45,124 nt of DNA from Oscillospiraceae bacterium (GTDB taxonomy: Bacteria > Bacillota > Clostridia > Oscillospirales > Oscillospiraceae), in assembly GCA_902775985.1 (NCBI GenBank), contig CACYOR010000012.1, positions 1 to 45,124 on the forward strand, in the 5' to 3' direction. Within the stretch, counting starts at the first letter, position 1. Each line of letters begins with the position of its first letter. The notes beneath the pieces were generated by a model, which ran no database searches, was not told the origin of the DNA, and was given only the letters and a program-made list of their open reading frames with translations. Of this stretch, positions 1 to 45,124 are shown in pieces. The position numbers and the translations under genes were made by a program.

Positions 1-98
1 ATCCCTCACATCTATGCAAAATGCGGGCCACCCGAATGGGTGACCCGCATTTTGGCACGCGATAAGGGATTCGAACCCCTGACCTTCTGGTCCGTAGC
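1..98 (-). repeat. Left att region of element A: terminator hairpin plus tRNA-Arg 3' fragment
   Basis: Bases 1-94 are repeated exactly at 15825-15918. The repeat holds a hairpin (17-52, arms AAAATGCGGG and CCCGCATTTT) followed by the 3' end of tRNA-Arg. Positions 53-98 are identical to the last 46 bases of the intact tRNA at 32095, including the encoded CCA. It lacks the acceptor 5' strand and the D arm, so it is not a functional tRNA. The window starts inside this repeat, so its left limit is unknown. Confidence 0.85.
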
Positions 99-205
99 TA
101 TGGCAAATCCTTTTTATAACTTTCCACGACTTACGAAAACCCCTGATTTCATGCGGCTTTCAGCGTGTGTCCTTTTCGCTTCTTCTCATAACCTCTGGCG
201 ATTTC

Positions 206-245
206 GTGCACGCTTGTGCACGAAATGTGCACGAAATGTGCACGG
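206..245 (+). repeat. Tandem GTGCACG repeats (left integrase arm-site candidates)
   Basis: Four copies of GTGCACG start at 206, 216, 227 and 238, with a period of 10 to 11 bases, about one helical turn. The two inner copies extend to GTGCACGAAAT. The same unit occurs twice at 15607-15628 near the other end of the element, in the same orientation. This fits arm-type binding sites of a tyrosine integrase. Confidence 0.65.
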
Positions 246-259
246 ATATTTCTCCTAAA

Positions 260-613
260 TCAGCGCGTCCAGGATATCACTGAGCCCTTTGTAACCTCTT
301 GGGTTCTGGGCTTCTCCCGCTCCATCTCGTGAGCGACACGCTGGAGCCTCCCAAATACATTCTGATACCAGCGACAGTTCTTATAGTCTCCGCAACAAAA
401 CGAGGCTTGTATAGCCTCCCTCGCCGCTTCAGAGCAAAAGGAACTGACGATCTGCTCACCTGGTATAATGCCACAGCACGCAAGCTCCTGTTCTTTGCTC
501 CAGCAGAATAGCGGACAATCGCACACTTGCGGAATTGGCGGAGTACGCTTCCTCTTGTGATGAGGGCCCAGTCTCTTTCTGTTTAATAACAACTCAAGGG
601 ATGCTTCACCCAC
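260..613 (-). CDS. Small cysteine-rich protein, function unknown
   Basis: This 117-aa protein starts at GTG 613, with GGGAGAG upstream. It has nine cysteines in the central part, arranged as CxC, FC, CC, FC, FCC and NC, which suggests metal binding. The N-terminus is basic, and no signal peptide or membrane segment is seen. It lies 19 bases downstream of the helix-turn-helix gene at 633-884 and is probably co-transcribed with it. Proteins with this kind of cysteine spacing occur in clostridial mobile elements, but I do not know a function. It is the last gene before the left att region. Confidence 0.6.
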   Translation of the reverse strand: MGEASLELLLNRKRLGPHHKRKRTPPIPQVCDCPLFCWSKEQELACCGIIPGEQIVSSFCSEAAREAIQASFCCGDYKNCRWYQNVFGRLQRVAHEMEREKPRTQEVTKGSVISWTR

Positions 614-632
614 TCCGTTTACTCTCCCATTC

Positions 633-884
633 TCACTTTACGGCAGCTTCAAACGCCTCTTGATAGGGGATCCCCAGCACGTCGCAGTATCTCATCAGCT
701 TTCCAACATTCCAGGCCTTCCCTGGTTTATTCATTTGATAGCGGGCGTTTTCTGGCGTGACGCCTAAGGCCGCGCCGATCTGCACCGAAGTTAGTCCCGT
801 GGCTTTCCGATAGGCGTGGAACACGGCGGCCAGATAATTGACCTCGACTCGCTTATGCTGCTTAATCCAACTTATTTTCGGCAT
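633..884 (-). CDS. Small helix-turn-helix (XRE-like) DNA-binding protein
   Basis: This 83-aa protein starts at ATG 884, chosen because GAGAGGAAAG lies just upstream; a longer reading to 944 has no comparable site. Residues of about 20 to 65 form an XRE-type helix-turn-helix, with TGLTSVQIGAALGVTPENAR as the core. The spacing resembles a monovalent DNA-binding protein without a dimerisation tail. It probably regulates the short accessory operon at the left end of element A, possibly including the toxin gene just upstream. The target is unknown. Confidence 0.7.
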   Translation of the reverse strand: MPKISWIKQHKRVEVNYLAAVFHAYRKATGLTSVQIGAALGVTPENARYQMNKPGKAWNVGKLMRYCDVLGIPYQEAFEAAVK

Positions 885-982
885 GGCTATCTTTCCTCTC
901 TTGCCACTTGTTTCTGACGTTTTCATTTTTCTCAAACGCAGCAAAAAAGCCGGCTTTCAAGGACGGCTTTTTCTCAGAGCTG

Positions 983-1414
983 TTACAGATACTGCTCAAA
1001 GTATTGGAGAGTTGAACATTGCAATAATATTCGATTTCTTGGAATATCAGGTCTACGTTTAGCCTGTTTATACTCGGCAATATAAGCAAGCATCCTGCGC
1101 CTTATTTCATATTCGCTGACTTTCTTAAGTGCTTTGAATTCCTCCGGTCTTATATGCGGCTGCCGGCCCAGATCTATGTATCGTGAAGGATTGGTAATAA
1201 TAACTGCCTTTGAAAAATCCACCCCACAATGATTCGTCTTGTCTGTCCATAAAACATGCTTATGATTTATGTTTGACCTCATTGGAATGCAAAAAATATT
1301 GGAACCTACTTGAAGGGTGATTTGTATGTGAGGCCGATCCCTCTTCTTTTCAATCTCTGTACAATTTGCATAGTCTGAAAAGAACTCATTCGATAAAAAC
1401 ACGAAATCAAGCAT
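983..1414 (-). CDS. Type III toxin-antitoxin endoribonuclease, TenpIN family
   Basis: This 143-aa protein starts at ATG 1414 behind GGGAGAG. It matches the TenpIN/ToxN-like toxin pattern as I recall it: an N-terminal FFSDYANCTEIEKKRDRPH segment, then IPMRSNINHKH, then CGVDFSKAVII, and a C-terminal LQYFEQYL. Toxins of this group are sequence-specific endoribonucleases held inactive by a repeated pseudoknot RNA encoded just upstream. Here two 52-base repeats and a hairpin terminator lie directly upstream on the same strand, which is the diagnostic layout. Such loci act in phage defence or element maintenance. Family placement rests on motif and context, not on a search. Confidence 0.78.
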   Translation of the reverse strand: MLDFVFLSNEFFSDYANCTEIEKKRDRPHIQITLQVGSNIFCIPMRSNINHKHVLWTDKTNHCGVDFSKAVIITNPSRYIDLGRQPHIRPEEFKALKKVSEYEIRRRMLAYIAEYKQAKRRPDIPRNRILLQCSTLQYFEQYL

Positions 1415-1438
1415 TCTGTATCTCTCCCGCTATGAATA

Positions 1439-1462
1439 ACGGCCCCGGTTAAGGGGCCGTCA
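1439..1462 (-). terminator. Intergenic terminator between antitoxin RNA and toxin gene
   Basis: A strong GC hairpin (ACGGCCCC / GGGGCCGT) separates the RNA repeats from the toxin gene. In type III toxin-antitoxin loci a leaky terminator here makes antitoxin RNA exceed toxin mRNA. On the minus strand it has no long T run, so partial read-through is plausible. Confidence 0.65.
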
Positions 1463-1463
1463 T

Positions 1464-1567
1464 CTCAGTGAGCTTTTTTTATTTTACCCAGCTCGTGGCT
1501 CTACGAGCTGATCTTCTCGGTGAGCATTCTTTTTGGCGTCGGCTCGCGCTCTACGAGCCTCACTCGA
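1464..1567 (-). ncRNA. Type III antitoxin RNA with two tandem pseudoknot-type repeats
   Basis: Two direct repeats of about 52 bases run from 1464 and 1516. Each contains GTGAGC, an A/T-rich stretch (on the RNA an A-rich one), and a hairpin built from GCTCG and CTCTACGAGC. A partial third unit may start near 1560. The repeats sit between a strong minus-strand promoter (1639-1667) and the toxin gene, with a terminator between. Repeat length and position fit a ToxI/TenpI-type RNA that the toxin itself cuts into inhibitory units. Confidence 0.75.
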
Positions 1568-1638
1568 CACAGCGGGTGGCGACAGAACGGAACAAAAGTT
1601 CAATTCAGGCAAACATGAAAACTCATATTTGCATTTAT

Positions 1639-1667
1639 ATTATATGCGAAAGGTTGCAAAAATGCAA
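1639..1667 (-). promoter_or_regulatory. Promoter of the type III antitoxin-toxin locus
   Basis: On the minus strand TTGCAT (1667-1662) and TATAAT (1644-1639) are separated by exactly 17 bases. The expected start near 1632 gives about 65 bases of leader before the RNA repeats. It overlaps the 3' end of the upstream small gene (1640-1858). Confidence 0.7.
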
Positions 1668-1858
1668 CAACCAGATGTTACGTATTTCTTAATTTTTACC
1701 ACATCCGGATCGGCAAGATATTCCTGATACAGCTGCTCACAAAAAGCGTCATCGTCTATCTCGTCTGCCGTTAATCCCTGGAGGTATGCCAGAACATAGC
1801 GGAGCTTAAAATCCGGGACATGATCCAGAAGCTGCGCACACATTTCCCGTTCACTCAT
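1640..1858 (-). CDS. Small hypothetical protein of mobile elements
   Basis: This 72-aa protein starts at ATG 1858, with GGGAGGTG six bases upstream; the GTG nine bases earlier is too close to that site. It is acidic and probably all-helical, with LRYVLAYLQGLTADEIDDD in the middle and a short hydrophobic cysteine-containing tail. It follows the ribbon-helix-helix gene (1880-2092) by 21 bases in the same direction, so the two probably form an operon. Similar short proteins with a YVLAYLQG motif occur in clostridial elements, but I know no function. Its 3' end overlaps the antitoxin promoter. Confidence 0.55.
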   Translation of the reverse strand: MSEREMCAQLLDHVPDFKLRYVLAYLQGLTADEIDDDAFCEQLYQEYLADPDVVKIKKYVTSGCCIFATFRI

Positions 1859-1879
1859 AGAAAACACCTCCCTTGCCTA

Positions 1880-2092
1880 TTATGCACCCTCTCGCTCCAT
1901 TGTTTCATCAATCGCCCGGTTGATAAAGGCATTGACCGATTCGCCCCGTCTCTCTGCATGAGCTCTTATTTCTTCCCGCTGCTCGGGTGTCATGCGAACC
2001 TTTGTCTCGACGAACTGTGCGATATACTTTTTATGTGCCCGCGCCTGAGCTTCTGTAAACCCTCTATAGGTGCTGGCTTTTTCTTCTGCCAT
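1880..2092 (-). CDS. Ribbon-helix-helix (Arc/CopG-like) DNA-binding protein
   Basis: This 70-aa protein starts at ATG 2092 behind GGAGGATA. Residues of about 28 to 66 read as a ribbon-helix-helix: a beta strand (FVETKVRM), then a helix with TPEQREEIRAHAERRG, then SVNAFINRAIDETM. Such proteins repress their own promoter or act as antitoxins. The next gene (72 aa) could be a partner, but it does not resemble a known toxin. The divergent region upstream carries direct repeats overlapping both promoters, which are natural operator candidates for this protein. Confidence 0.7.
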   Translation of the reverse strand: MAEEKASTYRGFTEAQARAHKKYIAQFVETKVRMTPEQREEIRAHAERRGESVNAFINRAIDETMEREGA

Positions 2093-2156
2093 CGCGTATC
2101 CTCCGATCTGGAGCGGGCGGCCTTATGGCTGCTTTTACTCCTCCTATTGTAGCTGT

Positions 2157-2185
2157 ATTATATCACAAATATGTATATGGGGCAA
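2157..2185 (-). promoter_or_regulatory. Promoter for the ribbon-helix-helix operon
   Basis: On the minus strand TTGCCC (2185-2180) and TATAAT (2162-2157) are 17 bases apart. The -35 overlaps a degenerate copy of the direct repeat described at 2202-2253. Confidence 0.6.
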
Positions 2186-2201
2186 TATACAAAATACATA
2201 A

Positions 2202-2253
2202 ATATATGGGCGTATCTTTGTGCATTTTCCCATCTTGATATATGGGCGTATCT
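2202..2253 (+). repeat. Direct repeat ATATATGGGCGTATCT x2, operator candidate
   Basis: The 16-base unit occurs exactly at 2202-2217 and 2238-2253, 36 bases apart. A weaker copy (GTATATGGGGCAATAT) lies at 2173-2188. The units overlap the divergent promoters on both strands, so they probably bind a regulator, perhaps the protein at 1880-2092. Confidence 0.55.
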
Positions 2254-2263
2254 ATGATATATT
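2235..2263 (+). promoter_or_regulatory. Rightward promoter for the small genes at 2389-3308
   Basis: TTGATA (2235-2240) and TATATT (2258-2263) are separated by 17 bases. The spacer contains the second copy of the direct repeat, so binding there would block this promoter. Confidence 0.6.
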
Positions 2264-2281
2264 ATAGTCACAGGGAACAAA

Positions 2282-2361
2282 GAGGCCCGACAGTCAGCCG
2301 GAAACGGCGGCAACGAGAGTTTTGAATCACCCGACCACGACACAGTCTCTGACGGGGCCTC
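2282..2361 (+). ncRNA. Structured leader upstream of the 92-aa gene
   Basis: An 80-base block is closed by GAGGCCC (2282-2288) and GGGCCTC (2355-2361). Inside, GTCAG pairs with CTGAC, and a small CCGGAAACGG hairpin is present. It starts about 15 bases after the likely transcription start and ends before the ribosome binding site. A regulatory leader RNA is inferred; no known class is recognised. Confidence 0.4.
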
Positions 2362-2388
2362 TCCTAAAAACAGGAAGGAGAATCAAGC

Positions 2389-2667
2389 ATGAGCACAAAC
2401 GAACTGAATGCAACCGCGAAAAACCTGATGGAAGTACGCGCCATGATTAAGGAACTGGAGGCAGAAGCGGAAGCTTTGACCGACAAGATCAAGGGAGTCA
2501 TGGTTGACCGGGGTGAAGAGGTTCTAAGCGGTGACGGGTGGACAGCGGCATGGAAAAACATCACAAGTAGCCGCTTTGACAGCAAGGCTTTTAAAGCCGA
2601 CCACGCCGATCTGTACGGGCAGTACACAAAGCCCACCACAACCTGCCGGTTTACGCTAACGGTATGA
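2389..2667 (+). CDS. Phage-associated small coiled-coil protein
   Basis: This 92-aa protein starts at ATG 2389 behind AGGAAGGAG. Residues 5-50 form a heptad-like acidic helix (LMEVRAMIKELEAEAEALTD). The C-terminal part (WKNITSSRFDSKAFKADHADLYGQYT... RFTLTV) is the pattern of small proteins found beside recombination or replication genes in clostridial phages and elements. Their function is not established. It opens a run of three short genes (2389, 2801, 3210), each preceded by a GC-rich structured segment. There is no close relative of known role that I can name. Confidence 0.6.
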   Translation: MSTNELNATAKNLMEVRAMIKELEAEAEALTDKIKGVMVDRGEEVLSGDGWTAAWKNITSSRFDSKAFKADHADLYGQYTKPTTTCRFTLTV

Positions 2668-2668
2668 A

Positions 2669-2745
2669 AAAGGCCCCTTGTGTCAACGCCGACCAAAGCC
2701 AGACACAAGAGACCAGGAACCGACCACAAGGGAGGTCGGGGCTAT
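2669..2745 (+). ncRNA. Structured intergenic segment upstream of the 98-aa gene
   Basis: GCCCC (2673-2677) pairs with GGGGC (2738-2742). TTGTGTC (2678-2684) pairs with GACACAA (2702-2708), and CGACC (2721-2725) pairs with GGTCG (2734-2738), so the last two options compete with part of the outer stem. It resembles the block at 2282-2361 in size and position. It could be a terminator-antiterminator or a processed leader. Confidence 0.35.
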
Positions 2746-2800
2746 TATAGCACGGCCTCCCGGATATGACAAGAATTAATACATAACGGAGGATTTGAAA

Positions 2801-3097
2801 TTGAATCTCAATAATACGAATTGCAGAACGACGCCGCATGCCAACCTGATCCCTGGGAGGGAAGACCGCCCGGAAGCAATAGCCGTCCGCGAAAGTGCTT
2901 CTGTTCTTGCTGACCTGGTCGGGTTTGCAACGTTTAACGACTGTGACAGTGCAACCATTATCTATGAAAAGGCGCACAAAGCGCGTCCTTCCATGACGTT
3001 TGAATTCCTGCTCGGAAGCGTATTTTTCGCCGGCAAGGTGCAGGGGAAAAGGGAAGCCCGGGCACAAGCTCGCGAATCACAGAAGAGTAGACCGTAA
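2801..3097 (+). CDS. Hypothetical small protein of element A
   Basis: This 98-aa protein probably starts at TTG 2801, because GGAGG at 2788-2792 then has a normal 8-base spacing; the TTG at 2795 would be only two bases away. The middle contains GFATFNDCDSATIIYEKAHK. The C-terminal third is a short hydrophobic stretch (FEFLLGSVFFAGKV) followed by a basic tail (QGKREARAQARESQKSR), which suggests membrane or nucleic-acid contact. I recognise no family. The uncommon start codon and the structured upstream segment point to translational control. Confidence 0.5.
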   Translation: MNLNNTNCRTTPHANLIPGREDRPEAIAVRESASVLADLVGFATFNDCDSATIIYEKAHKARPSMTFEFLLGSVFFAGKVQGKREARAQARESQKSRP

Positions 3098-3165
3098 CAT
3101 AAAACGGCCGCATATCCGTGTGCACCGGATACGCGGCCAGACCAAGACAACGGCGGCGGTCATGT
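3098..3165 (+). ncRNA. GC-rich hairpin upstream of a 32-codon gene
   Basis: GGCCGC..ATCCG pairs with CGGAT..GCGGCC around a short loop (about 3108-3141), followed by CCAGACCAAGACAACGGCGG. It is the third structured segment in this row of small genes. A terminator is unlikely because no T run follows. Confidence 0.35.
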
Positions 3166-3209
3166 TTAGTATAGCATGGCTGCTCAAATCTTACAAGGAG
3201 AAGCAAACG

Positions 3210-3308
3210 ATGAAGGACAAAACCAAACTCATTGAGGAAATCACGAAGCGGCTTCCCGACGCCACCTGGGAAACGCTGGAATTTGTGTTTTATTATCTAA
3301 TCAGCTAA
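3210..3308 (+). CDS. 32-aa small protein of mobile elements
   Basis: ATG 3210 follows AAGGAG at 3195-3200. The product is MKDKTKLIEEITKRLPDATW followed by ETLEFVFYYLIS. It looks like one or two amphipathic helices and is of a type seen repeatedly in clostridial phages and conjugative elements, next to regulatory genes. The gene ends directly before a strong terminator. Its good ribosome binding site and its place as the last gene of a small operon support it despite the length. No function is known to me. Confidence 0.55.
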   Translation: MKDKTKLIEEITKRLPDATWETLEFVFYYLIS

Positions 3309-3343
3309 GCAGCAGGCCGGGAGCCCCGGCCTGCTGCTTGTTT
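3309..3343 (+). terminator. Rho-independent terminator
   Basis: AGCAGGCCGGG and CCCGGCCTGCT form a perfect stem with a 3-base loop (GAG or AGC depending on register), followed by TGTTTT. It lies between the converging small-gene operon and the giant gene and may serve both directions. Confidence 0.75.
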
Positions 3344-3389
3344 TCCACGGTACGGCATCGTACTGCTATGTTTAGATCAGGCAAAAAGC

Positions 3390-6300
3390 TTATTTGTTCG
3401 CGGCCTTGTATTCGGCATAGCTCTTTTTCCATGTCGAACCAAGAGCTTTCCATACAGTCTCCGCCTGCTGTTCCGTCAAGGTGCCATTCCTGATAGCTGC
3501 GTCAATCGCTGCCGCGGCTTCGGTCTGCTTGATTTTTCCATTGCCGTCGGTATCGCCGCCATAGAGGATCTCCTCAAAGACTTTTGCGGAAACACCGGAG
3601 GGCCTAACCGCTTTATAGTAGCTCTTGAATGTGGAATCGGAATACCGCGTGTTGGAGTGCCGGTCTTGGTATACCTTCCACGCCGCCGTAGCCTTCGCAT
3701 CCTCCGCGCTGAGCCCGCCGTATTTCTGCCACATCTTGGCAGCCTCCGCCTCGCTGAGATTTCCCTCAAGCAGCTCTTTTGTGATGTCGTCGTACTTAAT
3801 CCCGGTCTCAACCTCAGCGGAATACTCCCGCATGGTCTTTGTCGCCGTCTCGGCGTCCTTCCCGGCATAACGCCGCAGCTGCTCTGCCGCTTTTGACTGC
3901 GTGATGGCTCCATCCTTATACTGCCGTTTGATGTACTCGGTCAGCGCCTGGTTCAAGCTCTTATCGTCCCCGACCTGTTCACGGATCTTCTTCGCCGTGC
4001 CAAAGTTCGCGGCGGTGTAGGCCCGGTACAGCCGGTGCGCCTGCTGGGCCGTGGTTCTCTCCACGCCCGCTTCCATACTCAGCGCCTCGCCGTTGACAAT
4101 ATCGGTCGCGTGGTAGATAAGGCCCCAGACGATCTTTTCACCATTGGCAAGCGGGACGCCGCGCAGGGTAGCAATGCTCTTGGCAAGCTTGTGCCCGCCC
4201 TTGTCCCAGACTTCTTTCGGCGTCGCGCCTTCTTTCAGTGCTTCATCAAGGAACTTGGTTGCCGCTGAAATCACGTCTGTGAGTGTAGACACGCCGCTGA
4301 CCTCAAGGCCGTAATAGGTTTTGCCGAAAGCATATTTCTCCACCAGGTCATAGATTTCGCCGCCCCAGAGCATGTTGCCGACCAGCGAATCAATGAACAT
4401 GTCGAGCGCTTCCATAGAGATACTCTCCGCTGTCAGATCTTCGTCATCGTCCCGGTAAGCTTTCATGTTGTGTAGAAGTCCGTCCGCCAGCACCTTGAAC
4501 ACCGTGATTGTGGCCGCCGCGACAATCTGTGATACCGCCGCCCGCCGCGCCGCCGCTCTGGCCTCCATCACGTCATTGATTGTCACGCCCTCACGCCCGG
4601 CGGCCAGGTCTTTTCGCATCTGGGTATACGTAGCCGCGGCGTCATACAGAATGTTGAAGTTCTGCAGACGCTGGGTCAGGAACATGGTCAGTTGCCGGAT
4701 AAGGGCATTGGGGTTTCGCAGAATGTCCGGGCGCTGCATGGTGGTGTAGTTGGGTTGTGTCTTCTCGATGACATCTCTGAAAATCTTGGCCACTTCCCGG
4801 TAATAGGCATCCGTGCCTTTCTTCAAGGCCTTGTTGTGATCGTCAACATAATACTGAGCTGCGTACCATAGCCGTCCGACGGTAGCGCTGTCAAACGCCT
4901 GAATCCAGCCGGTAACCCAGCGCATCTTCTTCCAAATCTGAGCCTTGCGGCTGTTGCTGTTGGCCAAATCGCCCAGCTCTGTCGTGCTGTACCCCTGTGT
5001 GCGGTACCACAGATGCGGCAAGTGTTTCCGGATCAGTTCCTGGTCTGCGCGGGAAATCAGCCGATTGCTCCGGCCGCCGTGCCAGAAAGCTTTATGCAAG
5101 GCCTCCCATCCGACGACCGAAGCGGCGGTGGGATAGGACGCCATCTGTCCGAACGCTACACGGGCACTCAGCGTCAAAGACGACTGTGCCATGTTGCCGC
5201 GCACGGTATCAAAGAATTCTCCCAGCAGCCCATCCTTGCTGCGGCGCGCCCCGTTCAGATCCGCCATTAAGTTTTCGATGTATTTGACGCCTGACGATTC
5301 AAATTTACTGCGAACTGTTTCCGGTAAACTCGACTCAAAACCGGGTGTGACCTTCCCCCAAATCTTCTGGAAGTCCCTAATTGCAGGCATTAGCCCACAA
5401 TACTGAGCAACACGGCGCAGATGTGCTTTGGCAACGTCGCTTGCGTCAAAGAGATACACCGGAGCGCCAGAATTTACCCGTTCTTTCACAAAGCCTGCAT
5501 TTTCCAGGCTCATATCCTGGGCGATGTTCTCAAAGGGGGTTTCGAGAAAGTCCCGATCAACTGCAATGGGATAATAGTGGTCTTTATTTGCCAGCTTAAT
5601 TCCATAGATTTCAAGCGTAGTCTCATTGATTTTGCTTTTACTGAAATCGTCAAAAAGCTCTCCCAGTGCGGAAATCCACTGGCGATCATAGTCGGTCAGC
5701 AGCTTTTCAATGTTCTTTTTCAGTTCTTCGCCGTAAGCAAGTCCTTTCGCTCGAACATCCTTCACCTTCTGCGCAGCTCGTTTTCTCTCGCCTTTCAGTG
5801 CCTCAATTTCTTCCGTGCTTGCACCAGAGGCGCGCGCTTCACGCAAAGCTTCCTCCGCATCTCGACGTGCTTTCTCGGCAACGCTCAGTTCTTTGGCTAT
5901 ACCGGCTACATGCGTGACGTTATCAAGACCTTTGTTATTCCTGCCGTGGTAATAGTCGCTTAAATCGGGGAGTGTGTAGCTGCCATCAACGACGTGCCAG
6001 GCGTGTTCCTTGTCCATCAAGGCATTATATACGCTCCACATCATTCCGCGCGTGATCGGGATTGCTTTCCCGTCCTTGTCCTTAAGACCGATATCCACCG
6101 TTTTTTTCGGGTTTATCGCGTCTTTATATCGCTTGTCCTTGAGTAGGTTCTCAAACAGGAGGCTGCCGTCCGCCTGGATCCTCATAGCCTTACTCTGCCC
6201 CTCATCAAGCATCTGGTAAACCTGATTCCACGCGCTGTTCTTGTGATAGCCGCCCAGTCGATTGAACATCCGCTCCGGACTGAGCTGGGCATTGAGCCAC

Positions 6301-9300
6301 GCCTGCAGCAGTCGACCTTTGGGCTTGTTCACACTCGCTGTCTCTTTGATCATCTGCTGCGCCATTTTATAGGCGTCACGCTCTTTACCACCGATCTGGA
6401 TCTTCAGCGCCTCGCGCCCGGTCTTATCCAGTGCGCTCAGAGCTTCATACACCGCCTGGATCTGTGACGCGGACAGCTTGTCAATCGGAGTGTCGCCCAC
6501 GGCATCGAGCGCATTGTCAATCAATCCCGCTACGACTTTATCATAGCTTGCCGAGATCTGCGCTTTTTCACGGCCGGACATTTCGCGATTTTCCGCACTC
6601 TGAGCGTCCGGGGCAGTTTGTGTCTTTCGATAGGCATCTTTTAGCTCCAACAGCTTTGGCCGCAGTTGTTCCCCTGCCTTGCCTCTATTCGCATTGAGCG
6701 CTTTGAGAACCTTTACAGCCTGTGTCGCCACCTGTGCCGGGATATTTCGTTCTGCTTTGGGCTTGGTCAGCTCCCGGCTCAGTTCGTTGGAGAGCCCCGT
6801 AATCTTCCCGTGAAGCTCTCGCTTTGTGAAAACGTCCGGTGTTTTGGCGTTGTTTGTCCTGGCGGCTTCTTCATTTTCATTCCGAAGCGCTTCTTTTGCC
6901 TCGATCTTGTTTTCCCGGTTCGTCATGCCCTCGCCCAGTGTATAAGCATAATGCGCCTGCGCCTCGGTAAGAATGCCGCTATGGTTCTTGAGAGCTACGT
7001 CGAATTTGGCCCCAGTCTGGCCGAGTGCCCGCATCTTTGCAAAGTCAAGGCCATACTGGAACGTGTTCTGCCCGGCGTCCATCTGGTTGAAAGCAAGCGC
7101 CGCCTGGGCCTTGTTGCCCAGCATATCCTCCAGCCTGGTCAACGTCTCGGCAACTTCGCCCGTGAGCTCGCTGCTGTCGACAATGCGCATGTTCCCCGCC
7201 GCGTCCTCCACAGAGACGGTGATTGTCTGGGTATCGGAGTTGTACCGGGCCTCTGTGACTTTGCCGCCGTCTTCAAGCTGGACGGCCTCTGCTTTCGTGG
7301 CGGTGTGCGATTCGCTTTCACTCTGGCGCTTGGCGATATTATCCAGCGCCGCAACAACCCTCTCCACGCGGTTTGCCGCCCGCTGTTCGGTGGGTGTGGT
7401 ATCTTGCCGCCCGGGCTTGTTCCTCTGCTCCTGCATACCAAGCCGCTGAGCCAGCTTTACTACCTTTTCCCGGTCTTCGGTGTTGCTCTCGTCCCTGGAC
7501 CGTTCCAGTGCGTTCCGGGCTTCCTCCGTTGAGCCGAAAGCCTCATTGACAGCAGCGCTCGTCCGTTCTCTTGCGCCGACGTCACCGCTTGCTTCCGTCT
7601 CCGCCATGAGCCGTGCAGCTGTCAGGTTGGAGATGTTCCCGGTTCGTTCAAAGCGTGGACGGTATCTGTCCGCCGTCTGCGCGGCCCTGCTGTTTTCATC
7701 CATCAGATCCGCATAGTCGAACAAGCCCTGTGCATTCCCCTGATACCGTGTCACAGCAGCGGGGGCCGCGTAAGAAGCATACCGCCCGCCGGCCATCACA
7801 GAGCCGGACAACAGGCCACCCAGCGCATCCTGGCCAAGCTGATTGATCCAGTCTTTGAGCGCTTCTTTCTGCGCTTCCTCGCGGCTCATGCCCATGACCA
7901 TCTTGGCATAGATTTTGGCTTTTATCTCGCTGTCGTTGCCGTTGATCGCTTCATCAGCCATCGTGTTCAAAAGCGTGGTAAAAACTTCCTCGCTGGCCTC
8001 AACGCCGCCCTGCTTCAAGATCTCCCGGAAAGCACCCTTTGTAAGGAAGTCCGCAAGTCCCTTGTTGCTGAGCAGGTTCTCAACGGAGAACTTCTCACCA
8101 GCCACCTCGGCCACGCCGTTGATGAAGCCGGTCAGCAACGCTTTGTCACTGTCCAGGCCGCGCTCCAGCGCGTCACGGGTGCCGCTGGACGCCGCCATAC
8201 CGAAGAATGAAGCGAGGGAGCCTGCTTCACCACCGGCGGCAATAGACGCGCCACTCTCGACCATGCTTTCAAAGAGCTGGTACACATCGCCCCAGCCCTT
8301 GCCGCCAAGCACGGGGACATTCTCATTGATGGTTCCCAACCGGTTGTTCAGATCCTGGGCGATGGCAGACGTGGCCACATCACCCGTCCGACTGATCCCC
8401 TGGTACTGCGTCTCATACAGATCCCCGCGGTAAGCGTTTTCCGCCGCCATCCTGGCAAAGTCCATATTGCCGCCCAACAGATGACCGCCGACCGCACCAG
8501 CCGTTGCCAGCGCCGCCGTGCCGACGTTCCGCGTGGCAAATTCCTCCGTAGCGATGTCCTTCTCTGCCGCTTCTTCGGCGTTGTATTTCTGGTTGATGCT
8601 CGCGCCGTACTGGTTCGCCCGCTCCTGATCCGTGGCGTAGAGATAGTAGAACTTCTGCCGTTCTTCCTCTGTCCAGCGCTCGTCTGGCTCCTGAAAAGCC
8701 GTGTTGTATTGCGGATCCCACTGAGATGCATTTGCCGCCTTGTTCTGGTAGTTCCTGTAAGCATTGGCCGCGATGTCCTCCAAATAGGTGCGGCGATCTT
8801 CACCGGTAAGCCCCATGCTGTCGGCCTGATCTCTGGCAGCTGACATCTCCTGATCGTAAGCGGCCCGGTCGTTCTCGTTGGCAAACAGTTGATTCCGGCT
8901 CTCGCGGAACTCCACTTCACCGGAAGCTGAGCGCCCAACAAAGTCCGGAGCATTCTGCAGCTCGTCATACTGGTGCTGCTGGGCATAGTCCAGAACCATC
9001 TTGGCGCGTTCGCGTTCGCGGGCTGCAGCAGTCAGCTCGGTATCGGAATAGTACCGCTGGCTGCCACCGAACAGGGCACGGCGCTCATACTCCTGCCGTG
9101 CGATGTCCTCCTGCTCCAGCATGTAGTTGTCATAGTCCGTGGACTGCCACTCGCCCTCTGCCACTTGACGCTGTCCCCATTCCTGGGCCTGGGACAAATA
9201 GTCCTGATACTCCTTGTCCTGAGTGGGATCCAGCGCAGCTGTGCCGTTGGCGATGTCGTTGTACTTCTTGTCGGCTTCGTCGTAGATCTCTTGTGCCTTT

Positions 9301-9929
9301 TTGAGGGAGGTAGCATTCCAGCCGCCGTTCTCCCTGCCCCAGGCGTCGATCTGCCACTGCTTGGACTGCTGCTCTTTCTGCTGAGCTTTGTAGGCCTCGG
9401 GATTGGAAGCGATGGCAGCCTGGGCCTCCGCGTCCTTCTTGTCCTTGTAGGCGTCAACAACCGCCTGCTTGCGCTCTTTCCTCTTATCAAGGAAGTTTCT
9501 CCATGCATCCGCAAGGCTGACAGGCTGTTCCTCTCCGTACATCTGAGCACTGGTCAGCGGATCCGTCGCCCAGCCGGAATAGTCCTCGCCGCCTGCTGCT
9601 TGGATTGCCTGTTGCTTCCGCTCCCGTGTGGCCTGATTGGCAGTGCTCAAACGCTTTTTCCACCCGGCGAAGCCAACATCAGACTTGGCCTGGTCATAAG
9701 CCGTTGCTGCCTTGTTGGCATTCTGCTCTGCAAGCTGTTTATAGCGAGTGAATGCACTTAAGGTCGTATTGGGACTGTATGTTACAGGCCGCGCTCCACT
9801 TGCCCACAGACTCTCAATTAGAGGATTTGATGGCGTGGCCTGACGACTTCCGGAGTTATTGTTGCCCCCAGTCCACGCGCTCGCCACAGGCTGTGCGCCA
9901 TTCTTTTTCAGATCGTCAACAAGCGACAT
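3390..9929 (-). CDS. Giant 2179-aa polyvalent / phage ejection-type protein (LPD38-like)
   Basis: This single gene takes up 41 percent of element A. It starts at ATG 9929 behind AAAGGAGAG, 12 bases after the 298-aa gene. Residues of about 40-450 are charged and coiled-coil-rich. Residues of about 470-730 hold Gly/Ala-rich, weakly hydrophobic helices. Residues of about 1220-1800 match my memory of the large polyvalent protein-associated domain LPD38 (for example QPNYTTMQRPDILRNPN and LTMFLTQRLQNFNILYDA). The last 250 residues contain repeated helical hairpins and a canonical EF-hand loop (2126-2137, DTDGNGKIKQTE). Such proteins are thought to be carried in virions and delivered with the DNA. 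No nuclease or protease motif was seen. The role is inferred from family and size. Confidence 0.75.
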   Translation of the reverse strand: MSLVDDLKKNGAQPVASAWTGGNNNSGSRQATPSNPLIESLWASGARPVTYSPNTTLSAFTRYKQLAEQNANKAATAYDQAKSDVGFAGWKKRLSTANQATRERKQQAIQAAGGEDYSGWATDPLTSAQMYGEEQPVSLADAWRNFLDKRKERKQAVVDAYKDKKDAEAQAAIASNPEAYKAQQKEQQSKQWQIDAWGRENGGWNATSLKKAQEIYDEADKKYNDIANGTAALDPTQDKEYQDYLSQAQEWGQRQVAEGEWQSTDYDNYMLEQEDIARQEYERRALFGGSQRYYSDTELTAAARERERAKMVLDYAQQHQYDELQNAPDFVGRSASGEVEFRESRNQLFANENDRAAYDQEMSAARDQADSMGLTGEDRRTYLEDIAANAYRNYQNKAANASQWDPQYNTAFQEPDERWTEEERQKFYYLYATDQERANQYGASINQKYNAEEAAEKDIATEEFATRNVGTAALATAGAVGGHLLGGNMDFARMAAENAYRGDLYETQYQGISRTGDVATSAIAQDLNNRLGTINENVPVLGGKGWGDVYQLFESMVESGASIAAGGEAGSLASFFGMAASSGTRDALERGLDSDKALLTGFINGVAEVAGEKFSVENLLSNKGLADFLTKGAFREILKQGGVEASEEVFTTLLNTMADEAINGNDSEIKAKIYAKMVMGMSREEAQKEALKDWINQLGQDALGGLLSGSVMAGGRYASYAAPAAVTRYQGNAQGLFDYADLMDENSRAAQTADRYRPRFERTGNISNLTAARLMAETEASGDVGARERTSAAVNEAFGSTEEARNALERSRDESNTEDREKVVKLAQRLGMQEQRNKPGRQDTTPTEQRAANRVERVVAALDNIAKRQSESESHTATKAEAVQLEDGGKVTEARYNSDTQTITVSVEDAAGNMRIVDSSELTGEVAETLTRLEDMLGNKAQAALAFNQMDAGQNTFQYGLDFAKMRALGQTGAKFDVALKNHSGILTEAQAHYAYTLGEGMTNRENKIEAKEALRNENEEAARTNNAKTPDVFTKRELHGKITGLSNELSRELTKPKAERNIPAQVATQAVKVLKALNANRGKAGEQLRPKLLELKDAYRKTQTAPDAQSAENREMSGREKAQISASYDKVVAGLIDNALDAVGDTPIDKLSASQIQAVYEALSALDKTGREALKIQIGGKERDAYKMAQQMIKETASVNKPKGRLLQAWLNAQLSPERMFNRLGGYHKNSAWNQVYQMLDEGQSKAMRIQADGSLLFENLLKDKRYKDAINPKKTVDIGLKDKDGKAIPITRGMMWSVYNALMDKEHAWHVVDGSYTLPDLSDYYHGRNNKGLDNVTHVAGIAKELSVAEKARRDAEEALREARASGASTEEIEALKGERKRAAQKVKDVRAKGLAYGEELKKNIEKLLTDYDRQWISALGELFDDFSKSKINETTLEIYGIKLANKDHYYPIAVDRDFLETPFENIAQDMSLENAGFVKERVNSGAPVYLFDASDVAKAHLRRVAQYCGLMPAIRDFQKIWGKVTPGFESSLPETVRSKFESSGVKYIENLMADLNGARRSKDGLLGEFFDTVRGNMAQSSLTLSARVAFGQMASYPTAASVVGWEALHKAFWHGGRSNRLISRADQELIRKHLPHLWYRTQGYSTTELGDLANSNSRKAQIWKKMRWVTGWIQAFDSATVGRLWYAAQYYVDDHNKALKKGTDAYYREVAKIFRDVIEKTQPNYTTMQRPDILRNPNALIRQLTMFLTQRLQNFNILYDAAATYTQMRKDLAAGREGVTINDVMEARAAARRAAVSQIVAAATITVFKVLADGLLHNMKAYRDDDEDLTAESISMEALDMFIDSLVGNMLWGGEIYDLVEKYAFGKTYYGLEVSGVSTLTDVISAATKFLDEALKEGATPKEVWDKGGHKLAKSIATLRGVPLANGEKIVWGLIYHATDIVNGEALSMEAGVERTTAQQAHRLYRAYTAANFGTAKKIREQVGDDKSLNQALTEYIKRQYKDGAITQSKAAEQLRRYAGKDAETATKTMREYSAEVETGIKYDDITKELLEGNLSEAEAAKMWQKYGGLSAEDAKATAAWKVYQDRHSNTRYSDSTFKSYYKAVRPSGVSAKVFEEILYGGDTDGNGKIKQTEAAAAIDAAIRNGTLTEQQAETVWKALGSTWKKSYAEYKAANK

Positions 9930-9941
9930 AAAGGCTCTCCT

Positions 9942-10838
9942 TTACTGATTTTCGTATCTGAGCCACTGAAGCAGATCTGTCCGCTTTTGCGTATCAGACA
10001 CGTTTTTAATTTGCTGGTAAATATCATTTGAGCTATAACCAGCATTAACGGCAGCTGTGACATCTTCCCGAGTATAACCGGAACTATCATCTTTCTTGCC
10101 GCCTCCACCGCTGCCGTAGCCACCGCCTCCGCCGCTGACAACGACAGAGCCGGGTGCTACCTGGCCGGTCAGTCTCAAATATTGATCCGACGTCAGCAGG
10201 CCAAGCATCCACGCCTGTCCGGGATTGCTGACAACCCAAGCCTGTCGCAGCGCATCCGCCTGATCTTTGCTCATGCCGGACGCGGTGAGCTCGTCATTCG
10301 TCGGCTGATACTCGGACGTGAGGATAGCAGAGGACAGATTCTCATAAGCCTGCTGCCGCTGCTTGTCCTGGTACTGGTTCTGTTGGTCGGCGTACTGGCG
10401 CTGGGTGAAGTCCCACTCTTGGTTTCTCTGCCGCGTGGCCTGATCTGCAGCTCCCAGAGTATTGGCAATGTTGAACTGCGTCATGATCTGGTCACCCTGC
10501 TCTTTGTAGCGCTGAAACGCTCGATCTTCCAACTCTGGGATCTTGTCCGTCAGCCCGCGCATGGTCTCATCGTAGGCCTGTTGGCCCACGCCCTGGGAAT
10601 AGGTGGAGCCGTAGCCGCCGGTCAGCCCTGCCGCCTGGCCCATAGTGTCTTTCATGCTGCGTCTTGCGTTCTGGACATACCGGTCTCTGTACTGCTGATA
10701 AAGCGCGTCGCCGTTGACGTTGTAATTGAAGTCCGGGCGGTTGTTCAGCTGTCCGGCGAGGTCGTTGATCTGCTGATCGTAAGAGCCACCGTACACACTC
10801 GGCTGTACCTTTTTCTTTTCTTCCTCATAAGTTGCCAT
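9942..10838 (-). CDS. Phage virion-associated-type protein, Gln/Tyr/Gly-rich
   Basis: This 298-aa protein starts at ATG 10838 behind AGGAGG. It is rich in Gln, Tyr and Gly. Residues 30-100 carry the pattern NVNGDALYQQYRDRY... MGQAAGLTGGYGSTYSQGVG, which I recall from clostridial phage genomes next to structural genes. A Gly-rich linker (about 233-247) joins a C-terminal domain with DVTAAVNAGYSSNDIYQQI. It lies immediately upstream of the giant gene and is probably translated with it, so the two may form one virion or ejection module. No enzymatic motif is visible. Confidence 0.65.
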   Translation of the reverse strand: MATYEEEKKKVQPSVYGGSYDQQINDLAGQLNNRPDFNYNVNGDALYQQYRDRYVQNARRSMKDTMGQAAGLTGGYGSTYSQGVGQQAYDETMRGLTDKIPELEDRAFQRYKEQGDQIMTQFNIANTLGAADQATRQRNQEWDFTQRQYADQQNQYQDKQRQQAYENLSSAILTSEYQPTNDELTASGMSKDQADALRQAWVVSNPGQAWMLGLLTSDQYLRLTGQVAPGSVVVSGGGGGYGSGGGGKKDDSSGYTREDVTAAVNAGYSSNDIYQQIKNVSDTQKRTDLLQWLRYENQ

Positions 10839-10858
10839 AGCTTCCTCCTATTTTTACG

Positions 10859-11104
10859 TCATGGAATATTCAGAGTGCTGGCCGGATCTACCGATCTTTC
10901 ATGATCCTCTGCAGAGCTGATGCCGTGCACCTGCTCAATGCAGCGGATCCCTTCCCGGAGAGCGTCCGCATATAGGTCAGCAAAGGCAGACGCATATTCA
11001 CAGTCCGGGATATCCCGCAGCGGCAGCATCATTCTTTCATGGTAGTGCAGCAGGCAGCGCAGAATATGGATCTGTCCTTCAGCTTTTTCGTTCACCAAAA
11101 GCAC
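10859..11104 (-). CDS. Hypothetical small protein of element A
   Basis: This 81-aa protein starts at ATG 11104, behind an AGAGGGGGG stretch. It is mildly acidic and probably helical, with ILRCLLHYHERMMLPLRDIP and AFADLYADALREGIRCIEQV. It sits between the DnaC-like gene and the virion-like genes in the same leftward operon. I recognise no family. Position suggests an early or middle gene of the element. Confidence 0.5.
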   Translation of the reverse strand: MLLVNEKAEGQIHILRCLLHYHERMMLPLRDIPDCEYASAFADLYADALREGIRCIEQVHGISSAEDHERSVDPASTLNIP

Positions 11105-11161
11105 CCCCCTCTCGTTTGTGGAACAGAACCGATTGGTGTTCCGTTCCGTTTTGTTCCGCTA

Positions 11162-11965
11162 TTACAACCCAAGAAGCGCCCGGGCTTCGCGCAGATTGTC
11201 CTCTCCAATCGCCCTCCGTCGGCTCTCTCCAATCACCGCGACCGGTACAAGCTCGCTCAGCCGATCAAAGAGGCGCTGCTGAGCCTTATCCTGGCAGCCC
11301 TTTATTTCGTCAAGCGTGTAGTTCGTGGTGACGATCAGAGGCTTTCCCGCCTCCTTTCTCTCCTCCACCACCGCGCAAATCTGCTCTCGTGAAAACGACG
11401 TGTCCCTCTCCGCCCCTATATCGTCGATGATAAGCAGAGGAGCGTTGCACAGTACCTCAAGAAATTGCTCGCGTCCCGTCTTTTCCATCAGCCGTGCCAC
11501 CAGCTGGCCGGCGCTATAATACTTAACCGTAATCTGCTGGTCGAGTAGGGCGTTTGCGATACATTGAGCTGTAAAGCTCTTTCCGGTGCCCGTATTGCCC
11601 CAGAACAACAGCCCAATGTTTCTGGCCTTCATCTCGTCCCACTTGGACACATAACGCCGTGCGGTTTGAATGTGCTTACCCTCTGCAGCAACTGCAAAGG
11701 TGTTCCGCCGCATAGCCGGTCTTGGCAGGCATAGAGTACGCAGTTTCTCAGTCCTTCGCTGCTGCTCCTCCTCTTTTGCCGCATTAAGTTCAGCCTTCCG
11801 GCACGTGCAGGAGATAGATAGCAGCTTCCCGCCTAACACACTCTCATCCCGCATCTGCTTCGGTGTGTGGCATTTCCCGCAGTAAAGCAATCCATCTTGC
11901 CCGGTGTAATCGCCGGGGGCTGCGTTAGGCTTGTTGATGCTATCGACAACGTCATTGATATTCAT
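11162..11965 (-). CDS. DnaC/IstB-type replication ATPase (helicase loader)
   Basis: This 267-aa protein has a Walker A motif GNTGTGKS (123-130), a Walker B motif LLIIDDIGAE (177-186) and a downstream arginine-rich segment. An N-terminal zinc-ribbon candidate uses C29/C32 and C53/C55. The family loads the replicative helicase on phage or plasmid origins. It overlaps the upstream replisome-organizer gene by four bases, the usual coupling for this pair. Together they give the element its own initiation system, using the host helicase. The C-terminus is typical in length, so the gene looks intact. Confidence 0.88.
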   Translation of the reverse strand: MNINDVVDSINKPNAAPGDYTGQDGLLYCGKCHTPKQMRDESVLGGKLLSISCTCRKAELNAAKEEEQQRRTEKLRTLCLPRPAMRRNTFAVAAEGKHIQTARRYVSKWDEMKARNIGLLFWGNTGTGKSFTAQCIANALLDQQITVKYYSAGQLVARLMEKTGREQFLEVLCNAPLLIIDDIGAERDTSFSREQICAVVEERKEAGKPLIVTTNYTLDEIKGCQDKAQQRLFDRLSELVPVAVIGESRRRAIGEDNLREARALLGL

Positions 11966-12660
11966 AAGCTTTCTCCTTCCCGATATGTATACCTATCTGC
12001 CGTCCGAACGTCAGGGGCGGCTCCAGACAAATCCCGCCGCTCCCAGGTGCGCACAGCGGCCTTCCAGTCCCTCATGCCATTTTTTCCGATCTTCCATCCC
12101 TTCGCGCTGTAGAAGTCGACGAAACGTTGAGGGTCTACACCATTACGGCGTTCCAGACAGTAGACCGATACCTCCTCAACCGTGGGAGGGGAGAAGCGCG
12201 CAGCGCGCGGCGGCTTACCCGCCACAACACGCTCTTCTTTTCTGCTCTTATCTGAACTAATCTCATCTAACCTATTCTGCGTGTACAGTTTGGATACATC
12301 TTGTATACACACTGTATCCATAAGCCGGTAGGCGCGATCTTCTCCGACTTGCAACATTGCCTTTTCTTCAACAAACGCAGTCTCCGTGCGGCGGTCTGCT
12401 TGTATGTAATTGTTCTTCCGCCAGTCTCGAATCACACAGACGCCGGATTGAAACGGGATGATGAACCCTTTTGCCACCAGCAGCTTCAGGTCATCCGGCG
12501 ACGCACTGACCGTTGCCGTGATCCGCTTGGGGCTTGATACAAAACCATCGTCGTCTGCTCGCATTCCCAAGTGAAAATAGAGGGCCTGTGAACTGCTTGG
12601 GAGGTCAAGAAAGGCGTCCGTATCCACGACGTCAAGACTGAACATTCTGCGCCGTGCCAT
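11962..12660 (-). CDS. Replisome organizer / DnaD-like replication initiator
   Basis: This 232-aa protein starts at ATG 12660. The N-terminus (MARRRMFSLDVVDTDAFLDL, then LYFHLGMRADDDGF) is the winged-helix type found in phage replisome organizers. The C-terminal part (SPPTVEEVSVYCLERRNGVD, then FVDFYSAKGWKIGKNGMRDW) is the short conserved helical tail of this group. It would bind the element's origin and recruit the DnaC-like protein encoded next. Start and stop overlap with both neighbours (ATGA type), so the three genes are translationally coupled. The origin itself was not identified. Confidence 0.82.
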   Translation of the reverse strand: MARRRMFSLDVVDTDAFLDLPSSSQALYFHLGMRADDDGFVSSPKRITATVSASPDDLKLLVAKGFIIPFQSGVCVIRDWRKNNYIQADRRTETAFVEEKAMLQVGEDRAYRLMDTVCIQDVSKLYTQNRLDEISSDKSRKEERVVAGKPPRAARFSPPTVEEVSVYCLERRNGVDPQRFVDFYSAKGWKIGKNGMRDWKAAVRTWERRDLSGAAPDVRTADRYTYREGESL

Positions 12661-13109
12661 CAGTTTTCGCCCTCCATCTCCAACTGCCCGTCAAGCACCG
12701 TCAGCGCTTGCCGCGCCGTGCGGAGGATCCGCTGTGAATTGACGGCACGGGCGTTCACGGTTCGGATGAATGCCGCAATCTCCCGCCGCCCGGCTTCGCC
12801 TGGCGAAGGCAGGAAATAGCCGCCACGATTTCGCACAGTCGAGAGGATCAGAGCACCATGCATCCGCTCGAAGTTGATGGCTTCCCGCAGCTGGCGCGTG
12901 TTGGCCAGACCGAGAACCGACATCAGATCCTTGCTGCACACAGCGTTTCGCTCCCCACGGGGTAGCATTGCCTCAATTCTGCCTTGAAAAGACTTTTCGC
13001 CTGTGATAGACTCTCCATCAGGAGAGCCGGATGCCTGTCCAGTTTTCTGCTTCTCCAAGCCGCTTTCGATGGTTCCAGCATCGAGGGCGGCTTTTTTGCT
13101 TCTGCTCAT
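12660..13109 (-). CDS. Phage winged-helix regulatory/replication accessory protein
   Basis: This 149-aa protein has a disordered, Ser/Gly-rich N-terminus (1-45) and a winged-helix core: CSKDLMSVLGLANTRQLREA, then a wing with GGYFLPSPGEAG. The C-terminus is helical with REIAAFIRTVNARAV. This arrangement is common in clostridial phage early operons, before the replisome organizer. Its exact job is not known. It overlaps the excisionase-like gene upstream by four bases and abuts the replisome gene downstream. Confidence 0.68.
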   Translation of the reverse strand: MSRSKKAALDAGTIESGLEKQKTGQASGSPDGESITGEKSFQGRIEAMLPRGERNAVCSKDLMSVLGLANTRQLREAINFERMHGALILSTVRNRGGYFLPSPGEAGRREIAAFIRTVNARAVNSQRILRTARQALTVLDGQLEMEGEN

Positions 13110-13333
13110 ACCCTTACCTCCCTGATGGCCTGCATTTTCACCTGCTCATCACTAAATCCGTGCAAGTACTCCTCAACGCGGTCAAGGTCGAGAAGATATT
13201 TATTACCGACCCTAACTGCTTTTATTTTTCCCGTCACAGTAAGCCTGCGGATCGCGGTCTCGGTGAGTGCTGTTTCTGGGTCGGTTTCTCGAATCCAAGC
13301 AGCAACTTGGCTTATCGTTCGCATGCGTGGCAT
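13106..13333 (-). CDS. Excisionase-like helix-turn-helix protein (first early gene)
   Basis: This 75-aa protein starts at ATG 13333, behind a run of eight G residues with 8-base spacing; a TTG at 13354 is less likely. It reads as a small winged helix-turn-helix: ISQVAAWIRE, ETALTETAIRRLTVTGKIKA, then VRVGNKYLLDLDRVEEYL, like excisionases and MerR-type first domains. It is the first gene of the leftward early operon, opposite the repressor, which fits a Cro- or Xis-like role. Expression would start from the promoter at 13412-13440. Confidence 0.72.
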   Translation of the reverse strand: MPRMRTISQVAAWIRETDPETALTETAIRRLTVTGKIKAVRVGNKYLLDLDRVEEYLHGFSDEQVKMQAIREVRV

Positions 13334-13390
13334 TGTTTTTTCCCCCCCCTTCAAACTTTCCTTTAAAAGGCCGCAGGTTACAGTTTCCTC

Positions 13391-13419
13391 TTGTTTTCTC
13401 CGGCCATTTGTAGTATATT
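13391..13419 (+). promoter_or_regulatory. Rightward promoter for repressor and integrase
   Basis: TTGTTT (13391-13396) and TATATT (13414-13419) are separated by 17 bases. The -10 overlaps that of the leftward early promoter, so the two compete for polymerase. Confidence 0.55.
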
Positions 13420-13440
13420 GTGCTTAGATGGAATTGTCGA
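13412..13440 (-). promoter_or_regulatory. Leftward early promoter with the first operator
   Basis: On the minus strand TCGACA (13440-13435) and TATACT (13417-13412) are 17 bases apart. The -35 lies inside the palindrome GGAAT-N5-ATTCC (13430-13444). A repressor bound there would cover the -35 of the early operon. Confidence 0.65.
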
Positions 13441-13496
13441 TTCCTTATTAAATCTTTTTGGAGTTGTTTTTATTGACTAGTGGAATTAAGGATTCC
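13430..13496 (+). promoter_or_regulatory. Twin operators GGAAT-N5-ATTCC
   Basis: Two palindromes share arms and spacing: 13430-13444 (spacer TGTCG) and 13482-13496 (spacer TAAGG). The second extends to TGGAAT/ATTCCA. They are 52 bases apart centre to centre, about five helical turns. The second lies just inside the repressor reading frame. They are the natural binding sites for the CI-like protein. Confidence 0.65.
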
Positions 13497-14177
13497 AATC
13501 ATGTAAAAAAGATGATTGGCGGCAACATTCGAAAAATGAGAGAGTCAAGAGGCATAGAACGTCCGAACTTTTGCGATTTGTTAAATCAGTCTCCCTATCA
13601 CCCGGTCTTTGAGAAGCAGGCCGAGATGAATCCCGATCGCTTAAAGCAATGGGAATATGGCGCAAACCCTGTCAACTTAGAATGGATCCCCGCTATTTGT
13701 GAAGTGTTGAACGTTGATGTCGGCTATCTTTTTGGAGAATACAATGAACCAACACGGCAAGTATCTGACGTTGTTGTAACCACAGGATTATCCGCAGAAA
13801 CCGTTGAATTCTTGCAGAAAAACCGTTCTGTTGCCGAAACAATTAGTTTAATCGATACGCAACAGTTAGCTCTCTTTTCTAGGCGACTCGAGCAGATTGA
13901 AAACGCCATTTGCGATGCTGTTGCAATTATTGATGGGATAGATGATGGCTCTGTTGTTCCTCGTTATGTTTCCTCTGTATGTCCGTGGATATCTGCATAT
14001 AAGGCGAGAGAAAACATTGATCTGGCCATGTATAAGTTTCACGAGGCATGCCGGGAAATTGCTGAATTCTGCGATATAGATACTGTACTAAAAAAACTGG
14101 ACAATATTTGGATTGCGAAATACAACACAGATGAACTCGCGAAGGAGGTCCACGATGGCGAGCATACAGAGAATTGA
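13473..14177 (+). CDS. CI-like repressor (XRE helix-turn-helix)
   Basis: This 234-aa protein probably starts at TTG 13473, with TTTGGAG nine bases upstream; a later ATG at 13516 lacks a ribosome binding site. An XRE helix-turn-helix occupies about residues 15-75, with a longer loop than usual (the segment around NQSPYHPVFEKQAEMNPDRL), ending in VLNVDVGYLFGE. The rest is helical with no visible LexA-type protease dyad, so induction by self-cleavage is unlikely. It overlaps the integrase gene by 23 bases. Two identical palindromes lie around its start. It should silence the early operon and link lysogeny to integrase supply. Confidence 0.8.
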   Translation: MTSGIKDSNHVKKMIGGNIRKMRESRGIERPNFCDLLNQSPYHPVFEKQAEMNPDRLKQWEYGANPVNLEWIPAICEVLNVDVGYLFGEYNEPTRQVSDVVVTTGLSAETVEFLQKNRSVAETISLIDTQQLALFSRRLEQIENAICDAVAIIDGIDDGSVVPRYVSSVCPWISAYKARENIDLAMYKFHEACREIAEFCDIDTVLKKLDNIWIAKYNTDELAKEVHDGEHTEN

Positions 14178-15546
14178 CGGCAAGACCGGCGTAGCCTATC
14201 GCTTCTTCGTCTCCACTGGGCGGGACAGTGACGGCAAGCAGATCCGCCATACCAAGACCTGGACGCCCACTCCCGGTATGACGGAGAGGCAGATGGAGAA
14301 GGCCGCACAGAAAGCCGCCGCTGATTTTGAGCGAGCCATCGAGCAGGGCTATGTGGCCGACGACCGGCAGAGCTTCCAGGAGTACGCCGAGTATGTACTG
14401 GACCTCAAGGAACGCAGCGGCGCGAAGCACAAGACCATCGAGAGCTATCGCTTTCTGCTTGGCCGGATCAATCCCGCCATCGGCTTTATGAAACTGCAGG
14501 ATATCCGCCCACAGCATCTTAATCAGATGTATAAGAGCCTCGCCAAAAGCGGCCAGAGAGCCAACCAGGGCCGGGCGACGGCGAAAGATGATTCCATACC
14601 CGCCCTTCTGAAATCGCTGAAGCTGAGCCACGCAAAGGCCGCCGAGTTGGCCGGACTGTCTGCCGCTACGGTTGACAAACTGTGCAAACGGGAGGCCGTA
14701 TCCATCGAATCGGCCGGGAAACTGTGTACGGCCTTCGGTCTGGATATCAAGAAATCTTTCCTTGTGGAGAAGGACATGCGCCCGCTCTCGAATAAGTCGC
14801 TGCTGGAGTATCACCGCTGCGTGCACGCGATCCTCGCTCAGGCAGAGCGGGAGATGCTGATCCCCTACAATCCCGCTGAGAAAGCGACGCCTCCAAAGGT
14901 GACGCGTAAGGAAGTCAACTACTTCCAGCCGGAGGAGCTGTGCAAGATCCTGGACGCACTGGACGCGGAGCCGATCAAGTGGCGCACGATTGTCAATCTG
15001 CTGATCGTCACCGGCTGTAGGCGCGGAGAGATCGCAGGGCTAAAGTGGAAGAACGTGGACTTCAAGAACGGGAAGATCAAGATCGACAGCACCCTGCTCT
15101 ACAGCAAGGACCGGGGGATCTATGAGAACGCCACCAAGACCGGCGACACGCGTTTCCTGAAGCTTCCCGCCGAGACAATGGATCTGTTGAAAGACTATCG
15201 GCAGTACTGGCTGGAGCTGCGCTTCAAGAAGGGCGACCGCTGGCAGGGCGGGGACTATGTTTTCACACGGGATGACGGCAGCGTAATCCACCCGGATAGC
15301 CTGACCGCCTATCTCAACCGATTCTCCGAGCAGCACCCGGAGCTGCCGCATATCAACCCCCACGCATTTCGACACACGGTGGCCAGCGTGCTCATCAATG
15401 CCGGACAGGATATCGTCACGGTCTCCAGGCGTCTCGGTCATTCCCGGACGAGCACGACTCTCGACGTATATTCGCACCTGATCGCAGAGGCCGACGCCGA
15501 TGCGAGCGAGGTCACTGCCGACGCACTTCTTCGCCGGAAGGCATGA
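14155..15546 (+). CDS. int: Tyrosine integrase with inserted helix-turn-helix domain
   Basis: This 463-aa protein starts at ATG 14155 behind GAAGGAGG. The order is: arm-binding N-terminus (IQRIDGKTGVAYRFFVSTGR), core-binding domain, catalytic domain. Catalytic residues are visible in TGCRRGEIAGLKW (about 286-298), HAFRHT (about 403-408) and GHSRTSTTLDVYSH (nucleophile Tyr near 439). Residues of about 150-205 are an extra helix-turn-helix (LSHAKAAELAGLSAATVDKL) inside the core-binding domain. The length exceeds the usual 380-400 because of this insert. It would recombine at the tRNA-Arg 3' end, about 150 bases away. Arm-site repeats lie just downstream. Confidence 0.93.
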   Translation: MASIQRIDGKTGVAYRFFVSTGRDSDGKQIRHTKTWTPTPGMTERQMEKAAQKAAADFERAIEQGYVADDRQSFQEYAEYVLDLKERSGAKHKTIESYRFLLGRINPAIGFMKLQDIRPQHLNQMYKSLAKSGQRANQGRATAKDDSIPALLKSLKLSHAKAAELAGLSAATVDKLCKREAVSIESAGKLCTAFGLDIKKSFLVEKDMRPLSNKSLLEYHRCVHAILAQAEREMLIPYNPAEKATPPKVTRKEVNYFQPEELCKILDALDAEPIKWRTIVNLLIVTGCRRGEIAGLKWKNVDFKNGKIKIDSTLLYSKDRGIYENATKTGDTRFLKLPAETMDLLKDYRQYWLELRFKKGDRWQGGDYVFTRDDGSVIHPDSLTAYLNRFSEQHPELPHINPHAFRHTVASVLINAGQDIVTVSRRLGHSRTSTTLDVYSHLIAEADADASEVTADALLRRKA

Positions 15547-15551
15547 AAAAA

Positions 15552-15599
15552 GCGGTTGCAATTCTCTTTCAATCAGAGAGCTACAGCCGCCGTTTTTTT
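15552..15599 (+). terminator. Terminator after the element A integrase
   Basis: GCGGTTG pairs with CAGCCGC and CTCT with AGAG, followed by seven T residues. It lies six bases after the stop codon. Confidence 0.7.
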
Positions 15600-15606
15600 G
15601 AAGTTG

Positions 15607-15628
15607 TGCACGAAATGTGCACGAAATC
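15607..15628 (+). repeat. GTGCACGAAAT x2 (right integrase arm-site candidates)
   Basis: Two direct copies at 15607-15617 and 15618-15628 match those at 216-237 near the left end. The distance to the tRNA fragment at 15697 is 68 bases. Confidence 0.65.
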
Positions 15629-15663
15629 GCTGTTTTGAATAAACCCGCTCAGAAATAAGAAAA

Positions 15664-15717
15664 CCCGGAAACCCTTGATACAAGCGGGTTTCCGGGTGGC
15701 ACGCGATAAGGGATTCG
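15664..15717 (-). repeat. Right att of element A: terminator plus short tRNA-Arg 3' fragment
   Basis: A hairpin CCCGGAAACCC / GGGTTTCCGGG (about 15665-15696) abuts TGGCACGCGATAAGGGATTCG (15697-15717 on the plus strand), the 3' end of tRNA-Arg including CCA. The same order, terminator then tRNA end, is found at the intact tRNA. Identity to the tRNA stops at 15717, where a hairpin-rich insert begins. Confidence 0.7.
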
Positions 15718-15816
15718 CCTGCATTTTGTTTTCTGCGCGTAAGAGCAGAAAACAAAATTATAGTATTCGCCAGTGTTTGCACTGGCTCATGCAGGCCACG
15801 CCGTGGCCTGCGGACA
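15718..15816. repeat. 99-bp hairpin cluster inserted in a tRNA T-arm sequence
   Basis: Three hairpins follow each other: ATTTTGTTTTCTGC / GCAGAAAACAAAAT, CCAGTG / CACTGG and GCAGGCCAC / GTGGCCTGC. The segment is flanked by GGATTCG at 15711-15717 and 15817-15823, like a 7-bp target duplication. It looks like a small palindromic (MITE- or REP-type) insertion. No reading frame is present. Confidence 0.5.
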
Positions 15817-15824
15817 GGATTCGA

Positions 15825-15918
15825 ATCCCTCACATCTATGCAAAATGCGGGCCACCCGAATGGGTGACCCGCATTTTGGCACGCGATAAGGGATTCGAAC
15901 CCCTGACCTTCTGGTCCG
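15825..15918 (-). repeat. Second copy of the 94-bp att repeat; left att of element B
   Basis: This is an exact copy of 1-94: a diverged T-arm-like start, a GC hairpin and the tRNA-Arg 3' fragment (15877-15918). It marks the left limit of element B. The fragment shares 42 bases with the intact tRNA at 32095 and then diverges. Confidence 0.85.
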
Positions 15919-16293
15919 AGCCCTCTTTTACCCGGAAAATGTGGAGCATTCAGCACCGTCACAGTCTGTAAAACGAGGGCTTCCACGGCCAGAATGGGTC
16001 AGTGCCTGGGTCAGGAGTCTGTATTTCACAACATACCCCATGTAAAATTTACGTAGCAAACTAAGGAAGAAAGCCTTTCCTGTGCTTTTTTCAAGCCGAT
16101 GCCCCTATCTATTCTGCTTGAGTCTACGCACTCCTCCTGTGTTTATACAATACTTGCATTATATAACACAGGGAGCCGCAAAATCGGGATAGGTAAAATT
16201 TTCCTCGCTAAGCAATGAAAAATTTTCCACCAGACAAAGGCGCAATTTCAAACTGCGACTCATGAATCAATCGACAATCATCTGTCACTACAA
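15919..16293. other. Left end of element B, non-coding
   Basis: No gene is seen. The stretch holds an inverted repeat AGCCCTC-TTTTA / TAAAA-CGAGGGCT (15919-15976), the arm-site motif CCAGAATGGGTC-N6-TGGGTCAGG (15989-16015) continuing as AGTCTGTATTTCAC, and CTCGCTAAGCAATGAAAA (16204-16221), which recurs near the other end. An AT-rich hairpin around 16194-16227 may terminate the ubiD operon. Confidence 0.55.
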
Positions 16294-17631
16294 TCAGCCG
16301 AGCTCGTAATCGGCCATATTGATCTTCTGAAAGGCAATCCGATTATAGCAGCTGGGTTTGGGAACCGGGTACGTGCAATCGAAACCGATCTTGGCGCTTA
16401 CATTTCCCTTCACCACGGGATTCAGTTCATGTGCGAAAACGCCGGGGATAATAACAACATCCTGAGCCGGATCCATTCTCGTCGCCATGGCAAACTCTAC
16501 ATCCGACGGATCGTAGATATCCACATCTGAGTTGACGACGGTCACCATCTGCAAGTCAGAGAATTCCACGAAAGCCGCCATGATTGCGTTTTTCGCCATG
16601 CCGTTATAGGGCGGATCCATCTGTAAAACCATGTGATAATGATTACCTCCGTGAGAGAGATATACATTTTTAAGCCCCTTCACCTTTTTCCCGATGGATT
16701 GCAGCAGGTTCGCCTCAATGCCCAAACCCTGACCGTTGAGCACCTCGATGCCCGGATGCAGCATATGAATCACAGGCTCCCGATTCAGACTGATCGCCTT
16801 TACTCGCACCACCCACCGGTCTTCGCGCGTGGCATAATATCCGCTGACCTCACCGAACGGGCCCTCCGGCTCCCGCACGAAGGGCAGAATTTCCGCCTCC
16901 AGAATCATCTGCGCGTCGGCGATACCCTCCACCGCCACTGTTCTGCTCCTGCACAGCCGGGCGGGCTCTCCCAGAAGATAGGACGCCACCGCAAGCTCGT
17001 CCACATCAATGGGCGCGGCGGAGCTGGGCGTCGTGGCAGCTACAAAATAGGCCGGATGTACGCCATTGTTGATCGTAATCTCCAGCGGGAGACCCCGCGC
17101 CTCGCAGCGCTCATAGTAGTCTCGCAGATGTCTTCCCACGTCCATGAGGATCCCCAGGCGGTCCGGGCCGCTGACCATGAGCCGGTGGACGGAGGTATTT
17201 CTCACACCGGTATCCGGATCCCTGGCGATGATCACGCAGTTGGAGAAATAGGGGCCGCCGTCCTCCAGCGCGTGGGTGGGGACCGGGATCCGGCCTAGAT
17301 CCGGCCGCTCCATAAACTCGTATTGGGCAGGCGCGTCCTCCACCAGCACGGGCGCCACCGGGGCTTGATGCAGAGCGGTGATCGCCTTTGCAAACAGGGC
17401 TGAAAGCTCCGGCGCCGGCGTGTCGAAAATCGCGGCCACATTTTCCCGATTCCACCACATACCCGTGGTGACCGGGTAATCATATCCTCTGACACGATCA
17501 AATACCAGCGCTTTGCCGCCCTCCATCGCCGCGGCCACGCCCGCCAGCTCGTGAACGGCGTCCACCTGGGTTTTCACGTGCGTCAGCCGGCCGGCCTGTT
17601 CCATTTTTACCAGACAATCCTTCAAATCCAT
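16294..17631 (-). CDS. ubiD: UbiD family prenylated-FMN decarboxylase
   Basis: This 445-aa protein starts at ATG 17631, with TAGAGG upstream; it follows ubiX by 10 bases. UbiD enzymes reversibly decarboxylate aromatic or alpha,beta-unsaturated acids with prenylated FMN. Visible family features are the Asn-x4-Arg segment in GVRNTSVHRLMVSG and the EGPFGEVSGYY motif (about 258-268), which carries acidic active-site residues, and metal-binding HGGNHYHMV further on. Length is normal. UbiX (the prenyltransferase) is adjacent and an LpdD-like chaperone is nearby, so the cofactor supply is complete. The LpdD link resembles gallate-type phenolic-acid decarboxylases. The actual substrate cannot be read from the sequence. 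Confidence 0.9.
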   Translation of the reverse strand: MDLKDCLVKMEQAGRLTHVKTQVDAVHELAGVAAAMEGGKALVFDRVRGYDYPVTTGMWWNRENVAAIFDTPAPELSALFAKAITALHQAPVAPVLVEDAPAQYEFMERPDLGRIPVPTHALEDGGPYFSNCVIIARDPDTGVRNTSVHRLMVSGPDRLGILMDVGRHLRDYYERCEARGLPLEITINNGVHPAYFVAATTPSSAAPIDVDELAVASYLLGEPARLCRSRTVAVEGIADAQMILEAEILPFVREPEGPFGEVSGYYATREDRWVVRVKAISLNREPVIHMLHPGIEVLNGQGLGIEANLLQSIGKKVKGLKNVYLSHGGNHYHMVLQMDPPYNGMAKNAIMAAFVEFSDLQMVTVVNSDVDIYDPSDVEFAMATRMDPAQDVVIIPGVFAHELNPVVKGNVSAKIGFDCTYPVPKPSCYNRIAFQKINMADYELG

Positions 17632-17641
17632 TGCGATACCT

Positions 17642-18205
17642 CTACTTTCCCTCCCAGGCCCGAAAGCCCGGAAGCGTAATATCATATTGCAGCAGCGCCT
17701 TTCCCAGGATATGATCGACCATATCCCGGGCAGTTTGCGCCCCGGAATAGAACGTCAATACCGGCGGCAGCACCACGCAGCCCGCCGCTGTGACGCTTTC
17801 CATGTTTCGGATGTGGATCAGGCTCAAAGGCGTCTCCCTGGTCAGGAGCACGGTCTTCCTGCGCTCCTTGATGCACACGTCGGCCGCGCGGGTCAGCAGG
17901 TTGTCCGAAAGCCCGGCGGCAATTGCGGCCAGGGTTCTCATGCTGCAGGGCGCCACGATCATGCCGTCGGTTTGGAAGGATCCGCTGGCAATGGCGGCCT
18001 CCGTGTTGCGGGGATCATAGCAGTAATCCGCCAGCTCCCGCACCTGCCGCAGCTCCATACCGCACACGCAGGGCAGCATGCGCGCCGCGTTCGGCGTCGT
18101 CACCAGGTGCGTCTCTACATGGGGGAGATCCCGGAGCAGTTCCAGCAGACGAATCCCCATCTGCAGGCCGTCCGCGCCGCTGATACCGACGATGAGCTTC
18201 TTCAT
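17642..18205 (-). CDS. ubiX: UbiX flavin prenyltransferase
   Basis: This 187-aa protein starts at ATG 18205, overlapping the stop region of the CoA-transferase gene (18208), so translation is probably coupled. It makes prenylated FMN from FMN and dimethylallyl phosphate for UbiD. The nucleotide-binding start MKKLIVGISGADG, the central APCSMRTLAAIAAGLSDNLL and KTVLLTRETPLSLIH segments are the standard family signatures. Length fits the family. It feeds the UbiD encoded 10 bases downstream. Confidence 0.93.
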   Translation of the reverse strand: MKKLIVGISGADGLQMGIRLLELLRDLPHVETHLVTTPNAARMLPCVCGMELRQVRELADYCYDPRNTEAAIASGSFQTDGMIVAPCSMRTLAAIAAGLSDNLLTRAADVCIKERRKTVLLTRETPLSLIHIRNMESVTAAGCVVLPPVLTFYSGAQTARDMVDHILGKALLQYDITLPGFRAWEGK

Positions 18206-18207
18206 GC

Positions 18208-19764
18208 TCAAAAACGCAGCCCCATCTTTTCCGGACGGAAAAGACGTTCATCCATCAGCCTGAGATCCTCCGCGATTTCCGGGACATAGTCCATCCGATC
18301 CAGAATATGCTTCTGCAGATCCACGCCCGGCGCGATCTCCGTCAGGGTCAGGCGGCCATCGCGGATTTCAAACACGGCCCGCTCGGTGATGAACAGCACC
18401 ATCTGCCCCGTCTCCCGGGCGAAGGTGGAGGAAAAGGTGATCTGATCCAGATCCCGAATAAATTTCACACCGCCGCCGTCCTGGACGATATTCAGCTTTC
18501 CGTCCTCTACGCGGATATCGCATTTGCCGGAGGTGAAGGAGAAGGCGAAGCAGACCTTGGGCGTGTTCTGGGAAATATTCACAAAGCCGCCGGGGCCCAC
18601 GCAGCGCCCGGAGAATTTGGACACGTTCACGTTGCCGCTGGGGTCGATTTCCGCTCCGCCCAGCACGGTCATATTCAGGGCCCCGCCGTCATAGGCGGTG
18701 AACATATCCGCGGAGCGGGAGATGGAATCCGGATTGACGGAGGCGCCGAACAGCGGCCCGTCCAGAGGAACGCCGCCATAGACGCCGGTTTCCAGCGAGA
18801 GGGTGACCTGCTGGCTGAGGCCCTCTTCGTTGGCCACGTTGGCCACCCCCGCGGGGATGCCGATGCCCAGATTCACAAGGTCGCCCTTCCGCAGCTCCAT
18901 GGCCGCCCGGCGGGTGATGACCTTCTTGTAGCTGAGCTTCAGGGGCTTGACCGAGCCCTCGGTGGGAACCCGGATATCGCCGATCATGGCGGGCTCGTAG
19001 GCCAGGGCGGCGTTATCCCCCTTCCCGGCTCTGACGATGTAATCCACCATGGATTTGTGAATCAGCACGTGCCGCGGATCCAGGGTGTTGGCGCCGACGA
19101 TCTCCTTGACCTCCACAATCACGATACCGCCGTTATTGTGCACCGCCGACGCCAGCTCCAGCAGATCGCCGTGCACCGGCTCGTCCTGCAGAGAGACGTT
19201 GCCCAGCTCGTCGGCGTAGCTTGCGTGGAGGATGCAGGCGTCGATGGGGAATGCCTTGTAAAACAGATAGTCCCTGCCGTCTATGTTCACCAGCTGAACG
19301 ATCTCCCGCCCCTGTTCTCTGGCGGCCTCGTTCATGATACAGCCGTCCTGTCTGGGGTCGGCGTAGGTATGCAGGCCCACATGAGTCAGAATGCCGGGCC
19401 GCTTGCCGCCGATGGCGGCCATCAGCTGGCCGTAAACGCCAAGGGGCATGGAAAACGCCGCGATTTTGTTTTCGCTGCAGGCGCGCCCGATGGCGGGAGA
19501 CATGCGCAGATGGGAAGCGATCAGGGTTTTGATGATCCCTTCATCCCGGATCTTGGACAGGCCGCAGCCGTCCTCCACAAAGTCGCCCGGCGCCACGCCG
19601 GAAACGATGGTCAGATCCCGCGGCGTGTTTTCCCGGCGGAATTTGTCGCCAATCGCCTCCAGGATGCTGTCCGGCGAGGCAAAGGCGCCAAAGCCGCTGA
19701 TGCCGACGGTCATCCCGTCATGGATCAGGTCCGCCGCCTCTCGCACTGAAATGATGTTTGCCAT
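18208..19764 (-). CDS. Family I acyl-CoA:carboxylate CoA-transferase (Pct/YdiF type)
   Basis: This 518-aa protein starts at ATG 19764 behind GACGGGGGAAAA; a longer reading to 19803 has no good site. It is a fused alpha-beta family I CoA-transferase. The N-half begins SVREAADLIHDGMTVGISGF. The C-half has GDLVNLGIGIPAGVAN and the catalytic Glu in LSLETGVYGGVP (near residue 323). Such enzymes move CoA between short-chain acids such as acetate, propionate or lactate. In this operon it may exchange CoA from the acyl-CoA made by the ferredoxin oxidoreductase onto the imported acid. The substrate pair is inferred only. Confidence 0.88.
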   Translation of the reverse strand: MANIISVREAADLIHDGMTVGISGFGAFASPDSILEAIGDKFRRENTPRDLTIVSGVAPGDFVEDGCGLSKIRDEGIIKTLIASHLRMSPAIGRACSENKIAAFSMPLGVYGQLMAAIGGKRPGILTHVGLHTYADPRQDGCIMNEAAREQGREIVQLVNIDGRDYLFYKAFPIDACILHASYADELGNVSLQDEPVHGDLLELASAVHNNGGIVIVEVKEIVGANTLDPRHVLIHKSMVDYIVRAGKGDNAALAYEPAMIGDIRVPTEGSVKPLKLSYKKVITRRAAMELRKGDLVNLGIGIPAGVANVANEEGLSQQVTLSLETGVYGGVPLDGPLFGASVNPDSISRSADMFTAYDGGALNMTVLGGAEIDPSGNVNVSKFSGRCVGPGGFVNISQNTPKVCFAFSFTSGKCDIRVEDGKLNIVQDGGGVKFIRDLDQITFSSTFARETGQMVLFITERAVFEIRDGRLTLTEIAPGVDLQKHILDRMDYVPEIAEDLRLMDERLFRPEKMGLRF

Positions 19765-19806
19765 TGATTTTCCCCCGTCCTCATAAGTTTCGAATGGATG
19801 CAAGAA

Positions 19807-19833
19807 TGCGCAGAATAGTGTCTATTCTGCGCA
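19807..19833 (-). terminator. Intercistronic hairpin between oxidoreductase and CoA-transferase genes
   Basis: TGCGCAGAATA and TATTCTGCGCA form an 11-bp stem with a 5-base loop. No T run follows on the minus strand, so it may stabilise or process the mRNA rather than end it. Confidence 0.45.
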
Positions 19834-19843
19834 TTCCGATGTG

Positions 19844-20710
19844 TTACAGGCAGGCGAGCTGAGACAGCTGCTGCAGGGTCTCATAGCGCGTCTTCGCCTC
19901 TTCGATGATCTGCGCAGTGATCTCGTCGTTGATGCGGTTGAAACGCTTCTGACGGGACAGGTATTCGGGAATCAGCTCAAAATTTGTCGGTTTCTGGTTA
20001 ATGGTGATTTTCCCGTCTTCCCGCTCGAAGAGGAGCCACATGCCGCTCTTGATCGCGAGCTTCGCGATCTGGACGGTCTGGTCGGCGGGGAACTTCCAGC
20101 CCGAGGGGCAGGGAGTCATCACATGGATAAAGCAGGGGCCGTCCTTGGTTGCCGCTTTTGCCAGCTTCCGCTTGAAGTCCCGGATATTCCCCACAGAGGC
20201 CGTCGCCTGATAGGCAAGGGGCGTATGGAGCAGCATGAAGTCGATATTCTTGCTGACCTCCTTTTTGCCGGTGGGCGTGGTCTTGGTAGAGGCGCCCAGA
20301 GTCGTCGCGCTGGAGCGCTGGCCGCCGGTGTTCATATATGCCTCGTTGTTGTAGCAGATATAGATGGCCTTGTGTCCGCGCTCAATGGCGCCGGAGAGGG
20401 ACTGCAGGCCGATATCAAAGGTGCCGCCGTCGCCGGCAAATCCCATCACGGTCACATCGTCCATGCCGCGGATTTTCAGGGCCTCAGAGACGCCGGAGGC
20501 AAACGCGGGCAGGCTCATCAGAACAGTCTGCACCGAGGGGATGCCCCAGCCGGTCTCGTCGCCGCTGCCGGTCAGGATGGCCGAGCAGCTGGGAGGCGTC
20601 ATGGTGATCGTTTTCGGGCCGAGAACCTCAAGCGCGGAACGTCCGATCAGCTCCATCGGGCAGCCCTGGCAGGTGGTCATGCCTTTGCTCAGAAGATCCA
20701 GTTCAGCCAT
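19844..20710 (-). CDS. 2-oxoacid:ferredoxin oxidoreductase, beta (TPP) subunit
   Basis: This 288-aa protein overlaps the alpha gene by eight bases. It binds thiamine pyrophosphate through GDGGT (93-97) and the following NNEAYMNTGGQ (121-131). Cysteines at 14, 17 and 42 fit the iron-sulfur ligands of the family. It forms a four-subunit enzyme with the genes upstream and converts a 2-oxoacid plus CoA to acyl-CoA, CO2 and reduced ferredoxin. Pyruvate, 2-oxoisovalerate or an aryl-2-oxoacid are all possible. A 79-base gap separates it from the CoA-transferase gene and includes an inverted repeat (TGCGCAGAATA / TATTCTGCGCA, 19807-19833), possibly an internal attenuator. Confidence 0.92.
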   Translation of the reverse strand: MAELDLLSKGMTTCQGCPMELIGRSALEVLGPKTITMTPPSCSAILTGSGDETGWGIPSVQTVLMSLPAFASGVSEALKIRGMDDVTVMGFAGDGGTFDIGLQSLSGAIERGHKAIYICYNNEAYMNTGGQRSSATTLGASTKTTPTGKKEVSKNIDFMLLHTPLAYQATASVGNIRDFKRKLAKAATKDGPCFIHVMTPCPSGWKFPADQTVQIAKLAIKSGMWLLFEREDGKITINQKPTNFELIPEYLSRQKRFNRINDEITAQIIEEAKTRYETLQQLSQLACL

Positions 20711-21902
20711 TTGTCACTACCTCCTCTTCTTTCAGGTCAATCCAGATCGGGGCGTCGCAGACCGAGTTCTCAGCGCCCAGCTCCTCCGTCCTCGCGATCA
20801 CGTCCTCCACGGTCTGTTCCCAGATATCCCGTCCGCCGAGGCCGGCCACGAAGCTGTAGGCGTTGGCGTCGAGCCTGCCGAGGCGCATGCTGGCCAGGAC
20901 CTCCTCATACAGGGGGCCGAAGGAACCCATGGCGGAAACGCGGTCGATCACGGCGACGTTTTTCGCGTTTTTCAAAGCCTCCGCGACCTCCTTCGCCGGG
21001 AAGGGCCGGAAGGCGACAACGCGCAGGATACCGACCTTCTTTCCCTCCTCGCGTAGCTGCCGGACCACATGCTGCACCGTGCCGGCCATGGAGCCCATGC
21101 AGACCACCACCGTGTCCGCATCCTCAACGTTCTCGCACAGGATCCGCCCGTAGCGGCGTCCGAAGAGCTCGCCAAACTGCTCAAAACGCTCGTCCAAAAC
21201 GCCTGCGGCGGCGCGCATGCCCAGATCCTGGGAGCGCTTGATCTCGGTGAAGATGGCGGGGGAGGTCAGGTTGTTGATGGCATAGGGCAGTTCCGGATCC
21301 AGCACCGCGTTGACAGGGTTAAAGTCGGTGATGAAGCGCTCCGCCTCCTCCTCGGTGGGCACGTCCACCGGCTCGGTCAAATGGGAGCAGAAGAAGCCGT
21401 CGATGTCCACCATCGTGGGCGTCAGGACACGCTCGTCCTCACTGGTGCGATAGGCGATCATGATAAAGTCCAGCGCCTCCTGCGGGCTCTTGGCGAAGAG
21501 CTGGATCCAGCCCTGATCCCGCTGCGTCATGATATCGGAGTGGTCGCACCAGAGGCACATGGGGCCGGGGATGGCGCGGCTGACGACCGCCATGACAGCG
21601 GGCAGGCGGGAGGCCGAGCAGGTGCCGGTCACCTCATGCATCAGAGCCAGGCCGTGGGAGGCGCTGGCGGTGAAGGTGCGCACGCCGGTGGAGGCGGCGC
21701 CGATCACGGCGCTGAGGGCCGAGTGTTCCGATTCTACGGTTATGTAGGTGGCGTCGTACTGCTTGGTGTCGATCAGGGAGGAGATCGTCTCCACAATCGG
21801 CGTCTGCGGCGTGATGGGATACGCCGCGACCAGCTGCACCTTGGAACGCATTACGCCATGCGCGATGGCGGCGTTGCCGTCCAGAGCTTTAATCACACCC
21901 AT
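20703..21902 (-). CDS. 2-oxoacid:ferredoxin oxidoreductase, alpha subunit
   Basis: This 399-aa protein starts at ATG 21902, overlapping the ferredoxin-subunit stop by one base. It has the family opening GNAAIAHGVMRSKVQLVAAYPITPQTPIVE and TYITVESEHSALSAVIGAAS, which binds CoA/substrate and contacts TPP. The C-terminal domain contains VVVCMGSMAGTV and GILRVVAFRPFP. Length is normal for the separate alpha subunit. It works with the beta, gamma and delta subunits encoded in the same operon. Substrate preference is unresolved. Confidence 0.92.
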   Translation of the reverse strand: MGVIKALDGNAAIAHGVMRSKVQLVAAYPITPQTPIVETISSLIDTKQYDATYITVESEHSALSAVIGAASTGVRTFTASASHGLALMHEVTGTCSASRLPAVMAVVSRAIPGPMCLWCDHSDIMTQRDQGWIQLFAKSPQEALDFIMIAYRTSEDERVLTPTMVDIDGFFCSHLTEPVDVPTEEEAERFITDFNPVNAVLDPELPYAINNLTSPAIFTEIKRSQDLGMRAAAGVLDERFEQFGELFGRRYGRILCENVEDADTVVVCMGSMAGTVQHVVRQLREEGKKVGILRVVAFRPFPAKEVAEALKNAKNVAVIDRVSAMGSFGPLYEEVLASMRLGRLDANAYSFVAGLGGRDIWEQTVEDVIARTEELGAENSVCDAPIWIDLKEEEVVTNG

Positions 21903-22213
21903 TACTGATCTCCCTCCCCTTCAAATTCAGATTCCAGAACAAAGTCGATGGCCTTCTTGGGACACTCGACCGTGCAGATGCCGCAGCCCTTGCAGTAGGT
22001 GTAGTCGACGGTCATGACCTCGGCCTTCTCGATTACGCCGCAGGGGCAGTACTCCGCGCAGATGCCGCAGCGAATACAGTCGTCATGGCGGATGACCGGC
22101 CGGCGGTAACGCCAGACGCCGGTGTGAACATCGGAGACCTTAACCGACACCGGCCCGACAATTTTGGGCAGGGTCTCAAGCATTTTCGTACGCTGCTTTA
22201 CAAGCTCTTGCAT
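21902..22213 (-). CDS. 2-oxoacid:ferredoxin oxidoreductase, delta (2x[4Fe-4S]) subunit
   Basis: This 103-aa ferredoxin-type subunit has two CxxCxxCxxxC clusters: C46, C49, C52, C56 and C74, C77, C80, C84. They carry electrons from the TPP centre to soluble ferredoxin. The N-terminal 40 residues are the usual delta-subunit extension (GVWRYRRPVIRHDDC). The chosen start overlaps the gamma gene by 38 bases; the alternative ATG at 22183 lacks a ribosome binding site. Coupled translation with gamma is likely. Confidence 0.92.
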   Translation of the reverse strand: MQELVKQRTKMLETLPKIVGPVSVKVSDVHTGVWRYRRPVIRHDDCIRCGICAEYCPCGVIEKAEVMTVDYTYCKGCGICTVECPKKAIDFVLESEFEGEGDQ

Positions 22214-22703
22214 TCATCTCACCAGCCTTTCCGGGGATTTTTACTTCGATGGCCTTCAGCAGGCTCTCAATGGAGACGCAGCCGGTGGCCTTGGCGAGCG
22301 CGCCCAGCATTGCCACATTGGGCGGCACCTCGCCCAGCATCTCATGGGTGATCGTGTCCGCGTCGATGCCGCAGACCGTTTCAAAGGCGTCGCAGCTGAA
22401 GTCCTTGTTAGTGTTGACCACCAGGGTGGAACCGGGGCGGACGCCCTCGGTAATGTCGATGCCCAGATCCGCCAGACTGGTATCGAAGCAGATCACGCAG
22501 TTGGGGCGGTAAACATAGCTTTTCACCTCAATGGGGCCGTCCGCGATGCGGGCATAGGTATACACGGGAGCGCCCTTGCGCTCCTGGCCGTAGGACGGAA
22601 TGGCCTGGCCGAACTTGCCCTCCAGAATTGCCGCATTGATCAATATTTTGGCGGCGGTTACAGCGCCCTGTCCGCCGCGGGAATAAAATTTAAATTCCCA
22701 CAT
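22176..22703 (-). CDS. 2-oxoacid:ferredoxin oxidoreductase, gamma subunit
   Basis: This 175-aa protein starts at ATG 22703 behind GAGGAGG. It has the gamma-domain signature FYSRGGQGAVTAAKILINAA and PSYGQERKGAPVYTYARI, and ends with an Ala-rich helix. It is the first of the gamma-delta-alpha-beta order seen in many anaerobes. It follows the Lrp-type regulator by 34 bases in the same direction. Confidence 0.92.
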   Translation of the reverse strand: MWEFKFYSRGGQGAVTAAKILINAAILEGKFGQAIPSYGQERKGAPVYTYARIADGPIEVKSYVYRPNCVICFDTSLADLGIDITEGVRPGSTLVVNTNKDFSCDAFETVCGIDADTITHEMLGEVPPNVAMLGALAKATGCVSIESLLKAIEVKIPGKAGEMNARACKAAYENA

Positions 22704-22737
22704 AATTCATGTCCTCCTCGAAATAACGGGCCGAGTC

Positions 22738-23199
22738 TCACTCCTGATATCTGGCAATATATGCCGTGGTCTTGTATTGATGGATCAGCAGCTGCACCTC
22801 GGCCCCTTTCACGCCGTTTATGGAGTACACCTTGTCCTCCATGTATTGGGAAACTTTTTCCAGGCTGTCAATGTAGGCATGGACATGCAGGCCGGTGGTG
22901 CCCGTGTGCTGGGAAACGATCGCGATTTCCGGAAGCTTCATCAGCTCGTGGGCCACATGGTCGATCATCCTGGGCTCCACCTCAATGTCCATGTATATGC
23001 CGGCGTATTTTTGGAACGCCTTGGCGTCGATGATGGCGGTGAAGCCGAGAATAATCCCGTTTTCCTTCATGGTGTTGATTCGCTCCCGCACCGCGACGCG
23101 GGACAGATGCACGCGTTCGGCAATTTCAGAGTAGCTGCAGCGGCCATCCTCCCGAAGAATGTCCAGAATGGCCTCGTCTACGGAATCAAGTTGAAACAT
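22738..23199 (-). CDS. Lrp/AsnC family transcriptional regulator
   Basis: This 153-aa protein has an N-terminal winged helix-turn-helix (LDSVDEAILDILREDGRCSY, then VHLSRVAVRERINTMKENG) and a C-terminal RAM effector domain (about 68-150). The family responds to amino acids or related acids and often controls the operon in which it lies. Here it sits between the permease and oxidoreductase genes, so autoregulation and control of the pathway are likely. An effector such as the imported acid or a 2-oxoacid is an inference. Confidence 0.9.
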   Translation of the reverse strand: MFQLDSVDEAILDILREDGRCSYSEIAERVHLSRVAVRERINTMKENGIILGFTAIIDAKAFQKYAGIYMDIEVEPRMIDHVAHELMKLPEIAIVSQHTGTTGLHVHAYIDSLEKVSQYMEDKVYSINGVKGAEVQLLIHQYKTTAYIARYQE

Positions 23200-23250
23200 T
23201 GGCTTCCCTCCATATCATTTTCCCGATCGGCTGCGGCCGATCCGGGTTTA

Positions 23251-24669
23251 TCAGCTCAGAAGCCCCAGCCCGGCGACGACCGCCGTCCAAACGGAGGCCA
23301 CCACCACATAGCAGAGGGTGATGATCACGCCGGAGCCCATCATGTCCTTGATCTTCCAGTAACCGCCGGAATAGGTGGTAAAGCAGGTGGGATCAATGGG
23401 CACCAGCAGAAGCATGCTGGTGGACATGCAGACGGGCAGGCAGATCACAATGGGGTTGACGCCGAGCGTGACGGCCAGGCCGCCGACCACCGGCAGGCAA
23501 AGGCCGGCCAGGGAGACGCCCTGCGGCATCGGGTAATGGCCCACCATCATCATGATATTGATGACGAAAACCAGCACGAGGATGCCCATACCCGCGACCT
23601 TGGACAGGAAGAGATTTGCCAGAATGCCGCTGAGCCACTCGCCGGTGCCCAGGTTGGCGACCACCGTCGCCAGCGCGGTGGCGGCGCCGCAGATCAGGAA
23701 CGCAGACCAGTCGATCTTGCTGCTGGCGTCCTTCCAATCGACCATGTTCATGCCAGGCAGGGACATGACGAAGATGCCGGCCCAGGCGGTCATATACATG
23801 TCGATGCCGGTTCTCTTGGGGATGAACCACATCACGATCATGATAGCGAAAACAATGGTAAATTTCAACTCATCGCCGCGCAGCGGGCCGATGGTTTTCC
23901 GATCCTCCTTCAGGGAGTCCAGCCCCTTGACCACGTCGATCTCGGGCTTGTACAGCCAGCAGAGCACCAGCCAGGCCAGAACCGTACTCACCACCGCCAC
24001 AGGGACGCCCACCAGGGACCACTGAGCGAAGCTGACCTCCACGCCCACGATGTTCTTCATCAGGGACATGGTGACCGCGTTCATGCCGCTGCCGGCGGGC
24101 GTGCCGATGCCGCCGATAGCGGCGCCGACGGGAATGCCGAGCATGATGGCCTTACCGAATTTGGACTCGCCGGGCTTGCAGTTGTTCTGCTCCAGAATAG
24201 GCATGCACAGGCCGAAGAACACCAGTGCCGTGGGGATGTCCGCCAGGAACATGGAGACGATGCAGGTGCCAAGCATGACGGCCAGCAGCACCGCCTTGGC
24301 CTTGTTGCCAAAGGCGGGCAGAACGTACAGGGAGATGCGCTTGCCCAGACCGACCTTGGAAAAGATCTGTCCGATGATCATCGCGGCCAGCAGGAAGAAG
24401 GGGCCTGTGGACGCGAAGTTTGCCAGGATGGTGCCCTCTGTTTCAAAGCCCACCCAAGCGCCGAAGAACAGCACGAAAATCGCCGTGACTGCCATGGGCA
24501 CCGCCTCTGTCAGCCACAGAAGGACCGCCACAAACAGCACCAGGAAGCCGTCCCATCCCGCCTGGTCCAGACCGGAGGGCACAAAATTTCTCAAAATTGC
24601 GAAGCCAGCAAAGATCAGGACGAGGTATACGGCTTTCTTCAGCTTATCGTTTTTCCCGTTGTTTGCCAT
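23251..24669 (-). CDS. SLC13/DASS family dicarboxylate-type permease
   Basis: This 472-aa inner-membrane protein starts at ATG 24669 behind GAGAGGAGAG; the longer reading to 24720 lacks a site. It has about eleven hydrophobic segments. The two family hairpin regions are visible as IGGIGTPAGSGMNAVTMSL and the C-terminal STSMLLLVPIDPTCFTTYSG. DASS carriers import di- or tricarboxylates and related anions with sodium. It is the first gene of the operon, so it probably brings in the substrate that the enzymes downstream process. The usual SNT motif is replaced here by GTPAGSG, so the anion may be unusual. Confidence 0.87.
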   Translation of the reverse strand: MANNGKNDKLKKAVYLVLIFAGFAILRNFVPSGLDQAGWDGFLVLFVAVLLWLTEAVPMAVTAIFVLFFGAWVGFETEGTILANFASTGPFFLLAAMIIGQIFSKVGLGKRISLYVLPAFGNKAKAVLLAVMLGTCIVSMFLADIPTALVFFGLCMPILEQNNCKPGESKFGKAIMLGIPVGAAIGGIGTPAGSGMNAVTMSLMKNIVGVEVSFAQWSLVGVPVAVVSTVLAWLVLCWLYKPEIDVVKGLDSLKEDRKTIGPLRGDELKFTIVFAIMIVMWFIPKRTGIDMYMTAWAGIFVMSLPGMNMVDWKDASSKIDWSAFLICGAATALATVVANLGTGEWLSGILANLFLSKVAGMGILVLVFVINIMMMVGHYPMPQGVSLAGLCLPVVGGLAVTLGVNPIVICLPVCMSTSMLLLVPIDPTCFTTYSGGYWKIKDMMGSGVIITLCYVVVASVWTAVVAGLGLLS

Positions 24670-24829
24670 AACCAATTCTCTCCTCTCATTTTTTTCGGAG
24701 TATCCCGCGGCCGTGCGCATCGGCCGGGGACAAAAGGTTTATCGCGACGTACCTTTGTACTGGCTCTATTTTAGCATTATTCCCCTTTCCTTTTTGATTT
24801 TAATTCGATAAATCCAATTCCGATTCGTT

Positions 24830-24858
24830 TATACAAAAAAATTCTACAAAATTGTCAA
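24830..24858 (-). promoter_or_regulatory. Probable promoter of the catabolic operon
   Basis: On the minus strand a consensus TTGACA (24858-24853) is followed after 17 bases by TGTATA, or after 19 bases by TATAAA (24833-24828). The leader downstream is AT-rich with short inverted repeats, where the Lrp-type protein could bind. Confidence 0.5.
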
Positions 24859-25007
24859 ACCGAGGGACACATTTTTGTTTCTTTTGCTGTTTTCTCTTTT
24901 TTGTATTTTCCCTTTTTACTCAAAATGAATTGAAAATGATGCACATCAGCGAAAAAATTCGCCTAATTGTTTTCCGGACCGCAGCCATCGCTCAAGTGAC
25001 AAAATGA

Positions 25008-25047
25008 AATCGCACCATCAAAGCGGAAGTGCTTTGATGGTGCGATT
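25008..25047 (-). terminator. Perfect 17-bp hairpin between lpdD and the permease gene
   Basis: AATCGCACCATCAAAGC and GCTTTGATGGTGCGATT flank a 6-base loop. On the minus strand TTTCATTTT follows, so it probably terminates the lpdD transcript. The length and perfection are unusual. Confidence 0.6.
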
Positions 25048-25125
25048 GTCATATTCCACATTAAAAACACGCCGATATAAGCACGAGCAAATGCGTGCGG
25101 AGATTACATTTATTCATTCTGCGGC

Positions 25126-25491
25126 TTATTCGTTAATCTCTATCAATACTCGCTGAAGTAATCGGTCACAGCAACCCTGCACCCTCAGAAGCTGCTCAGG
25201 GCTGATATTATCTACATGGATACCGCAGGAGCAAACCGCCGTGCAGCGCTTCGCCTTTGCCACTGCCTCGGCAAAGATGCGGCCTATAGCCTCATCCTTG
25301 TGGCCCACGCCATTGAGCACCGAAGATGTGGCGCTGATCCCTTCCCCGCTCAGGCTAGGCCGGGCAATGGCCATGACCACGCTTCCCACATGGGGCCTGC
25401 CTCCACCGTAGACTGCAAGAGTATAGTCTTCTCCCATCCGGATCACGTCACAGCAGATTACATATCCGTCAAACAGTTCTTCTCGAAACAT
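25126..25491 (-). CDS. lpdD: LpdD-like prenyl-flavin chaperone / UbiD accessory protein
   Basis: This 121-aa protein starts at ATG 25491 behind AGAGGTG. The pattern GGRPHVGSVVMAIARPSLSG, then SATSSVLNGVGHKDEAIGRI, and CGIHVDNISPEQL matches my memory of the LpdD family, named from the third gene of gallate decarboxylase loci. Members are thought to help mature UbiD with prenylated FMN. It is transcribed towards the ubiD operon but separated from it by a hairpin and a promoter, so it may be expressed independently. Its presence favours a phenolic-acid-type UbiD. Family assignment is from motifs only. Confidence 0.75.
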   Translation of the reverse strand: MFREELFDGYVICCDVIRMGEDYTLAVYGGGRPHVGSVVMAIARPSLSGEGISATSSVLNGVGHKDEAIGRIFAEAVAKAKRCTAVCSCGIHVDNISPEQLLRVQGCCDRLLQRVLIEINE

Positions 25492-25517
25492 TTCACACCT
25501 CTGCCAGCTTTTTTATA

Positions 25518-25526
25518 ATTATATCA
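25518..25526 (-). promoter_or_regulatory. Extended -10 promoter of lpdD
   Basis: On the minus strand TGATATAAT gives an extended -10 element about 27 bases before the start codon. No clear -35 is seen. Confidence 0.45.
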
Positions 25527-25549
25527 CAACAGGCGGTAAAAAGATAGGC

Positions 25550-25804
25550 AGTAAAAAGCTCAGACTAGATACGGAAACCATGGAACTTCTGAAACGGGAG
25601 CACGCAAAGAATCCTGCGTCCGTCCATATCTTCCTGTCCAACTACTTGTGACTGCTCCTTCATCACCCATCACACCGTGGCCGCTAATCTGACCGGGCCA
25701 AACTTTCTGGCGCGCAAGGACAAAATCCTGGCCGCGCTGACACAGGCCATTGAGCTTGGGGATATGGATCGGCTGGCTGCGATCCGGCGGAACAAAAGGA
25801 GCTT
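25550..25804 (+). pseudogene. Remnants of one or two broken genes
   Basis: In one frame the stretch reads LRLDTETMELLKREHAKNPA and continues to a stop at about 25651; this resembles the middle of a tyrosine recombinase. Downstream, a second fragment reads HTVAANLTGPNFLARKDKIL and continues to a stop at 25807, overlapping the flavodoxin start (TGATG). Neither has a start or ribosome binding site. They are probably remains of deleted genes. Identities are tentative. Confidence 0.4.
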
Positions 25805-26479
25805 ATGATGCAGAAGAAAATCGTCGCCATCAACTGCAGCCCCCGCATGGGCTGGAACACCGATATACTGGTCACAGAAGCGGCCCGCGGCGCGGAGGGA
25901 AACGGGGCTATCATAGAGAAATTTGACCTCTATCGTCTGGAGAAGTTCACCGGCTGCATTTCCTGCTTTGGATGTAAGCGCCCGGGACACGAAGGCGTAT
26001 GCGTCTGTCGGGATGGGCTGGCGCCGGTGCTGGAGGCCATCCGAAACGCCGATGGCTTGATCCTCGGCACTCCCAACTACTTTGGGGATGTAAGCGCGGA
26101 CTTTCGCGCCGTGTATGAACGGTAGCTGTTTCAGTAACTGACCTATCAGAAGGAGCGCGTGAGCTGCAACGAAAAGCAGATCCCCGTGCTGCTTATTATG
26201 ACCAGTAACACGCCCACTGCCGCTTACCCGATGATCGGATATAAAAAGATACTTCGCGGCTACCAGAAATCTCTGGAAACCTTCGTGGGTCCCACAAAGC
26301 TAATGATCTGCGGGGAAACCCAACAGGTGGCCGATTACAGTAAATTCAACTGGACGATGTTCGATGGTGCAGAGCGCATCCAGCGCCGGGAGAAAGTCTT
26401 CCCCAAGGAAAAACAGAAGGCTTTTGAACCGGGAAAGACTCTCATAAACATGTGGAGAACACAATATATCCCTTGCTAA
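25805..26479 (+). pseudogene. Flavodoxin/NADPH-dependent FMN reductase family gene with two in-frame stops
   Basis: One reading frame of 224 codons runs from ATG 25805 or 25808 to 26479 but is broken by TAG at 26123 and TAA at 26135. The N-part has the flavin-binding opening KIVAINCSPRMGWNTDILV, a cysteine cluster (CISCFGC) and LILGTPNYFGDVSADF, as in iron-sulfur flavoproteins. The C-part (NEKQIPVLLIMTSNTPTAAY) continues in the same frame. The two stops lie 12 bases apart and each could arise from a single base change (for example TTG to TAG and TAC to TAA). I read it as a recent pseudogene; recoding is not supported. Confidence 0.75.
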
Positions 26480-26828
26480 GCAAAGAAAAGCTGCCCGCAG
26501 GTATTGCGTGATTTTGAATGGAGATGGGCAAAACGAACCGTAGATCAAACTGACCTCCGCCATCAAAAAATCGCCCTTTTTCTTCGGATCATAACCCGAA
26601 AAAAGTTTGGCAAAAACTACTTATCACGCTGAAAATTAGCCGAAAAACATTCAATCTTGCAGTAGCTATTCTCGCATGCCTGTGGTGTTGTGTCTCCTAC
26701 GAGAACCCAAGCGAAGCCCGGAGGGACTCCGCTTGGGGGAAGAAGAACAACACCATCGGTCATTGTGGCCGAGGCACGAGACCACACGACCTTATGGTGT
26801 CGTTCTGACGACAAGGAGGTACGATACC
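26480..26828. other. Intergenic region before the truncated integrase
   Basis: No gene is supported. It contains a dispersed-repeat copy (26472-26489 overlaps its start), a hairpin CCAAGCG / CGCTTGG (about 26706-26737) and a good ribosome binding site for the next frame. A minus-strand reading frame here has no start context. Confidence 0.45.
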
Positions 26829-27257
26829 ATGTACTGCAAACATAAGGATCTACTCCGAAAAGCGCATCTGCAAGCCTATCTCAACTGCGCCATGGATGAC
26901 GGCGTCTATCCCATCTTCTATATCGGACTGCGAAGCGGCCTACGGCAAAGCGAGCTGATCTCACTGCCGTGGGCCGCTGTAAATTTATCCGAAAAGGTCA
27001 TCTATGGTCAGCACCGGGATTATCCGCTGACCACTGAAGCCTGTGAACTGCTGACGGCAGAAAAAGAAGATCATCCGGAAAGCAGAACCGTCTTCCTTCA
27101 CCCACAGACCGAAAAGCCCTTCCTGCGCCACCAGTTCTTCTATCTGCACCGGAAATTCTGCCGACTCGCCCGCATGCTGGAGATCGGCTTCAAGGTATCA
27201 CAGAATCCTGTACCAACAATGATGGATGACTGCCCGCCCTTACCGGTGGCGGCGTAG
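26829..27257 (+). pseudogene. Truncated tyrosine recombinase (catalytic domain N-part)
   Basis: ATG 26829 follows ACAAGGAGG. The product begins MYCKHKDLLRKAHLQAYLNC and contains IFYIGLRSGLRQSELISLPW, the first catalytic Arg motif of tyrosine recombinases, then TVFLHPQTEKPFLRHQFFYL. Homology ends near 27175. The rest, to the stop at 27257, reads through sequence that encodes a nitroreductase fragment on the other strand. The HxxR and Tyr motifs are missing, so it cannot be active. It marks a rearrangement junction. Confidence 0.65.
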
Positions 27258-27364
27258 AGGCCGGTTTCAACAATCTGTTCAAGGTCTGCCCTCTTCGGCG
27301 GTTCCACCGTAAACTTTCGGATACTCCATCTGGATTTAATTGCGTCAAGAATTGCATTGTTCAT
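27195..27364 (-). pseudogene. Nitroreductase family N-terminal fragment
   Basis: From ATG 27364 the frame reads MNNAILDAIKSRWSIRKFTV, then ADLEQIVETGLYAATGKGGQ, the FMN-binding start of nitroreductases (RxSIR and GLYA motifs). After about 55 residues homology stops at the junction with the truncated integrase. The remaining 120 or more residues of a normal nitroreductase are absent. Confidence 0.65.
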
Positions 27365-27391
27365 GGTGAATACATCCTGTATTTTCTGCCA

Positions 27392-28213
27392 TCAAATAAT
27401 CTCAATTCCGGCTTCGGACAGCGCAGCAAGCGCCGCGCCGAAGTCTTCCTCTTTCGTAAAGATGTAATCTGTGTTGTAGGTGGACACGGCAAAAATGCCG
27501 ATCCTGTTCTCTGCGAGTGCCGTTGAGAGCTTGGACAGGATTCCGATCAAAGAAAAATCTAAAACTCCCGCGACGCGAAAGCCTCGCCATCCGTCGTCAC
27601 GCCCGTAAGTGTTCTCCGGGACATCCTCAGTCAGGCAGACAAGTGAATTCTCTTCATCCGTCTTCCCGATGAAACAAAACGGACTGTCCAGATCTACCTT
27701 GCTATAGTCCTCCACCTTGCAGACAGAAAAACTTTCGTTTAGGACATGGATCTCAATAGGGGCAACGCCGTTCTCCATGTATAGAAGATCGTGATCCTTG
27801 CACCAGCGGATCGCAAGGTCTCTGTATGCTGCAGCCTGAAAATCAAACCAGCGCTGGCGGATGCCATAGCGGAGCAATGCATCCTTGAAATGGCGGAACG
27901 CGCCGCGACCAACGATTGCTCTCATCAGCGCCCGCTTTTCCTCACCATCCTCTAGCGAGTGAACGAAATTCTCCATGATGCGATACCCATGTATCTCGTG
28001 TTGAGTGGGAAGACGCAGAAAACGTTTCGAATTTACTTCGATCCGTTTAATCGTTTCGGAATCGTCGATCCCCGTCATCGAATAATCCGCCACAGATACC
28101 TGCTCCATAGTTTCCAGGTCAAGGAAATAGGTAAAAGTATCGGATGCCATCTCGATTCCGCTGATCACCGCCTCCAGCGGAACCCTCTTCGAAAAATTGT
28201 AATCATCGTCCAT
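27392..28213 (-). CDS. UPF0158-ACT domain fusion protein
   Basis: This 273-aa protein starts at ATG 28213 with AAAGGGAAAG upstream. Residues 1-145 match the UPF0158 pattern (FLRLPTQHEIHGYRIMENFV, then GRGAFRHFKDALLRYGIRQR, then FDFQAAAYRDLAIRWC). Residues of about 150-273 look like a CASTOR-type ACT domain, with GVLDFSLIGILSKLSTALAE and GIFAVSTYNTDYIFTKEEDF. ACT domains bind amino acids or small ligands. The fusion suggests a ligand-gated UPF0158 protein, whose own function is unknown to me. The gene is intact among debris. Confidence 0.72.
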   Translation of the reverse strand: MDDDYNFSKRVPLEAVISGIEMASDTFTYFLDLETMEQVSVADYSMTGIDDSETIKRIEVNSKRFLRLPTQHEIHGYRIMENFVHSLEDGEEKRALMRAIVGRGAFRHFKDALLRYGIRQRWFDFQAAAYRDLAIRWCKDHDLLYMENGVAPIEIHVLNESFSVCKVEDYSKVDLDSPFCFIGKTDEENSLVCLTEDVPENTYGRDDGWRGFRVAGVLDFSLIGILSKLSTALAENRIGIFAVSTYNTDYIFTKEEDFGAALAALSEAGIEII

Positions 28214-28446
28214 GCTAGCTTTCCCTTTCCGCGGTCAACACAAAGCAAAATCTTTTCTCAAAGTATATCATGGTGGACATGGTTTATCAATTCCTGGTCC
28301 GGATTTGGATTGCACCCGGCACAAAATTCATTTTGCATAGACAAGGAAATACGCTCGCCGTGAACTCGATATCCATCACGGCGGGCAGTTTGTTTTTGTG
28401 GCTAACCATGCGAGACGTATCAGGTAGGAAAAAGTTTCCGATTCAC

Positions 28447-28480
28447 TGTCCGTTTTATCGGACATCTAATCTGTTACAAT
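28447..28480 (+). promoter_or_regulatory. Promoter with palindromic operator for the integration module
   Basis: TGTCCGTTTTATCGGACA (28447-28464) is a perfect 6+6 palindrome. TACAAT lies 11 bases after it. TTTTAT, inside the palindrome, is 16 bases from the -10 and could act as -35. A bound regulator would cover the promoter. Confidence 0.5.
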
Positions 28481-28532
28481 TTGGTTGCAGAGGAAAAGGT
28501 GACTCTGCAATCTGTTCCGGGAGGTGAGAATC

Positions 28533-28604
28533 GTGTCCAACGCCCGGCCTCCGCATGCGATGCCCCTCACATGTTTCTTTTTTTGCATCGCAAAAATCGT
28601 ATGA
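28533..28604 (+). CDS. Possible 23-aa leader peptide
   Basis: GTG 28533 follows GGGAGGTGA. The product would be MSNARPPHAMPLTCFFFCIA plus three residues, with a Phe-rich hydrophobic stretch. It overlaps a GCGATGC / GCATCGC hairpin, so it may be a leader peptide for the genes downstream. Support is only the ribosome binding site and position. Confidence 0.3.
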   Translation: MSNARPPHAMPLTCFFFCIAKIV

Positions 28605-28634
28605 ACCTTGAAAAATGAATAGGGAGGATTGCAA

Positions 28635-28844
28635 ATGAAAGAGTCGAACTACAAAAGTTATTGTGAGCTGCCGCTGTTCCTGGACGCGAAAACCGTGGCA
28701 AAGGTACTGGGGATCTCCATCTCCAGCTGCTACGAGCTGATTCATGAAGAGGACTTCCCTTCCATCAACATCGGCAACCGAATCGTCGTGCCGAAGGATC
28801 AGTTCATTCGATGGGCCGAGGAAAAGTCTCGGAGGTGTCGATGA
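28635..28844 (+). CDS. Excisionase family helix-turn-helix protein
   Basis: This 69-aa protein starts at ATG 28635 behind GGGAGG. It is a MerR/excisionase-type winged helix: LFLDAKTVAKVLGISISSCY, then DFPSINIGNRIVVPKDQFIR. Such proteins bend att DNA and direct the integrase towards excision. The stop overlaps the next start (ATGA, 28841-28844). It begins the integration module of element B, about 1.5 kb before the integrase. Confidence 0.85.
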   Translation: MKESNYKSYCELPLFLDAKTVAKVLGISISSCYELIHEEDFPSINIGNRIVVPKDQFIRWAEEKSRRCR

Positions 28845-29302
28845 GCAAAGCCTCACCGGCGTACATGGAAGGGCACTACTTCAGCATGCCCAACGAAATA
28901 TTTTCTCTCGGTCTCTCTGCGGATGCCATCGCAATCTACGCGTATCTTCTTCGTATAGAGGATCGAAAGAAATATATTTGCTGGGCCAAGTACGCGACCA
29001 TCGGTGCCGCCGTGGGGATCAAGTCTCCGAAGACTGTCGCCAACGCCCTGAGTGAGTTGGAAAAGGCTGGACTCATCTATCGTGAGCCAACGTCGATGAA
29101 GAAGGACGGGAAGTACGTAAACGGTGTGCAGCTCTTCACCATTCGTCCGTTCCGGGAAGCGGCACAGCATCATCAGTGGAAGCAGATAGATCAAATTGTT
29201 GCGGCGGCAGAGGCCCAGGCTGCTGAGGCCCGCGTCGAAAAATATAATGAAAGACATCCCGATACTCCACTCGCTGTGCAGTTCACAGATCACGCATCCT
29301 AA
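28841..29302 (+). CDS. Helix-turn-helix replication-type protein of mobile elements
   Basis: This 153-aa protein starts at ATG 28841, coupled to the excisionase-like gene. Residues of about 20-90 form a winged helix of the RepA-N/replication initiator kind (NEIFSLGLSADAIAIYAYLL, then GIKSPKTVANALSELEKAGL). The tail is Ala/Glu-rich. In clostridial integrative elements such proteins follow the excisionase gene and are annotated as replication initiator or helix-turn-helix proteins. DNA binding is well supported; a role in replication is inferred. Confidence 0.68.
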   Translation: MSKASPAYMEGHYFSMPNEIFSLGLSADAIAIYAYLLRIEDRKKYICWAKYATIGAAVGIKSPKTVANALSELEKAGLIYREPTSMKKDGKYVNGVQLFTIRPFREAAQHHQWKQIDQIVAAAEAQAAEARVEKYNERHPDTPLAVQFTDHAS

Positions 29303-29305
29303 TGC

Positions 29306-29503
29306 GTGGTCACAAAAAACAGGCCGAAATTTGGCCGATGGAAAATCAAGCAGGACAAAGAGGGGTGGGTTGCGATTCCCGCCCCTCGCAACCACAGCGT
29401 CGGGCAACGCCCGCCGCAGAAAGCTTTCTGCCGTTTCAAAATGCAGAATCCAGGGTGGGTTGCTAAACCGAAGCTCAAAAAATGTGTCGGTTGCTCACTC
29501 TGA
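29306..29503 (+). CDS. Possible small basic protein of the integration module
   Basis: GTG 29306 follows the previous stop by three bases. The 65-aa product is basic (EGWVAIPAPRNHSVGQRPPQ, then KPKLKKCVGCS), with no clear ribosome binding site. Similar stretches occur in related elements, but the region is also low in coding signal. It could be a decayed gene. The space to 29560 shows only a GCCC / GGGC hairpin. Confidence 0.3.
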   Translation: MVTKNRPKFGRWKIKQDKEGWVAIPAPRNHSVGQRPPQKAFCRFKMQNPGWVAKPKLKKCVGCSL

Positions 29504-29560
29504 AAAGCCCATGATTGCGGGCTTCTGACGATGGTTGCTGATTTAGGGAGGGAATAAACC

Positions 29561-29977
29561 ATGCCTACACCGAAAGATAAAAGAAAATTTCAACTCTGGG
29601 CTCGCCCGGGTACATTAGAGTTAGTAAAGAGTACTTATAAAAAAGCTGACTGCCGCACACAGTCAGAATTCATTGAGAAAGCGATTCAATATTATGTCGG
29701 CCGTATCAACGCCGACAATGACGCCTCGTATCTTCCAAACGCTTTCCTGTCCAACATGCGCTCCATCGTTTATGAAAGCGATCACCGGGAGAACAAGCTG
29801 CTGTTCAAGCTGGCGGTGGAAATGTCGATCATGATGAATATCCTTGCGTTCCAATTTGAAATTGATGATCTGTCTCTCGCCCGTTTGCGCGGGGAGTGCG
29901 TCAAAGAAGTAAAACGCACCCACGGAATGTTCTCCATGGAGGACGCCGTGAAGTGGCAGCGAAGCGTCGAGACATGA
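29561..29977 (+). CDS. Mobile-element protein with ribbon-helix-helix-like N-terminus
   Basis: This 138-aa protein starts at ATG 29561 behind GGGAGGG. The N-terminus (KFQLWARPGTLELVKSTYKK, then TQSEFIEKAIQYYVGRI) is like a ribbon-helix-helix DNA-binding unit. The C-terminal half is helical, with LLFKLAVEMSIMMNILAFQF. It is a recurrent gene in clostridial integrative elements, just before a ~105-aa partner, with which it overlaps by four bases. A relaxosome-accessory or regulatory role is possible; neither is shown. Confidence 0.6.
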   Translation: MPTPKDKRKFQLWARPGTLELVKSTYKKADCRTQSEFIEKAIQYYVGRINADNDASYLPNAFLSNMRSIVYESDHRENKLLFKLAVEMSIMMNILAFQFEIDDLSLARLRGECVKEVKRTHGMFSMEDAVKWQRSVET

Positions 29978-30291
29978 GAACCGGATTGCACAAGCATGAG
30001 AAAACCACCAGCATCTTTTTCGATGAGCGTAGTTCCACTGTCGAAATCTTCACGCACAACACAGCCCTGCGCAAACGGCTACAGCGTTACGCGGAAAAAT
30101 ATCCTACCTGCTGTCACCAGACAGAAGACGACGGTCAGGGCGGTCTGGGCTTCGAAATTGAAAAGGGGCGGTTCAGCATTCGCCTAGTTCCGCCTTATGA
30201 TGAGGAGCGTCGGCAGCGGGCTAGTCAAAATGCCAAAGAACACGGGATCGCTTCTTGGGTAAATGGTAGAAGTTCGGATGCTGGGGAATAA
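29974..30291 (+). CDS. Conserved mobile-element protein, function unknown
   Basis: This 105-aa protein starts at ATG 29974, overlapping the upstream stop. The pattern HKHEKTTSIFFDERSSTVEI, then NTALRKRLQRYAEKYPTCCH, then GGLGFEIEKGRFSIRLVPPY is strongly conserved in clostridial conjugative and integrative elements as I recall it. It lies 62 bases before the integrase gene. No function has been established to my knowledge. The fold is probably a small alpha-beta domain. Confidence 0.6.
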   Translation: MRTGLHKHEKTTSIFFDERSSTVEIFTHNTALRKRLQRYAEKYPTCCHQTEDDGQGGLGFEIEKGRFSIRLVPPYDEERRQRASQNAKEHGIASWVNGRSSDAGE

Positions 30292-30353
30292 AACAGTAGC
30301 TATTATCTGTGTTCTGTGGTATTTGTGTTTGCTAAAGAAAGAAGGTGGAACAA

Positions 30354-31514
30354 ATGGCAAAGGGCAAACGGGCAAACGGTGAGGGCAGCATCCGCAAGCG
30401 CAAGGATGGTCGCTGGGAAGGGCGCTACACGGTAGGCCACGATCCCGAAACCGGGAAATGCATTTACAAAAATGTACTGGGCAAAACCCAGGGCGAAGTC
30501 AAAGAAAAGCTGAAAGCCGCCATCGAGCAAGCGCGAGCTTTGGATGTGAGCCGTGCCAATGGCTTCACGCTCTGTCAGTGGCTGCAATACTGGCTGGACA
30601 ATTATGGGAGCGTTTATCTGCGCCCCTCCTCCATGACAAACTACACAGGCTTCCTGAACAACCAGATCAAGAATGATGAGATCGGGAGCATGAAGCTCAG
30701 AGATCTGACCATGCACGACGTGCAGTTCTTCTTCAACCGCATGCGCACAGCGGGACGGGTGCAACGGAAGGAGTCGGAGAAGAAGCCAGCTGGCTTATCC
30801 GCAAAGACCATCCGCAACATGTACTTCTTCATATCCCATGCGCTGGATCGAGCAGTGAGGGAAAAGCTGATTGTGTCCAATCCTACCGATGACTGCATTC
30901 TTCCCAAGAAAGAGAAGGTAGAAATGAAAACGCTCCCGCTGGAAGATCTCAGCAAGTTTTTCGAGGAGGCAAAGCGCTCAGGTGTGTTCGAGCTGTACTT
31001 CACAGATCTGGCGACGGGTCTGCGTCGGGGAGAACTGCTGGGGCTCAAGTGGACGGACATTGACTTCGACAGCAACACCATCGATATCCACTGCCAGATC
31101 ACCCGCACCGGCGGGAAGGTGCAGGAATCCCCGCTGAAAACGAAAAATGCCTACCGGCAGATCGTAATCCCGCCTGAGCTGACACAGGTGCTGAAAGAGA
31201 AGCAGGACCGGGAAAAGGGCTTCAGCGAGTATGTGTTCTCCTCACCCAGCGGCGGACCAATCTCGCCGGACAGCGTACTGAACATGCTGCACCGGGTACT
31301 GAAACGAGCAGGGCTGGAGCAGGTGCGCTTCCACGACCTGCGCCATACCTTCGCAACCCTGGCGCTTCAAAACGGCGTGGATGTGAAAACCCTCTCCGGT
31401 CTCCTCGGCCACTACTCCGCAGGCTTCACGTTGGACACCTACGGCCACATCACCAACGCCATGAAGAAGGATGCGGCCGACAAGGTGGGTGGGTTCCTGT
31501 CGGGTGCGGTATGA
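30354..31514 (+). CDS. int: Tyrosine integrase of element B
   Basis: This 386-aa protein starts at ATG 30354 behind AAGAAGG. The N-terminal arm-binding domain (GEGSIRKRKDGRWEGRYTVG) is followed by a core-binding domain and a catalytic domain with TGLRRGELLGLKW (about 222-234), HDLRHTFA (about 327-334) and LGHYSAGFTLDTYGH (nucleophile Tyr near 363). All catalytic residues are present. It lies 580 bases from the tRNA-Arg 3' end, with several arm-site candidates between. It is of the Tn916/clostridial phage integrase type and differs clearly from the integrase of element A. Confidence 0.95.
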   Translation: MAKGKRANGEGSIRKRKDGRWEGRYTVGHDPETGKCIYKNVLGKTQGEVKEKLKAAIEQARALDVSRANGFTLCQWLQYWLDNYGSVYLRPSSMTNYTGFLNNQIKNDEIGSMKLRDLTMHDVQFFFNRMRTAGRVQRKESEKKPAGLSAKTIRNMYFFISHALDRAVREKLIVSNPTDDCILPKKEKVEMKTLPLEDLSKFFEEAKRSGVFELYFTDLATGLRRGELLGLKWTDIDFDSNTIDIHCQITRTGGKVQESPLKTKNAYRQIVIPPELTQVLKEKQDREKGFSEYVFSSPSGGPISPDSVLNMLHRVLKRAGLEQVRFHDLRHTFATLALQNGVDVKTLSGLLGHYSAGFTLDTYGHITNAMKKDAADKVGGFLSGAV

Positions 31515-31523
31515 TGCTGCTGA

Positions 31524-31561
31524 AAACTTGGAGGCTGGTCATCCCAGCCTCCAAGTTTTTA
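31524..31561 (+). terminator. Terminator after the element B integrase
   Basis: AAAACTTGGAGGCTGG and CCAGCCTCCAAGTTTTT form a near-perfect stem with a 4- to 5-base loop and a T tail, ten bases after the stop codon. Confidence 0.85.
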
Positions 31562-31995
31562 TATTCGATCCGGCTATGTAAAAAATGCCTCGCTATACAA
31601 TGAAAAACCTTCCCCAAAGTATTTCATCGCTGGAATGGGTCGCCAATGTGGTCAGGAGTTTGTATTTCACGAGCCGGTCTCCTGCCGAAATTTATTCTGA
31701 CAGACTTTTCTACGCTCATGGATTGCGTTGCAAAGCAAAGAAAGTTTCCGTGAAAAGCTGAAAACTTCCCGAAATACAGCGTCCTGACCCATGTATTTTG
31801 CACAGTGAGTTTGCAGGATATCCCGCAATCCCTTGACGCGCCTGCATTTGTGGGCTTGGAGCTTGACCCATACGGCTGACCCAGACAGCGCAAAAATCAC
31901 TTGTGCCCGTCAAACGCAAAATCCCGCCTAAACTCGCAAAGCCTTGATACTACTGGGAATTGCGGTTTCATCTCTGATCCCTTCCGCTACGCGCG

Positions 31996-32022
31996 CCAGA
32001 ATGGGTCGGCGTTTGGGTCAGG
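31996..32022 (+). repeat. Composite arm-site motif near the tRNA
   Basis: CCAGAATGGGTC-N6-TGGGTCAGG has the same sequence and spacing as 15989-16015 at the other end of the island. It fits an integrase or excisionase binding site. Confidence 0.6.
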
Positions 32023-32057
32023 CGGTTTCAGAGGCTATAAATTACCCGTAGAAATGC

Positions 32058-32095
32058 AAAAAGTTCCTTATTTCTCACGAAATAAGGAACTTTTT
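32058..32095 (-). terminator. Terminator of tRNA-Arg
   Basis: AAAAAGTTCCTTATTTC and GAAATAAGGAACTTTTT flank a 4-base loop (TCAC), directly after the encoded CCA on the minus strand. It belongs to the end brought in by element B. Confidence 0.85.
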
Positions 32096-32171
32096 GGCAC
32101 GCGATAAGGGATTCGAACCCCTGACCTTCTGGTCCGTAGCCAGACGCTCTATCCAGCTGAGCTAATCGCGC
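32095..32171 (-). tRNA. tRNA-Arg (anticodon ACG), intact
   Basis: The 77-base cloverleaf has acceptor arms GCGCGAT and ATCGCGT (one G-U pair), D-arm GCTC/GAGC, anticodon stem TCTGG/CCAGA with loop CTACGGA (anticodon ACG), T-arm with GTTCGAATC-like loop and encoded GCCA end. It is the integration target of the tandem elements to its left. Partial copies lie at 53-98, 15697-15717 and 15877-15918. Confidence 0.95.
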
Positions 32172-32196
32172 ATATCGGTTTTCCGAAAGCTTGATT

Positions 32197-32225
32197 ATAT
32201 TAGCACAGCTGCCCGTAAAATGCAA
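32197..32225 (-). promoter_or_regulatory. Promoter of tRNA-Arg
   Basis: On the minus strand TTGCAT (32225-32220) and TAATAT (32202-32197) are 17 bases apart, about 25 bases before the tRNA. Confidence 0.6.
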
Positions 32226-32233
32226 GAGGTTTT

Positions 32234-32407
32234 TTAAAAAATTTTCATCTTCATCGCGCTCATGGCGCCGCTCAGGTCGTCGGCCACCCGGCCCAGCGCC
32301 TTCACGGCGGCCTTGCGTTTGCGGGCCTTGGTGGGCCAGGTCATCATGGCGATGGAGGCCGCCGCGGCCATGCCTACGCCGATACCCGTGTAGAGTTTCT
32401 TGTTCAT
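32234..32407 (-). CDS. Small membrane-anchored protein, unknown function
   Basis: This 57-aa protein starts at ATG 32407 behind AAAGGAGAA. Residues 4-24 are a hydrophobic segment (LYTGIGVGMAAAASIAMMTW), followed by a basic stretch (KARKRKAAVK) and a helix. It resembles short YtxH-like proteins by layout only. It is divergent from the ymdB-type gene. A membrane position with the basic part in the cytoplasm is likely. Confidence 0.6.
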   Translation of the reverse strand: MNKKLYTGIGVGMAAAASIAMMTWPTKARKRKAAVKALGRVADDLSGAMSAMKMKIF

Positions 32408-32456
32408 GTCTGATTCTCCTTTCTCTTTGTTATTTCCAGTATGCCCAGATTTGCCG

Positions 32457-32486
32457 TTGCGGTACGCAGGCAATATGTGGTATACT
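32457..32486 (+). promoter_or_regulatory. Promoter of the ymdB-sbcD-sbcC operon
   Basis: TTGCGG (32457-32462) and TATACT (32481-32486) are 18 bases apart. AAGGAGG follows at 32511-32517 before ATG 32525. Confidence 0.6.
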
Positions 32487-32524
32487 ATTGTGTAAAAATA
32501 TTTCTGTCTCAAGGAGGCAGGTGT

Positions 32525-33298
32525 ATGAGCATCAAAGTATTGGCCGTGGGCGATGTGTGCGGAGAGCCGGGACTGGACTTTCTGGATAAGCGCCTGAAGG
32601 CCTATCGCAAGGAAAACAACATTGATTTCGTCGTGGTCAACGGGGAAAACGCCAACGTGGTGGGCATCACGCCCCGCCAGGCCGACCAGATCTTCCGGGC
32701 CGGGGCCGACGTGATCACCCTGGGCAACCACACCTGGACGCGGACCGAGCTGCGCCCTTATCTGGACGAGCGGCGCAAGATCCTCCGCCCGGCCAACTTT
32801 GGCCCCCAGTGCCCGGGCCGCGGCATTGCCGCCTACTCCATGCCCTTCGGGGACGTGTGCGTACTGAACCTGATGGGCCGCTTCACCCTGGACACCAATA
32901 CCGACAATCCCTTTGTGATTGCGGACGGATATATGGAAGAGATCAAGGAAAAAATCATTCTGGTGGACTTTCACGCCGAGGGCACCAGCGAAAAGCGGGC
33001 CATGGGCTACCTGCTGGACGGGCGCGTCAGCGCCGTCTGGGGCACCCACACCCACGTGCAGACCTCGGACGCAGGGCTGCTGCCCAAGGGCACCGGCTAC
33101 ATCACAGACCTGGGCATGACCGGCGCGGCGGAGTCCGTTCTGGGCATCGACCCGGAGCAGTCCATCGGCAAGTTTATGGGCGACCCGCCCCAGCGCTACG
33201 CCTCGGCCAAGGGGCCGGCGAAGCTGGAGGGCTGCCTGTTTGAGATCGACCCGGAGACGGGCCGTTGCCGGAAGGCGGAGGCGGTGCGACTGACATGA
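32525..33298 (+). CDS. ymdB: YmdB/TIGR00282 family metallophosphoesterase
   Basis: This 257-aa protein starts at ATG 32525. Metal-binding motifs are visible: GDVCGEPG (9-16), VNGENA (38-43), LGNHTW (66-71), FHAEGTSEK (about 149-157) and GTHTHVQTSD (about 173-182). The family hydrolyses 2',3'-cyclic nucleotides and influences RNA turnover, motility and biofilm in Bacillus. Length is normal. Its stop overlaps the start of the sbcD-like gene (ATGA), so it opens a three-gene operon. Confidence 0.92.
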   Translation: MSIKVLAVGDVCGEPGLDFLDKRLKAYRKENNIDFVVVNGENANVVGITPRQADQIFRAGADVITLGNHTWTRTELRPYLDERRKILRPANFGPQCPGRGIAAYSMPFGDVCVLNLMGRFTLDTNTDNPFVIADGYMEEIKEKIILVDFHAEGTSEKRAMGYLLDGRVSAVWGTHTHVQTSDAGLLPKGTGYITDLGMTGAAESVLGIDPEQSIGKFMGDPPQRYASAKGPAKLEGCLFEIDPETGRCRKAEAVRLT

Positions 33299-34410
33299 TC
33301 CTGAAAATACTGCATGCGGCGGATCTGCATCTGGATTCCCCCTTCGAGGGACTTCCCGCCGGGAAGGCCGCCATTCGCCGGGCCGAGCAGCGGCAGCTCC
33401 TGAGCCGCCTGGCGGAGCTGGCCGTGCGCGAGGACGTGGACCTCGTCCTGCTCAGCGGCGACCTGCTGGACAGTGACAGCAGCTATTACGAGACCGGGGA
33501 GGAGCTGGTGCGCTGCCTGCGGCAGATGCCGATGCCGGTGTTCATCGCCCCGGGCAACCACGACCCCTATACCCGGCGCAGCCCTTACGCCCGGCTGCGC
33601 CTGCCGGACAACGTCCACGTGTTCACCGAGAACGCGATCCGCAGCATCTCCCTGCCGGAGCTGAACGCCGTGGTCTACGGCGCCGCCTTTACCGACAAGA
33701 ACTCCCCCGCCCTGCTCGCGGGCTTTAACGCCCGGCCCGAGCCCGGGGTCTGGAAGCTGCTGTGCCTGCACGGCGAGGTGGGGGCGAAGAACTCCCCCTA
33801 CGATCCCATCAGCGAGGAGGAGCTGGAGCAGAGCGGCCTGGACTACGTGGCCCTGGGACACATCCATAAAGCCAGCGGTCTGCGCCACGCGGGCAACACC
33901 TGGTACAGCTGGCCCGGCTGCCCGGAGGGCCGGGGCTTTGACGAATGCGGGGAGAAGACCGTGAATCTGGTCACCCTGGACGACGCCGGCGGCTGCGAAC
34001 TGAAAACCGTGTCCATCGCCTCCCGCCGCTATGAGATCCTGCGCGTGGACGTGAGCGGCGTCGACCCGCTGATCGCCGTGCACACCCAGCTGCCGGACGA
34101 CACGGTACGGGACGTGTACCGGGTCATCCTCTCCGGGGAGACCGAGACCGCCCCGGATCTGAACCGTTTGTATTTTAACCTCAACGAGATGTTCTTCGAG
34201 CTGCAGCTGCGGGATGAGACCCACATCCGCCGCAGCATCTGGGAGAGCGCCGGAGAGGACAGTCTGCGCGGCATCTTCCTGAAAAAGCTTCGCGAGCGTT
34301 TCGACGCGGCGGAGAGCGAGGAGGAGCGCCAGAAGATCGAACAGGCCGCCCGCTGGGGTCTGGCCGCACTGAACAACGCGGAGGAGGTCGTACAGCATGA
34401 AGATCCGTAA
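33295..34410 (+). CDS. SbcD/YhaO-like DNA repair exonuclease subunit
   Basis: This 371-aa protein starts at ATG 33295. Calcineurin-type phosphoesterase motifs are present: HAADLHLDSPF (D10, H12), LLSGDLLDSD, APGNHDPYT, LHGEVG and ALGHIHKA. The C-terminal 120 residues form the cap that contacts the SMC-like partner. It overlaps that partner gene by 14 bases. Together they resemble the YhaO/YhaN pair of Firmicutes, a relative of SbcCD/Mre11-Rad50, acting on DNA ends. Confidence 0.88.
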   Translation: MILKILHAADLHLDSPFEGLPAGKAAIRRAEQRQLLSRLAELAVREDVDLVLLSGDLLDSDSSYYETGEELVRCLRQMPMPVFIAPGNHDPYTRRSPYARLRLPDNVHVFTENAIRSISLPELNAVVYGAAFTDKNSPALLAGFNARPEPGVWKLLCLHGEVGAKNSPYDPISEEELEQSGLDYVALGHIHKASGLRHAGNTWYSWPGCPEGRGFDECGEKTVNLVTLDDAGGCELKTVSIASRRYEILRVDVSGVDPLIAVHTQLPDDTVRDVYRVILSGETETAPDLNRLYFNLNEMFFELQLRDETHIRRSIWESAGEDSLRGIFLKKLRERFDAAESEEERQKIEQAARWGLAALNNAEEVVQHEDP

Positions 34411-36304
34411 GCTGACCGCCTCTTTCGGCAAACTGGAAAACGAGACGCTGAGCTTCCATGAGGGGCTGAACGTCATCTACGCCCCCAACGAGAGCGGCAA
34501 ATCCACCTGGTGCGCCTTCATTCAGGCCATGCTCTACGGGGTGGACAGCTCCCAGCGGGCCAAGGCCGGCTTCCTGCCGGACAAGCTGCGCTACGCGCCC
34601 TGGTCCGGCGCGCCCATGGAGGGCACCATGGAGCTGACGGCCGACCGCTGCGACATCACGCTCACCCGCACCTCCCGGGCGAAGAACGCGCCCATGAAGG
34701 ATTTCAGCGCCACCTACACCGGCACCAACACGCCGGTGGACGGACTGACCGAATCCAACGCGGGCGAGCTGCTGACCGGCGTCAGCCGGGATGTGTTTCG
34801 CCGCACGGCCTTCATCGCCCAGGGCACCATGGCCGTCAAGGGCAGCCCGGAGCTGGAAAAGCGCATCAGCTCCATCGTCTCCACCGGTGAGGAGCAGACC
34901 TCCTACACCGAGGCGGACGAGCGCCTGCGCGCCTGGCAGCGCAAGCGGCGCTTCAACCGCCGGGGCCAGCTGCCGGATCTGGAGGGCAGGATGGACGAGG
35001 CCCAGCGCCAGCTGGATGAGATCGAGAGCTCCCAGAGCGAGAGCCAGAAGCTGGAGGAAGAGCTGGAGGAGAGCCGCCGCAAATGCGCCCAGCTGGAGCA
35101 GGCCGTGATGGACAGCCGACGCCGCCAGCGCAAGGACGCGCTGGACCGCCTCAACAGCGGCCGCGGCGCCCTGCGGCAGGTCAGCGCCGAGCACGATTCC
35201 GCCATGGCGGAGCTGTCCCAGGCGCGGGAGGAGCTGCGGCAGAGCCCCTTCGGCAATCAGGACCCGGAGCAGCTGGAAAAGCAGGTGCGCACGGATCTGG
35301 AGCGCATGCGGGAGCTCTCCCAGCCCCGCAAGGGCAGCCGGGTGCTGCTGCCCATGGTCCTCTGCTTCCTGCTGGCCGCCGCGCTGGCCGCCCTCTACAC
35401 CTATTATGAACTCATCCCCCTTATCGTCTTCGCCGGCGTCTTCTGCCTGGCCGCGCTGGTGCTGCTGATGCTCTGGTCCCGCAGCCAGCGCCTCAAGCAG
35501 GACGCAGAGGAGGAGAGGCGCTTGCTGCTCAAGAAATACCACAGCAGCTCACCGCGGGAGATTCAGAAGGCCTTCCAGGACTTTCAGACCCGCTACGACG
35601 CCGTCCTCCAGGCCGAGGATCTGGAAGAGGAGCGTCGGCAGGCCTTCGAAGAGCAGCAGCGCGCCCAGAGCGATCTGGAGGAGAGCGCCCTGCAGGAGCT
35701 GGATTTCAGTGCCGGCGATACCGAGGCCGCCCGTCTGGGCCGCAGCCTCGCCGCCGAACGGGCCGTGGCCGAACGCCTGTCCCAGCGCATCGCCGCGCTC
35801 AACGGCCGGGTCTCCTCCTTCGGGGACCCCATGATCCTGGCCAGCGAGCTGGGCTGCATGCGGGAGGAATACGAACAGCTGCAGGCGGAGTTTGACGCGC
35901 TGAGCCTGGCCATCGACACCCTGCGCCAGGCCGATCAGGAGATCCAGAGCCGCTTTTCGCCTCAGCTGGGCCGTCTGGCCAGCGAGTACATGTCCGCCGT
36001 CACCGGCGGGCGCTACGAGGACGTGCTCATCAACCGGGATTTCTCCGCCCGCACCCGCACGAAAGACGACGCCGTTGCCCGGGATTCCGAGTATCTCAGC
36101 GCCGGGACGCTGGATCTCATGTATCTGGCGGTGCGCCTGGCCGTGTGTGAGCTGGCCATGCCCGACGGGGAGCCCTGCCCCCTGATTCTGGATGACGCGC
36201 TGGTGAATCTGGACGAGGATCGCCTCGACCAAGCCATGGAGCTGCTCAAGAAAATCGCCCAGGAGCGCCAGGTGATCCTTTTCACCTGCCGCCCGGTAAA
36301 CTGA
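34397..36304 (+). CDS. SbcC/YhaN-like SMC-type ATPase with membrane hairpin
   Basis: This 635-aa protein starts at ATG 34397 behind GAGGAGG. Walker A is APNESGKST (about 29-37) and Walker B is PLILDDALVNLDE near the C-terminus. Long coiled coils (about 180-305 and 375-545) flank a hydrophobic hairpin at about 314-358 (VLLPMVLCFLLAAALAALYT, then LIPLIVFAGVFCLAALVLLM). The membrane hairpin in place of the zinc hook is the YhaN feature. It partners the nuclease encoded just upstream. It is shorter than typical YhaN (about 900 or more), so the coils are reduced. Confidence 0.85.
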   Translation: MKIRKLTASFGKLENETLSFHEGLNVIYAPNESGKSTWCAFIQAMLYGVDSSQRAKAGFLPDKLRYAPWSGAPMEGTMELTADRCDITLTRTSRAKNAPMKDFSATYTGTNTPVDGLTESNAGELLTGVSRDVFRRTAFIAQGTMAVKGSPELEKRISSIVSTGEEQTSYTEADERLRAWQRKRRFNRRGQLPDLEGRMDEAQRQLDEIESSQSESQKLEEELEESRRKCAQLEQAVMDSRRRQRKDALDRLNSGRGALRQVSAEHDSAMAELSQAREELRQSPFGNQDPEQLEKQVRTDLERMRELSQPRKGSRVLLPMVLCFLLAAALAALYTYYELIPLIVFAGVFCLAALVLLMLWSRSQRLKQDAEEERRLLLKKYHSSSPREIQKAFQDFQTRYDAVLQAEDLEEERRQAFEEQQRAQSDLEESALQELDFSAGDTEAARLGRSLAAERAVAERLSQRIAALNGRVSSFGDPMILASELGCMREEYEQLQAEFDALSLAIDTLRQADQEIQSRFSPQLGRLASEYMSAVTGGRYEDVLINRDFSARTRTKDDAVARDSEYLSAGTLDLMYLAVRLAVCELAMPDGEPCPLILDDALVNLDEDRLDQAMELLKKIAQERQVILFTCRPVN

Positions 36305-36337
36305 AGAAACGCATAAGGGGCTATCTCAAAACACAAA

Positions 36338-36485
36338 CAGAACCGTAGGGGCGGCTATTAGCCGCCCGCTTGAAAAACCACAATATCGGCAAAAAGGTTT
36401 GGCAAAATCGCACTGTGTACGAATTCGCCAAACCTTTTTTGGTGTATTGATTGTTACAGAACGGGAGGCTGATAGCCTCCCCTAC
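36338..36485. repeat. REPIN-like pair of inverted palindromes around a terminator
   Basis: GTAGGGGCGGCT-ATT-AGCCGCCCG (36345-36368) and, inverted, GTAGGGGAGGCT-ATC-AGCCTCCCG (36485-36462) form the ends, each preceded by CAGAAC in its own or the partner copy. Between them lies a terminator, AAAAAGGTTTGGC / GCCAAACCTTTTTT (36391-36440). Two REP-type units in inverted order make a REPIN-like element. Confidence 0.55.
36391..36440 (+). terminator. Bidirectional terminator between sbcC-like gene and mutY
   Basis: AAAAAGGTTTGGC and GCCAAACCTTTTTT form a 13-bp stem with a 23-base loop and T runs on both strands. It ends the two converging operons. Confidence 0.75.
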
Positions 36486-36502
36486 TTTTTAGACAGCGCT
36501 TT

Positions 36503-37555
36503 TTATAGTATGAGTTCCATCATTTTTTTCTGATAGGTTCGAAAGGCCGTGGGGATCGAATACTCCCTCCGGATCGTCTCCCGGTCCAGCCAGGTATAGC
36601 CGGGCAGCTCCTCCTCGCATTCGGCGAGCCAGCCCTCCATCTGCCACTCCACATGGGAGAAGACGTGCCTGGCGCTGCCGCAGCGCTCACAGCTCAGCAG
36701 CCGAACCCCCAGCAGCGTTTCGACCGCCGCCGCGTCGAAGCGCCCTTCCCGGTTGGGAAACTCCCAGAGCCCGGCCAGCAGTCCGCTCTCCGGGCGGCGG
36801 CGCAGGGCAAAGCGCTCCCCACAGTGGAGCAGCAGCACTGTGCGCTGTTCCAGGCGCCGCTCCTTGGGCTTGCTGCGCACCGGGTAATCCTGCACGGTTC
36901 CGGCTTTGAAGGCCCGGCAGATGCCGCTGAGAGGGCAGAGCAGGCAGGCCGCCTCGCCGTTGGGGATGCAGACGGTTTCCCCCAGTTCCATGATCCCCTC
37001 GGTGAGCAGCGCCGCGTCCTCTCCGGCGGGATAGGCCGCCTTCAGCAGCGCCGTGACATGCCTGCGGTTGGCCGGGGCCATCACGTCCTCGGAACTTGCC
37101 AGCAGGCGCATCACCACGCGCATCACGTTTCCGTCCACCGCCGGCTCCGGTTCCCCGTAGGCGATGGAGGCGATGGCCCCGGCGGTGTAGTCCCCGATGC
37201 CGGGCAGGGCCCTCAGCGCTTCGGCTTTCCGCGGCAGCTCGCCGCCGTATTGCTCCACGATCTGCACCGCCGCTTTTTTCAGGTTCCGCGCCCGGCTGTA
37301 ATAACCCAGGCCCTCCCAGAGCTTGAGGAGCCGATCCTCCTCCACCTCCGCCAGGGAGCGCACATCGGGGAGCGCCTCCAGGAAGCGGGCGTAATACTCC
37401 CGCGCGGCTTCGATCCGGGTCTGCTGCAGCATGATCTCCGAGATCCAGACTTGGTAGGGCGTGGGCTCCTGCCGCCAGGGCAGGGGCCGCCGGTTGGCCC
37501 GATACCAGGCGATCAGCCGGGGCACCGCGGCCTGTATAATTTCCTCGTCTCGCAT
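36503..37555 (-). CDS. mutY: A/G-specific adenine DNA glycosylase MutY
   Basis: This 350-aa protein starts at ATG 37555 behind GGAGAGAG. It removes adenine opposite 8-oxoguanine. The catalytic Glu40 lies in ISEIMLQQT, the helix-hairpin-helix is LPGIGDYTAGAI (117-128) and the catalytic Asp141 is in VDGNVMRV. The [4Fe-4S] cysteines are C196, C204, C207 and C213 (C-x7-C-x2-C-x5-C as counted here). A NUDIX-like C-terminal domain (about 225-350) recognises the damaged base, with ALRRRPESGLLAGLWEFPNR. Length and motifs are complete. Confidence 0.96.
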   Translation of the reverse strand: MRDEEIIQAAVPRLIAWYRANRRPLPWRQEPTPYQVWISEIMLQQTRIEAAREYYARFLEALPDVRSLAEVEEDRLLKLWEGLGYYSRARNLKKAAVQIVEQYGGELPRKAEALRALPGIGDYTAGAIASIAYGEPEPAVDGNVMRVVMRLLASSEDVMAPANRRHVTALLKAAYPAGEDAALLTEGIMELGETVCIPNGEAACLLCPLSGICRAFKAGTVQDYPVRSKPKERRLEQRTVLLLHCGERFALRRRPESGLLAGLWEFPNREGRFDAAAVETLLGVRLLSCERCGSARHVFSHVEWQMEGWLAECEEELPGYTWLDRETIRREYSIPTAFRTYQKKMMELIL

Positions 37556-37631
37556 GCGCTCTCTCCGTCAAAATTGATTTTGCTATCCGATGGCCATTAT
37601 AAAAGCGGGATCAGCCGCTTGTCAACAAAAG

Positions 37632-37658
37632 AGAGCGCCCGTTCAGGCGCTCTTTTTT
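37632..37658 (-). terminator. Terminator after the DUF4342 gene
   Basis: AGAGCGCC and GGCGCTCT form an 8-bp stem with a 6-base loop. The plus-strand side has six T residues and the minus side CTCTTTTG, so it can act in both directions. Confidence 0.75.
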
Positions 37659-37674
37659 GGGTGTTGCCAGCAAC

Positions 37675-38058
37675 TCAACCGATGTCGATGGTGCTGCCGT
37701 CGGTCTTTTCGATCTCAAATTTCACGTTGAAGCCGTAGGCCGCAGCGGCGGCGGCCAGGATGCCCCACCAGGGCGCGGCCGCGAGCCCGACCAGGCCGCC
37801 CACAATGCCCACGTTTACCGGAACGCTGAGAAGGATCTTGTCGTTGCGCTTGACGTGGATCTTGTTGACGTTGCCCTCCTTGACCACGGCCTTGACCTTC
37901 TCCAGCAGGGCCTCGGTCTTATGGCCCTTTTTCTGTTCCAGATAGACCAGCGCGTCCACTACGTTTCCGCCGCTGGCCTCCAGGGCTTCCCGGGCCTCCT
38001 CATAACTGCATCCCGTGCGCTCGCGCACAGCGTCAATGTTCTCCAATTTGACTGTCAT
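37675..38058 (-). CDS. DUF4342 protein with UBA/TS-N-like N-terminus
   Basis: This 127-aa protein starts at ATG 38058, because GGAGGT is then spaced normally; the ATG six bases earlier touches that site. Residues 5-45 look like a UBA/TS-N helical unit (IDAVRERTGCSYEEAREALE, then GGNVVDALVYLE). The rest is a DUF4342 domain with a hydrophobic segment (VPVNVGIVGGLVGLAAAPWW). It follows ftsH by 30 bases and may share its transcript. The function is unknown. Confidence 0.75.
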   Translation of the reverse strand: MTVKLENIDAVRERTGCSYEEAREALEASGGNVVDALVYLEQKKGHKTEALLEKVKAVVKEGNVNKIHVKRNDKILLSVPVNVGIVGGLVGLAAAPWWGILAAAAAAYGFNVKFEIEKTDGSTIDIG

Positions 38059-38088
38059 ATGCATACCTCCTGTCTGTGTCCGTTTTTA

Positions 38089-39918
38089 TTATGCCTCTTC
38101 TGCGTTCAATATGCGCATGAATTCTTCCCCGGTGATGGTCTCACGCTCGTAGAGATAGGCGGCCAGCTCGTCGAGCTTATCCCGGTGCTCTTCCAGAATG
38201 CGTTTGGCCTTGTCGTGCTGCTCCTTGACGATCGCCACCACCGTCTCATCAATGCGTTTTGCCGTCTCCGGCGCGCAGGCCAGGGAATTGTCCCCGCCCA
38301 GATAAGCGTTGGTCTGGGTCTCCAGCGCCACCATGCCGAAGTTCTTATCCATGCCGTAACGGGTCACCATGGCCCGGGCCAGCTTTGTGGCCTGTTCAAT
38401 GTCGTTGGAGGCGCCGGTGGTGACAGAGCCGAAGCGCACTTCCTCCGCGCAGCGGCCCCCGGTCAGCGTGGCGATTTTGTTGAGCAGTTCCTCGCGGCTC
38501 ATCAGGAATTTATCGCCCTCATCCACCTGCAGGGTATAGCCCAGCGCGCCCGAGGTGCGCGGGATGATGGTGATCTTGGTGACAGGGGCCGAGTGGCTCT
38601 GGCAGGCCGCCACCAGGGCGTGGCCGATCTCGTGATAGGAGACGATGCGCTTTTCCTCATCGGACAAAACGCGGCTCTTTTTCTGATAGCCGGCGATGAC
38701 CGTCTCAATGCTCTCCTGAAGATCCTCCTGGGTGACCAGGTCCCGGCCCTCCCGGACGGCCCGCAGTGCGGCTTCGTTGACGATGTTGGCCAGTTCCGCG
38801 CCGGAGGCGCCCGCCGCGGTACGGGCAATGGGTTCAAAATCCACGTTCTCGGCCAGCTTGACTTTCCGGGCATGCACCTTCAGGATGTCGATCCGCCCCT
38901 GAAGGTCGGGCAGCTCCACCGGGATGCGCCGATCAAAACGGCCCGGGCGCAGCAGTGCCGGATCCAGGCTGTCGGGTCGGTTGGTAGCGGCAAGGATGAT
39001 CACGCCCTTGGAGCCGTCAAAGCCGTCCATCTCGGTCAGCAGCTGGTTGAGGGTCTGCTCCCGCTCATCGTTTCCGGCGAAGCCCTGTCCGTCGCGCTTC
39101 TTGCCGATGGTATCAATCTCATCGATAAAGACGATGCAGGGGGCGTTTTTCTCCGCCTGGTCAAACAGATCGCGAACCTTGCTGGCGCCCATGCCCACAA
39201 ACATCTCCACAAACTCGGAGCCCGCGATGGAGAAAAACGGCACGCCCGCCTCTCCGGCGACGGCCTTGGCCAGCAGGGTTTTGCCGGTGCCCGGAGGGCC
39301 GACCAGCAGCGCGCCCTTGGGGCAGCGCGCGCCGATCCCGGCGTACTTGGCCGGATCGTGCAGATAGCTCACCAGCTCCTGCAGGAGGCTCTTGGCCTCC
39401 TCCTCGCCGGCCACATCGGCAAAGCTGATGCTGGTGGTGGAGGGGACATAGACCTTGGCGTTGGAACGGCCGAAGGACAGGAAGGGGTTTCCGCTGCTGA
39501 CGCCGCCGGAGTTTTTCATCAACTGCTTGCTGACATATGCGCCGACCCCGTAAAAGAGGATCAGGGGCGCGAAAAAGCTCAGCAGCGACATGAGCCAGGG
39601 ATTCTGCCGATCGACCACACGTCCAAAGCTGCAGCCCGCCTCGTCCAGGCGGTTGACCAACTCCGGATCGTTGAAGGTGGCGGTTCGGTAGATATTGACC
39701 GGTTCTTCCTTGTCCTCAAAGTAAATATAGTCCGTCTCAATCTGCGCCTTGGACACCTCGCCCTCCTTGACCATATTCAGGAAGGTGCTGTAATCCACCG
39801 ACTGCAATGCCTGTCCCGTGATGGCCGGCATAAGCAGCAGATTGACCAGCAGCAGCAGGATCAGAACGCAGAATGCATAGATCAGCATCGGTTTGCGCGG
39901 CTGTTCCACTTTCTTCAT
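38089..39918 (-). CDS. ftsH: ATP-dependent zinc metalloprotease FtsH
   Basis: This 609-aa membrane protease starts at ATG 39918 behind AAAGGAGGAG. Two transmembrane segments (about 11-33 and 108-130) flank a short extracytoplasmic domain. The AAA module has Walker A GPPGTGKT (207-214), Walker B IVFIDEID and the second region of homology with [19 protein letters not shown]. The protease motif is HEIGH (about 428-432), a variant of HEAGH that keeps both His ligands and the Glu. It degrades misfolded membrane proteins and regulators. A perfect CIRCE operator lies over its promoter, so HrcA control is likely. The DUF4342 gene follows. Confidence 0.96.
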
Positions 39919-39940
39919 AGGAGCTCCTCCTTTGCGCGTT

Positions 39941-39967
39941 TTAGCACTCTTTCTTTTCGAGTGCTAA
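39941..39967 (-). promoter_or_regulatory. CIRCE operator (HrcA site) upstream of ftsH
   Basis: TTAGCACTC-N9-GAGTGCTAA matches the CIRCE consensus exactly in both arms and spacing. It lies just downstream of the -10 of the ftsH promoter and 23 bases before the start codon. HrcA would repress ftsH outside heat or protein-folding stress. Confidence 0.93.
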
Positions 39968-39994
39968 TATACACGCTTCCCGCCGAAAAAACAA
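39966..39994 (-). promoter_or_regulatory. Sigma-A promoter of ftsH
   Basis: On the minus strand TTGTTT (39994-39989) and TATATT (39971-39966) are 17 bases apart. The -10 overlaps the CIRCE arm by two bases. Confidence 0.7.
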
Positions 39995-40145
39995 GAGGGG
40001 TAAATGCAAACAATTGATGAACATTTATCGATTGTGTGTTAAAAAAGCTTGATTTTATGCGGTTTTTTCTGGAAAAAAGACTGGAAATCCAGGAAAATAT
40101 ATGGTAATATATAGGTGTATAGAATATGATTGGGGGATTTATAAC

Positions 40146-40640
40146 GTGTTTGCGGTCGGGCAAAAAATCGTATACGGGGAACACGGCGTCTGCACGGTGG
40201 AAAAAGTGGCGCCGCTGGACATGTCCGGGGCCGCAAAGGACAAGCTGTACTACCATCTCAGTCCTTTGATCGGCACGGGGACCTTCTTCGCGCCGGTGGA
40301 TTCCGGGGCTTTCATGCGCCCGGTGATCGACCGAGGTCAGGCGGAAGCGCTGATCGACGCCATGCCGGGCATCGCGCCCGCCATCTGCAACGATAACCGC
40401 TTTAACCATGTAGACGCATTTTATAAAGAATTGTTCCGGAAGCACACCTGTGAGGCGCTGGTGTCCATCGTGAAGGGCCTGAACAGCCGCATGGCCGAGC
40501 GCAAAACCAAGAGCAGCCGGGCCGAGGCCACGATGAAGCGGGCCAAGGACATGCTGCACGGGGAGTTGGCCGTGGCGCTGGACATGGATGTGGCCGAGGT
40601 AGAGCCCTATATCCTCCAGCGTATCGGCGAGTACAAATAA
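40146..40640 (+). CDS. CarD-like transcription regulator
   Basis: This 164-aa protein starts at GTG 40146 with GGGGGA nine bases upstream. Residues 1-60 form the CarD/TRCF RNA-polymerase interacting domain (FAVGQKIVYGEHGVCTVEKV, then LYYHLSPL). The C-terminal helical domain (about 75-160) ends in MLHGELAVALDMDVAEVEPY. CarD proteins bind the polymerase beta subunit and stabilise open promoter complexes. It is divergent from ftsH and followed by a terminator. Confidence 0.88.
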   Translation: MFAVGQKIVYGEHGVCTVEKVAPLDMSGAAKDKLYYHLSPLIGTGTFFAPVDSGAFMRPVIDRGQAEALIDAMPGIAPAICNDNRFNHVDAFYKELFRKHTCEALVSIVKGLNSRMAERKTKSSRAEATMKRAKDMLHGELAVALDMDVAEVEPYILQRIGEYK

Positions 40641-40655
40641 GCCACGAGATAGCAT

Positions 40656-40684
40656 AAGGCCCTGACCGCTTCGGTCAGGGCCTT
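40656..40684 (+). terminator. Terminator after the CarD-like gene
   Basis: AAGGCCCTGACC and GGTCAGGGCCTT form a perfect 12-bp stem with a 5-base loop, 16 bases after the stop. Confidence 0.75.
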
Positions 40685-40690
40685 TACGCT

Positions 40691-40860
40691 GTCGGCAAAG
40701 CCAAAAGGCTTTGCCGACAGAGGGGACGCAGCCCAGCGCGCGCACTCGCGCCCATAAGGCGCTCGCACACTTCTGGGCTGAGAAGTGTTTTTTCCGAGGC
40801 GCATGTCCCCGGAAAAAACGGATTTGAATGATTTTTCGCGTTCCGACGCGAAAAACTCTG
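40691..40860. ncRNA. Multi-hairpin intergenic segment, possible structured RNA
   Basis: GTCGGCAAAGCC / GGCTTTGCCGAC (40691-40718) is followed by GGGGAC (40722-40727) that can pair with GTCCCC (40805-40810). Within this, CAGCCCAG (40729-40736) can pair with CTGGGCTG (40773-40780). The latter forms the loop and flank of a terminator-like hairpin ACACTTCT / AGAAGTGT plus six T (40767-40793). TTTTTCGCGT / ACGCGAAAAA follows (about 40833-40857). Alternative pairing suggests an RNA switch, but no gene follows on the plus strand. Confidence 0.35.
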
Positions 40861-40889
40861 CGAGGCTTTTCTGCCGCTGGCCTTTGCTT

Positions 40890-41726
40890 TTATGCCATGG
40901 TATTTCTTAGGGTGCCGATGCCGCCGATCTCGATATCGACCACGTCGCCGGGCTTGAGCCAGATGCCCTCGTCCTTGCGCTCCAGCGCCACGCCGCTGGG
41001 CGTGCCGGTGAAGATCAGATCGCCCGGCTCCAGACGGACATAGTGGGAGGCATAGCTGACGACCTTGGCGCACTGGAAAATCATGTCGTCGGTGGTGCCG
41101 TTCTGCCGCAGCTCGCCGTTGACGTAGCTGCGCACGGGGTTGGGCTTACTGGGATCGAAGCAGTCCGCCGTCACGATCACCGGGCCGCAGGGGCCGAAGC
41201 CAGGCATGGTCTTGCCGATGAGCCACTGGCCGCTGCGCATCTGGGCGTCGCGCAGGCTGAGGTCGTTGCCGCAGGTGTAGCCGAAGATGTAATCGGGCGC
41301 GTCTTCCTCGCTGACGCCCCAGGCCGTCTTGCCCACGACGATGACCAGCTCCGCCTCGTAGTCATAGGTGCTCTCCCAGGGCGGCAGCTCCACGGGCGCC
41401 TCGGCGGGGACCAGGGCGTTGTCGAACTTGGAAAACAGCACCGGATAGGCGGGCAGGGGCATGTTGGTCTTGCGGGCGTGCTCGGCATAGTTGAGGCCCA
41501 CGCAGAGCAGCTTGCCGGTCTTGTTCACCACGTTGGCATAGACGGGCTTTTCCACCACCGGCAGGCTCTCGTCCTCGGCAAAGGCCTCCAGCACCGCCCG
41601 GTCGGCCCCGGCGATGACCTCGTCCATCGTCAGCGTGCAGCCGGCCGCCGTGGCGTCCACCAGACCGCGCTCGGTCTCCAGGGCCAGATGGGTCTTGCCC
41701 TCGACAAGAATATTGCAAAGTTTCAT
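40890..41726 (-). CDS. Fumarylacetoacetate hydrolase (FAH) family protein
   Basis: This 278-aa protein starts at ATG 41726 behind AAGGAGAG. The N-terminal 70 residues are the small FAH domain. The catalytic domain has LLCVGLNYAEHARK, a metal-binding YDYEAELVIVVGK, NDLSLRDAQ, GKTMPGFGPCGP and GDLIFTGTPSGVAL. Family members are acylpyruvate hydrolases, oxaloacetate tautomerases or decarboxylases, or hydratase/isomerases of aromatic breakdown. No neighbour indicates which. Length and metal ligands look complete. Confidence 0.88.
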   Translation of the reverse strand: MKLCNILVEGKTHLALETERGLVDATAAGCTLTMDEVIAGADRAVLEAFAEDESLPVVEKPVYANVVNKTGKLLCVGLNYAEHARKTNMPLPAYPVLFSKFDNALVPAEAPVELPPWESTYDYEAELVIVVGKTAWGVSEEDAPDYIFGYTCGNDLSLRDAQMRSGQWLIGKTMPGFGPCGPVIVTADCFDPSKPNPVRSYVNGELRQNGTTDDMIFQCAKVVSYASHYVRLEPGDLIFTGTPSGVALERKDEGIWLKPGDVVDIEIGGIGTLRNTMA

Positions 41727-41784
41727 ATCGCACTCTCCTTATGGTTTAGGATAAACATAAGGACAGTATATACCAGAAATTCCG

Positions 41785-42384
41785 TTACTGCAACCGGTTT
41801 CCGACGCGGTTTTTCATGTCCGCCCAGAGTTCCAGCACGCGAAAGCGGACCTCATAGCCCTCCTGATCCGTCAGCAGGCGGAAGCTGTCAAGGGCCATGG
41901 TCTCCTGCATGCCGCCCTCCGCCGCCGGCAGCGCCAACTGGGGAAAGAGCAGGCCCCACCAGTTGTGGCCCTCCCCCTCTCCGAGGATCACCCGCAGGGA
42001 TTCGTAGCGCCCGGCCGGGAGCGTGCCGCCCGGAAAGCTGGTCGCCGGGTAGGCGGCAGGGCCGAGGAGCACCCGCACCGTGCGGCCCTCGGAGGCCTCC
42101 TCCGCGGCCGCGGCGATGCCGTCCAGATTGGCCGTGAGCCGCTCTTCGGCCTCCTCCCGCTCCGTCACCCCATCCAGCATCGGGGCCAGACAGGCCAGCA
42201 CCGCGTCCCGCACCCGCAGCTTCAGCGCCTGTTCCTCCGGCGCGTCCGAGGCGGCGATCACGTGCAGGCGGATCAGATTGTCCTCCAGCTCCGTCTGCCG
42301 TCCCTGGGCCCAGCAGGCCGCGAGCAGCGTCAGGCACAGCGCCCCCAGCGCCGCGCCCTCCCAGATTTTCAACTGTGTGTTCAT
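41785..42384 (-). CDS. spoIIR: Stage II sporulation protein R (SpoIIR)
   Basis: This 199-aa secreted protein starts at ATG 42384, with GGAGGG spaced normally; the ATG six bases upstream is too close. A signal/anchor segment (about 7-26, LKIWEGAALGALCLTLLAAC) precedes the conserved LIRLHVIAASDAPEEQALKL, then VRDAVLACLAPML, and GEGHNWWGLLFPQLAL. SpoIIR is made in the forespore and triggers processing of pro-sigma-E in the mother cell. In Bacillus the NWW motif continues with Cys (from memory); here Gly follows. It shows that the host lineage sporulates or did so recently. Confidence 0.88.
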   Translation of the reverse strand: MNTQLKIWEGAALGALCLTLLAACWAQGRQTELEDNLIRLHVIAASDAPEEQALKLRVRDAVLACLAPMLDGVTEREEAEERLTANLDGIAAAAEEASEGRTVRVLLGPAAYPATSFPGGTLPAGRYESLRVILGEGEGHNWWGLLFPQLALPAAEGGMQETMALDSFRLLTDQEGYEVRFRVLELWADMKNRVGNRLQ

Positions 42385-42498
42385 GGGCATACCCTCCGCG
42401 ATCGTTCTGCGGAGAGTATGGGCAAAAAAGTGCAGGAATAAACCCTCTCGGAAAACCGGATTTCAGTTGTTGTCGTCTTATGAAATGAGGTGGTCAGC

Positions 42499-43047
42499 TT
42501 GCAAGATGAAGAGATCCTTGCTCTGTTCTTTCAGCGCTCGGAGGAAGCGCTCACGCAAACGGATAAGCAATACGGCGCGCTCGCCCGCAATCTCGCGCAC
42601 GCCATATTGGAGGATCCGCGTGACTGTGAAGAGTGCGTCGATGACAGCTATTGGAAGCTGTGGAAGACGATACCGCCGCAGCAGCCGCGGAGCCTTAAAG
42701 CCTATTTGTGTAAAATCGTCCGCACAACCGCACTGGATTTCTATCGTTACCACCATCGGGAGAAGCGCTTTTCCCCTGAGCTCTCACAGATTTCTGCCGA
42801 AGCGGAGGAAATCTCCACCTCTTTCCCGCTTGACGATCAACTGGCCCTGCGAACTGCCATCCATCATTTCCTGAGCCGTTTATCGCCTCGCGACCGTTTT
42901 ATTTTTGTGCGCCGCTATTTTTATTTCGATTCGATTGCGCAGATCGCCCAGGGCTTGAAGCTCCCCGAGAACACGGTAAAGACCATCCTGTATAAACTTC
43001 GCAATTCCCTGCGCCGCAGCTTGAGAGAGGAGGGTTTGGACCTATGA
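42499..43047 (+). CDS. ECF-type RNA polymerase sigma factor
   Basis: This 182-aa protein probably starts at TTG 42499, five bases after GAGGTGG; a GTG at 42490 lies inside that site. Region 2 contains ALARNLAHAILEDPRDCEEC and VDDSYWKLWKTIPPQQPRSL, then KIVRTTALDFYRYHHREKRF. Region 4 has LSRLSPRDRFIFVRRYFYFD and SIAQIAQGLKLPENTVKTIL. It overlaps its downstream gene by four bases (ATGA), a membrane protein that is the likely anti-sigma factor. It probably controls its own operon in response to an envelope signal. Confidence 0.88.
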   Translation: MQDEEILALFFQRSEEALTQTDKQYGALARNLAHAILEDPRDCEECVDDSYWKLWKTIPPQQPRSLKAYLCKIVRTTALDFYRYHHREKRFSPELSQISAEAEEISTSFPLDDQLALRTAIHHFLSRLSPRDRFIFVRRYFYFDSIAQIAQGLKLPENTVKTILYKLRNSLRRSLREEGLDL

Positions 43048-44084
43048 ACGAAAACAGCTTTCGTTTTCTCTCCGCCATGTCAGAGATCGAGGAGCGCTTT
43101 ATTGCGGAAGCGTCCGGCTATCCTCCGGCGGCCTTCCGCCATTCCCCAAAGCGGATACTGCGTTTCCTTTTGGCTGCCGCTTTGATTCTCTCCCTGTGTC
43201 TTCTTGGCCTCGCCGCCGCAGGTGTCGTAAAGCTTCCCGCGATTGACGCCTGGTTCCTCAGGCGTGCCGCCGGGTATGAGGAGGATTCTCTTACCCCTTT
43301 GTCCGGCGACAACAGCCGTGTGCTTGACGACAACGACACGCTGACCATTGAGGCGCTTGACACGCTGTACAGCGGCTCTTCTCTTCGCGCCGCTTTCCTT
43401 GTCACCTTAAAGACTTTGGATGACGCGTATGACAGTCCTGTCCCCTCGCCCCTTGCCGGCTGGCGCTTTGAAGATTCCGCTCTTCTCGGTGCCGGAGGCC
43501 GCTTGGTCAAGGGAGAGATCCGCTTTCTCTATGAGAAAGACAGCGACGATCTGGAAGCAAACCAGTTCCTCCTGATTCTCTCCTTCGATTCCCTGCCGAC
43601 CGAGGCAGGGCCTTTCACGGTCGAACTCAAAAACATTGCCCGTTACGATGTGGGTTCCGGATGGGAACGCCTCTATGAGGGCTCCTGGACCTATGTTCTT
43701 AACGAAGTGCATCCAGGATCCGGCGGAAAAAGGATTTACCCTGACACGCCATGTACCATAGACGGTTTTGCCTTCCGCATTCAGGAGGTCGATCTCTCCG
43801 CCTTTTCCTGTGTGATCCGCTGCCAGCTTGACGAAGAGCAGCTCTCTTCCTGGTACGCTGAGCTCCCGGAAAACAGCAGCCGATTCCATGCCGCGGCCGG
43901 GGATCTCAAGCTGTTAAGCAAAGACGGACGCTCCATCCCCTATGTTTTGAGCACCGGAACGGTCTCCGCCGATGAAACCCACTGGACAGGAGGCTACCAA
44001 ATCCACGCTGTCTACGACACGCCCGTTCTCCCTGAAGATGTTCAGCAACTCCAAGTCTTCGGGCAGGTGATTTCCCTGCCGTAG
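43044..44084 (+). CDS. Membrane anti-sigma factor (DUF4179-like)
   Basis: This 346-aa protein starts at ATG 43044. A short cytoplasmic N-terminus (1-39) would hold the sigma factor, one transmembrane helix follows (about 40-62, FLLAAALILSLCLLGLAAAG), and the remaining 280 residues are extracytoplasmic and beta-rich, with NDTLTIEALDTLYSGSSLRA. This is the layout of DUF4179-type anti-sigma proteins next to ECF sigma genes in Firmicutes. The signal it senses is unknown. Confidence 0.75.
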   Translation: MNENSFRFLSAMSEIEERFIAEASGYPPAAFRHSPKRILRFLLAAALILSLCLLGLAAAGVVKLPAIDAWFLRRAAGYEEDSLTPLSGDNSRVLDDNDTLTIEALDTLYSGSSLRAAFLVTLKTLDDAYDSPVPSPLAGWRFEDSALLGAGGRLVKGEIRFLYEKDSDDLEANQFLLILSFDSLPTEAGPFTVELKNIARYDVGSGWERLYEGSWTYVLNEVHPGSGGKRIYPDTPCTIDGFAFRIQEVDLSAFSCVIRCQLDEEQLSSWYAELPENSSRFHAAAGDLKLLSKDGRSIPYVLSTGTVSADETHWTGGYQIHAVYDTPVLPEDVQQLQVFGQVISLP

Positions 44085-44092
44085 CCGACAAA

Positions 44093-44128
44093 AAGCGCTC
44101 CAAATCCTCTCTGGGATCCGGAGCGCTT
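44093..44128 (+). terminator. Terminator between the anti-sigma and oxidoreductase genes
   Basis: AAGCGCTCC and GGAGCGCTT form a 9-bp stem with an internally paired loop. It lies between converging genes; T-rich tails are weak on the plus strand. Confidence 0.55.
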
Positions 44129-44153
44129 GTTGAAGATATCGGCTAAACTCTTT

Positions 44154-45124
44154 TTATTCTCCCCAGTGAGGATCCCGGAACAGGGCGCGGCCCACGCCGA
44201 TCAGGTCGGCCTTGCCGGAGCGCAGCAGCTCCTCCGCCTCTTCCGGACGGGTGACACCGCCGGTCAGCAGCACGGGCACGGAGACCGCTGCTTTGATGGC
44301 CTCGGTCATGGAGCCGAAATAGCCCGGCTCGCTGTGCCCGGCCCGGACGAAGCCGCACATGCCGCCGGAGATGTCCAGCAGATCGATCCCCTCCGCCGCC
44401 AGCAGGCGGCAGGCCTCTGCGGCGTCCTCCTCGGTGGAGCCGCCGGGCAGGTAGTCCGCGCCGCCCAGGCGCACCGCCAGGGGCACCGCATCCCCGATGG
44501 CCGAGCGCAGCAGCGCCGCCGTCTCCCGCAGGAAGCGGGTGCGGTTTTCCAGGCTCTGGGGGCCGTATTCGTCCTCCCGCCGGTTGGTCAGGGGCGAATA
44601 GAACTGGTTGAGCAGATAGCCATGGGCGCTGTGGATCTCCACGCCGTCATACTCCGCCCGGATGGCCCGGAGCGCGGCCTCGGCGAAGCGCTCCTCCAGC
44701 TCGCGAATCTCCCCGCGGCTCAGCGCCCGGGGCGTGATTCCCTCCCGAACACGCGGTGAGAGCACCGCGCTGGCCGAGACGGTCTCACCCCCGTCGAAGG
44801 GATGGGCCTGGCTGCCGGCGTGGTTGAGCTGCACAAAGCTGAGGCCGCCGCCCTCGTGGATGGCCTCGTTCAGGCGGCGGTGCCCGTCGATGCGCCCGTC
44901 CTCCGCGATGGAGAGCTGCTTGGGCGCGGCGCGGCCCGCCTCGGTAATGCAGCTGTGCTCCGTGATGATGAGGCCCGGCCCGGCCTGGAGCGCCCGCTCC
45001 CGGTAATACTGAACCAGCTCCGGCGTCACATGGCCCCCATCGGCGGTCTTGTCCGTCTGCATGGGCGGCATGACCAGCCGGTTTTTCAGTTCCCGTTTTC
45101 CTATCTGAATGCTATCATACAGCA
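44154..45124 (-). CDS. NADH:flavin oxidoreductase (old yellow enzyme family), 5' end outside window
   Basis: The frame stays open to the right edge, so the start lies beyond it. The visible 323 residues begin LYDSIQIGKRELKNRLVMPP and include the family segments QLNHAGSQAHPF, VEIHSAHGYLLNQFYSPLTN, RREDEYGPQSLENRTRF, and GGVTRPEEAEELL with GRALFRDPHW at the C-terminus. The FMN-binding barrel ends here, without the iron-sulfur and FAD domains of dienoyl-CoA reductase-like members. It reduces activated C=C bonds; the substrate is unknown. Confidence 0.9.
   Translation of the reverse strand, partial: LYDSIQIGKRELKNRLVMPPMQTDKTADGGHVTPELVQYYRERALQAGPGLIITEHSCITEAGRAAPKQLSIAEDGRIDGHRRLNEAIHEGGGLSFVQLNHAGSQAHPFDGGETVSASAVLSPRVREGITPRALSRGEIRELEERFAEAALRAIRAEYDGVEIHSAHGYLLNQFYSPLTNRREDEYGPQSLENRTRFLRETAALLRSAIGDAVPLAVRLGGADYLPGGSTEEDAAEACRLLAAEGIDLLDISGGMCGFVRAGHSEPGYFGSMTEAIKAAVSVPVLLTGGVTRPEEAEELLRSGKADLIGVGRALFRDPHWGE

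Follow-up and report, generated by a model that had tools for sequence, protein, structure and literature searches.

A nine-gene operon joining a 2-oxoacid:ferredoxin oxidoreductase to a prenyl-flavin decarboxylase: a possible fermentation module for aromatic 2-oxo acids in an Oscillospiraceae bacterium

Why a 2-oxoacid:ferredoxin oxidoreductase (OFOR) should share an operon with a prenyl-flavin decarboxylase, and for which substrate, is the question raised by the window analysed here, the whole 45,124-nucleotide stretch of contig CACYOR010000012.1 from an Oscillospiraceae bacterium. A preliminary description of this DNA had named ten genes, and all of them were recovered at their place and on their strand, each with profile or PDB-sequence support. 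These genes, and a terminator-like site between two of them, are as follows.

16294–17631, minus strand: UbiD, a prFMN-dependent decarboxylase (AnInD/HmfF branch) at the end of the operon (Pfam UbiD, 4e-49)
17642–18211, minus strand: UbiX flavin prenyltransferase (NCBIfam TIGR00421, 206 bits; cut-off 108.9)
18208–19803, minus strand: class I CoA-transferase, single chain, YdiF-like (PDB YdiF 2ahu, 1e-116)
19844–20710, minus strand: OFOR beta subunit (TPP) (PDB POR beta 9bt4, 8e-60; GDG...NN TPP motif)
20703–21902, minus strand: OFOR alpha subunit (PDB POR alpha 9bt4, 9e-88; oxalate oxidoreductase, 2e-70; YPITP motif)
21902–22213, minus strand: OFOR delta subunit (TIGR02179, 83.7 bits; cut-off 60.05; two CxxCxxCxxxC 4Fe-4S motifs)
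22176–22703, minus strand: OFOR gamma subunit (TIGR02175, 181 bits; cut-off 81.1)
22738–23199, minus strand: Lrp/AsnC-type regulator (Pfam HTH_AsnC-type and AsnC_trans_reg)
23251–24720, minus strand: SLC13/DASS anion symporter, which heads the operon (TIGR00785, 223.7 bits; cut-off 198.6)
25008–25047, minus strand: terminator-like site with a 17-pair stem, in the gap between LpdD and the operon (terminator scan)
25126–25491, minus strand: LpdD-like putative prFMNH2 chaperone (Pfam PAC_bac, 2e-31; PDB LpdD 8p4w, 1e-4)

The start of the UbiD gene, previously placed at 17685, is more likely at 17631, where a purine-rich site lies upstream and the gap to UbiX is 10 bp. The tight operon consists of nine leftward genes (24720 to 16294) running from the SLC13 permease through the Lrp regulator, the four OFOR subunits, the CoA-transferase and UbiX to UbiD, with intergenic gaps of −38 to +51 bp. 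The single tight operon first proposed, with its own Lrp regulator, thus holds for these nine genes but not for LpdD, which lies 405 bp upstream of the permease. Because this gap includes the 17-pair stem site before the permease, LpdD is probably its own transcription unit; the terminator scan as a whole returned 9 sites against 9.0 in shuffled sequences, with the long 17-pair stem as its sole standout. The PAC_bac family assignment and the match to the LpdD structure point to LpdD membership for the small protein. The permease falls in the DASS/SLC13 family by its TIGR00785 score and matches PDB chains of the NadC-family/VcINDY type at 9e-28 to 3e-28. SLC13 proteins are best known as carriers of di-/tricarboxylates and sulfate, which counts against the import of an aryl 2-oxo acid.

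The OFOR is of the four-subunit POR type, with alpha, beta, gamma and delta subunits, the TPP motif and two 4Fe-4S motifs. Its sequence does not settle the substrate, since no motif reliably predicts indolepyruvate oxidation among OFORs according to the available part of DeFeo et al. (PMC13290082). The top profile of the alpha subunit is pyruvate synthase and that of the beta subunit is 3-methyl-2-oxobutanoate dehydrogenase, both below the curated cut-offs, and these top profiles count against an arylglyoxylate as the substrate. All four subunits also match the Pad (phenylglyoxylate) profiles, far under cut-off and more weakly than other OFOR profiles. Oxalate oxidoreductase was considered and rejected, as matches to its alpha, beta and delta profiles are far below cut-off and this activity would leave UbiD without a role. 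In a sample of the order, the beta subunit found a match at E ≤ 1e-70 in 1 of 393 other genomes (42% identity). The CoA-transferase can be assigned to class I by two CoA_trans stretches, the YdiF match and an SLETG motif, whose candidate catalytic residue Glu338 we take to be the catalytic glutamate.

The UbiD protein has UbiD_N, UbiD and UbiD_C domains, all above cut-off, and its closest PDB match is the indole-3-carboxylate decarboxylase AnInD (7p9q; 3e-101 with the single sequence, 6e-119 with a profile), with HmfF-type structures the second nearest. In HmfF, H296, R304 and R331 presumably hold furandicarboxylate by its second carboxylate; the window UbiD and its clade have V/I, I/V and H at these positions, and L086 and L006 retain the HmfF residues. 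The catalytic R168, E274 and E279 are present along with D182 (numbering of the 463-aa ORF; D182 is D164 in the 445-aa form). This aspartate aligns with D169 of AnInD and is kept in all 14 clade rows (9 distinct proteins) and in none of the 18 other UbiDs. D169 mutants of AnInD are severely impaired and the residue is modelled as binding the indole nitrogen, as given in the accessible part of that study (PMC8988006). Some other aligned positions differ from AnInD, which counts against an indole-3-carboxylate reading of the UbiD. The protein is not a VdcC (240 bits vs. a cut-off of 650), and gaps of at most 51 bp leave no room for a VdcD beside it in the operon. An AlphaFold2 model of the UbiD (9 orthologues) failed, with a mean pLDDT of 50.6, and is not relied on. 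UbiD matches on plasmids came to 366 records, all below 60% identity (37.6% for the best of 15 listed), and in phage collections to 6 records, with at most 32% identity in the 5 listed.

The main support for the order OFOR, CoA release, UbiD comes from parallel operons that two further genera of this phylum carry, in which the same four-subunit OFOR type (41–46% identity) is followed by an acyl-CoA synthetase and the hydroxyaryl acid decarboxylase VdcCD. VdcC scores 760 and 745 bits (cut-off 650) and VdcD 92 and 88.5 bits (cut-off 30) in L071 and L072, respectively, and L075 is near-identical to these in arrangement as judged by eye. The ADP-forming acyl-CoA synthetase after the OFOR was profile-scanned in L071 and has counterparts of 707–708 aa with matching starts in L072 and L075; LpdD is present in L071 and L075. 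The transporter is of the TRAP type in L071 (scanned) and L075 (by eye) and of the SLC13 type in L072 (scanned). Between the two operon types the CoA-transferase is therefore swapped for an unrelated ADP-forming acyl-CoA synthetase, and each of these predicted enzymes is one that would free the acid substrate of UbiD while saving the energy of the thioester. In a tree of OFOR alpha and beta (14 rows), linkage to UbiD needs at least two changes, even on the starred branches, and the UbiDs of the two OFOR-linked operon types belong to different subfamilies.

With this in mind, we lean slightly towards the operon being a self-contained module for fermenting an aromatic 2-oxo acid, probably an N-heteroaromatic one, for which we infer the reaction order, the direction, the substrate and all activities. 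The SLC13 permease would import the anion R-CO-COO-. Using CoA, the OFOR would turn this anion into R-CO-CoA, with release of CO2 and reduction of ferredoxin. The class I CoA-transferase would hand the CoA from R-CO-CoA to acetate, freeing R-COO-, and the acetyl-CoA would yield ATP via acetate kinase with acetate regenerated; AckA and RnfC genes are present in the genome, above cut-off. UbiX would make prenyl-FMN, LpdD would deliver it to UbiD, and UbiD would turn R-COO- into R-H, which would exit the cell, giving a net conversion of R-CO-COO- to R-H + 2 CO2 + reduced ferredoxin + ~1 ATP. Since UbiD needs sp2 carboxylates, R should be aryl and the substrate is probably an arylglyoxylate. Our leading guess would be indole-3-glyoxylate to indole (R = indol-3-yl), because the window UbiD retains the aspartate that in AnInD is tied to the indole NH. 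The thin attestation of indole-3-glyoxylate in the gut in the literature (four of 20 listed papers, each with one to three mentions) counts against indole, and the lack of a gene for arylglyoxylate synthesis in the operon counts against this best explanation generally.

That import, ferredoxin-reducing oxidation, CoA exchange and prenyl-flavin decarboxylation form one pathway, as the preliminary description suggested, is supported by the gene set, its recurrence and the parallel operons. The substrates proposed there were aromatic or unsaturated dicarboxylates; the UbiD subfamily and the OFOR-VdcCD operons make an aryl 2-oxo acid seem likelier than the unsaturated ones. The view that no described route has this gene set agrees with the literature searched, in which we found neither such a route nor a joint operon of OFOR and UbiD; the parts are of known kinds.

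The same genes could also serve two functions, with OFOR and CoA-transferase, under Lrp control, oxidizing a common 2-oxo acid (pyruvate, an arylpyruvate or a branched-chain one) while UbiD and UbiX separately decarboxylate an imported aromatic acid, which we consider unlikely though deserving of some weight. Lrp regulators often sense amino acids, which would suit such an arrangement, and OFOR, Lrp and acyl-CoA synthetase occur without a UbiD match in the L068 and L069 stretches. Conversely, UbiX and UbiD, accompanied by LpdD in some cases, are also found in loci that lack OFOR and CoA-transferase (L036 and L038 on long contigs, L035 and L039 on short ones). This counts against our preferred reading, since the acid then reaches UbiD in other ways too. 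A division of labor is harder to reconcile with UbiD and OFOR being co-operonic in two branches of the OFOR tree with different UbiD subfamilies, and with an operon that holds no aminotransferase or second transporter among its genes.

Placing UbiD first, so that an imported aromatic or unsaturated (2-oxo) diacid would lose its ring or vinyl carboxylate before OFOR and CoA transfer, would suit a transporter family that often carries diacids and the NadC/VcINDY match, but is improbable: the carboxylate left after OFOR and CoA-transferase has no consumer in the operon, and the HmfF second-carboxylate residues are replaced throughout the clade. Running the whole pathway in reverse, with UbiD carboxylating an arene, the transferase loading CoA and the OFOR reductively carboxylating the acyl-CoA to a 2-oxo acid for the cell to assimilate, is more improbable still. 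OFORs are reversible in principle. The reversibility of UbiD enzymes (PMC8988006, in the part available) speaks for it as well, but two carboxylations cost energy, an SLC13 importer is needless for an arene, and the parallel operons carry an ADP-forming acyl-CoA synthetase, an enzyme type presented in the available text on the Hpd pathway as one that uses up acyl-CoA from OFORs (PMC13285125). A furan pathway of the HmfF kind, from furandicarboxylate through furoate to 2-oxoglutarate with the OFOR as 2-oxoglutarate oxidoreductase, is hardly credible. Furoate breakdown does end in 2-oxoglutarate, and HmfF-type structures do rank second in the PDB. Furandicarboxylate was nevertheless rejected on the UbiD residues and the lack of furoyl-CoA dehydrogenase genes in the operon; genes of the xanthine-dehydrogenase type do lie close to a UbiD with the HmfF residues on a Geobacillus plasmid. 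Benzoyl-CoA-type ring reduction was rejected as the operon has no ring-reductase gene, and phthaloyl-CoA-type decarboxylation as phthaloyl-CoA decarboxylases are the weakest among the 40 PDB matches of the UbiD.

The operon was also proposed to be mobile and to lie in an island at a tRNA gene. The island is borne out by an integrase and ~49-bp flanking repeats overlapping the 3' part of a tRNA-Arg gene, which bound a 16.2-kb element as expected of a tRNA-targeted one.

15874–15922, no strand: left attachment repeat, ~49 bp (98% to the right copy)
28629–28844, plus strand: AlpA/excisionase-like small HTH protein (Pfam HTH_17, 2e-9; Phage_AlpA, 3e-5)
30345–31514, plus strand: tyrosine integrase of the element (Pfam Phage_integrase, 1e-26)
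32092–32140, no strand: right attachment repeat, the 3' part of tRNA-Arg (repeat comparison)
32095–32171, minus strand: tRNA-Arg (acg), the integration site (tRNA scan)

A third repeat copy at 50–98, 100% identical, probably marks a second element on the left. One contig of MAG RUG678 is a copy of the element at 99.95% identity. In G935 (97% over 1909 bp of flank), a contig of only 7.4 kb, the tRNA-Arg is present and none of the element proteins searched has a match. Six same-genus tRNA-Arg stretches include one (L065) with an int1-like integrase (67%) adjoining the tRNA, and none with an int2-like integrase above 28%. In G941, two tRNA-like repeats stand ~15.8 kb apart, which looked like another element but was rejected as one, since no significant int1 or int2 match lies between them.

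The nine genes recur in identical order in 6 further genomes (L021/L033, L022/L037, L023/L040, L024/L041, L034 and L085), at 54–88% identity in the last five of these loci. In those five, stretches of ~20 kb gave no match for any of the element proteins searched, and the stretches of L022–L024 and L034 hold no tRNAs. Mobility therefore stands for the present copy, with an integrative element around it, but finds no support in the five other loci, and the homologous operon without an island, which the preliminary description would have held against itself, is partly what we find.

If the module is real, it would join OFOR and UbiD in a catabolic route on which an aromatic 2-oxo acid yields ATP as well as reduced ferredoxin. 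Anaerobes would then have a way to indole or phenols with a starting point other than tryptophanase or tyrosine phenol-lyase. Oscillibacter sp. 1-3, presumably an isolate (its record carries no MAG label), has the same operon, so direct testing is possible, and the AnInD-like aspartate provides a concrete first substrate class. A wider proposal, which we put forward tentatively and would not expect to hold in full, is that OFOR, CoA recycling and a prenyl-flavin decarboxylase make up an undescribed energy-conserving route by which anaerobes strip arylglyoxylates to arenes. It would have come together on more than one occasion, the enzymes that conserve energy being unrelated and the UbiDs of different types (the hydroxyaryl type leading to phenols, the AnInD type to indole). 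One version would pass from one gut bacterium to another with its tRNA-targeted element, as a tryptophanase-independent source of indole.

Among known systems, phenylglyoxylate dehydrogenase PadEFGHI is of the OFOR family, and the window alpha, beta, gamma and delta subunits match its profiles, far under cut-off. We take PadEFGHI to turn an arylglyoxylate into aryl-CoA, which goes on to ring reduction, whereas the window route would lead to decarboxylation. VdcC and VdcD (NCBIfam NF041204 and NF041205) are paired in L071 and L072 with the OFOR type of the window, but those operons use an acyl-CoA synthetase and VdcC where the window has a CoA-transferase and a different UbiD. The prFMNH2 chaperone LpdD is matched by the small protein upstream of the operon; LpdD partners gallate decarboxylase in the available part of its description (PMC10865409), while its window counterpart adjoins an AnInD-like UbiD operon. 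AnInD of Arthrobacter nicotianae is the nearest solved relative of the UbiD and shares the catalytic R, E and E and the D169 position; the accessible text mentions no OFOR or CoA-transferase partner (PMC8988006), and the window UbiD has both. The Hpd pathway of Clostridium scatologenes (HpdDEFG OFOR, HpdJ, HpdK and HPAD; PMC13285125), whose main text, as far as available, does not mention UbiD, likewise uses a four-subunit OFOR to form an aryl-acyl-CoA, conserves energy on release of the acid and then frees an arene (p-cresol) with a decarboxylase. It takes arylpyruvate to arylacetate for a glycyl-radical decarboxylase, whereas the UbiD of the window implies one carbon less, an arylglyoxylate, and in place of the phosphotransferase and kinase of Hpd the window has a CoA-transferase, plus an importer.

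All of the genes named in the preliminary description were found on the minus strand of the window, and the nine-gene operon running from the permease to UbiD is real and complete. The set is listed in the order of transcription, with the basis of each assignment.

Genes of the operon and the LpdD-like gene upstream (OFOR, 2-oxoacid:ferredoxin oxidoreductase)
25126-25491, minus strand: LpdD-like, first transcribed of the set; Pfam/NCBIfam and PDB sequence matches
23251-24720, minus strand: SLC13/DASS permease; Pfam/NCBIfam and PDB sequence matches
22738-23199, minus strand: Lrp/AsnC regulator; Pfam/NCBIfam
22176-22703, minus strand: OFOR gamma; Pfam/NCBIfam
21902-22213, minus strand: OFOR delta; Pfam/NCBIfam, two 4Fe-4S motifs intact
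20703-21902, minus strand: OFOR alpha; Pfam/NCBIfam and PDB sequence matches
19844-20710, minus strand: OFOR beta; PDB sequence matches, TPP motif intact
18208-19803, minus strand: class I CoA-transferase; PDB sequence matches, SLETG intact
17642-18211, minus strand: UbiX (flavin prenyltransferase); Pfam/NCBIfam
16294-17631, minus strand: UbiD (prFMN-dependent decarboxylase), last transcribed; PDB sequence matches, R/E/E intact

Spacing inside the nine-gene operon ranges from −38 to +51 bp, and 405 bp with a terminator-like site (17-pair stem) lie between the LpdD-like gene and the operon.

The operon is rare in the samples searched, which are draws and not censuses: UbiD orthologues (at least 72% identity) are present in 5 of the 300 family-sample genomes, with the window's genome counted, and in 2 of the 101 genus-sample genomes; in the class sample (E ≤ 1e-120) the only one among 291 genomes is the window's own. 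In the species-level genome collection, a relative is encoded at nine loci. The nine genes recur in the same order in L021/L033, L022/L037, L023/L040 and L024/L041 (each pair one contig fetched twice), in L034 (Oscillibacter sp. 1-3) and in L085 (the window's genus). LpdD lies upstream of them in four of these loci (L021/L033, L023/L040, L034 and L085). None was found in L022/L037 or in L024/L041, the latter contig starting about 720 bp ahead of the permease. Leaving aside the RUG678 copy, the proteins of the nine genes are 54-88% identical in the other five loci, and LpdD, where found, 27-35%. Shorter sets also occur, with UbiX-UbiD on a long contig without the remaining operon genes (L036) and UbiX-LpdD-UbiD on another without the rest, OFOR and CoA-transferase not being nearby (L038). 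L035 and L039 have UbiX-LpdD-UbiD on short contigs, so that more genes may lie past the contig ends. L038 and L039 are labelled as Phascolarctobacterium MAGs, with UbiD 69% identical. A divergent cluster adjoining the operon in Oscillibacter sp. 1-3 (L034:11745-18448), with a two-part CoA-transferase match at 14205-15571, reads like one for hydroxybutyrate/acetoacetate use, beyond that match as judged by eye.

The operon is cargo of a stretch bounded by two copies of a repeat of about 49 bp, which matches the 3' part of the tRNA-Arg gene at 32095-32171. The third copy in the window is at 32092-32140, the second at 15874-15922 (98%) and the first at 50-98 (100%); between the second and third lie a tyrosine integrase (30345-31514), an AlpA/excisionase-like protein and an HTH protein. 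The operon has a G+C content of 0.60, against 0.51 in the remaining element and 0.62 in the right-hand chromosome flank. Another genus of the family has a 16,384-bp contig (G081:C139) that is 99.95% identical to the element over 16,258 bp and terminates in the attachment repeats, and its UbiD is identical to that of ONVR01000198.1 (RUG678, presumably a rumen MAG, going by its name). The window copy continues into the chromosome. A binning error is possible for the twin, since it has no chromosomal flank and holds the only full-length 100% tRNA-Arg match in G081. Judged by flanking sequence, G935 is the nearest relative (97% over 1909 bp); it has the tRNA-Arg, and neither integrase of the window was found there within 7.4 kb of contig. 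A search with proteins of the element gave no match in the roughly 20-kb stretches around the five operons other than the RUG678 copy. The element is demonstrated only around the window copy and its twin.

Within the element, an FMN-reductase-like gene (25805-26479) consists of two same-frame ORFs split by a stop, with a Pfam match in the first only; it looks interrupted, a decayed part of the element. Near it is an integrase-like fragment under the cut-off (26676-27257), and the protein at 27392-28213 combines a UPF0158 stretch with a C-terminal ACT domain. Between the first and second repeat copies, window positions 99-15837 are a probable second element. It carries a tyrosine integrase of its own (14113-15546), which contains an HTH stretch, and a protein of 2179 aa (3390-9929) with no Pfam match.

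Searching 299 phylum genomes with OFOR alpha gave eight others (43-53% identity), three with UbiD close by: L071 and L075, of one genus, and L072, of another. In these three OFOR and UbiD read as sharing one operon; the other five had no UbiD match within the fetched stretch. By profile, L071 and L072 each encode a VdcC as their UbiD (760 and 745 bits, respectively, vs. a cut-off of 650), accompanied by VdcD. Between OFOR and UbiD lies an ADP-forming acyl-CoA synthetase, by profile scan in L071 and assigned by matching length and start at the same place in L072 and L075; an SLC13 permease is also present in L072, and in L071 there are a TRAP transporter and a PanE-like dehydrogenase. No UbiD match accompanies the Lrp, OFOR and acyl-CoA synthetase genes of L068 and L069, which in L068 (12658-14761) are followed by a fumarate-reductase-like flavoprotein and a small ORF, ferredoxin-like by eye. 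In L070 an isochorismatase/RutB-like hydrolase (12255-13109) separates Lrp from OFOR gamma; other 2-oxo acids may therefore be the substrates of related OFOR operons. The 14-row OFOR alpha+beta tree shows the window clade as a starred group of six and, elsewhere, L071/L072/L075 as a starred group of three; UbiD linkage takes at least two changes on starred branches, and a count as low as the observed 2 came up in 12 of 500 shuffles. The places of L069, L073 and L074 are unsure because of long branches. Two gains are the simplest account of the two changes, and the different UbiD subfamilies point the same way.

Among solved structures, the nearest to the window UbiD is AnInD of Arthrobacter nicotianae, then HmfF-type (furandicarboxylate decarboxylase) chains. 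AnInD is reported specific for indole-3-carboxylate, and its D169, modelled as hydrogen-bonding the indole nitrogen, was important in mutants (PMC8988006). Window D182 aligns with this residue and is present in 14 of 14 clade rows (nine distinct proteins) and 0 of 18 others in a 32-row alignment that includes three VdcC-type proteins among the others and leaves out L085. The HmfF residues for the second carboxylate are not kept in the aligned window UbiD. Together these alignment features make an NH-heteroaryl mono-acid the more likely substrate than a diacid. Indole itself is a guess, resting on D182 and, weakly, on the TrpB-like PLP enzyme of L036 (11476-12846; 675.6 bits vs. 366), directly downstream of UbiX-UbiD and convergent, a possible hint at indole as product.

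Both operon versions would combine an importer with one enzyme making acyl-CoA from a 2-oxo acid, one converting the thioester to energy and freeing the acid, and one decarboxylating sp2 acids. Because VdcCD acts on a hydroxyaryl acid, the OFOR product that fits would be hydroxybenzoyl-CoA and the OFOR substrate hydroxyphenylglyoxylate; by analogy, the window operon may use another arylglyoxylate. Arylpyruvate would yield arylacetate, whose alpha carbon is sp3; in the known routes covered in PMC13285125, arylacetate is decarboxylated by glycyl-radical enzymes. The OFOR sequence does not settle the OFOR substrate, and DeFeo et al. report finding no motif from which indolepyruvate oxidation could be predicted reliably (PMC13290082). 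The genome encodes AckA and RnfC, so there is a way to use both acetyl-CoA and ferredoxin. The single pathway proposed earlier is now better supported than sequence alone could show, and as a candidate pathway the operon would be a variant of OFOR-driven aromatic acid fermentation.
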